DNA of 37,270 nt, from assembly GCA_009784975.1 (NCBI GenBank), contig WQXG01000032.1:1-37270 (forward strand). The letters run 5' to 3'. Of the stretch, positions 1-37,270 are shown piece after piece (the first letter of the stretch is position 1; each line of letters begins with the position of its first letter). A program made the position numbers and the translations under genes. Under the pieces are notes generated by a model. The model did no database searches, was not told the DNA's origin, and was given only the letters and a program-made list of their open reading frames with translations. The stretch is from Treponema sp. Lineage in GTDB: Bacteria > Spirochaetota > Spirochaetia > Treponematales > Breznakiellaceae.

Positions 1-28
1 GGGAATTTAAACGTCCCTTTAAATTCCC
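1..28. repeat. 28-bp palindromic repeat, copy 1
   Basis: The arms GGGAATTTAAA and TTTAAATTCCC flank a short centre. The reverse complement of this copy matches the copy at 203-230 at about 26 of 28 positions, so the two are inverted relative to each other. Possible roles are a protein-binding operator, a small mobile or REP-like element, or an RNA hairpin. The sequence alone does not decide. The left end may be cut by the window edge. Confidence 0.6.
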
Positions 29-77
29 GATTTTAGCCAGAAAATATCCCGCGGTCAGCGGGGATTATTTGTATACT

Positions 78-108
78 ATTATAGCATTATTTTAATAAAA
101 AAAGTCAA
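78..108 (-). promoter_or_regulatory. Possible sigma-70-type promoter pointing left
   Basis: On the minus strand TTGACT (103-108) and TATAAT (78-83) are separated by 19 bp. The hexamers are good but the spacing is 1-2 bp longer than ideal. A transcript would start near 70, run through the small GC hairpin and the palindrome at 1-28, and leave the window, so no target gene can be named. Confidence 0.35.
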
Positions 109-202
109 GATGCCTCTATAAAATGTTTATTTTAATGAACATAACAACTATTTTCTGCCAGCGCCGAGGATACGTTTTACCTCAAAAAATCAGCAGATAA
201 TC

Positions 203-230
203 GGGAATTTAAAGGGACCTATAAATTCCC
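203..230. repeat. 28-bp palindromic repeat, copy 2
   Basis: This is the second copy of the palindrome at the left edge, in opposite orientation, with arms GGGAATTTA and TAAATTCCC around GGGACC. It lies just left of the pyrimidine-rich dispersed repeat. Confidence 0.6.
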
Positions 231-231
231 A

Positions 232-305
232 ACCCCTCTTCCCCCTCTTCCCTCTTCCTCTGCGTCCTCAGCGCCTCTGCGCCTCTGCGTGAGTCCTTGC
301 CAATC
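232..305 (-). repeat. Dispersed intergenic repeat, CGCAGAG family, copy 1
   Basis: Read on the minus strand this is a purine-rich sequence built from GGCAAGGACTC, then CGCAGAGG and CGCTGAGGACGC units, then GGAAGAG tracts. A related copy lies at 4765-4829 in the opposite orientation. It starts 12 bp beyond the stop codon of the MBL hydrolase gene. Short imperfect GCAGAGGC-type units like these occur in intergenic DNA of many unrelated bacteria. The function is unknown. Confidence 0.6.
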
Positions 306-316
306 CCCCGCGCGGA

Positions 317-1153
317 TTAAACCTGAAAAGCCATCCCCTCTTTAGCCATAACAATTTCCAGGGTGGCACTTTTCGCGCATTGACTTTCGTATTGGACCAA
401 CTGCCCGTCACTGTGAGTGGGCTCGTGATGAAAAAGCACCAGTTTTTTAACACCGGCTTTGGAAGCTGTCTCGATTGCGTGATCTATCGAGGAATGACCC
501 CAGCCGATGCGGTTCGGGTATTCTTCGTTTGTATACTGAGCGTCATGAATTAGAACATCGGCGCCCTTTAGGAATTGAATTATTTTTTCGTTTTCTTTTT
601 CGTCTTTAAAAGGTTCGTGATCAAAAACGAAGGCGGCGGATTTACCTTTGTAGTTAAAGCGGTAACCTAAACATAAAGTAGGATGATTTAACAGTTTTGT
701 TGTTACGGTAAGACCAGATCCCAAATCAAGGGTTGTTTCTCTTATCTCTTTATATTCAATTTTTGCGGATAATTCATCTACCCTGATAGGCCAGTAATTG
801 GGGGAAAGCTGGGTTTCAAAGATTTTTTTAAGGCTTTCTGTTTCTTCAGAAACCGCGCCTGTAATCCGCAGTTCGGCGCCGGGATTGTAGATTGGAGCAA
901 ACATCGGGAAACCCATGATATGATCCCAGTGAGTATGAGAAATAAAAAAATCAACTTTAATTTTTTTGTTTTTTGGGAATTCGTTAGCCATAAGCCAGTC
1001 GCCCAGAGGTCTTGCGCCGGAACCCAGATCGACAACAAGCAGACGATCATCCGCTCTAATTTCTATACAGGAAGTGTTTCCGCCGTAAATAACAGTATCT
1101 GGACCGGGACACGGAATAGAGCCGCGTACACCCCAAAATCGCACAGAAAGCAT
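317..1153 (-). CDS. MBL-fold metallo-hydrolase
   Basis: A 278-residue soluble protein with the metallo-beta-lactamase fold. The N-terminus carries the WGVRGSIPCPGP segment typical of the PhnP/RNase Z-like branch. The metal-binding motif HTHWDH is at residues 73-78, a further His follows KLLN near 157, an Asp lies in VFDHEPF near 178, and the C-terminal FHHEPTHSD supplies another conserved His. Proteins of this subgroup act on phosphodiester or related bonds with two metal ions. The substrate here cannot be told. No signal peptide is seen, so it should be cytoplasmic. The gene starts 42 bp after the stop of the LamG protein and may be co-transcribed with it. No clear ribosome binding site is visible. 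It is not RNase Z proper, because the usual exosite arm is not recognisable. Confidence 0.85.
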   Translation of the reverse strand: MLSVRFWGVRGSIPCPGPDTVIYGGNTSCIEIRADDRLLVVDLGSGARPLGDWLMANEFPKNKKIKVDFFISHTHWDHIMGFPMFAPIYNPGAELRITGAVSEETESLKKIFETQLSPNYWPIRVDELSAKIEYKEIRETTLDLGSGLTVTTKLLNHPTLCLGYRFNYKGKSAAFVFDHEPFKDEKENEKIIQFLKGADVLIHDAQYTNEEYPNRIGWGHSSIDHAIETASKAGVKKLVLFHHEPTHSDGQLVQYESQCAKSATLEIVMAKEGMAFQV

Positions 1154-1195
1154 ATTTTAATTATATTATATTTTAATGAATAAAATCAAGATTTT

Positions 1196-2809
1196 TCACC
1201 TGTTTAATCCGCCAAGAACCGTGCCGGCAAGCGGTCTCGCCGTTACTTCTGCGGAGAATTCCCCCGCATTATACTTCCCGCCCGGGACCCCCGCTGTTAC
1301 TCGATCATAGCCTGCGACCCTAAAATAATAAAGAGTGCCGTTTTTAAGACCGTCTATAAACACACTATTGGTCATTCCCACATCGATAGGAGAAACACCC
1401 AAAAAAGAATCCTCTCCAAAAAGCTCGCCCCGGACGGAACTGTAATAAACAAGATACCCTGCTGTATTCGCATTCGGACTATGTCTCCAGTTAAGCTGAA
1501 CACCGCCGTTTCCCGCTGTTGCAACCACATTTCTGGGCGGCAAAGGCGGCTCTCCGGGCATATAAATTATATTTAAGGTTTCAAGATACGGAGTTGTTTC
1601 ACCGTCGGCAGAAGGATAAAAATCGACCGCTATTTGAACATATCGTCCTTCTATTCCAAAAATATCAGAGCCCGGTGTAAAATTTACCCATCTTGTATTA
1701 TTTAAAAGCCAGGGATTTTCGCTGGCACGAATAAAGAAATTCATTTCTGAAGCGTCAGAAAAACGGAATGTCCCGTTTTCGCGGTATTCGCTTATGATAC
1801 CCGCTCTGCCGCCTTTAACATCGATCCTTGAAACATTGCTTAAATTATCACCAAGGTCGATAGCGCCGGTTTCCATTCTGCCGCCGAAAGAGGGGTATTT
1901 CTGGACAGAAGCGCGTCCCGCAAAAACCCTGTGGATTTTAAAATCATCCATAAGACCTTTGAAATTTTCACCAAGTAAAAAAGAACCGTTTGCGGCAATT
2001 GGAGTATAAACTTCGCTGTTTTCCCGCCCTGTCCTTGTAGCATAATTAATAGTCTGGCATATTCCGTCTGTGATATACTCTAACATTCCGGTTACAGCAT
2101 CAAAACGAATAAGATGATGGCTCCAGGTTTTGGGAACCAGAGGAGTAACCCCTGAAAACTCAATATTGATAGTATTGGCAGCATTTGTTGATGTAAAGAA
2201 ATCTGTAAATGTCCATTTAAGCCTGTTTCTGGAAGTTACGCATTGTATACTCTGCGCGGAATTGGCAGAAACCCAGGAGAATATTCTCTCGCCGTTTTCC
2301 ATATTCTGGGGATACAGCCAAAACTCTATGGTAAAATCCCCGATACGATTACCCGGCGCAAAAAGGGCATAACGGCTTTGAGGCGTAATTGTGATACGGC
2401 TGCCGGGATTGCCGAATAACGCAGCTCCCGTACCGGACCTTGCAAAAGAGCGATCAACAGGTATTACACCGGAAGCAGACACCCTGTAGCGGCCTATACT
2501 GTCATTGTACAGCCTTGCATCCCTTTCATCGAATGAAACGGACATATCGATATCTGATATTGCGGTAAAATACCCCAGCACTCCTGTCGCGGCAGAATAA
2601 CCGCTTGAAACGGCAGAAGACAAAATCAATACAGGATGAGGCCTTAATTGTCTTGCTTCTGTTACACCGTTTCTGCTTTCGGCTTTGCTCCAGGTTGCGT
2701 TTCCTCCCAGTGAATAGGTTTTTTCCCCTACCGCGAAAACACTACCGCAAACAAACAGAAAGATGTATACTGTGTGTATGAAAATAAATCGTTTTTTCAT
2801 TTTAAACAT
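1196..2809 (-). CDS. Secreted LamG-like / fibronectin type III protein
   Basis: A 537-residue exported protein. The N-terminus is a signal peptide (MKKRFIFIHT followed by a hydrophobic core, cleavage probably after SVFA). Residues ~95-300 look like a concanavalin A/LamG-type jelly roll, with the recurring FTIEFWLYPQ, WSHHLIRFD and GLMDDFKIH segments of that family. Residues ~430-525 form a fibronectin type III domain (PPRNVVAT, VQLNW, YLVYY, LKNGTLYYFRVAGYD). Such proteins bind carbohydrates or surfaces in the periplasm or outside the cell. Nothing here fixes the ligand. Two in-frame ATGs (2809 and 2800) are possible starts, and a GAGAG just upstream favours the first slightly. The gene is divergent from uvrC with only 33 bp between them, so their promoters must overlap or lie inside the genes. 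Confidence 0.75.
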   Translation of the reverse strand: MFKMKKRFIFIHTVYIFLFVCGSVFAVGEKTYSLGGNATWSKAESRNGVTEARQLRPHPVLILSSAVSSGYSAATGVLGYFTAISDIDMSVSFDERDARLYNDSIGRYRVSASGVIPVDRSFARSGTGAALFGNPGSRITITPQSRYALFAPGNRIGDFTIEFWLYPQNMENGERIFSWVSANSAQSIQCVTSRNRLKWTFTDFFTSTNAANTINIEFSGVTPLVPKTWSHHLIRFDAVTGMLEYITDGICQTINYATRTGRENSEVYTPIAANGSFLLGENFKGLMDDFKIHRVFAGRASVQKYPSFGGRMETGAIDLGDNLSNVSRIDVKGGRAGIISEYRENGTFRFSDASEMNFFIRASENPWLLNNTRWVNFTPGSDIFGIEGRYVQIAVDFYPSADGETTPYLETLNIIYMPGEPPLPPRNVVATAGNGGVQLNWRHSPNANTAGYLVYYSSVRGELFGEDSFLGVSPIDVGMTNSVFIDGLKNGTLYYFRVAGYDRVTAGVPGGKYNAGEFSAEVTARPLAGTVLGGLNR

Positions 2810-2842
2810 AGCTCTCTTTTATCAATATCGGCATAAAAAGAC

Positions 2843-4696
2843 ATGGAAAATCAATTAAATTCAGAAAATCCGGCAAAAGAAAGCGCCTTTGACGCACCGT
2901 CAGAACCCGGCGTTTATTTAATGAAAAACGAAGATTCCCAAATTATTTATATAGGCAAGGCAAAATCTTTAAAAAACAGGCTAAAATCCTATTTTTCCGG
3001 CGAAAAGGATATCAAGACTGCTACCCTGCTTAAATATGTACATTCCATAGAAACAATAATTGTCGCAAGCGAATATGATGCCCTGCTTCTGGAAAATACG
3101 CTTATAAAACAACATTCTCCCAAATACAATATCAGCCTGAAAGACGGAAAAACATATCCTGTTATCAGAATTACACATGAAGAATTTCCCCGCGTATTCA
3201 GAACCCGCCGTATTATTCAGGACAAAAGTATCTATTACGGACCCTATGCGGACGCTCATGCAGTTAACACCATAATGGAACTAATCGATAAAATTTTTCC
3301 GCTTAGAAAATGCAAAAAAATAAAAAAGAACGTCCCCATGGGGTCTCTCCCCAGGGCTCCGTGTATGTACTATCATATAGGACGATGTATGGCTCCCTGC
3401 TGCGGAAAAATCAACATGGAAGATTATGCTGTCCATGTACAGCATGTGCAAAAACTTTTATCCGGCGAAAAATCTTCTCTTATAATTGAACTAACCGCCA
3501 AAATGCACGAGGAAGCGAGAGCTTTGCAGTTTGAAAAAGCGGCATTTATCAGAAACACTATCAATGCTATAGAAAACCTTCAGTCCGGTTTTGTGGAAGA
3601 TCTAAATCCCGAAAACAGGGATTATATCGCATGGGCTTGTGAAGGCGTTTTTATTTCCATAACTGTCTTTTCCATGCGCGGCGGAAAAATGACAGGCAGA
3701 GATCTTTTTCGCACACGCTGCGCCGCCAATGAACAAGAAACCCTTGAACAATTTATCACTTCCTATTATGACAATAACAGGCACCCTCCGCTTAAAATAT
3801 TTTTTCAGGATTTTACTTTGCAAAGCGGGGAAGAAAACAAACAATTATTAAAAAACTGGTTTAAAGAACAATTCGGCTATACTCCGGAAATTTTATCCGC
3901 GAAAGACAAGCATCATAAAGCCATTCTTTCCATGGCGCATCTTAACGCGCAGGAAGATTTGCGCAAAAGAATGAAAGAAAGAGGAGCCGGCCCTGCACTG
4001 GATGAAATAACGCGAATCTTTAACTTGCAAACAAGGCCGGAGCGTATCGAAGGGTTTGATATTTCTCATCTTGGGGGCAGGCATCCTGTCGCTTCGCTTG
4101 TTTCATTTAAAAACGGAACTGCGGATCGTAAAAATTACCGTCATTTTAAATTACGCACAGTTATTGGAATAACAGATGATTATGCCGCCATGCGCGAGGC
4201 TGTCAGGCGCCGTTATTCCCGCCTTATACGCGAAGGTGCCACCCTGGGTGCAACCCTGCCCGATATGATACTTGTAGACGGCGGTTTGGGACAGGTAAAT
4301 GCCGCAAAAGGCGTACTGGATGAACTTGGCGTAAACATTTTTATTGTAGGTCTTGCCAAACGTAATGAAGAGCTATGGCTCCCCGAAGCAAAAAAGCCCG
4401 TCATTCTTTCCAGACAATCAGAAGCGCTGAAAGTTTTACAGAATATACGCGATGAATGTCATCGTTTTGCGTCAAATTTAAATACCCGTCTTCGTTCAAA
4501 AGATTTGTTTTTTACAACACTGGAATCTGTAGAAGGAATTGGTCCCAAACGCGCAGGCGCAATTATGAAGGAATACGAGTCTATCGCGGACATTGCAGCC
4601 AGCAAGCCTCACGAAATGTCAAAACGCTGCCGCATAAGCGAAGAAGCAGCCCGCGCAGTCCGCGCCGTCGCCAAATTATCACTGGAAACTATCTAA
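2843..4696 (+). CDS. uvrC: UvrABC system protein C (excinuclease subunit)
   Basis: Nucleotide excision repair nuclease, 617 residues, of normal length. The domain order is complete. It begins with an N-terminal GIY-YIG nuclease (PGVYLM, then IIYIGKAKSLKNRL), which makes the 3' cut. A Cys-rich stretch follows (PLRKCKK, then APCMYYHIGRCMAPCC), which in some UvrC proteins binds an iron-sulfur cluster. Next come a UVR motif (HEEARALQFEKAAFIRN) that contacts UvrB, the RNase H-like C-terminal nuclease (GFDISHLGGRHPVAS, DMILVDGGLGQ), and a helix-hairpin-helix end (VEGIGPKRAGAI) that binds DNA. The gene stands alone on the plus strand between an envelope protein gene and the envelope operon. No strong ribosome binding site precedes the ATG. 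Identification is secure. Confidence 0.97.
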   Translation: MENQLNSENPAKESAFDAPSEPGVYLMKNEDSQIIYIGKAKSLKNRLKSYFSGEKDIKTATLLKYVHSIETIIVASEYDALLLENTLIKQHSPKYNISLKDGKTYPVIRITHEEFPRVFRTRRIIQDKSIYYGPYADAHAVNTIMELIDKIFPLRKCKKIKKNVPMGSLPRAPCMYYHIGRCMAPCCGKINMEDYAVHVQHVQKLLSGEKSSLIIELTAKMHEEARALQFEKAAFIRNTINAIENLQSGFVEDLNPENRDYIAWACEGVFISITVFSMRGGKMTGRDLFRTRCAANEQETLEQFITSYYDNNRHPPLKIFFQDFTLQSGEENKQLLKNWFKEQFGYTPEILSAKDKHHKAILSMAHLNAQEDLRKRMKERGAGPALDEITRIFNLQTRPERIEGFDISHLGGRHPVASLVSFKNGTADRKNYRHFKLRTVIGITDDYAAMREAVRRRYSRLIREGATLGATLPDMILVDGGLGQVNAAKGVLDELGVNIFIVGLAKRNEELWLPEAKKPVILSRQSEALKVLQNIRDECHRFASNLNTRLRSKDLFFTTLESVEGIGPKRAGAIMKEYESIADIAASKPHEMSKRCRISEEAARAVRAVAKLSLETI

Positions 4697-4959
4697 TTTT
4701 ATACCACGAACCGAGGAAGAATTTTCAACCACGAACCACACGAACCAATACGAACAGGGGGTAGATTTGCCAAGACTCTCGCAGAGACGCTGAGACGCGG
4801 AGGACGCGGGGGGAAGAGGGGGGAGAGTTTTTTACCACGAACCGCACGAACCAATACGAACGGTTTTTAAGAATAGCAAACACTTAATTCTTCCGTTCGT
4901 GTGTGTTCGTGTTTTGCCAACGAAGTTTCTAGGCGGTTCGTGGTAAAGATTCTTAAATC
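4697..4959. repeat. Intergenic block of dispersed repeats between convergent genes
   Basis: Two repeat families fill the gap between uvrC and the M48 protease gene. The first, ACCACGAACC-type, is at 4703-4712, 4728-4755 and 4834-4863. The 4728 and 4834 copies agree at all but one of 28 positions. It recurs inverted at 4893-4911 and 4934-4944. The second, the CGCAGAG type, is at 4765-4829. The inverted copies can form a long imperfect hairpin over about 4834-4944 with an inner stem AAGAAT/ATTCTT, so transcripts from both flanking genes could fold and stop here. That terminator role is an inference. The repeat units themselves are visible directly. Confidence 0.75.
4765..4829 (+). repeat. Dispersed intergenic repeat, CGCAGAG family, copy 2
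   Basis: This copy begins TTTGCCAAGACTC, continues through GCAGAGACGC and GAGGACGC units and ends in a GGGAAGAGGGGGG purine tract. It is related to 232-305 in inverted orientation, sharing the order GCCAAGACTC, CGCAGAG, GAGGACGC, GGAAGAGG. It is embedded between two ACCACGAACC-type repeats. Confidence 0.6.
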
Positions 4960-5799
4960 CTACCGGCCCATAATTCTCTTAAAACGTGCCTCGCGTGCGG
5001 GATCGGAATCCGGTATCCAGTGAGTTGGCATTCTTCTTTCTGCATTGGCTATGCGCTGAACCGGCAGCGGGTGGCTGTTGTTTAAGCTGCTAAAACGCGG
5101 CCCCGTAAGCCTGTCAAGTATTTTTAATAAATCTATAAGGCTCTTTGGGCTGTATCCTGTAGACGCGAGTATCGCGATAGCATTTGCGTCAGCGTCAAAT
5201 TCCTGCAGCTGAGAAAAACCCCTGCCAAGCAAGGATTGTACAATTTGATTAATTGACTGTGTAAACTCATGCTGTTTTTCGGTTGAAACTTCCTGAGAAA
5301 TACGAGCCTGCTCGCGTGTCAGCCCCTGTGATACGCGAATATTTTTTATATCCGCGATACTGTGCTGAAGCTGAATATGCGACATTTCATGAGCGATAAT
5401 CGCGGCAAGCATATCTTCCGAGACTGTTATGTCCAAAAGACCGCGCGAAATAAAGATATGCCCTCCGGGTGTAGAAAAAGCGCAGGGAACATCAATATCC
5501 AAAACCATCACATGATAACCGCTGTACCAGTTAGGCACAGGGGAATTAATGGCTAAAGACGCGCAGATTAGATTCAAATATTCTATTACAGCGGGTTTTT
5601 CCGTATAAAGTTTATATTGGCTTAGAATATGCGCGGCGACAGTACGTCCCAAAAAGTAACTGTCCTGCATGGTAAATTCTTCCTGCGAAGCGCCTATCGC
5701 GTTATTCATGCGGGATAACGCATCACCGGGATTAAACTGCTGGGCAGTTATACTTCCCGCGATAATAAAAAATAAAATTACTAAAAATGGTTTTCTCAT
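4960..5799 (-). CDS. M48-family zinc metalloprotease, periplasmic
   Basis: A protease of 279 residues. The zinc site HEMSH sits in AAIIAHEMSHIQLQHS. A following Glu in FDADANAIAILASTGY gives the third ligand region typical of the BepA/LoiP/YggG type of M48. The start chosen is the ATG at 5799, because AAGGGGAG lies 7 bp upstream and the protein then begins with a clean signal peptide (MRKPFLVILFFIIAGSITAQ). A longer frame to 5865 would overlap the upstream gene. Relatives cut misfolded outer-membrane or lipoproteins in the periplasm. The gene starts 1 bp after the stop of the last LPP20-like gene, so it is the last cistron of that operon, and a quality-control role for those envelope proteins is a reasonable guess. 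Confidence 0.88.
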   Translation of the reverse strand: MRKPFLVILFFIIAGSITAQQFNPGDALSRMNNAIGASQEEFTMQDSYFLGRTVAAHILSQYKLYTEKPAVIEYLNLICASLAINSPVPNWYSGYHVMVLDIDVPCAFSTPGGHIFISRGLLDITVSEDMLAAIIAHEMSHIQLQHSIADIKNIRVSQGLTREQARISQEVSTEKQHEFTQSINQIVQSLLGRGFSQLQEFDADANAIAILASTGYSPKSLIDLLKILDRLTGPRFSSLNNSHPLPVQRIANAERRMPTHWIPDSDPAREARFKRIMGR

Positions 5800-5800
5800 A

Positions 5801-6571
5801 TTAATCTCCCCTTGAGACAGCCAATGTCCATACATTATTGGTAGCCGGATCTGTCCAGCTCTCAACTATATAAAAATTTCTTAATGTACAGGACGCGTTT
5901 GTTGCGGTTGTTGAAGTTATTTCAAAACCAAAAGCGCTGTAACTATTAAGATAATTATTCTGCGTATTTATTATTTGTGTCGTAATGCTTTCTATTATGC
6001 CTGTTACGGCATTTTCGTATGACCTAATCACCGCGTCAGCATGAGATGATAAAAATCCCGAATGTCCAACATATACTATATGTCCGCTTATTACAGGAGG
6101 CGTATCTACCCATTTAGGACGCTGTTTCGCGTAAGAATGTCCCATGTACCTGGGCACCGAAATATTTGCCGTATCCGCGCGGGCAACAACAAATACCGCG
6201 TTATTATTTTCAAAAGTTTTTATTATTTCCAGCCGGTCTTTGTATTTTTCCAGATCTTTGTCGTATTGGAGAGCATAATTTTTATCTGCCAAAAAATTCA
6301 TAGCATTCCCGCCGGCCTGTTCACGCCTTGTAACTGTCCCGCTTACCGAATCAAAAAAAGAAAACCTGCGCGCGGCATCGGTAAGGGCATTCTGGATTGC
6401 GTTATCATGGTTGGATAACCGGGGAGATACTCCCAAAAATACCAGAGAGCCGTTGACAAACGAGGCATCCTGTACGGCATTTTCCTGTTGTTTTAATCCT
6501 TGACAGGAAACAACAAGCAATGCCGCACAGGTAATTACGTAAAAAAATGAAGTAAAATTAAATCTGCTCAC
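5801..6571 (-). CDS. LPP20-like lipoprotein
   Basis: A 256-residue protein with a type II signal peptide; the lipobox is LVVSC with Cys at about residue 23. After it comes a region with VFLGVSPRLSNHDNAIQNALTDAARRFSFF, a pattern of a short strand, a glycine and then a helix rich in Ala and Arg, found in LPP20 and related envelope proteins. A second copy of the pattern begins at IVYVGHSGFLSSHADAVIRSYENAV, so the protein may hold two such modules. It starts with GTG, six bp after the previous stop, without a good ribosome binding site, which suggests translational coupling. Likely anchored in the outer or inner membrane. Its function is unknown. Confidence 0.7.
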   Translation of the reverse strand: MSRFNFTSFFYVITCAALLVVSCQGLKQQENAVQDASFVNGSLVFLGVSPRLSNHDNAIQNALTDAARRFSFFDSVSGTVTRREQAGGNAMNFLADKNYALQYDKDLEKYKDRLEIIKTFENNNAVFVVARADTANISVPRYMGHSYAKQRPKWVDTPPVISGHIVYVGHSGFLSSHADAVIRSYENAVTGIIESITTQIINTQNNYLNSYSAFGFEITSTTATNASCTLRNFYIVESWTDPATNNVWTLAVSRGD

Positions 6572-6577
6572 AAATCA

Positions 6578-7132
6578 TCAGTCTATTGAACGCGGTGTAG
6601 GTCTTGATTCAGTCTGAGCAATGCGATCCTGCATCATTCTGGAAGCTTCTGCTGCTCTGAAATCTGCATAGCGAGCGGCTTCGTTGTCAAATACTTCATT
6701 TACTACTCTGTTAGCATCTGCTTTTAACAAAGCAACGCGTACCCACCAGGTTCCGTCAGGCATTCTTTTCTGCGCGTTTGGAATAGCGCCGGAAAGATTC
6801 ACATTGACCAATTCCTGGGTAACTCTTTCGATTGACTGGATTGATGCTGAGTTATTTAAGGTTCCTGCTTCCCTTGCATAGTCGGTTAACATACTCTGAA
6901 CCAATGTGCTCATTTGGGCTGCGACATCTCTTCTTGCGCGTGAAATAGCAGTATCTCTGGCGAGGCTTTCATTCTGCAGCTTTGCGATACCAATTCCCCA
7001 GAAAGCATCTTCCGGCGGAAGATCATCGACCCATTCCGGTGCGTCCATTCTGGGGGCAGAAGGTGTTGAAGCGCAGCCAAACACCAGTGCCACTGCTAAG
7101 ATGGCAATAAACAATACATAGAGTTTTTTCAT
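6578..7132 (-). CDS. LPP20-family lipoprotein
   Basis: A 184-residue lipoprotein. The signal peptide ends in the lipobox VFGC. The mature part starts with a short Ser/Pro linker followed by PEWVDDLPPEDAFWGIGIAKLQNESLARDTAISRARRDVA, a textbook LPP20 module: Pro-Glu-Trp-Val, a Gly-Ile-Gly strand, then an Ala/Arg-rich helix. A later segment (DGTWWVRVALLKADANRVV) completes the fold. LPP20 was first described as a Helicobacter lipoprotein antigen; its biochemical role is not known. A good ribosome binding site (AAGGAG) lies upstream. It sits between two related genes, so the three probably arose by duplication. Confidence 0.8.
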   Translation of the reverse strand: MKKLYVLFIAILAVALVFGCASTPSAPRMDAPEWVDDLPPEDAFWGIGIAKLQNESLARDTAISRARRDVAAQMSTLVQSMLTDYAREAGTLNNSASIQSIERVTQELVNVNLSGAIPNAQKRMPDGTWWVRVALLKADANRVVNEVFDNEAARYADFRAAEASRMMQDRIAQTESRPTPRSID

Positions 7133-7194
7133 TTTTTATCTCCTTGCTTATATTTAAAGTTTCTCAAGAAACTTTTTTACAAATTACTTGCTCC

Positions 7195-8421
7195 CTACTT
7201 TAAAGGTATTAAGGACGCAAGATAGTTACTAAGCGCGGCAGTAAATTGCTCCGCGATTATATTTTCCGCGCTGCGAAATGCCGTCGCTTCCGCATTGGCA
7301 TAGGATGTATGGCCGGATCTGTCATTAAAACTAAACGGTAAAAGGGACGCGCCTGTTGAATTTTCTATTAAATTGGCGCTTACCTCTATACGGCAGAAAA
7401 TATTGGCATTATTGGGGAAAGTTACTTCGCTTACATGATAGCGCACTTCCAGCGTATAAAGCGGATTATTTCCCCTTGTCCTAAGTCCTTCCGCACCCAA
7501 AACCCTCGCGAACGCATCCTGCAGGCGGTTTGCGCGATCATTGGGGACATTTACCACTACGGTAATGTTTCTTATTATATTTGTCGCTTCCAGATTATAG
7601 GAATCCGCGCTTTTAATGTTTAATGACGCGACAGAACCTCCCGCCTGGTTAATAATACCGGCATAATTTGCGTTAATACCTGCTATTTGCGCGGCAAGCC
7701 TGAAACGCGCATAACCGTCCAGAGTATTTCTTTCCGTATTGCTCATATTGGTAAGCAGGTCTATATTGCGGTTGTTTATAATGATCAGGTCTGAATAAAT
7801 AGCAATTGTTCTTGCCTTGTCCATGTAGGCTGCCACATATACAGTGCCTTTTCCGTCGTCCCATACATTTCCAATTTCCGCGCCGATAAGATTGTCCATA
7901 TTTGCCGCTGTAGCGATTCTTTCGCGTACACTGGTATTCTCGGAGGCGCTTACCACTCCCCTGTTAACAGCTTCCGTATAATTTGTAGCAACGGTTAAAT
8001 CTGAACGTATAGACTGACCGAAAATGGATATTAATGAGGAAAGAGCCCTGGATTCCGCGTGATTGCGGTTTGAAGCCATGCCGACCGCGGCAATGAAACG
8101 GTCTCTGCTATAGGCAGCATAGGGATCGGCTACCCAATTCGGCTGTCTGCCGCCGCGCGTCACCTGTGCGGGAGCCGCCGGCTGGGCAGTATTTCTTCCT
8201 GACGCTGAATTCCGCGCTGTAGAAGCCGCTGCCGCTGTTGATGCCGCCGCATTGTTGGTTCCGCCTCCCAGAGCCGCTTCCAGCCTTCTTACAGCGTCTC
8301 TAGCCGCCGCATCTGCCTCTTCTGGCGTTTGCGCAAAGATATTTCCTGAAAATACCAGGAAAAAAAGGAAAAATAATATAAATAACGGGTTAAATAGCCT
8401 TAATTGAGTCGTGTTTTTCAA
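7195..8421 (-). CDS. LPP20-like exported protein with Ala-rich N-terminal linker
   Basis: A 408-residue exported protein and first gene of the envelope operon. The signal peptide is of type I (hydrophobic core then NIFAQ, with no lipobox), unlike its two neighbours. Residues ~32-95 form a low-complexity Ala/Ser/Arg linker. It is followed by an LPP20-like module (RQPNWVADPYAAYSRDRFIAAVGMASNRNHAESRALSSL). A longer C-terminal part has strands such as YTLEVRYHVSEVTF and ends in an amphipathic helix (AENIIAEQFTAALSNYLASL). Translation starts at a TTG, since the nearby ATG at 8424-8426 is followed at once by a stop. A strong GGGAGG lies 5-6 bp upstream of the TTG. A promoter (8487-8515) and a leader hairpin precede it. 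Function unknown. Confidence 0.75.
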   Translation of the reverse strand: MKNTTQLRLFNPLFILFFLFFLVFSGNIFAQTPEEADAAARDAVRRLEAALGGGTNNAAASTAAAASTARNSASGRNTAQPAAPAQVTRGGRQPNWVADPYAAYSRDRFIAAVGMASNRNHAESRALSSLISIFGQSIRSDLTVATNYTEAVNRGVVSASENTSVRERIATAANMDNLIGAEIGNVWDDGKGTVYVAAYMDKARTIAIYSDLIIINNRNIDLLTNMSNTERNTLDGYARFRLAAQIAGINANYAGIINQAGGSVASLNIKSADSYNLEATNIIRNITVVVNVPNDRANRLQDAFARVLGAEGLRTRGNNPLYTLEVRYHVSEVTFPNNANIFCRIEVSANLIENSTGASLLPFSFNDRSGHTSYANAEATAFRSAENIIAEQFTAALSNYLASLIPLK

Positions 8422-8440
8422 AACATCCTCCCTTTTGTTA

Positions 8441-8470
8441 CCTGAAAAGCGCTTTTGCGCTTAAATCAGG
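8441..8470 (-). promoter_or_regulatory. Hairpin in the 5' leader of the envelope operon
   Basis: The leader contains AAGCGC-TTTT-GCGCTT flanked by CCTGA and TCAGG, giving an inner 6-bp stem and an outer 5-bp stem. It ends about 7 bp before the GGGAGG ribosome binding site of the first gene. It could protect the 5' end of the mRNA or modulate initiation. It is not a terminator because no T-run follows in the transcript. Confidence 0.5.
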
Positions 8471-8486
8471 AATGATATAATGCTAC

Positions 8487-8515
8487 AATTTATCTTGTTT
8501 TTTCCATTTTGTCAA
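8487..8515 (-). promoter_or_regulatory. Sigma-70-type promoter for the LPP20/M48 operon
   Basis: On the minus strand a perfect TTGACA (8510-8515) is followed after 17 bp by TAAATT (8487-8492, four of six matches). It lies in the gap between the DUF1576 gene and the LPP20-like gene and fits a transcript that opens with the leader hairpin. Confidence 0.55.
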
Positions 8516-8555
8516 CATTTTGACCTACTATTTAAAAAATTTAAAAAACAGAAAA

Positions 8556-9863
8556 CTAGTCTTTAATACCGCCCTTTTTAAAACTGCTTACTAATTTTGC
8601 ATGCAATGTTCTAAAAGACACAATTATGGGAAGAATCAGAACAGCAATAAAACTTCCGGCAAATCCATTGTTATACAGGTTAAGTCCGCCGTTTACGTCT
8701 CCTATAAATATTGCTATTGAAACATGCAGAAAACCGGTAATAATTCCCCAGTGCCATCCGTATTTTCCGGCAATCGGAGCGAGACCCGTAGAAAAAAGGA
8801 TCGCCAGAGTATTTACAGAAGCGGTTCTGTCAAGATGATTAAGATAAACAGCGATTATGCTTCCTATGATAATAGGTGTCGCGTTTTTTAAATGTTTACC
8901 GCAGGCGGCAAAACCTGATACTGTAAATATTCCCCCCAAAATAGGGCCGTTTATTGGTTTGCCAAGAACGAGCATCACTGTGGTTGAAACAATACACATA
9001 ATACCGATGTTTATATAACAGGTATTGTGGTACTTTGTTAAATAGTCGCAGTCGTCCGGGTCTTTTTCCTTTAAAAGTTCCCTGAATTTTTTAAAGGCAT
9101 TCACGGGTTTATCTGTAATTATTCCGTAAACAATAAGAGCCAATGCGATGGAATACGCAAGGATCGCAAGCTGCAGTGTGTGCGATGTATCCCACAAATT
9201 TTCCGGCACTATCTCTATGCCTATGCTTCGCATGAAACCCGCGAACATTGTCGCTATAAACCCGCCCGCTATTCCTCCGTTGTAAAGACAGTAATGGTTG
9301 TGCATTACTTTAACATAATTTGCAATTACAGGAAAAATAAAACCTACAAAAAGACCTATGCCGTAGGCTGCCAGGAATTTAACTATGCTGAAATTATTAT
9401 TTAAAAACGCTACTTCGCTTACAATCGGTGAAATTGTTGTGCTTATCATTGCAAAAATGACCATTTCGGAAAATTTCTTCCCGGATACCATTCCATAAAG
9501 CCAAACTCCCGCCATAATGGGAATTGTGTTAAACATATTTTTTCCGAACAATGAAAACCCTATTGTTAAAAAGAGCACGGCTATTATTTTTCCGTTTGGT
9601 TCGCGTTTGTTCAGTATTAATAGGAATAAATTAAAAAGCACCAGAATCGCGGAGTTTACAAGAGCGGCTCCAATACCTGCAAGCGCCACATAATCGGTAA
9701 TTAATACATTTCTGGAAGTATGAATTTTTATATAGCCGTCCAGTATCTGCCGGGGAGAATTTAAAATAAAAGCTATAATAATAAACAGAATGCATATACA
9801 AAACATTATTATATAATCTACAGGTATCCTGTATTTGGGTATTTCGTTTTTAATCTCTAGCAT
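8556..9863 (-). CDS. DUF1576 family multi-spanning membrane protein
   Basis: A polytopic inner-membrane protein of 435 residues with about ten hydrophobic segments. It matches the uncharacterised DUF1576 family by overall pattern. Two internal motifs resemble each other: HYCLYNGGIAGGFIATMFAGF in the middle and LNLYNNGFAGSFIAVLILP near the C-terminus. This points to an internal duplication, as in many transporters. No catalytic motif is apparent, and the transported substrate, if any, is unknown. The start is placed at the ATG at 9863, since AAAGGAGG is 4-5 bp upstream; a longer frame would extend to 9941 and overlap the ZIP gene. It begins 61 bp after the ZIP transporter and is probably the last gene of that unit. 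Confidence 0.8.
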   Translation of the reverse strand: MLEIKNEIPKYRIPVDYIIMFCICILFIIIAFILNSPRQILDGYIKIHTSRNVLITDYVALAGIGAALVNSAILVLFNLFLLILNKREPNGKIIAVLFLTIGFSLFGKNMFNTIPIMAGVWLYGMVSGKKFSEMVIFAMISTTISPIVSEVAFLNNNFSIVKFLAAYGIGLFVGFIFPVIANYVKVMHNHYCLYNGGIAGGFIATMFAGFMRSIGIEIVPENLWDTSHTLQLAILAYSIALALIVYGIITDKPVNAFKKFRELLKEKDPDDCDYLTKYHNTCYINIGIMCIVSTTVMLVLGKPINGPILGGIFTVSGFAACGKHLKNATPIIIGSIIAVYLNHLDRTASVNTLAILFSTGLAPIAGKYGWHWGIITGFLHVSIAIFIGDVNGGLNLYNNGFAGSFIAVLILPIIVSFRTLHAKLVSSFKKGGIKD

Positions 9864-9924
9864 CAAGCCTCCTTTGGGCATTGTGGTTTTAATAAGTATG
9901 AGGTCTTTTTCACTGTTTAGCAAG

Positions 9925-10704
9925 TTAAATCTGCGTAACAATTAACCCTATAATAACTCCAAACAGCGTTACTATAGAAGCTGTCCGGTTTTTTGTCATA
10001 ATTACAGATTGAGGCATTATTTCTCCGAAAACTATGTACAGCATCGCTCCGCCTGCTGTAGAAAGAGATAACGCAATCGCAAAATCCGAAATACTTCCAA
10101 TAAGAATCCCGATAAATCCGCCCAAAAGTGTAGTTGCCCCCGCCAGAGAGGTAAGAAGCACCACTTTCCATTTTTTTATTCCGCCTGCCAGAAGCGGGGC
10201 GGCAATAGCCATTCCTTCCGGGATATTGTGTACGGCTATCATAAAAGCCAAAAGCGCTCCCAGCTGAAAACTATGACTGCCGCCTGCTCCTATTGCTATC
10301 CCTTCAGGTACATTATGAAGAGCAATCGCCAAAAGCATCATAATCCCGGATCGAAGAAATCTGCCGGCTGGATTATGGATTAACTGGCTTTCATGGTATA
10401 GTTCTTCATGAGTTATGTGTATTTTAAGACTGGTTGCGGTAATTTTGTCTACGATGTAGTTTAAACCCATTATTACCACAATACCAAGCACAAGACCCGA
10501 GACTGAAACTATAAAACCGGCAAGTTCAAACGATTTGGGTACAAGTCCAAAACAAACAATACTTATCATTACTCCTGCCGCAAATGACAATAGCCAGCAG
10601 ATCATGTTTTCTGATGTTTTTTTTATCAGCATTGCGGAAATAAGGCTTCCAAGCCCCATTCCGCAAATACCCGCAATCGCGCTGAATAAAATCATTTGCT
10701 GCAA
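9925..10704 (-). CDS. ZIP-family divalent metal transporter
   Basis: A 259-residue ZIP transporter with about eight membrane helices. The two diagnostic metal-site motifs are present: HNVPEG at residues 130-135 (helix 4) and HNIPEG at 159-164 (helix 5). A cytoplasmic loop rich in His and Glu (KIHITHEELYHESQLIH, ~94-110) lies before helix 4, as in other ZIPs. Substrates in this family include zinc, iron and manganese; the sequence does not choose among them. The first possible start is TTG at 10704, one bp after the stop of the Ig-repeat lipoprotein gene; ATG at 10695 is the alternative. Either way translation is coupled to that lipoprotein, an unusual partner. Confidence 0.9.
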   Translation of the reverse strand: MQQMILFSAIAGICGMGLGSLISAMLIKKTSENMICWLLSFAAGVMISIVCFGLVPKSFELAGFIVSVSGLVLGIVVIMGLNYIVDKITATSLKIHITHEELYHESQLIHNPAGRFLRSGIMMLLAIALHNVPEGIAIGAGGSHSFQLGALLAFMIAVHNIPEGMAIAAPLLAGGIKKWKVVLLTSLAGATTLLGGFIGILIGSISDFAIALSLSTAGGAMLYIVFGEIMPQSVIMTKNRTASIVTLFGVIIGLIVTQI

Positions 10705-10705
10705 G

Positions 10706-12346
10706 CTAATTACCCTGATTCGGTCCCTGATTTAAAGGATTATTTCGAACCGTTACAACAGCGGAACCTGATTTAGAAGGATCCAAAGCTGATACCGCGA
10801 AAACATAAAGCACCGGCGCCCATTCGTTTGGAGCGACAGAAAGCAAACCCGCAGAGTTGATGCTGGTTCTGCTCGCGACTGCTCCGGTACCTGCCGCATT
10901 TGAACTGACTCTCCAGGTAACGGTAGTGTCAGGATTATTGTTCCCCAAAACAGTTGCGCTGAACTGAACGGTGCTGTTGGTAGATGTTGTTATAGTTGTA
11001 GGATTAACAATTACAGAGGTAACTGCAGGCGTTGTAGGAGTAGTCGGCGTTGTAGGTGTCGTTGGCGTTGTGGGTGTCGTCGGTGTCGTTGGTGTTGTTG
11101 GTGTAGTCGGAGTCGTGGGCGTTGTCGGTGTCGTTGGCTGTTCAGGAGCCGGATTTACATTAACGATAACGCTGCCGGATTTTGAAGGATCAAAAACAGA
11201 TGTAGCAAAGACAAAAAGTATTTTTGATGTTTCACCGGCTGCAACAGTCAAAAGTCCATTTGCGCTGATGCTTGTACCAGGGGAAGCGGCTGCGGTTCCC
11301 GCGGCATTTGAACTAACATTCCATGTTACTGCAGTGTTGGGATCATTTGTACCTGTTACTACAGCAGCAAATTGCATTCCATTACCGGCAGTTATTGTCT
11401 GATTTATGGGAGTTACTGTTACATTTGATACGGTAGGAATAATTACCCTGACAGGAACATTACCTGTCTTTGTTGTGTCAAACGTAGAAGTCGCGAAAAT
11501 ATACAATATGGTAAGTGATTCGTTATTGGCTACCCTAAGCAATCCGGCGGAACTAATAGTTGTCCCCGGCGTTACAGCTCCTGTCCCTGTGGCATTTGAA
11601 CTTACTCTCCAGGTTACCGTGCTAGGAGGATCATAAGTTCCCGTCACCGTAGCTCTGAATTGAGCGGTCTCCCCTGCTCTTACCGACTGGTTCACAGAGC
11701 TGACAGAAACATCGGTTACTGTAGGAACAACTACAGCAACAGGAATACTTGCTCTTACCGCCGGGTCAACTATGGAAACTGCAATTATGTGAAGAAATGC
11801 CAATGACTCATTTACCGATACAGAAAGCATCCCCGCAGTATTGATGCTTGTTCCCGGTGTAACAGAACCTGTGCCGGCTTCATTTGAACTTACGCTCCAT
11901 CTAACAGCATGGTCAGGATTATTTGTACCGGAAACCTGCGCGCGGAATTGAAGGGTTCTGCCCGCTACTGCCGGCTGGTTTACAGGACTGATTGCTATTC
12001 CTGTTACCGTAACAATACGAATCTGTTTTGTATCAGAAAAGCCGTCTCTTGTGGATTCTGCTTTTACAAAAAGCACTGTAGCAGTTTCATTTTTATCCAC
12101 TACCAAAAGCCCGTTGGCGGATACATAAGTTCCGTAAGCTACAGCTCCCATGCCGTCTCCGCGGGAACAGACAGACCATACTATATCACGTCCCTGAGTC
12201 CTTAAACCGAGGCTTCCGCCTGCCAATACCGAAGATAAATCATTATCTGTTCTGATATTTACAGAATGAAACAAACTTGCGCACCCTGTTAAAAAGAGCG
12301 CTGTTACCGCCAGGGTAATCCCGATAATTTTGCTGATGTTTTTCAT
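10706..12346 (-). CDS. Ig-like repeat surface lipoprotein with Pro-Thr linker
   Basis: A 546-residue lipoprotein. The signal peptide ends in the lipobox LTGC. After a short divergent module come tandem Ig-like repeats of about 95 residues, each with a strand like VSVSSVNQSVRAGETAQF, then TWRVSSNATGTGAVTPGT, then a GLL or GML turn and a final strand such as FVFATSVFDPSKSGS. At least four full copies are seen, near residues 115, 210, 305 and 440. Between the last two lies a linker of about twelve Pro-Thr-Thr units. Proteins of this plan are displayed outside the cell or in the periplasm and often bind ligands. The ATG overlaps the stop of the kinase gene (ATGA) with AGGAGA upstream, so the kinase and lipoprotein are translationally coupled. 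Confidence 0.8.
   Translation of the reverse strand: MKNISKIIGITLAVTALFLTGCASLFHSVNIRTDNDLSSVLAGGSLGLRTQGRDIVWSVCSRGDGMGAVAYGTYVSANGLLVVDKNETATVLFVKAESTRDGFSDTKQIRIVTVTGIAISPVNQPAVAGRTLQFRAQVSGTNNPDHAVRWSVSSNEAGTGSVTPGTSINTAGMLSVSVNESLAFLHIIAVSIVDPAVRASIPVAVVVPTVTDVSVSSVNQSVRAGETAQFRATVTGTYDPPSTVTWRVSSNATGTGAVTPGTTISSAGLLRVANNESLTILYIFATSTFDTTKTGNVPVRVIIPTVSNVTVTPINQTITAGNGMQFAAVVTGTNDPNTAVTWNVSSNAAGTAAASPGTSISANGLLTVAAGETSKILFVFATSVFDPSKSGSVIVNVNPAPEQPTTPTTPTTPTTPTTPTTPTTPTTPTTPTTPTTPTTPAVTSVIVNPTTITTSTNSTVQFSATVLGNNNPDTTVTWRVSSNAAGTGAVASRTSINSAGLLSVAPNEWAPVLYVFAVSALDPSKSGSAVVTVRNNPLNQGPNQGN
11028..11140 (-). repeat. 9-bp-period tandem repeat encoding (Pro-Thr-Thr)n
   Basis: On the plus strand GTNGTNGGN-type 9-bp units repeat about twelve times with synonymous variation (GTTGTAGGT, GTCGTTGGC, GTCGTCGGT and so on). 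Because the period is a multiple of three, gain or loss of a unit would change linker length without a frameshift. The frequent third-base differences argue that the array is not freshly expanded. Confidence 0.85.
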
Positions 12347-15300
12347 ACTTTTTCTCCTGATATATAATTATCTATTAGTGCAATTGCATTTTTGAACGCA
12401 CTGTGTAATATTTGCGCGGATATATTATCCAATACATCATTTATTTGACGCGGCCATGATTTCTTTTTTAATTCACTTAACGTTTCTTTTACGGTATTTT
12501 TATCATATTGAGCGCAGGCATCTTTTATTACCAAAAGTTTTTCCAGGAAATACTGTTTGTCATTATCGGAAACATCTGAAAGTTTAACATCGTCTTTTTT
12601 TGTTTTTAATTTTTCAATTAAAGCCTCGAGCGCATTAATAAAAACAGGCGTTTTTGACAAAATAATATCATATTTTTTTTCTTCCGAGCATTGTTCCAGT
12701 TCCAAAGCGGCGGCAGATAATTCTATTTCTCCCATGTTTGCAAGAACGCTTTTTATTCCATGAACTGTAACGGTATACAAGTCTGTTTTCTCATTGTTAA
12801 ACTGCTTTTCTTTACAGAAATCTTTCATTACAGTTATTGCGTTTTTTGCATCCTGAATAAAAAACATATTTTTTTCCGCTGTTTTTATATTGCTGCCGTT
12901 TTTATTGTTTTGCTCCTGCCGCGCTGCCTCTACAACTTCGGGCGTCTGTTTGTTTCTTACCATTTCATTCAATATATGATTAAGTTCACGCGAGTTTATC
13001 GGCTTGGAAATAAAACCGTCAAAACCGTTTTTAAGGAACATTTCTGCTCTGCCTACAAGCGCGTTCGCGGTAAGAGCAACTATACTGTGAGTGTATCCCA
13101 TATCGCGGATGATTTTTACCGCTTCCATACCATTCATTTTAGGCATCATGTGATCCATGAATATTACATCGTAAATATTGCCTTCTTTTATTCTTTCGAT
13201 AGCGTCAAATCCGCTGGAAACCGTATCTATTTTTAAACCGTATGGATGCAGCATTCCTTTGGTAACATAAATATTCGATTCCACATCGTCTACGACAAGA
13301 ACGCTGCCGTAAGGCATATATTCGCGCAAAAACTGCATCTTTTTTGTAATTGTCGTGCTTTGAAAGCGGAAATTGCTTAGTTTATCGGTTAATTCAGAAC
13401 CGCATACAGCAGAATTAAGGCGTTTCTGCGGAATTCGTACAGTAAACACAGAGCCTTTATTGAGTTCGCTATGCACATCAATTGTGCCATTCATAAGTTC
13501 GATCAGGCGTTTTGTAATACTCATACCCAAACCCGCGCCGACAGTAGTGCGGTTTGTCTGAAGGTTAAAACGCGTATATTCATCAAAAAGCCTTCCGAGC
13601 TGTTCTTTTGACATACCCTGTCCCGTATCACTTATGCAAAAAATAATATCTACATTATTTTCATCTATTGTTTCCGGGTAAATTGAAAATTTTACCGAAC
13701 CTTCATCTGTATATTTAAAAGCATTGGAAAGAATGTTATTCAATACCTGTTTAATGCGAAGTTCATCGCCGATTAATTCAAGCGGCGTGTTTTCGTCAAG
13801 TTCAAGGTTAAAAACAATTGGTTTGCTTTCATATCTCAGGCGGATTAATTGCGAAGTATCGTTTATCAGGCTTGGAATATCATAGGTAACGGGAACCAAT
13901 TCCAGTTTTCCGGATTCAATTTTGGAAAGATCCAGAATGTCATTGATTATGTTAAGCAGTAAATCGCCTGATTCATATATTTTACCGAATGCTTCTTTTG
14001 TATCCGGCGGAATATTTTCTCCCTGAAGCTGAATTTCCGCAATACCCAGAATTGCATTCATTGGAGTGCGGATCTCATGGCTCATGTGCGACAGGAATAT
14101 GCTTTTTGAACGGTTGCTGTTTTCTGCCTGTTCTCTTGCCGTAATCAATTCGGTCATGTCTACGGAGTGCTGTATATGCACTGTGTTTCCGTTAGGCCAT
14201 CTCATATATCTGTCTGTATTGCGGTAAATGAGTTTTGTTAATGAACTGTGTTCTTCCCAAACAACGGTCTTTTCAGGTTCTTTGTCCAGTTTAAAACAGG
14301 GGCAGAAACTGCATTTGCTGTCAAAATCTTTTTGAAAAACTTTATAGCATAAAAGACCTACGCAATCCCCTTCTATGCCGTAATGAAGCTTCATGCTGTT
14401 GTTTATAAAGAGAATTTCGTTTGTTTTTGGATCTGTTACATAAATCATTGAATCAATGCTGTTTAAAATACTTTCAAGTGAATTGATGGATATGTTTTTA
14501 ATTCTGTTGGCTTCGTTGGCTTCTTCTACGGCGGCTTCAAGCTGCTCTTTTGTATCAATAATATTCTGCGTCATTTCACCGCGGATAAAGGCATTTGCTA
14601 TCATCCTTCCTGCTGAACGCAGATTTTTTTCTTCGTTTTCAGAAAAAACCCTTTCATTGCGGCAGTCATCATAACCTACATAACCCCAGAACTTGTCATA
14701 TAAAAATACAGGCGTTACAAAAAGAGATTCGATACTTTGCGCGCGAAGCTGCGTCTGCTCATTTAAAGACATATCTTTAACCATTCTGTTGATGCATTTA
14801 TCTTCGGACAATATTTCCTTCCAGCCGGGAAGAGCATCGTTATATGACAATGAATCTTTTTTATAAGTGGCGTCTATCGGCGGCCTGAAAACACTGACCC
14901 ATTCATGAACAAGAGAACAGCATAAATTCCCGTCCCTGGTGTGGTTTTTCCATATACATACACGGTCTACATCTACGGCTCTTGCCATAATACCCATGGA
15001 TGTTAGCAGGCTGTTTTCAAAACTTTCTATATTGGGATCCAGCAGTATTGAGGAGACTTTATTAACAGCTTCCAAAAGCGCGTTTTGCCTGTCGATCTCC
15101 CCAAGCATTTGCTTATGCTCGCGCATATCACGGATATAGGCTACAACAGCGTCATCATCGCTGTGTACAACACTGTCTATCGCGACAATTGACGGTATTA
15201 AAGTCCCGTCCAGCAGCTGATGCTCCCATTCAAAAACGCAGCGGCCTTCTTTTAAAGCTTTATCTACATATGAAACAGATGCTTCAATGGAATTCCTTCC

Positions 15301-17235
15301 GTCTTTCTGATGTTTCGGTGAAAGTTCAAAAAACCTTTCAAGAAATTCTTCTTTATCTTTTAATTCAAAGAGACGTACCGCTTCCCCGTTGCAGTCAAGT
15401 ACCTTGTAGTGTCTGGAAACAATAAAACAGCAGATGGGTATAGTATCCAGCATCATCCTTGCGCGGACACTCTCCTTTTTTGCGGCATCCATTATGGTGT
15501 TTGTCTGGCTCTTGTACAGTTCCTGCATTTTGTTGTTTCTGCCGTACATTACGATTAAAGCAACAAACAATGTTACAAGAATAATGGAGAACATGGTAAG
15601 AAAAGCAGCGCCAACGCGCCACGGACGCTGAACCATTGCAAGCTTTGCGCGGTAATCATAATTTTTTCTTGTCCATTGAACAGCAATAGCCTCTGTATCT
15701 ATCAGTTGCAGCGCCCTGTCAATTATGGAGCATAAAACGGCTTCATTTTTGTTAAATCCAAATGTGGACGCAAATAAACTGTCAAAAACAACATTGGATT
15801 TATAGTCAATTTGTTCACGGAAATTGGTAAGCAAAAGCAGATGATGCCGGCTTGCCATCATTAAATCAATTTTTCCGCTTTCCAACGCGTCTATTGCATC
15901 ATCAAAACTGTCATACTCCATTATACTGCCGTGTTCAGGAAACCAGGTTCTAAACATTGAAGCATAGGCGGTATTATTTATAATACCTACTTTCATGTAA
16001 AATATTTCATTGATATTTACATCCGGGAAATCAAGTTTGGAAAGCAGCGCGTAATTATCGGACAATATCGGGGTACTAGGCCACAGAAAGCGTCCTTCCC
16101 GTTCAGGGATGCGGATTAATTCCGTACCAAAAGCCGCTTCTCCTTCTTCCAGCATTCTAAACATTTGCGCAAGGGAGGTTGAAGTATCGTTTGCAAGGTT
16201 AAAGGTAAGACCTGTCAGTATCTCTATCCTGTCCAATAAATCAAAGGCAATTCCCTGCCATTGATCATCGTATGAATTATAAAAACTTACAGGATAATTA
16301 TTGTATTCCGCAATAAAAGGAATAACAGGATTTGCCTTTATGTAAGAATATTCTTTCTCTGTAAGCTGCAAAAAGAGCTTGTTTCTCATGTATTCCAGGC
16401 GGCCCTGATTGTAAAGCATGGAAAGATAACGAAGAGAACCGTCATCCAGAGCTTTTTCTACAACCGAGATAACGGGAGCAAGATCCGGGTTTCCTGTTGT
16501 TAAAGAAACAGAACTGTAAATTAAAGGATAAAAATCCTTTGCTATTACATCGCCGTAAATGTCAAAGGAAGCTTCTGTCCAGTCATCATTTAAAAAAGCA
16601 TCCGCTTCGCCGCTTTTGAGCATTCGGTAAACTTCATCTGTTGTATCAGCCAATACAATTTCATAAGTGCCGGGTTCAAGAACAGCAGTTACTTTTTCTA
16701 TTGCTGCATCTCCGTCTATAAACGCATAACGCAGCGGCCGCGCGATATATTCAAGCGGGATGCTGTTTTCCAGCCTGAAAGACTTAAGCACATGCGAAGC
16801 GATTGCTGTTGTCATAAAATATGTATTGCGCCGTTCGGGTGTCGCTGTAATGTGGCCGGTAAAATCAACATCAAAACTTGCCAGAGAAGAAAGATATTCA
16901 GGACCCCGCATAATCATTTTAGGTACAAACGGAATATCAAACAGGGAGGTAAGCCATTCGCAGAACATGGCAGACCATCCGCTGATTTCACCTTCCCGGT
17001 TAAAGAAAGCTTCGGAAGAGTACAATACACTGTATACAAAATGACCTGAAGGTCTTTTTAAAACCTGTTCCCTAAGATCATCTATTGCTTTTATATCTTC
17101 AGCCGTAACGCCGGGAATTTCATGAAAAGAAGAGTACGGAGAAACATTTAAAGACTGTACATTTAATTCCGTATCTTTATCACAGCCGGAAAACAGAAGA
17201 ATAATTAAGGCGGCAAAAATTATTCGCTTAGCCAT
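12343..17235 (-). CDS. Hybrid sensor histidine kinase with periplasmic binding-protein sensors, PAS, GAF, REC and Hpt
   Basis: A 1,630-residue signalling protein. The start is ATG 17235, with AAAGGAGA 7 bp upstream. It opens with a lipoprotein-type signal (ALIILLFSGC). Two solute-binding-protein family 3 domains follow (~35-290 and ~290-530), then a membrane helix (~545-565), a PAS domain (~595-705), a GAF domain (~715-885) and a coiled coil. A second PAS contains a Cys cluster (CSFCPC, ~925-1030). Next are HisKA with phospho-acceptor His ~1053 in SHMSHEIRTP, an HATPase with DTGQGM and GAGLGMS, a receiver with Asp ~1361 in VIFMDHMMP, and an Hpt with His ~1492 in TVHGIKSVLAN. The relay is therefore complete within one chain. 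The ligand is probably a small solute such as an amino acid. The gene overlaps the upstream response regulator by 8 bp and the downstream Ig lipoprotein by 4 bp. Confidence 0.93.
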   Translation of the reverse strand: MAKRIIFAALIILLFSGCDKDTELNVQSLNVSPYSSFHEIPGVTAEDIKAIDDLREQVLKRPSGHFVYSVLYSSEAFFNREGEISGWSAMFCEWLTSLFDIPFVPKMIMRGPEYLSSLASFDVDFTGHITATPERRNTYFMTTAIASHVLKSFRLENSIPLEYIARPLRYAFIDGDAAIEKVTAVLEPGTYEIVLADTTDEVYRMLKSGEADAFLNDDWTEASFDIYGDVIAKDFYPLIYSSVSLTTGNPDLAPVISVVEKALDDGSLRYLSMLYNQGRLEYMRNKLFLQLTEKEYSYIKANPVIPFIAEYNNYPVSFYNSYDDQWQGIAFDLLDRIEILTGLTFNLANDTSTSLAQMFRMLEEGEAAFGTELIRIPEREGRFLWPSTPILSDNYALLSKLDFPDVNINEIFYMKVGIINNTAYASMFRTWFPEHGSIMEYDSFDDAIDALESGKIDLMMASRHHLLLLTNFREQIDYKSNVVFDSLFASTFGFNKNEAVLCSIIDRALQLIDTEAIAVQWTRKNYDYRAKLAMVQRPWRVGAAFLTMFSIILVTLFVALIVMYGRNNKMQELYKSQTNTIMDAAKKESVRARMMLDTIPICCFIVSRHYKVLDCNGEAVRLFELKDKEEFLERFFELSPKHQKDGRNSIEASVSYVDKALKEGRCVFEWEHQLLDGTLIPSIVAIDSVVHSDDDAVVAYIRDMREHKQMLGEIDRQNALLEAVNKVSSILLDPNIESFENSLLTSMGIMARAVDVDRVCIWKNHTRDGNLCCSLVHEWVSVFRPPIDATYKKDSLSYNDALPGWKEILSEDKCINRMVKDMSLNEQTQLRAQSIESLFVTPVFLYDKFWGYVGYDDCRNERVFSENEEKNLRSAGRMIANAFIRGEMTQNIIDTKEQLEAAVEEANEANRIKNISINSLESILNSIDSMIYVTDPKTNEILFINNSMKLHYGIEGDCVGLLCYKVFQKDFDSKCSFCPCFKLDKEPEKTVVWEEHSSLTKLIYRNTDRYMRWPNGNTVHIQHSVDMTELITAREQAENSNRSKSIFLSHMSHEIRTPMNAILGIAEIQLQGENIPPDTKEAFGKIYESGDLLLNIINDILDLSKIESGKLELVPVTYDIPSLINDTSQLIRLRYESKPIVFNLELDENTPLELIGDELRIKQVLNNILSNAFKYTDEGSVKFSIYPETIDENNVDIIFCISDTGQGMSKEQLGRLFDEYTRFNLQTNRTTVGAGLGMSITKRLIELMNGTIDVHSELNKGSVFTVRIPQKRLNSAVCGSELTDKLSNFRFQSTTITKKMQFLREYMPYGSVLVVDDVESNIYVTKGMLHPYGLKIDTVSSGFDAIERIKEGNIYDVIFMDHMMPKMNGMEAVKIIRDMGYTHSIVALTANALVGRAEMFLKNGFDGFISKPINSRELNHILNEMVRNKQTPEVVEAARQEQNNKNGSNIKTAEKNMFFIQDAKNAITVMKDFCKEKQFNNEKTDLYTVTVHGIKSVLANMGEIELSAAALELEQCSEEKKYDIILSKTPVFINALEALIEKLKTKKDDVKLSDVSDNDKQYFLEKLLVIKDACAQYDKNTVKETLSELKKKSWPRQINDVLDNISAQILHSAFKNAIALIDNYISGEKV

Positions 17236-18247
17236 TATTAATCTCCTTTGTAAAATCGCCCGAGATTTCTGCAAAAACATCTATCAGAGCCGGATCAAAC
17301 TGAGTGCCTTTGCCGCTTTTAATAATCTCTGCGGCTTCTTCATGAGCGCATGGTTTTTTATACGGTCTTTGGGAAACCAGAGCGTCATAAACATCGGCTA
17401 TTGCCATAATCCGCCCGGGCAATGGAATATCAACGCCTTTCATTCCGTAAGGATAACCTGAGCCGTCCCATCTTTCATGATGATAACCTGCAAACAGCCT
17501 GGCATACTGCAAAAAAGTATCATCGCCGGATTCGGCTATAATATTGTCTATAATTTTAACGCCTTCTGTAGTGTGAGTTTTAATAATTTCAAATTCATCG
17601 GCGGTTAACTTTCCCGGTTTGTTTAAAATAATATCTGTTATGGTGATTTTGCCTATATCATGCATACGCGCGGATGATATAAAAATATCCAAATCCAGAT
17701 GGGACATCTCGTTTGCGTACACGCCGCGCTCAATCATTTTATTAATTAAAAGACCTACATAACCTGTGGTTCTTTCGATATGCATATCTGTCATTTTGTC
17801 ACGATGTTCTACCATGTTTGCCAAAACAAAAACAATGCCGTTTTTCAGCCTTTTTAATCTTGCTGTTCTTCCCTGTATTATATCTTCGATATCAAGATGG
17901 GTTTTTATACGGTTAAGCAAAACAGGGCTGGAAAACGGCTTGGTAATAAAATCTATAGCTCCCATCTGAAACCCAAGGGATTCAGTAGAAAAATCATTGC
18001 GGCTTGTAAGAAAAACAACAGGGATGTCCAAATATCCTTTATTGGATTTAAGAAGTTTCAGCGCCTTAAACCCGTCCATCTCGGGCATGAGTATATCCAG
18101 CAAAATCAGATCCGGTTTTACTTCTTTTAACAGCTCAAACATACTGGAAGCAGACGGCAGAGTATAAACACGGTAAAATTTGGATAAAGCTTCGTCCGCT
18201 GACAACAGATTTACATTGTTATCATCAACAACAAAGATTGTTTTCAA
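17228..18247 (-). CDS. HD-GYP response regulator, predicted c-di-GMP phosphodiesterase
   Basis: A 339-residue RpfG-type protein. The N-terminal receiver has the acidic pair D8-D9, phospho-acceptor D51 (LILLDILMPEMDG) and the Lys in ITKPF. The C-terminal HD-GYP domain has HD at 196-197 (MHDIGKI) and HHERWDGSGYP at 256-266, all catalytic residues present, so hydrolysis of cyclic di-GMP is expected. It starts with TTG and an AGAGG about 9 bp upstream, and no in-frame ATG nearby would preserve the receiver. Its last codons overlap the kinase gene start. It is the obvious output partner of the hybrid kinase, with the kinase Hpt passing phosphate to this receiver, an inference from gene order. Confidence 0.93.
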   Translation of the reverse strand: MKTIFVVDDNNVNLLSADEALSKFYRVYTLPSASSMFELLKEVKPDLILLDILMPEMDGFKALKLLKSNKGYLDIPVVFLTSRNDFSTESLGFQMGAIDFITKPFSSPVLLNRIKTHLDIEDIIQGRTARLKRLKNGIVFVLANMVEHRDKMTDMHIERTTGYVGLLINKMIERGVYANEMSHLDLDIFISSARMHDIGKITITDIILNKPGKLTADEFEIIKTHTTEGVKIIDNIIAESGDDTFLQYARLFAGYHHERWDGSGYPYGMKGVDIPLPGRIMAIADVYDALVSQRPYKKPCAHEEAAEIIKSGKGTQFDPALIDVFAEISGDFTKEINNG

Positions 18248-18279
18248 ACCGTTTTACCTCTTCTTATAGCGTGATATAC

Positions 18280-18309
18280 AGTATACCCTATGGGAAAACT
18301 ATTTTTCAA
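18280..18309 (-). promoter_or_regulatory. Candidate promoter for the regulator-kinase operon
   Basis: On the minus strand TTGAAA (18304-18309) and TATACT (18280-18285) are 18 bp apart, placed about 35 bp upstream of the TTG start of the HD-GYP regulator. Both hexamers match the sigma-70 consensus at five of six positions. Confidence 0.5.
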
Positions 18310-18346
18310 CCGTTAATTTGCCTGCTTTTTCCCAAATATCCTAATT

Positions 18347-18562
18347 TTAACCTTTATTTCTTAATATTCTAACCATGTGGTAAATATTTATACCAATTCC
18401 ATAAACATTAATAAGAGCAATTGGTATACTGCCCAAAAATATACTGTAAATCAGGAAGCAAAGTGAACCCGCAAGGTTAAGAATACGAAAATACAGGCCA
18501 CCCTTAATGGTTATTGATATTGCTACCAAAATTGAGGCCAAATAACCAACCCATTCAAACAT
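18347..18562 (-). CDS. Small membrane protein with about three helices
   Basis: A 71-residue hydrophobic protein with three predicted membrane segments (EWVGYLASILVAISITIK, ILNLAGSLCFLIYSIFLG, IALINVYGIGINIYHMV). Its pattern, including Gly-Tyr-Leu-Ala near the start and Asn-Val-Tyr-Gly-Ile in the last helix, resembles the small CBU_0592/YgjV-like membrane proteins of unknown function. No ribosome binding site is obvious. It is monocistronic by position, diverging from the efflux pair. The coding call rests on the helix pattern and family resemblance. Confidence 0.65.
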   Translation of the reverse strand: MFEWVGYLASILVAISITIKGGLYFRILNLAGSLCFLIYSIFLGSIPIALINVYGIGINIYHMVRILRNKG

Positions 18563-18629
18563 ACTTATAGTATACTATGTTTACAAAGCACTATCCACAA
18601 AAGACCGGAATCAATTATAATTTGATGTA

Positions 18630-19706
18630 ATGAACTTTAATTTTAAGGGCAAAATATCTCCTGTAAAAGCGGGTATTTTCACGGTTTTGGCGCTGCTTTT
18701 TGTAATTATCATCATATCCATCGTACGCAGGGATAATTCAGGAAACGAAGAGTTTATCGCCCCTGTTTTAACCATAAAGCCAATTCACGGTGATCTGGAA
18801 ATCACCCTAAGAATATCAAGTCAGGTAGAAACCGGGCGCCTTATTACCCTTGTTCCCCGTGTAGGCGGCACCCTTTTACAGCTAACTGTTAAAGCCGGAG
18901 ATGAAGTTACTGAGGGGCAAATTATCGCGCAGATTGATTCCAGTCCTTATGAACTAAGTTACCTTCAGGCTCAATCGGCTTTTCAGACAGCGCGCGCTAC
19001 ATACGGACGAATAAGCCAGCTTTACCAAAGTCAGGGGGTTTCCCGGCAGAATTATGAGGAAGCGAGAATGGCTTTTGAGGTGGCAAGAGCTCAGGCAGAT
19101 TTAGCCGCCCTCAATCTGGACTACACAAAAATCCGCTCCCCAATGAAAGCAACCGTACTTATGCGGCACGGCACAGAAGGCGGTCTTGTAAGCGCTGGAA
19201 CGCCGCTTGTTACACTCGGAGACCTGGACGACTTAAGAATTAAAGCGGCGGTTCCGGAAATTCACTACAGGTTCTTTGCGCAAAACTGGGAAACAATGCC
19301 CGGCAGAATCAATGTGCCTGCCCTGAAAGATGAAGGTTCCTTTGAACTTTCTCCCCTCAGCCTTGCTCCGTATGTATCGCCGGAAAACAGAAATTTTCTT
19401 GTTGAATATAAAATCCCCGGCGCAGCGGCAGGAGGGCTTCGTCCCGGAATGTTTGCAAATACCGAGTTTGTACTTGATAAAAGAGAAGATGTTTATTATC
19501 TGCCGTTTAAAGTATTGGCATCCGGGAACAGGCTCTGGTTTGTTACGGAACAGCAGAGATCTGATTACATTGAGCTAAAACCTGAATTTTTTAACAATGA
19601 TTTTTTTCAAATCCCGCCGGAGCTTAAGGATTATTTATTTATAATTGAAGGGCAGCATTTTATCAAAGCTCATCAGCGCATTAATAATTTATCCAGAGGG
19701 GAATAA
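18630..19706 (+). CDS. RND efflux membrane-fusion (periplasmic adaptor) protein
   Basis: A 358-residue HlyD/AcrA-type adaptor. One N-terminal membrane helix (~14-35) anchors it. The lipoyl half-motif is VPRVGGTLLQLTVKAGDEVTEGQIIAQID. A coiled-coil hairpin follows (SYLQAQSAFQTARATYGRISQ with a matching return helix), then the second lipoyl half (KIRSPMKATVLMRHGTEGGLVSAGTPLVTL) and a beta-barrel. It should link the inner-membrane pump to an outer-membrane channel, though no TolC-like gene is in this window. The stop codon overlaps the pump start by one base (TAATG). A TATAAT at 18616-18621 lies only 8 bp before the ATG and no ribosome binding site is evident, so a very short leader is possible. 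Confidence 0.9.
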   Translation: MNFNFKGKISPVKAGIFTVLALLFVIIIISIVRRDNSGNEEFIAPVLTIKPIHGDLEITLRISSQVETGRLITLVPRVGGTLLQLTVKAGDEVTEGQIIAQIDSSPYELSYLQAQSAFQTARATYGRISQLYQSQGVSRQNYEEARMAFEVARAQADLAALNLDYTKIRSPMKATVLMRHGTEGGLVSAGTPLVTLGDLDDLRIKAAVPEIHYRFFAQNWETMPGRINVPALKDEGSFELSPLSLAPYVSPENRNFLVEYKIPGAAAGGLRPGMFANTEFVLDKREDVYYLPFKVLASGNRLWFVTEQQRSDYIELKPEFFNNDFFQIPPELKDYLFIIEGQHFIKAHQRINNLSRGE

Positions 19707-22700
19707 TGAAAATCGCTGATTTTGCCATCAAGCATCCAAAAATAATAATTATGCTGCTTGTCACTCTTCTTGTGTTTGGTGTAATGGCAGCTTTTAACCT
19801 CAGACGAAGTCTTATTGCGGATATGAGCATGCCCACAATAGTTGTAATAACAACATGGCCTGGAGTCGGACCTTCGGACATTGAGCTTGAAATTACCAAT
19901 CCTCTGGAAGAAGCGCTCGGCACTCTTGCAGGATTAAAACAAATGACTTCTGTTTCCAGAAATTCCGTATCTTTAATTGAACTGCAATTAAGTTACAACG
20001 AAAAAACCCAGGACAGACTTTACGAGATAAGAGAAAAAATTAACGGCGCAATGAACCGGCTGCCCGAAGGTCTTCCTGCTCCTCCGGCTATATTCCAGTA
20101 CAGTACATCTGAACTTCCCATCATGACAATCATTGTAAACGGCGAAGGCAGCCGCAGCGAGTTATCTGCATTATGCACAGATCATATTATACCCGCATTA
20201 TCCCGCGTAACGGGAGTTGCCAATATAAATCTAAACGGCGAAAGCAGGGAAATTATAGAAATAATTGCTGACCTTGACCGGCTTAACGCGCTTCAAATAC
20301 CGCTTTTGGATATTGCAAGAATTCTTCCCGCCTCTAACCTTTCGCTTCCCGGCGGTGACGGGATTTATCAGGGATATAACCTTAACATCCGTACCGACGG
20401 CAGATTTACTTCTTTGCAGGATTTTGAAGATCAGGTTCTTGCATTCAGGGACGGGCAATTTATCCGGCTTAAAAACGCGGCAGATATAGAAATAACAGAA
20501 GATCGCAGAACCAATTATGTAATATCATCCGGAGAAGATGTTATTGCTCTATCTGTAATAAAACAAAATGACGGAGACAGCATAACAATAAGCCGCGAAA
20601 CAAGAGCCATTCTGGAAGCAATGGAAAAAGAATACGGTCTTACTTTTACATTTATCAAGGATGATGCCGCAAACATTTCCATGTCCGTTAATTCTGTATT
20701 GCGCTCTGCTCTTTTGGGTGCTTTTTTGGCAGTTTTAATTCTTTTTATATTTATGCATAATACCAGCGCTACATTGATGATTAGTATTTCCATACCATTG
20801 TCAATACTTTTTACGCTGCTGGCTTTATGGGTAAAAGGTTCCAGTCTGGATCTTATCACCCTTGGAGGAATAACAGCCGCAATAGGCATGATAATTGACG
20901 CTTCCATTGTCGCGCTGGAAATGATTCAAAGGCACTTTAGCAAAGGCAAACTAACTGCGTCACAGGCTGCGTCTTTGGGAATAAAGGAAACAGGCGCTGC
21001 ATTAATTGCATCAATGACAACAACTTTTGCCGCTTTTTTCCCCGTATTGTTTTTAACAGGTCTTGCGGGAATTATTTTAAAAGACGTCGCATGGACAATT
21101 ATATTTTCCATCTTTTTCGCCATGCTCGCTGCCATTGTTGTAATTCCATTCCTTTGCGTGTTTTTACTTAAACATGAAAAAGAAAAAGGATTAGGCAAAT
21201 TAATTTCTTCCCATGTAGAAAAATACATGGACAAGATAAACGGCTGGTACAAAAAACTTTTACAGAGCGCCATAAAAAACCGCTTTTCCTTTATCGCAGG
21301 CACTTTGGTTCTTTTTATATTGAGCATTTTTTCTCTTCGCCTGCTTGGCTTTGAATTCCTCGCGCAAACCGACATGGCAGAAATTGTTGTAAGCATAGAA
21401 ACGCCCGGCGGCTATACCCTGGAAATGACGCGGGATAAAGTATTGGCGCTTGAAAAAGCCATAGAAGAGCTTATCCCAAATGAACTGGAAACTTCTTTTT
21501 TTACTGTAGGACAGGCAGGAGCGTTTTCTATGGGGAGCGAGCCGAACAGGGCTTACGGTATCATTAAACTTAAACGTCTGCGGGACAGAAAACGCCATGT
21601 TACAGAAATAGTTAACGAACTGCAAGAGGAAATAAAACGAAGAATTCCGGATTTACGGGCGGATTTCCGCAACGGAGGGCTTTCCAATCTTTTATCAATG
21701 GCAACGGGCGGCGAAGGTTTGGTAATCAATGTATACGGAACAAATCTTGACACTGTCGTAACAGCCGCAGAGCAGATAAGGCAGTATATGTATCAGGATC
21801 CCAATGTAGTAAGTACGGATGTAAATATCCGCTTTAATCAGCGTGAAATGAATACCCGAATCCTTCACCAGTACCTTGGGCTTTTGGGGCTTTCTTCCTA
21901 CGAAGCGGCTTTAACAAACAGGATTGTATTTAACGGTATTTCTTTGGGAACATTCTACGGAGAAAATAAAAATTACCCGATAGAACTAAGAACCAATCTG
22001 GGACGTACTGCCATCCCCAATGATGTGCTTTATTCGCTTGGAATGAGCACGAGCCGCGGAAATCAGGTTTCCTATGCCAATTTCGCGGAACTTGGAATCG
22101 AGGAAACACTTTCACAAATTAATCACAGAAATAAATCACGTTCCATAACAGTTTCGGCAAGTCTTCGTGATCCAAACGTCCGCGAAAGCACGCGCCGTCT
22201 GGAAAATCTTCTTAAAACACAGGGCATTGTTCCCGGAGCGTCCTGGGAACTTGGAGGAACTACCGCGGAAATGCTTTCTTCATTCCGTTCTCTTATAATT
22301 GTGCTTGCCATAGCTGTTTTTATGGTTTACGCGGTCATGGTTATTCAATTTGAACGGTTTACTCAGCCGCTTTTGGTAATGTCTACCATACCTTTTACAC
22401 TGATAGGAATAACAGCGGGTCTGCTTTTGTTCCGCTCATCTTTAAATATAGTTTCCATAATGGGCATTATCACCCTTGCCGGTCTTGTTGTGAATAACGC
22501 AATAATCCTTATAAGTTATATGAACCTGCTTAGATCACAGTACGGGATGCCGCTTGAAGAAGCGGTTATAACAGGCGCAATATCCCGCCTGAAACCAATT
22601 TTAATGACAACCATTACAACGCTTTTTTGTATCATTCCGCTTTCAATGGCAACGGGGGAAGGTTCGGAAATATACGCTCCTTTGGGTCAAAGCATATTCG

Positions 22701-22786
22701 GCGGACTTTTTAGTTCTACTTTTATTACCCTGTTTTTTATTCCTGTTCTTTATTTAATGCTGGAAAAACGGCGGGAACGTCTTTAA
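19706..22786 (+). CDS. RND-family efflux permease
   Basis: A 1,026-residue AcrB/MdtB-like inner-membrane pump of normal length with twelve membrane helices in two halves and two large periplasmic loops. Helix 4 reads AAIGMIIDASIVALE: the first Asp of the proton-relay pair is kept (D398) but the second is Ala, as in metal-type (HME) pumps rather than AcrB. Helix 10 reads LAGLVVNNAIILISY, with Asn where AcrB has the relay Lys. The substrate is uncertain; drugs, lipids or metals are all possible. It is translationally coupled to the adaptor. The last 50 bp overlap the convergent tandem HD-GYP gene. Confidence 0.92.
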   Translation: MKIADFAIKHPKIIIMLLVTLLVFGVMAAFNLRRSLIADMSMPTIVVITTWPGVGPSDIELEITNPLEEALGTLAGLKQMTSVSRNSVSLIELQLSYNEKTQDRLYEIREKINGAMNRLPEGLPAPPAIFQYSTSELPIMTIIVNGEGSRSELSALCTDHIIPALSRVTGVANINLNGESREIIEIIADLDRLNALQIPLLDIARILPASNLSLPGGDGIYQGYNLNIRTDGRFTSLQDFEDQVLAFRDGQFIRLKNAADIEITEDRRTNYVISSGEDVIALSVIKQNDGDSITISRETRAILEAMEKEYGLTFTFIKDDAANISMSVNSVLRSALLGAFLAVLILFIFMHNTSATLMISISIPLSILFTLLALWVKGSSLDLITLGGITAAIGMIIDASIVALEMIQRHFSKGKLTASQAASLGIKETGAALIASMTTTFAAFFPVLFLTGLAGIILKDVAWTIIFSIFFAMLAAIVVIPFLCVFLLKHEKEKGLGKLISSHVEKYMDKINGWYKKLLQSAIKNRFSFIAGTLVLFILSIFSLRLLGFEFLAQTDMAEIVVSIETPGGYTLEMTRDKVLALEKAIEELIPNELETSFFTVGQAGAFSMGSEPNRAYGIIKLKRLRDRKRHVTEIVNELQEEIKRRIPDLRADFRNGGLSNLLSMATGGEGLVINVYGTNLDTVVTAAEQIRQYMYQDPNVVSTDVNIRFNQREMNTRILHQYLGLLGLSSYEAALTNRIVFNGISLGTFYGENKNYPIELRTNLGRTAIPNDVLYSLGMSTSRGNQVSYANFAELGIEETLSQINHRNKSRSITVSASLRDPNVRESTRRLENLLKTQGIVPGASWELGGTTAEMLSSFRSLIIVLAIAVFMVYAVMVIQFERFTQPLLVMSTIPFTLIGITAGLLLFRSSLNIVSIMGIITLAGLVVNNAIILISYMNLLRSQYGMPLEEAVITGAISRLKPILMTTITTLFCIIPLSMATGEGSEIYAPLGQSIFGGLFSSTFITLFFIPVLYLMLEKRRERL

Positions 22787-23984
22787 GCGAATATTCTGCC
22801 ATAACCGTATCAAAATCCTTTGCTATATTACTGTCTACAAACCCTTTTTCTGCCATACTAAATAAAACCTGCATTGTATCACTGTGGCTCCTTGCAGGAT
22901 GATATGGACGCTCTTCGCTTACAGCCTGATAAATATCCGTGCAGGCAAGAAGACGTGATACAAAATCAAGCTCCTCGTCTTTTTTTCCAAAACTATATCC
23001 GGTGCCGTCTAGTTTTTCATGATGGTTAGATGCCCAATCACAAATATCTTCAAATCCTGTTATTACGCTTAAAAGATCGTAAGTACCCCTTACATGCGCT
23101 TTTATAATATTAAATTCGTTTTCGTCAAGTTTACCAGGTTTTTCCAAAACTTCCACAGGTGTCGCAAGTTTTCCAAGATCATGCATTGCCGCAGCAAGAT
23201 ATGCTTTAGCGCGTTTGGAAGGATCAAAATTATAGTATTCTCCCATAAGCCAAATTTTATTGGCTATCTGCACAGAATGTTTCCTTGTAAAAACAGATGC
23301 GTAATCGATAATTTTGGCAGAAAGCCCTGCAAGACGTATTATGGCATCATCTTGCGCTTCAACTTCCCATGCTGACAGCATCCGAGAAGCCGTATTTTTT
23401 ATATTTTCGTCGTGCAAAGATAAAATTGTTTCTTTATTCAAAATGGCAAGCATGGTATCAGCTGCTTTTTTTGTGAAACGGCTGCCCTTCTGCGCCTCTA
23501 TCTCTTTTTGAAGATACGGTATTTTTTCAGGCTGTATCCGCTGCAAATGATAGCTAACATCTACCATATCCGCAATCGCAATCAACTGCGCTCCCAAAGG
23601 AAACTCTTCCTCTCTTTTACCGAACGGACCTTTACCGTCACAGCGTTCATGGTGATATGTTACAAGGCCGCTAATATCAGTTTTAAATGGAAGTGTTTCA
23701 ATGTTACGCTGTCCGTATTCGCAATGAAGCCTTAAATTTACTTCCTTTACATTTCCGCTTTCACGCTCAGACAGTATGTATTCTGTAAGAGCATTGTCAT
23801 GGAAAAGGGCGCAGGTAGTTACAGCTTTTATCTCTTCTGTATCCATACCCAGCTCTTTGCCCATAAGGGAACATAAAACCGCAATGCGTTTTCCGTGATT
23901 GCAGCTTGCCCCTGAAATTCTGCTTTCTACAATTTCCAAAGCAGCTGCGACAGATTGTACAAGTTCGTCCATTCGTATTTTCAT
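22737..23984 (-). CDS. Tandem HD-GYP domain protein
   Basis: A 415-residue cytoplasmic protein with two HD-GYP-like halves. The first (~10-200) has HD at 62-63 (FHDNAL) and HHERCDGKGPFG at 111-122; it lacks the Lys of HDxGK and the Tyr of GYP, so it is degenerate. The second (~225-400) is complete, with MHDLGK at 267-272 and HHEKLDGTGYSFG at 321-333. The expected activity is hydrolysis of cyclic di-GMP by the second half, with the first half perhaps regulatory. It begins 27 bp after cheX and looks like the last gene of the chemotaxis operon. Its 3' end overlaps the RND gene tail to tail. In-frame ATGs at 23984 and 23972 are both possible starts. Confidence 0.88.
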   Translation of the reverse strand: MKIRMDELVQSVAAALEIVESRISGASCNHGKRIAVLCSLMGKELGMDTEEIKAVTTCALFHDNALTEYILSERESGNVKEVNLRLHCEYGQRNIETLPFKTDISGLVTYHHERCDGKGPFGKREEEFPLGAQLIAIADMVDVSYHLQRIQPEKIPYLQKEIEAQKGSRFTKKAADTMLAILNKETILSLHDENIKNTASRMLSAWEVEAQDDAIIRLAGLSAKIIDYASVFTRKHSVQIANKIWLMGEYYNFDPSKRAKAYLAAAMHDLGKLATPVEVLEKPGKLDENEFNIIKAHVRGTYDLLSVITGFEDICDWASNHHEKLDGTGYSFGKKDEELDFVSRLLACTDIYQAVSEERPYHPARSHSDTMQVLFSMAEKGFVDSNIAKDFDTVMAEYSLKDVPAVFPALNKEQE

Positions 23985-24011
23985 ATTATAACTATAACAT
24001 ATAATAGTATT

Positions 24012-24491
24012 TTATGTATAAAATATCACCTTTATTTTTACCGAAATTTCATCGTTTCCCAGTATTCTGGAAATAACATTGATTCTTTTTTTTGTTTTTA
24101 TTGCAAGATTGTCTGCTTTTAGGAGAAAAGGCGGCGTTATTGTATATATCTGTTCCATGCTGTTTGTGCGCAGCTTGGCATTTCCCGCTGTCATGTTTAC
24201 AAGTTCGCACAGGGTATCTTCTATATCATTTTCTGTTATTTCATTTATTGGAATACCTGTCATAAAAGAACCAATAATTCTAAGGTCTTTTTCTTTGGCA
24301 GAAATAAAAAGCATCCCGTGATTTTTGCCGTTAGATGCCCCCCCAAGGCTCATTACGGCTGTATTTTCGTCAAAAGCGCTGTCCGCCTCTTCTGATAATA
24401 CATTAAATGAAAGCCCTGCCATTTTGGAAACAACATCTGTCAGAGCGTCAATAAAAATATAACTTAATTTTTCTGTTGTAAATTCACTCAT
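24012..24491 (-). CDS. cheX: CheX chemotaxis phosphatase
   Basis: A 159-residue CheC/CheX-family phosphatase that removes phosphate from CheY-P. The active-site ExxN pair is present as E96 and N99 in ELVNMTAGN, in the helix that CheX uses. Only one such motif exists, as in CheX and unlike CheC, which has two. The start chosen is ATG 24491, overlapping the cheY stop by one base (TAATG), with AAGGGG upstream; the longer frame to 24518 runs into cheY. CheX is the usual CheY phosphatase of spirochaetes such as Borrelia and Treponema. Confidence 0.9.
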   Translation of the reverse strand: MSEFTTEKLSYIFIDALTDVVSKMAGLSFNVLSEEADSAFDENTAVMSLGGASNGKNHGMLFISAKEKDLRIIGSFMTGIPINEITENDIEDTLCELVNMTAGNAKLRTNSMEQIYTITPPFLLKADNLAIKTKKRINVISRILGNDEISVKIKVIFYT

Positions 24492-24871
24492 TAATAATCC
24501 CCTTCTCTGCCTATGCACTCCAATATTTTGGTTTCCAGTTCCTGACCTGTAAACGGCTTTGTTAAATAATTCGCAGCCCCCGCGCGTACAGCGGCAACAA
24601 TGCTGCTCTTCTGCCCTTCTGTCGTAACCATCATTACAGGAATATCTTTAAATTGCTCATTATTCTTAATTTCTACAAGCACATCATACCCGCTTTTTTC
24701 AGGCATATTCCAGTCCAAAAGAACAAGGTCTATTTCTTCATACATCTTTGAAAGCATTTCAAGAGCCTCAATTCCGTCCTGCGCTTCTACAGTTTCCATT
24801 TGAAGCACATCGACAGTTGCCTTAATGATTTTTCTCATTACAGACGAATCGTCAACTACAAGTAATCTCAT
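24491..24871 (-). CDS. cheY: Chemotaxis response regulator CheY
   Basis: A single-domain receiver of 126 residues. The phosphorylation site is intact: D7-D8, phospho-acceptor D53 in LVLLDWNMPEKSG, the switch Thr in MMVTTEG and Lys 105 in LTKPFTG. It should carry the signal from CheA to the flagellar switch. Its ATG overlaps the cheR stop (ATGA) and its stop overlaps cheX, so levels of the three proteins are likely coupled. Confidence 0.95.
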   Translation of the reverse strand: MRLLVVDDSSVMRKIIKATVDVLQMETVEAQDGIEALEMLSKMYEEIDLVLLDWNMPEKSGYDVLVEIKNNEQFKDIPVMMVTTEGQKSSIVAAVRAGAANYLTKPFTGQELETKILECIGREGDY

Positions 24872-25767
24872 TTTTTAACCCCTTCTCTTTTTGTATAATA
24901 TGTTAAATTTCCGTAATAATCTGCGTCAAATTTATTTTCGAACAGGTCATATAGGGCATAATTTCCTGTAAATAATACCCCGTTATCACACAATGAATCG
25001 CGTATTTTTTCTACAATCTGGATTTTTACAGCCTCCGGAAAATATATTAAAACATACCTGCAGAAAATAACGTCGAACAACCCAAATTCCTTAAAACTAT
25101 CAAGCAGGTTAAAATGCATAAATTTTACAGCATTGCTGATTTTTGGGTCAATTGTCCAAACTGATCCGTTTCTGATAAAATATTTATCTTTATATTCTTC
25201 GTTTAAGCCGCGCATAATACTTATCTTATCATATCTGCCTTTTTTGGCTGTTTCAAGGACCTGACTGGAAATATCCGTTGCAAAAAATTCAAAATTATCA
25301 AAGTTTACGCCTTTTACGCTGTTTTTGCTTAAATAATTGTCTATACACATGGCTGTAGAATAGATTTCCTGTCCCGTTGAAGCCGCCGCGCTCCAAATTC
25401 TTACCCGTTTTTTTCTTCCAGAGGTTATTTCGCCTATAAGATATGGAAGAATGGTTTCTTCCAGCACCTTCCATGGAGCCTCATCACGAAACCATTTTGT
25501 TTCGTTTGTAGTTATGGAATTGATTATTTTTTGATTAAACAAAGGGTCATTTTTTTTAATAATATAACTGTATAACTCTTCAAAAGAATTTACATCCAAA
25601 TCAACAAGATATTTGGAAAGCCTTGTTTCGAATATATATGTTTTTTCCGCCGGAATATAAATCCCGCACTTTTTAACAATATAATCGCTTAAAAGCGAAT
25701 ATTCTTTTTCATTTATGGAAGCAAGAGATAAATTGTCTTTTGAATATTTTAAACCTGAGTGTAACAT
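24868..25767 (-). CDS. cheR: Chemotaxis methyltransferase CheR
   Basis: A 299-residue S-adenosylmethionine-dependent enzyme that methylates glutamates of chemoreceptors. Visible motifs: TTNETKWFRDE at the end of the N-terminal domain, RIWSAAASTGQEIYSTAM for the cofactor loop (the common CGCSTGEEPYS form is changed), FFATDISSQVLETA, and FDVIFCRYVLIYF. The ATG at 25767 lies 19 bp inside cheB with AGGGAGA about 10 bp upstream. No pentapeptide tether is apparent on the receptors here, so it probably docks directly to the receptor body. Confidence 0.94.
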   Translation of the reverse strand: MLHSGLKYSKDNLSLASINEKEYSLLSDYIVKKCGIYIPAEKTYIFETRLSKYLVDLDVNSFEELYSYIIKKNDPLFNQKIINSITTNETKWFRDEAPWKVLEETILPYLIGEITSGRKKRVRIWSAAASTGQEIYSTAMCIDNYLSKNSVKGVNFDNFEFFATDISSQVLETAKKGRYDKISIMRGLNEEYKDKYFIRNGSVWTIDPKISNAVKFMHFNLLDSFKEFGLFDVIFCRYVLIYFPEAVKIQIVEKIRDSLCDNGVLFTGNYALYDLFENKFDADYYGNLTYYTKREGVKK

Positions 25768-26783
25768 ATACTTTCTATCTCCCTGTAAATTTTATCCAAA
25801 TCCAAAATTTTGTCTGCCAGTCCGCTTTCCACAGCGCATCTTGGCATTCCGTACACAACACATGTCTCTTCGCTTTGCGCAATACAATAACAATCACGTT
25901 TGGCTTTAAGGCTTAAAAGCCCCTTTCTGCCGTCACTTCCCATTCCTGTTAAAATAACAGCTAAAACTCCTCTACCGCTAAACGATTTTGCCACAGATTC
26001 AAAAAGAACATCCGCGGCTGGACGAAGCCCTCCGATTGGAGGAGAGTCATCCAGTTTAATATTGTTTTTGGAATTAAGTTTCATGTGCATTCCGCCTGGC
26101 GCCAAATAAACATTCCCTGCTTTTACAGTTTCCCTGTCTTGCGCGATTTTAACTTTTAATCCGGACTTATTATCCAAATGCACTGCCAATGTTTCCGTAA
26201 AATATGACGGTATATGCTGAACAATTAAAATAGGCAACGGAAAATCAGAGCGCAAATTTGATAAAATTCTGTTTAAAGCCAAAGGACCGCCCGTAGAAGC
26301 TGCAATAAGAACAATTTCAGGGCATATAATATTTTTTACAGGCGGTTTTTTGGGAATTATTTCATTTTCTTCGCGGTTTTTTTGCATTGTTTTTGTAATC
26401 AGGTAATTCATTTTTTGTTTAATAATATCCAGATTATCAGCATAGCTGTCATATATGGGCTTTGTCATACATTCAGTTGCGCCTTTTGACAAAACATCCT
26501 GGAACAGATCGCTGTTTGCAGCCGAAGGTCTTGCTATTGCCAGAATATAGGCAAGCGGGTTTTTCATTAAAACAATATTAATTATTTCTGTTAAACCAGG
26601 ATCTGAAATTTCCGCATCTATAACTATAATATTATAATTTTTATTATTAATAAGACCTAAGACTTCATCGCCGTCTGAAACGCAGGATACTGATATGTTT
26701 TTATCAGCTTCCGTTACAGCACGGGTAAACATTTTTGTGTATACCGATGATTTGTCGGCGATTAAAACCCTGATTTTTTCCAT
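25749..26783 (-). CDS. cheB: Chemotaxis methylesterase/deamidase CheB
   Basis: A 344-residue receiver-plus-esterase protein. The C-terminal catalytic domain has the triad S163 (AASTGGPLAL), H190 (IVQHIPSYFTE) and D284 (LTGMGSDGRKG), so it should demethylate receptors. The receiver keeps D56 (IIVIDAEISD) and K108 (CMTKPI), but the usual acidic pair reads D10-K11 instead of Asp-Asp. Activation by phosphate may therefore be altered. The gene starts 2 bp after the chemoreceptor and overlaps cheR by 19 bp. Confidence 0.93.
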   Translation of the reverse strand: MEKIRVLIADKSSVYTKMFTRAVTEADKNISVSCVSDGDEVLGLINNKNYNIIVIDAEISDPGLTEIINIVLMKNPLAYILAIARPSAANSDLFQDVLSKGATECMTKPIYDSYADNLDIIKQKMNYLITKTMQKNREENEIIPKKPPVKNIICPEIVLIAASTGGPLALNRILSNLRSDFPLPILIVQHIPSYFTETLAVHLDNKSGLKVKIAQDRETVKAGNVYLAPGGMHMKLNSKNNIKLDDSPPIGGLRPAADVLFESVAKSFSGRGVLAVILTGMGSDGRKGLLSLKAKRDCYCIAQSEETCVVYGMPRCAVESGLADKILDLDKIYREIESICYTQV

Positions 26784-26785
26784 AC

Positions 26786-28792
26786 TCAGCCTATAATGAA
26801 ATTTTTGACGGAATCTTCCATCTCGCTTGCGATTTTAAGTATTGTTTCGCTGGCTTCTTTTGTGGAACTTGCGCTGTGGTTTACCTCTCCTGCTTCTCCG
26901 TTTATAAGCTGAAGATTTTTGGAAATATCAACAAGACCCAGCGCCATTTCCTTTGCCGCTCTGTTTATTTCGCTTATATTGTTTGAAGCGCGTTCGGAAT
27001 TCATCGCTATTTCCTGCGTCCCCACAACAAGTTCTGCCGTAGATTTTGCTATCTCATTAACGCCTTTGGTAGATTCAATAACTGTTTTTGTTACAGACTG
27101 CGCGTTTTCAGAAACGCTTATTATTTCTGAATTAATTTCGCTCATTCTCTGCGCGGCTGTAGCCGATTCCGAGGCAATCTGATCGCTTCTGTCCCTGGAC
27201 TGTGTTGTTTCCCTTGCGAATGAATTTATATACTCTGTCATATCGTTAATAATCGACGTAATTTCCGATACGGCTCCGACAGCCTCAGGCATATTTTTCT
27301 GCATATTTTCTATCTGCTCGGCAATTTCATCTGTGGCATCTGCTGTTTGTTTTGCAAGTTCTTTAACTTCATTTGCAACTATCATAAAACTCTTGCCCGC
27401 TTCTCCCGCTCCTGCGGCTTCTATCGCGGCATTTAATGCAAGCATATTTGTCTGATCTGCAATATCGCTTATAACATTAACAATCTTTCCTATTTGCTTG
27501 CTTGCAGCCTCCAGCCTTCGTATTATATCATTTGTATTTTTGGCTTTTCCATCCGCGTCCAGCATTTTATTTTTCGCATTTACGCTGTTAACGCTTATCA
27601 TAATAATGGATTTGTTAATTTCTTCTACGCTCTTTGCAACATTGTTAAATACATTTGAAACAAGTTTAACAGAACTTGATGCATTTACAATGCTTTTCTG
27701 GATACTGTCTACAAGAGCGCTTGACTGCTCTACCCTCATGCTGGTCTCTTCTGCCGCTGCCGCAACATTGCTTATTGTAGAGTTAATTTCCTCTATGGAA
27801 GACGCCATTGCGCTGATATGCGAGCTTGCCGTTGAAAGTGAGTTTGTCGATTGTGTCATTCCCGCAGAAAATTCCTCTGTTACCGTACTTACAACGTTTG
27901 TCTTTTCGCTGAGTTCCTTGCTGTTTGTTTCCATTTGCGAAGATACAGACAAAAGGTTCTTTGCGGATTCGCGCATTTGTTGCGCAGATTCCCTGATGCC
28001 GTTTATCGTATGCCGGTTAAATTCCATAAGATGGTTGAATGCATTGTAAAACTGTCCGAATTCATCACCGTATTCATCGGGGAATTTAACGGTAAAATCC
28101 CCTCCTGCAACAATTTTTACCAACTCTGTGCCAATCATTATAGGTTTGCTGGCTGATATGGAAAAATATATTCCAAAAAATACAATTATAAAAAGCGCGA
28201 TAAATGATATGATAATAAGCCGTATTACGGCAGCTTCGGATTTATGTTTGTTACCCAATGTAATATTTTTTCCCAGATGTATCCTTAATAAGTTTAATTC
28301 AGTTAAAATATCCAAACATCTGTCGGAAATCGGCGACATAACCTCAATAATAAATTCACCGGGATCATCTCCGTTGTTTAGTCTATCCCTAAAAATATGC
28401 ATATATATGTCCCATTTTTCAAATAATTCTGCAAATTCGTTATACAATACGCGAGCTTGAGGAAGTTCTATAGTATCTGAAAATATTTGCATATTTTCCT
28501 TTATCAATACCATACTGGCAAAAAATTCTTCTATTATATCGTTTCGCTTTTGAACATCTCTTTCTAAAATAACGTCACGGCCTTTAAGCTTTATATTTCC
28601 CATTACAACTCTTGCCTGCAATATACGCTCAAGAGGGTCCAATACCTTAATGATATTTTCTTCGCTTATAGATACAGTAGCATTCATATCTACAATAGAC
28701 AAAAGTGAAGTGCAAAGCATGATAACTGCAACAAATAAAAACGCAAACAGCAGCTTTGTCCTTATTTTTAATCCTTTTATAATTTCAAACAT
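26786..28792 (-). CDS. Membrane methyl-accepting chemotaxis protein
   Basis: A 668-residue transmembrane chemoreceptor. Membrane helix 1 is at ~13-33, followed by a periplasmic helical sensor of about 155 residues (~34-188) that looks like a four-helix bundle. Membrane helix 2 is at ~189-211, then a HAMP domain (~212-262). The cytoplasmic signalling hairpin has the conserved tip [20 protein letters not shown], where CheA and CheW bind. No C-terminal CheR-binding pentapeptide is seen. The ligand is unknown. It lies inside the che operon, overlapping cheW by 8 bp, which suggests it is the receptor dedicated to this CheA. Confidence 0.95.
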
Positions 28793-29291
28793 TTTCTATT
28801 CCTTCGTTTAAATTTGCTTTCTCTGCATAGAGAGCCGGTTTTTCGCCGTTATTTCTATATTTATTTATTATAGATTCAATATTTATAATTCTGTAAAGCC
28901 TGTTTTCATGTTCAGTAATCCCAGAAATGCAAAAATTATCCTCTGTACCTGTTGTCATGCAAAGAGGACGTATTTTATTATCATCCAAATCGATCAGATT
29001 ACCGGGCTTATCTATAAATAAACCCAGCTGATCTTCACTGCCGGCAAGCGTTTTAAAAACAACAGCTTTAACTTCCCGCGAGTCATATTCCCTGTTTCTT
29101 CTTTCCTTATGCCCTAAAAGCTGATAAAGGCTTATTATGGTAATAACCCTTCCTTTTAAATTTGCTATGCCGATTATTTCACCGGGAGCTGTAGGAACCG
29201 GTGTTACAATCATTTTTCGCGTAACTTTTTGCACCAGATCAACATCTACGGCAAAATATTCTTTATTCACAAGAAAGCTAAAACATCTCAT
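28785..29291 (-). CDS. cheW: Chemotaxis coupling protein CheW
   Basis: A 168-residue CheW-type adaptor that bridges receptors and CheA. The N-terminal strand [21 protein letters not shown], the turn [21 protein letters not shown] and the strand [14 protein letters not shown] follow the CheW fold. A short tail (~20 residues) extends beyond the domain. It overlaps cheA by 4 bp and the receptor gene by 8 bp. Confidence 0.92.
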
Positions 29292-31864
29292 AAATTCTTC
29301 CCCTTCATTGTTATTTTTCTTTTTGTTTTATCATTTTCCACATGCTCTGCAATTGCTCCCGGATTTATAAAAATGAGTATCTTTTCATTATAAATCCCTG
29401 TCCCAAAAACAAAATCACTGTAGATATGTTTATTGTCAAGTAAAAATTCTTCTTCGGCTTTATCTATCACATTCCTTACAAGAAGTCCTGTGGGAGATAC
29501 GCTGTTTTTTAAAGTTAATACATAGAGTTTTTCTTCGGTATAATCCCGTTTTACAACAGGCGCGTAATCTTCCGGCCTTACAATGCGCCAGGTACAGCCG
29601 GAAATAATTACAAAAAGTCCATTGTTTATTTCCTGAATATTCCTGTTTTTAATGCTTTCTATTCTTAAAATATCGGCAGTTTCTACGGCAAAGTATTCTG
29701 TGCCTGAACATTTAAAAATTATCACCTGTTTTACATTTTCCTCATTTACGTATTTTTTTTCTTCCGGTTCATATTGCAGCTCATCTTCTTTTTCTTCCAA
29801 ACCCATAAACCGCATAATCCCCAATGTATCCAGAATAGCAACTGCCTTTCCGCTGCCTAAAACCGTTACACATAAATAACAGGGGCAGTTTTGCAGATAT
29901 ACCGGTACATTTTTTACAAGGATCTGTTCTGTTTCTACAGCATCGTCAATTAAAAGCGCAAAGCTTTTTCCTTCTGCCCTAAGCACAAGGCATTTTATTA
30001 CATCCATGGCTTTGCATTTCTCCAATACCGCAGAAGCGGAAAGAGGCTGTTTGCCTTTTGCTTTGGCTTCAATCCCGTTCATGGTAATAACGGGGATGAT
30101 TCTCCCGTTAAAACTTAAAACCAGTGATTTATTTACCTTTTCTATTCTTTGCTGTTTTGAATTTTCATTGTTATTGATCCGCACTATATGTTCTACATTC
30201 AGTTCCGGCACCGCATAGGAAATAGAATCAATATTTACAATAAGAGTATTTATAACAGAGAGGGTAAGCGGCATTTTTAACCGCACTGTTGTTCCAATAC
30301 CCGGATCGGATTCTATTTCTATAAAACCGCCTGATTTTTCTATATTGTTTTTTACAATATCCATTCCAACGCCGCGCCCGGAAAGATTTGTTACCTGTTT
30401 AGCGGTGGAAATACCCGGCTTAAAAATCAAATTGTATATTTCGCTTTTTGTCATTGACGCAAGCGTTTCTTCTGTTTCAATTCCCTTTTCAATTGCCTTG
30501 TTTTTAAGAGCTTCAATATCAATACCGCCGCCGTCATCTGTAACTTCAATGATGGCAGAACTGTCACGCATATATGCATTAAGAATGATAGAACCTTTTT
30601 GCATTTTTCCGCGATCCTGCCGCTCCTTTGCGCTCTCCATGCCGTGGTCAGCCGAATTTTTTACAAGCTGCGTAATGGGGTCAACAAGCGCTTCCAGCAA
30701 ATATTTATCCAGGGTTACATCGTCTCTTAATATTTTTACAGCAATATCTTTATTCAGGGCTTTTGCCGTATCACGTATCATTCTTGGGAATTTGTTAAAA
30801 ATAACGCTTATAGGCTGCATTCTTGTGAACATAATTCTTTCATGTATTTCGCTTGTTAGATGGTTTATGTCATGTAAAAGCGGCGTTAGACCCAGAATTG
30901 ATCTTTTATGCTCTGATACAACAGAGAAAAGCTGATTTCGCACCAAAACCATTTCGTTGGCTAAATCCATTAATTTGTTTATATCTGTTATATCAAGGCG
31001 TATTGAAAGATTATTCCCCTGTAAAGCCGCAAGTTTATTGTTTTTACCGGTGTCCGGATTTATAACACCGGATTTTACGGATTTTACAACGCCTTGCAAT
31101 TGATGTATATGCTTTTTTTCTGTTCCAATTGCAATAGACAAAAGTTCCAAATCCAAAATGCTTGTAACAAGAATTTCCAGCTCGCATGTATCATGTTCTT
31201 TAAGCGTCTTTGTCAGCTCTCCTGTAAAAACAGCAGTATTGGAATTTTTAATTACCTTACCTGCGGCAATTGCCTGGACAATAAAACAGACAGATAAAAT
31301 ATTATCTATCATTCCGCCGGGGTTTTTATAAAATTTTCCAAGACTTCTGTTAAAGCTTATATTTATATAGTATATTTTATGCCCGTGTCTTGACATATTT
31401 TTTATAGTTTCCTCTGTTGCGCTTTCGTTTAAATTAAACGGAACATTTACTTCCTGCTTGATTTCTTCGTTATAATTGTTATTTGCTGTTAAAGTATATG
31501 TTTTTAATTCATCAATAATTTCATCTATGGAAATTGTTTCATCATTCTGTAAATTTTCAATTAAATCTTTCAGGCAATCCACGCATTTTAGGACAAGGTC
31601 TGCAATATCATTGTCAATGTTTAAAGTTTTTTCCATGATCTGCGACAATACGCCTTCTAGTTCATGAGTAACTGCCACAATTTTATCAAGCGATAAAAAA
31701 CTCGCTGTCCCCTTAATGCTATGCGCGGCGCGGAAAACAGAGCTCATCAATTTACTGTCGTTTGCAAACATGGAAACATCCAGGAATGCCGTTTCTATTG
31801 TTTCCATGTGTATTCTGGCTTCCGCTTCAAAATCACCAATAAAAAGATTTGCGTCAATTTTCAT
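29288..31864 (-). CDS. cheA: Chemotaxis histidine kinase CheA with two CheW-like domains
   Basis: An 858-residue kinase. The P1 (Hpt) domain has H48 in FRAAHSIKGTASF. A P2-like region (~135-275) is divergent. The dimerisation helices (LMDLANEMVLVRNQLF) are followed by the P4 ATPase with HGMESAKERQD, DDGGGID and GRGVGMDIVK, so catalytic parts are intact. The P5 CheW-like domain (~545-690) is followed, after an acidic linker, by a second CheW-like domain (~715-845: IIFKCSGTEYFAVETADILRI, then GTGIYNEKILIFINPGAI). Standard CheA has only one. The gene overlaps the double-receiver gene by 4 bp and cheW by 4 bp. Confidence 0.95.
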   Translation of the reverse strand: MKIDANLFIGDFEAEARIHMETIETAFLDVSMFANDSKLMSSVFRAAHSIKGTASFLSLDKIVAVTHELEGVLSQIMEKTLNIDNDIADLVLKCVDCLKDLIENLQNDETISIDEIIDELKTYTLTANNNYNEEIKQEVNVPFNLNESATEETIKNMSRHGHKIYYINISFNRSLGKFYKNPGGMIDNILSVCFIVQAIAAGKVIKNSNTAVFTGELTKTLKEHDTCELEILVTSILDLELLSIAIGTEKKHIHQLQGVVKSVKSGVINPDTGKNNKLAALQGNNLSIRLDITDINKLMDLANEMVLVRNQLFSVVSEHKRSILGLTPLLHDINHLTSEIHERIMFTRMQPISVIFNKFPRMIRDTAKALNKDIAVKILRDDVTLDKYLLEALVDPITQLVKNSADHGMESAKERQDRGKMQKGSIILNAYMRDSSAIIEVTDDGGGIDIEALKNKAIEKGIETEETLASMTKSEIYNLIFKPGISTAKQVTNLSGRGVGMDIVKNNIEKSGGFIEIESDPGIGTTVRLKMPLTLSVINTLIVNIDSISYAVPELNVEHIVRINNNENSKQQRIEKVNKSLVLSFNGRIIPVITMNGIEAKAKGKQPLSASAVLEKCKAMDVIKCLVLRAEGKSFALLIDDAVETEQILVKNVPVYLQNCPCYLCVTVLGSGKAVAILDTLGIMRFMGLEEKEDELQYEPEEKKYVNEENVKQVIIFKCSGTEYFAVETADILRIESIKNRNIQEINNGLFVIISGCTWRIVRPEDYAPVVKRDYTEEKLYVLTLKNSVSPTGLLVRNVIDKAEEEFLLDNKHIYSDFVFGTGIYNEKILIFINPGAIAEHVENDKTKRKITMKGKNL

Positions 31865-32706
31865 GATTCACATCCTGTTTTGCAATGTTCAATTGCACAA
31901 GCCAGTATTTTTTCGCTGCTAACAGGTTTTTCTATATAGCCGTTCATTCCGGCTTCCATGCATAATTTTATCTCTTTTTCTTCTACATCCGCGGTTGCGG
32001 CAATAATTGGAATTTCACGCGCATTTTCGCAGGAGAGGCGCCTTATAGCCTTTGTTGCTTCCAGGCCGTTCATAACAGGCATTTGAACATCCATTAAAAT
32101 AAGAGCGTATAAACTGGGGGATTTTTCGAATTTTTCAACAGCTTCTTTCCCGTTAACAGCAAATTCTAAAGTTAAACCGTCAATCTCACTGAGCATGGCT
32201 GCAACTATATCTCTGTTAATTTCTACATCTTCTGCAACCAAAATTGTTTTGTTATGTAAAATCTTTTCATAACTGTTTGCGTCTGTTTTACGTTTAAAGT
32301 GATTTTTTTCATATTCACTTGCAGTAATTCTGAGTCCTATACGATCGGCTAACGCTTTGGCAGTACCTTTTCTTCTGGTTGTATAATCAACAGCGCCGAT
32401 TTTAAAAGCCGCCGTTTCATCTTCGTCATTTCCTTTTTCTGCCAAAAATTTTATGGGAATATTTTTACTTTTTGCAGAATCAAACACTTCGGTAAATACG
32501 GAAAACGCAATCTCACGATTTTGACAAATATAGATAATAATGGCTGATATTTCATACATTTCCATTGCGGAAAGCGCCGCCGCGCCCGATGCGGCTATGC
32601 TAATATCAAAATGCCCCATTAACTCTGCTTTAATTTCTGCTAACACACGCGGCTCCCCGCTAATAACGAGTATATGTTTTTTTTCCTTGTCATTAATCAA
32701 TGCCAC
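31861..32706 (-). CDS. Double-receiver protein with one degenerate receiver
   Basis: A 281-residue protein from a proposed GTG at 32706. The longer frame to 32913 would lie inside mgtE and its N-terminus resembles no protein family, so it is dismissed. The first receiver-like half (~10-120) has lost the site: ISGE replaces the acidic pair and IYICQN sits where the phospho-Asp should be. The second half (~150-275) is intact, with E159-D160, D206 in LILMDVQMPVMNG and K260 in IEKPV. No output domain is present, so it may be a phosphate sink, a second CheA target or a connector. The start lacks a clear ribosome binding site, and a TATAAT-like box lies at 32719-32724. It overlaps cheA (ATGA). Confidence 0.8.
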   Translation of the reverse strand: MALINDKEKKHILVISGEPRVLAEIKAELMGHFDISIAASGAAALSAMEMYEISAIIIYICQNREIAFSVFTEVFDSAKSKNIPIKFLAEKGNDEDETAAFKIGAVDYTTRRKGTAKALADRIGLRITASEYEKNHFKRKTDANSYEKILHNKTILVAEDVEINRDIVAAMLSEIDGLTLEFAVNGKEAVEKFEKSPSLYALILMDVQMPVMNGLEATKAIRRLSCENAREIPIIAATADVEEKEIKLCMEAGMNGYIEKPVSSEKILACAIEHCKTGCES

Positions 32707-32747
32707 TAATTTAATTCTATTATAAATATAGAGAAAAAACAACCTTT

Positions 32748-34091
32748 CTATAAACCCAAAATTAGCCTTGCAAACGAAAAATACATTATAAGCGATGTTG
32801 CATCCGCAAGGGTTGTTATAACAGGAGCAGCCATCATTGCAGGATCTATTCCTACACGTTTTGCAAGCATCGGTAACAGCCCGCCTATAGCTTTCGCGAC
32901 AAGAACTGTACAAATAAGAGCAAGAGAAACAGTTAAAGATAAAAGTATATTTCTGCCGTTCATTAAATAAATCCGTCCAAAATTAACCGCCGCAAGCGCA
33001 ATTCCGCATAAAAGAGCTACGCGTATTTCTTTCCATAACACACGAAGGAAATCCCTTAACCGTATATCTCCCAGCGCCATACCGCGGATAATAAGAGTGG
33101 AAGACTGGCAGCCTGAATTACCTCCGGTATTCATAAGCATTGGGATAAATGCTACAAGAAGAGGCATAAGCGCGAGACTTTCTTCAAAACCTTCGATAAT
33201 TGTTGCCGTAATGGTAGCAGAAAGCATCAGAATTAAAAGCCAAAGAAACCGGTTTTTTGCCAATTTAAAAACACCGGATCTCATATAAGGATCATCAGAA
33301 GGATTTAACGCGCTCATCTTTTCAATATCTTCTGTTTCTTCTGCAACGATAACATCCATGATGTCGTCAACGGTAATAATACCGACAAGCCTCTGTTCCT
33401 TATCAACTACAGGCATGGCAAGCAAACCGTATTTTTTAAATTGATCCGCAACCGCTTCCCTGTCATCTGTTGTATGAGCAAAAAAAGGAGTTGAGTCCAT
33501 AATATTGCCGATTCTCTCCTGGGGGCTCGAGAGCAAAAGTGTTCTTGCGGAAACTTCCCCTAAAAGCAGCCTGTCATTGCTTATCACATAACATATATTG
33601 ATAGTTTCCTTGTTGGAACCTGTTCTGCGTATCGTTTCAAAAGCCTGCTGCACAGACTCTTCTTCGCGCAAATTGATAAATTCGGCAGTCATAATACTGC
33701 CCGCTGAATCATCGGGGTACTTAAGGAATTGATTTATTATTTTTCTTTTTTCATTGGGGACATTCTGCAATACGCGCTTTACCACTGTGGCAGGCATTTC
33801 TTCGATAAAGTCTACAGCGTCGTCCACGAACAATTTGTTTATAATTTCGCCTATTTCCGTATCGTTAAGGGCTTCAATTACGGATTGCTGGAATTCGATG
33901 TTCATGCACGCGAAAACTTCTGATGCTATAGCCTTGGGCAAAACCCTGAACATCTGCAGGAGTTTGTCTTTTTCCAGATATTCCAGTATTTCCGCAATGT
34001 CCACTGTATTCATATCAGAAAGCAAAATCTTCAGCTTCGATAAGTCAATATCACCGTCCATAATCAGCAATAAAATTTCTTCTTTGTTCAT
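32748..34091 (-). CDS. mgtE: Magnesium transporter MgtE
   Basis: A 447-residue MgtE channel of typical length. The N-terminal superhelical domain (~1-130: VDIAEILEYLEKDKLLQMFRVL, then DDAVDFIEEMP), a pair of CBS domains (~135-255: GSIMTAEFI, VGIITVDDIMDVI) and five membrane helices (~285-447) are all visible. The pore signatures are MLMNTGGNSGCQSSTLIIRG and GIDPAMMAAPVITTLADATS, the latter with the Mg-binding Asp. The CBS and N domains close the pore when cytoplasmic Mg is high. A GAAGGG is upstream of the ATG. It lies between the hydrogenase-like receptor gene and the chemotaxis genes, spaced 43 and 41 bp, so it is probably co-transcribed. Confidence 0.95.
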   Translation of the reverse strand: MNKEEILLLIMDGDIDLSKLKILLSDMNTVDIAEILEYLEKDKLLQMFRVLPKAIASEVFACMNIEFQQSVIEALNDTEIGEIINKLFVDDAVDFIEEMPATVVKRVLQNVPNEKRKIINQFLKYPDDSAGSIMTAEFINLREEESVQQAFETIRRTGSNKETINICYVISNDRLLLGEVSARTLLLSSPQERIGNIMDSTPFFAHTTDDREAVADQFKKYGLLAMPVVDKEQRLVGIITVDDIMDVIVAEETEDIEKMSALNPSDDPYMRSGVFKLAKNRFLWLLILMLSATITATIIEGFEESLALMPLLVAFIPMLMNTGGNSGCQSSTLIIRGMALGDIRLRDFLRVLWKEIRVALLCGIALAAVNFGRIYLMNGRNILLSLTVSLALICTVLVAKAIGGLLPMLAKRVGIDPAMMAAPVITTLADATSLIMYFSFARLILGL

Positions 34092-34134
34092 TGGGACACC
34101 CTTCGTTTTTTTTAACTTTAGTATATCCTTTTAA

Positions 34135-36225
34135 TTATAGTTCTGCAAGCTTCGCCTCTGCTATCCTTGCCAAATCGTTCATATCATCAAGGAGCTTACT
34201 GGTCTTGGAGAGCATATCGGCATAACCGCCCTTTACTTCAACGCTGCCTTCCTTTATGTCCTTAAGCGAGGATGTTATACCTGTGCTTTTCTGCGACATT
34301 TCGCCAAGTACAGAAATCATTTCTGTCATGGTTTTTGCAAAATCGTGTATCTCCGAAGACATTGAATTAATCAGAATATTGGTATCATTGGAGCGCTTGG
34401 CAGTAGTATTAATGCCGGAAATAATGTTAGACAAAGTCTGGGAAATATTGCGGGAGTTTGCCCTTGTGCTTTCTGAAAGCTTGCGGATTTCATCTGCTAC
34501 TACGGCAAAACCTCTACCTGCCTCTCCCGCATGAGCGGCTTCTATGGCTGCATTCATTGCCAAAAGATTGGTGTTAGCCGCGATTGTAGAAATGATCTTG
34601 ATCGCCTGCGCAATTCCGTCAACAGACTGAGAAATGCTCTGCACAGATTGAATCGTTTCCTGCATGGACTGCTGGCCTCTTGCAGTATCTTCTATAAGCG
34701 ACTGTATCGCTTCCTGTTTCTGCCGTGAACGATCTGATGTGCTTCTTAAAGAAGTTGCCATAGCATCGGTGTTATCTGAAGATTCTTTTATCGACCCCAG
34801 ATACATATCCATGCGGTTATCCATTGTTCTTACCACACTGTTAATACCGCCGATTATATCAAGAGCAACGTCGATATGTTCATGAAGCTGCACATTCAGC
34901 TCTTCCATTACCTTTTTTTCTTTTTCTATCATATTAAAATTAAAATGGAGGCAATTTTCCGGTTTATTAAGTTTATTAAAAATTGCACCAGCCATTGCTT
35001 TGCATGATCCGTAACCGCAGGCAGTACAATTATACATATCCTTTGCTGTAGTTTTTTTCATTATTTTATAAACCCCGGTTAACTGCGCGTCTGTAGGATG
35101 CACAACCGTATTGTTGCCGGATAAATCAAGGTAGCTGCGGTCATAGAGTCCTTTTTTCCAGAATTTATTTAATGTCTTATGATATTTTTTATATACCCAT
35201 TCTCCTCCGCGTGGTTTATGATATTCTTCCAGTTTCGCGCTGCGTTCCTTGATTGGACTTTCAAGCACAATTTCCGGCAGCTTGCTGTTTCCGGTACCGG
35301 GTCCGCCGTTACAGCCTTTCTCGCAATTAAGACAGTCAATAAGCAGAGGTATTTTTATATTGGTATTTAAAAGTTTAGAGACATCCGAAAGATACGGATA
35401 GATTGCATGGAGCCCTTCGGATTTATGGGTACGCCGCCTGAAACCGGGAATAAAACGCTCAACGGTATCCAATAAACCTCCGGGTGAAGAAAAACGAACC
35501 GCGCGCTCCGCATGTTCGCTGGCATACTCTACTTTGGGAAACGTATCAATATCAATATTTTTTTCTTTAAAATAATCTTTTAGAGCAAGCATGGTGACAT
35601 TATAATCACCAAGACCTGTCTCATCAAATTCCCTGCGTTTTGCGGCGCATGGAGAAATTACAACCATTTTATGATTCTTGTATTTTGGATAATATTCATG
35701 GATCATCTTGATGGTATGCAGCATGGGACTGTGCGCGGGCGCCAGGTAAGGTAACAAATTGGGGCAGTTTATTTCGATATAACTGACAATAGCGGGACAA
35801 GGCTGAGCAATAACCATACGCGGATCTTTTTCTTTTATAAAATTCAGATAAGAAACAACGGTAAGTTCCGCGCCGAAACTTACGTCAAAAATTGCCTCTA
35901 TACCCAGCGACTTAAGCCAGCCGTTAAAATTAAGGAATTTTTCGGGAAAAACAGAGGCGATAGCAGGGGCTACAACAGCGACCATTTTTTCTCTGTTTTT
36001 TAATCCTTCAAAAAAACGGGGCGTATCATCAATAATGCTGCGGGCATCATGAGTACAACAGATAATACAGTTTCCGCATCCTATACATAAATCAGGATTA
36101 ATGTTTAATTTGTCACCCGAACCGTCCATGCAGTATTTTACAGGACAAGCGGCAATACAGGCATAACAGTTAATACATTTGTCTAAATCAATCTTAATAA
36201 CCGGGGTAAGCGCCATTTTACTCAT
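34135..36225 (-). CDS. Soluble chemoreceptor with [FeFe]-hydrogenase-like sensory domain
   Basis: A 696-residue fusion with no membrane helix. Two [4Fe-4S] ferredoxin motifs are at C17-C20-C23-C27 and C47-C50-C53-C57. An [FeFe]-hydrogenase H-domain follows (~80-315) with all four H-cluster cysteines: C143 (QPCPA), C193 ([10 protein letters not shown], with the conserved Lys and Glu), C301 and C305 (NCEKGC). The Cys that carries protons in catalytic enzymes (first Cys of TSCCP) is Pro. Another four-Cys motif, C400-C403-C408-C425 (CTACGYGSC), precedes an MCP signalling domain (~440-690) with tip [20 protein letters not shown]. There is no HAMP or PAS. The expected role is sensing H2 or redox state and controlling CheA. 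Family knowledge supports sensory, not catalytic, use. A ribosome binding site (GGAG) is 8 bp upstream. Confidence 0.93.
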
Positions 36226-36256
36226 ACTTTACTCCAAAAGAGGGATATATAAAGAT

Positions 36257-36285
36257 ATTATAACAAGTTTAAAAGGTTATGTAAA
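36257..36285 (-). promoter_or_regulatory. Sigma-70-type promoter for the receptor-mgtE-che operon
   Basis: On the minus strand TTTACA (36280-36285), exactly 17 bp, then a perfect TATAAT (36257-36262). Transcription would start near 36250, giving a leader of about 25 nt with the GGAG ribosome binding site. No comparable promoter was found between the following genes, which supports one long operon down to 22737. Confidence 0.65.
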
Positions 36286-36711
36286 TATGTTTTAATAAAA
36301 ATTAAGTCCCCGGCGCCGAATGAAACGCTGCCGCTGCGGGAGCCGGAGAATGGTCTTCTTGCGATTTTGAGACGCAAGCGGTAAATATCCCAATCCTTGC
36401 GCTTAAAGATAGTTGGTTTCATTTTTTATTTTTTACAATCAAAAGAAATCGGGAAGGCGGGGCAGCCTGCGTGCGCAGAAAAACTCCTCAGGAGCCTGCT
36501 TACGAACCCGCAAGCGGTTTCTTCAGCAGAGAACTTCGGAAGATGTTTTTCTGCGCCCGCAGTCTGCCCCGCCTTCCCGTTGCTTGGTATAATTGAAAAA
36601 ACAGTAACAGGTACCAATTTTAATAAAATTGAAAATCAAGTTAGCCGCTACAAATCCTAAGCCGTTTGTAATGTTTTTTGTCACACTTGGCTGGTTGATT
36701 TGAGCGAGTTT
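36286..36711. other. Gene-free region with structured repeats
   Basis: No convincing coding sequence. The region holds GC-rich palindromic fragments near 36308-36347 (CGGCGCCG at 36311-36318, CCGCTGCGG), a hairpin CTTGCG/CGCAAG at 36358-36378, the large inverted repeat at 36450-36579 and a weak TACAAA/TTTGTA hairpin near 36650. Small open frames on both strands run through the inverted repeat and look spurious. Confidence 0.65.
36450..36579. repeat. 130-bp inverted repeat with cloverleaf-like centre
   Basis: The arms 36450-36484 and 36545-36579 are 35 bp each and complementary at 33 positions. The 60-bp centre can form three small hairpins: CTCCT/AGGAG at 36484-36494; CTGCT/AGCAG enclosing a GAACCCGC/GCGGTTTC stem (~36496-36529); and a CTTCGGAAG element near 36534. 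On RNA this would be a strong long stem with a branched head; on DNA it could extrude as a cruciform. It carries no gene. Its GC content stands out from the flanking AT-rich DNA, suggesting a small inserted element. Confidence 0.75.
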
Positions 36712-37270
36712 TTATTTACCTTCATATTCCTTTAGTATTTCTTCCGGTGATTTTCCGCTTTTTAACAGTTCAATTATTCTTCTTTCACCCTGTCGTTTTG
36801 CATGGACAATTCTGCTTTGCATATCAAGTTCGTATTTTAATTTGCTTTCCTGATGATAGTATTCGATTTCGTCTTTGGTAAAAGTTACCAGTGCTTCGCT
36901 TGCCATAGCAATTCCCTCCTGACATTCTATTATCTGGTTTTATTTCGCACGTTTTGACTTATCTGTCAAATACTGAAAAAATACAGCCCAATGTTCAGCA
37001 GAAGTCATGGCTTTTACCGGTTTTTCGATCACTTTGTCCAATTTAGAAAGTTCAACAGTAATTATACGGCTTTTTCCATTTAACGAGATGTTATGCTCTG
37101 GGTCATAATATTCAAATGTATGAAATACGACATCATCCGCAAAAAAGCGTTTTTTTGCCAGTATTGCTATCTGATAGGACTCTTTAAGATCGTTAAAAGT
37201 CTTATCTGTTCCTTTAATGTCCTGCCCAATAAATAGTTTGCTGGCATGAAACTCTAGCCGAACCGGTTCA
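36712..37270 (-). pseudogene. Rpn/PD-(D/E)XK family transposase-nuclease, 3' part, interrupted by a stop
   Basis: The minus strand from the right edge reads in one frame into the end of an Rpn-type (PDDEXK_2) protein. The segment before the stop includes RLEFHASKLFIGQDIKG, KKRFFADDVVFHTFEYYD and SAEHWAVFFQYLTDKSKRAK. A TAA at 36940-36942 interrupts it. The frame then continues without shift as NQIIECQEGIAMASEALVTF and on to the normal C-terminal KLLKSG-like end at 36712. The whole order matches family members, so one codon has become a stop. The 64-residue frame from ATG 36906 is this tail, and the AGGAGGG before it is coding sequence (Gln-Glu-Gly) rather than a designed start signal. The catalytic N-terminal part lies outside the window. 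A sequencing error is the main alternative. Confidence 0.75.

Follow-up and report, generated by a model that had tools for sequence, protein, structure and literature searches.

The hydMCP gene and its product

The window, by which we mean the whole 37,270-nt stretch of Treponema sp. DNA that was analyzed, carries a gene, designated hydMCP, that is followed on the same strand by a magnesium transporter gene and a block of che genes. Coordinates of these features, and of the loci from other genomes and contigs with which they were compared, are given in Table 1.

Table 1. Features of the window and of comparison loci
Feature	Position	Strand	Remarks
Promoter-like TTTACA-17-TATAAT	36257..36285	(-)	11/12 match, ~30 bases ahead of the hydMCP ATG
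hydMCP	34135..36225	(-)	696 aa from ATG; two Fer4 clusters, H-domain, four-Cys FeS domain, MCP hairpin 426-695
mgtE, magnesium transporter	32748..34091	(-)	between hydMCP and the che block
Response regulator	31861..32707	(-)	single Pfam receiver at 224-338 in the longest ORF; start of the G177-matching block
cheA	29288..31864	(-)	858 aa; close type in own genus only, among ten genomes searched
cheW	28785..29291	(-)	Pfam
MCP2, membrane receptor within the neighboring che block	26786..28792	(-)	tip unlike that of hydMCP
cheB	25749..26783	(-)	Pfam
cheR	24868..25767	(-)	Pfam
cheY-like receiver	24491..24871	(-)	Pfam
cheX	24012..24518	(-)	Pfam CheX on stretch 24012-24488
Kinase-linked sensory hydrogenase	L094:7820-11227 (contig C39)		1136 aa; PAS, HisKA, HATPase, receiver, Hpt
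hydMCP between maturase-like genes	L072:7568-13539, L078:7996-14156		hydE-, hydG-, hydF-like
hydMCP-headed che operons	L077:1519-10303, L090:4919-13571, L091:8340-17068		receptor class different from the window's

Pfam matches along hydMCP comprised Fer4_7 (residues 16-61; 35.7 bits against a cut-off of 27), Fe_hyd_lg_C (PF02906; residues 80-309; 109.6 against 22.1), a four-Cys FeS domain of [4Fe-4S] type (PF04060; residues 398-426; 27.9 against 23) and, as a chemotaxis-type output, MCPsignal (residues 512-671; 108.5 against 34.6). An earlier note on this DNA had described a single soluble chain in which two ferredoxin clusters and an H-cluster domain are combined with another four-Cys cluster and an MCP signaling hairpin, and the domain search that it proposed (Fer4, Fe_hyd_lg_C, FeS, MCPsignal) recovered all of them above the Pfam cut-offs. 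Its statement that the protein has no HAMP, PAS or membrane segment agreed with our analysis as well: neither HAMP nor PAS was among the Pfam families matched at E <= 0.001, and no membrane helix was predicted, the highest 19-residue hydropathy mean being 1.36. Scores with the NCBIfam hydrogenase models were far below their cut-offs (e.g., 139 against 450 bits for TIGR04105), as would be expected of a divergent sensory branch.

By hand count, ~51 of 296 genomes of the phylum encode the full architecture: 49 gave a single long match, and G104 and G045 were added on the strength of their protein sequences. As the architecture recurs in this way and the proteins align, a chance pile-up of domains or a frameshift fusion was ruled out. 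The proteins were aligned in two sets, one of 32 rows from spirochaetes and one of 62, the latter consisting of the window's protein and the 61 stop-free ranges of 62 tried from 80 loci (the best 80 of 564). In the AlphaFold model obtained with the 62 rows (mean pLDDT, 86.8; pTM, 0.68), two helices, 426-565 and 567-695, form an antiparallel hairpin. The earlier note had also called for a structure prediction of the junction at residues 400-450, and in the model the first hairpin helix begins at 426, directly after the last FeS ligand, C425. Only [FeFe]-hydrogenases were found by Foldseek among the 50 of 79 matches listed at E 0.001 or better, the best of those listed being 8zqd (E 3.3e-17). 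Judged by its two hairpin helices and by the likeness of its tip to CheA/CheW-binding tips, hydMCP is predicted to be a cytoplasmic chemoreceptor.

The promoter-like site ahead of the gene came from a scan whose overall yield did not exceed chance (21 sites found against 15.9 expected, sd 4.0). The DNA match of the hydMCP region to L112 extends to 36303, past this site.

Predicted metal sites and maturase genes

The Fer4 cysteines of hydMCP are C17, C20, C23, and C27, and C47, C50, C53, and C57; the first four are only nearly invariant in the 32-row alignment because row L061 lacks the N-terminus. Cysteines C143, C193, C301, and C305 occupy the H-cluster ligand positions and, like C400, C403, C408, and C425 of the FeS domain, were invariant in both the 32 rows and the 62 rows (from the best 80 of 564 loci). 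Equally invariant in the two sets was an extra cysteine, C298, two residues ahead of the helix ligand pair of the H-domain, and K196 corresponds to the lysine of the PC..K motif. In an alignment to the solved [FeFe]-hydrogenases 7qv7 and 7p5h, P142 took the place of the proton-transfer Cys, and two Met positions were occupied by S191 and L299; among 40 compared proteins, position 142 was Pro in all except for one Thr and one Ser. Replacement of the proton-transfer Cys and of the Met residues is reported for sensory hydrogenases, in which these three positions vary and about 10% have Pro at the proton-transfer position (PMC10055695). Assignment of hydMCP as a prototypical catalytic (group A) [FeFe]-hydrogenase was rejected, the proton-transfer Cys being replaced by P142 and a separate catalytic-type gene being present on contig C25. 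Together with hydMCP and the kinase-linked gene on contig C39, this makes three H-domain genes in the genome.

HydF and HydG matches above cut-off were found in the same genome, encoded by adjacent genes on contig C2, and a 338-aa gene beside them was taken for HydE from its place and best-hit behavior. A flagellar FliG_C match was also present. With the domains, the intact ligand residues and these genes in place, the earlier note's proposal of a hydrogenase-type module joined directly to an MCP output was upheld. In 2 of 40 loci (G236 and G294), hydMCP is itself flanked by hydE- and hydG/hydF-like genes. Fifty module-bearing genomes were searched for HydG, 49 of them with hydMCP and one, G293, with the kinase form; 33 gave a match, compared with 6 of 30 other genomes picked by hand (Fisher p 8e-5, uncorrected for kinship). 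HydF was likewise matched in 33 of the 50. HydG was without a match in 17 of the 50 module-bearing genomes and both HydF and HydG in 16, two counts that speak against the H2-sensing interpretation preferred below.

These 16 genomes bear on the possibility that hydMCP is a redox receptor that has no diiron subsite and, with [4Fe-4S] clusters only, senses the redox state of ferredoxin or of O2/NO and not H2. Nine of the 16 encode no H-domain protein above 200 bits; the ligands and K196 are unchanged in 11 proteins from ten HydG-lacking genomes; and C298, invariant in hydMCP proteins, is Leu in the kinase-linked module of the same genome, all of which would fit such a receptor. We nonetheless consider it unlikely, given the HydF and HydG of the genome itself, the two loci in which maturase genes flank hydMCP, and the seven of the 16 genomes that also carry a catalytic-type H-domain gene of 290 bits or more. 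Because of these seven, missing maturase matches cannot simply mean that there is no H-cluster. Either the maturases were missed or are different in the 16 genomes, or the diiron site is not always needed by the family. When the 40 proteins were searched for a cluster-pocket difference tied to the presence of HydG, the pocket residues of the 29 from HydG-positive genomes did not differ from those of the 11 from the ten HydG-negative genomes; a single column in the N-terminal part, Y218, stood out in this comparison.

Receptor tip and the neighboring che block

The genome encodes 12 MCPs and three CheA proteins. The hydMCP hairpin aligned without gaps to nine ordinary MCPs of the genome and, over 80 tip residues, was 49-55% identical to them, as against 36% to MCP2 and 36% to the paralog of MCP2 on contig C16. 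In a tree of receptor halves that included eight of the nine ordinary MCPs and carries a long-branch warning, hydMCP fell on their side (95/84) and MCP2 apart. The part after the tip is 129 residues long in hydMCP and 170 in seven of the nine ordinary receptors; the hydMCP coil is thus shorter, by 41 residues, which weighs against a shared array, though not decisively. When methylation sites were scored by consensus, hydMCP had no strict and one relaxed site, and a strict site occurred in only one of the nine ordinary MCPs. The window's CheA is 62-64% identical to the CheA on C16 and 36% identical to that on C4. We infer that the C4 CheA is the ordinary flagellar one, because comparable matches were obtained in the other nine genomes searched.

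The earlier note had placed hydMCP at the head of a complete che operon. The gene does lie upstream of the che genes and on their strand, but mgtE intervenes. Between hydMCP and mgtE there are 43 bases, in which a simple scan found no terminator-like site, and a transcript shared by both genes and the che block is still conceivable, which would weigh against a link to the general array. Upstream of hydMCP on the same strand is a weak PDDEXK_2 nuclease/transposase-family fragment at the contig end, below the Pfam cut-off; the interval 36450-37269 contains this fragment and a 35-nt inverted repeat with a 60-nt loop.

Conservation of the linkage was examined in two overlapping sets of relatives' loci, one of 40 and one of 80 (the best 80 of 564), in which L053 and L124, and L054 and L158, seem to be the same contigs. 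Many loci are cut, with 5 kb on both sides in only 27 of the 40 and 28 of the 80. A homolog of the window's CheA was found near hydMCP in three of the 40 loci (L077, L090, L091), in another operon type, and in none of the 80; restricted to loci with 5 kb on both sides, the counts were 2 of 27 and 0 of 28. No mgtE was found in either set, and the window's type of che block stood beside no other hydMCP in these neighborhoods. The nearest relatives among the best 80 of 564 loci, L111 (83%) and L112 (77%), have different hydMCP neighbors. The nearest named MAGs are presumably of termite-gut origin, judging by their isolate names. Positions 24009-32707 of the window match contig C9 of the congener G177 with 78% DNA identity; the match ends before mgtE, and the hydMCP of G177 lies on a different contig from its che block, between recR-like and polA-like genes by ORF reading. 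The window's CheA type was absent from eight of nine other hydMCP genomes tested. A paralogous block on contig C16 (L096:6440-13907) consists of a response regulator (61% identical), a CheA (62-64%), and an MCP2 (71%), with an ordinary MCP next to it; no cheW, cheB, cheR, or hydMCP match was found in this block.

With the che block elsewhere in G177, other neighbors in the relatives and no hydMCP in the C16 block, we take the linkage to be recent or accidental. It is possible, if somewhat doubtful, that the hydMCP-mgtE-che junction has no functional meaning and arose in assembly or by a rearrangement in the very recent past: both junctions were unique among the loci examined (40 and the best 80 of 564), and the transposase-family fragment and the inverted repeat lie upstream, but the gaps between the genes are small and clean, and the reading frames are intact. 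Such an origin would concern the neighborhood and may be compatible with the explanation that we favor. The earlier note had seen in the che operon a concrete, dedicated H2-taxis pathway; in it, the downstream genes would supply the CheA, CheW, CheB, and CheR partners of hydMCP. This reading was not supported. The common strand and the short, terminator-free gap would suit such a pathway, as would the three other genomes in which a hydMCP heads a che operon, but these three differ from the window in both operon and receptor class. Moreover, the linkage is absent from other loci of the branch, including the nearest relatives, and the hydMCP tip is unlike that of MCP2. On linkage, CheA distribution, tip and tree, we dropped the pathway as the leading reading and regard it as improbable.

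We consider it probable, although by no means assured, that hydMCP is a soluble sensor of [FeFe]-hydrogenase type for H2 or ferredoxin redox state, set on a chemoreceptor output and reporting to the general array. HydE, HydF, and HydG would load the H-domain, which would then equilibrate with H2 and, by way of the two N-terminal ferredoxin clusters, with the ferredoxin pool of the cell. A change in the H-domain would be transmitted by mechanical means, via the FeS domain, to the coiled coil and shift CheA activity, presumably setting the direction of taxis; the placement of the helix in the model leads us to favor mechanical coupling over coupling by electron hops. The array that hydMCP would join is most likely the general one of the genome's ordinary CheA, not a private route through the adjacent che block.

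Related sensors and other outputs of the module

[FeFe]-hydrogenase group C2 is listed in Table 1 of HydDB as 'Chemotactic (putative)', with its role given as undetermined (PMC5037454). By its features, and going by the wording of that table, hydMCP is a predicted member of group C2: both have an H-domain with sensory-type residues, an MCP output and a predicted role in H2 sensing, and none of the features tested separates hydMCP from the group as the table describes it (PMC5037454). The remark in the earlier note that the class is not wholly new is therefore borne out, as group C2 already covers such proteins. Group C2 was found once among 179 Hydrogenedentota genomes (PMC11406978), and in one survey the C2 candidates were dropped at validation checks (PMC9431212). 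Thermotoga maritima HydS (group C) resembles hydMCP in its replaced proton-transfer Cys and Met and its C-terminal [4Fe-4S] domain, but it has a PAS domain and, in the description cited, no MCP hairpin (PMC10055695). A filing of hydMCP with this type was rejected, because PAS was not matched and the helix begins at 426 after the cluster. Thermoanaerobacter mathranii HydS (group D) likewise has Fer4 clusters, an H-domain and a C-terminal four-Cys cluster; it is described as not being reduced by H2, with a change in secondary structure proposed as the signal (PMC13104023). Unlike hydMCP, it has no output domain in the same chain. Within the genome itself, the C39 protein has the same module (hhalign probability 100; 31% identity over 413 columns) and differs in its kinase-type output and in the Leu at the C298 position. 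H-domain sensor proteins were reportedly found in termite-gut treponemes by Ballor et al. in 2012, with chemotaxis suggested. A literature search, which left subscription papers mostly outside its reach, found no report of H2 taxis through such a receptor.

The module also occurs with other outputs in other spirochaetes. In L077, L090, and L091, the gene order is hydMCP, cheB, cheR, receiver-SpoIIE, cheW, a second CheW-like gene without a Pfam match, and cheA (by Pfam for L077 and L091, and by BLAST for L090). In G023 (L220:9696-17897), the first gene of an otherwise identical order encodes a membrane 4HB-HAMP receptor, and the hairpin of this receptor shares 50% identity with that of L091 over 285 residues. 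Receptor halves of the G023 and L091 type join in trees (99/94, with a long-branch warning), and the hydrogenase halves of the L077/L090/L091 type fall within the hydMCP family in a tree whose bootstrap had not settled. The CheA of this operon type stands out in five of 392 genomes; in the fifth, G014, the contig ends ahead of the operon head. Histidine-kinase outputs carry the module in L230 and L231, with L231 nesting next to a hydMCP (100/98; bootstrap likewise not settled). A more speculative reading, to which we give little credence, would make the module a plug-in sensor exchanged by spirochaetes among chemosensory systems. Joined to an ordinary-class hairpin it would steer swimming. In the three genomes whose cheB-cheR-SpoIIE-cheW-cheA operon is headed by a single receptor, it would have taken over from that receptor's membrane sensor, and the output would be phosphatase signaling gated by H2 and not taxis. 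Where HydEFG is missing, the pocket, in which C298 is an invariant fifth cysteine, would be a pure iron-sulfur redox switch.

Bacterial H2 or redox taxis becomes directly testable with this family, which is widespread, is encoded by one gene, keeps its ligands intact, has known maturases and shows a defined helix junction. The comparison of receptor halves predicts which CheA hydMCP would use, and the genomes without maturase matches offer a natural test of whether signaling needs the diiron site.

Elsewhere in the window, where neither an Rfam match nor a tRNA was found, a hybrid kinase of 1645 aa (12343-17280), which combines solute-binding, PAS, GAF, kinase, and receiver domains, adjoins a receiver-HD protein (17228-18247). 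The segment 10706-12346 encodes a protein with bacterial Ig-like repeats, in which a tandem repeat (11028-11138) encodes Thr-Pro-rich units. A 114-base dispersed repeat at 4834-4947 has an 84% identical copy on contig C16 of the same genome.
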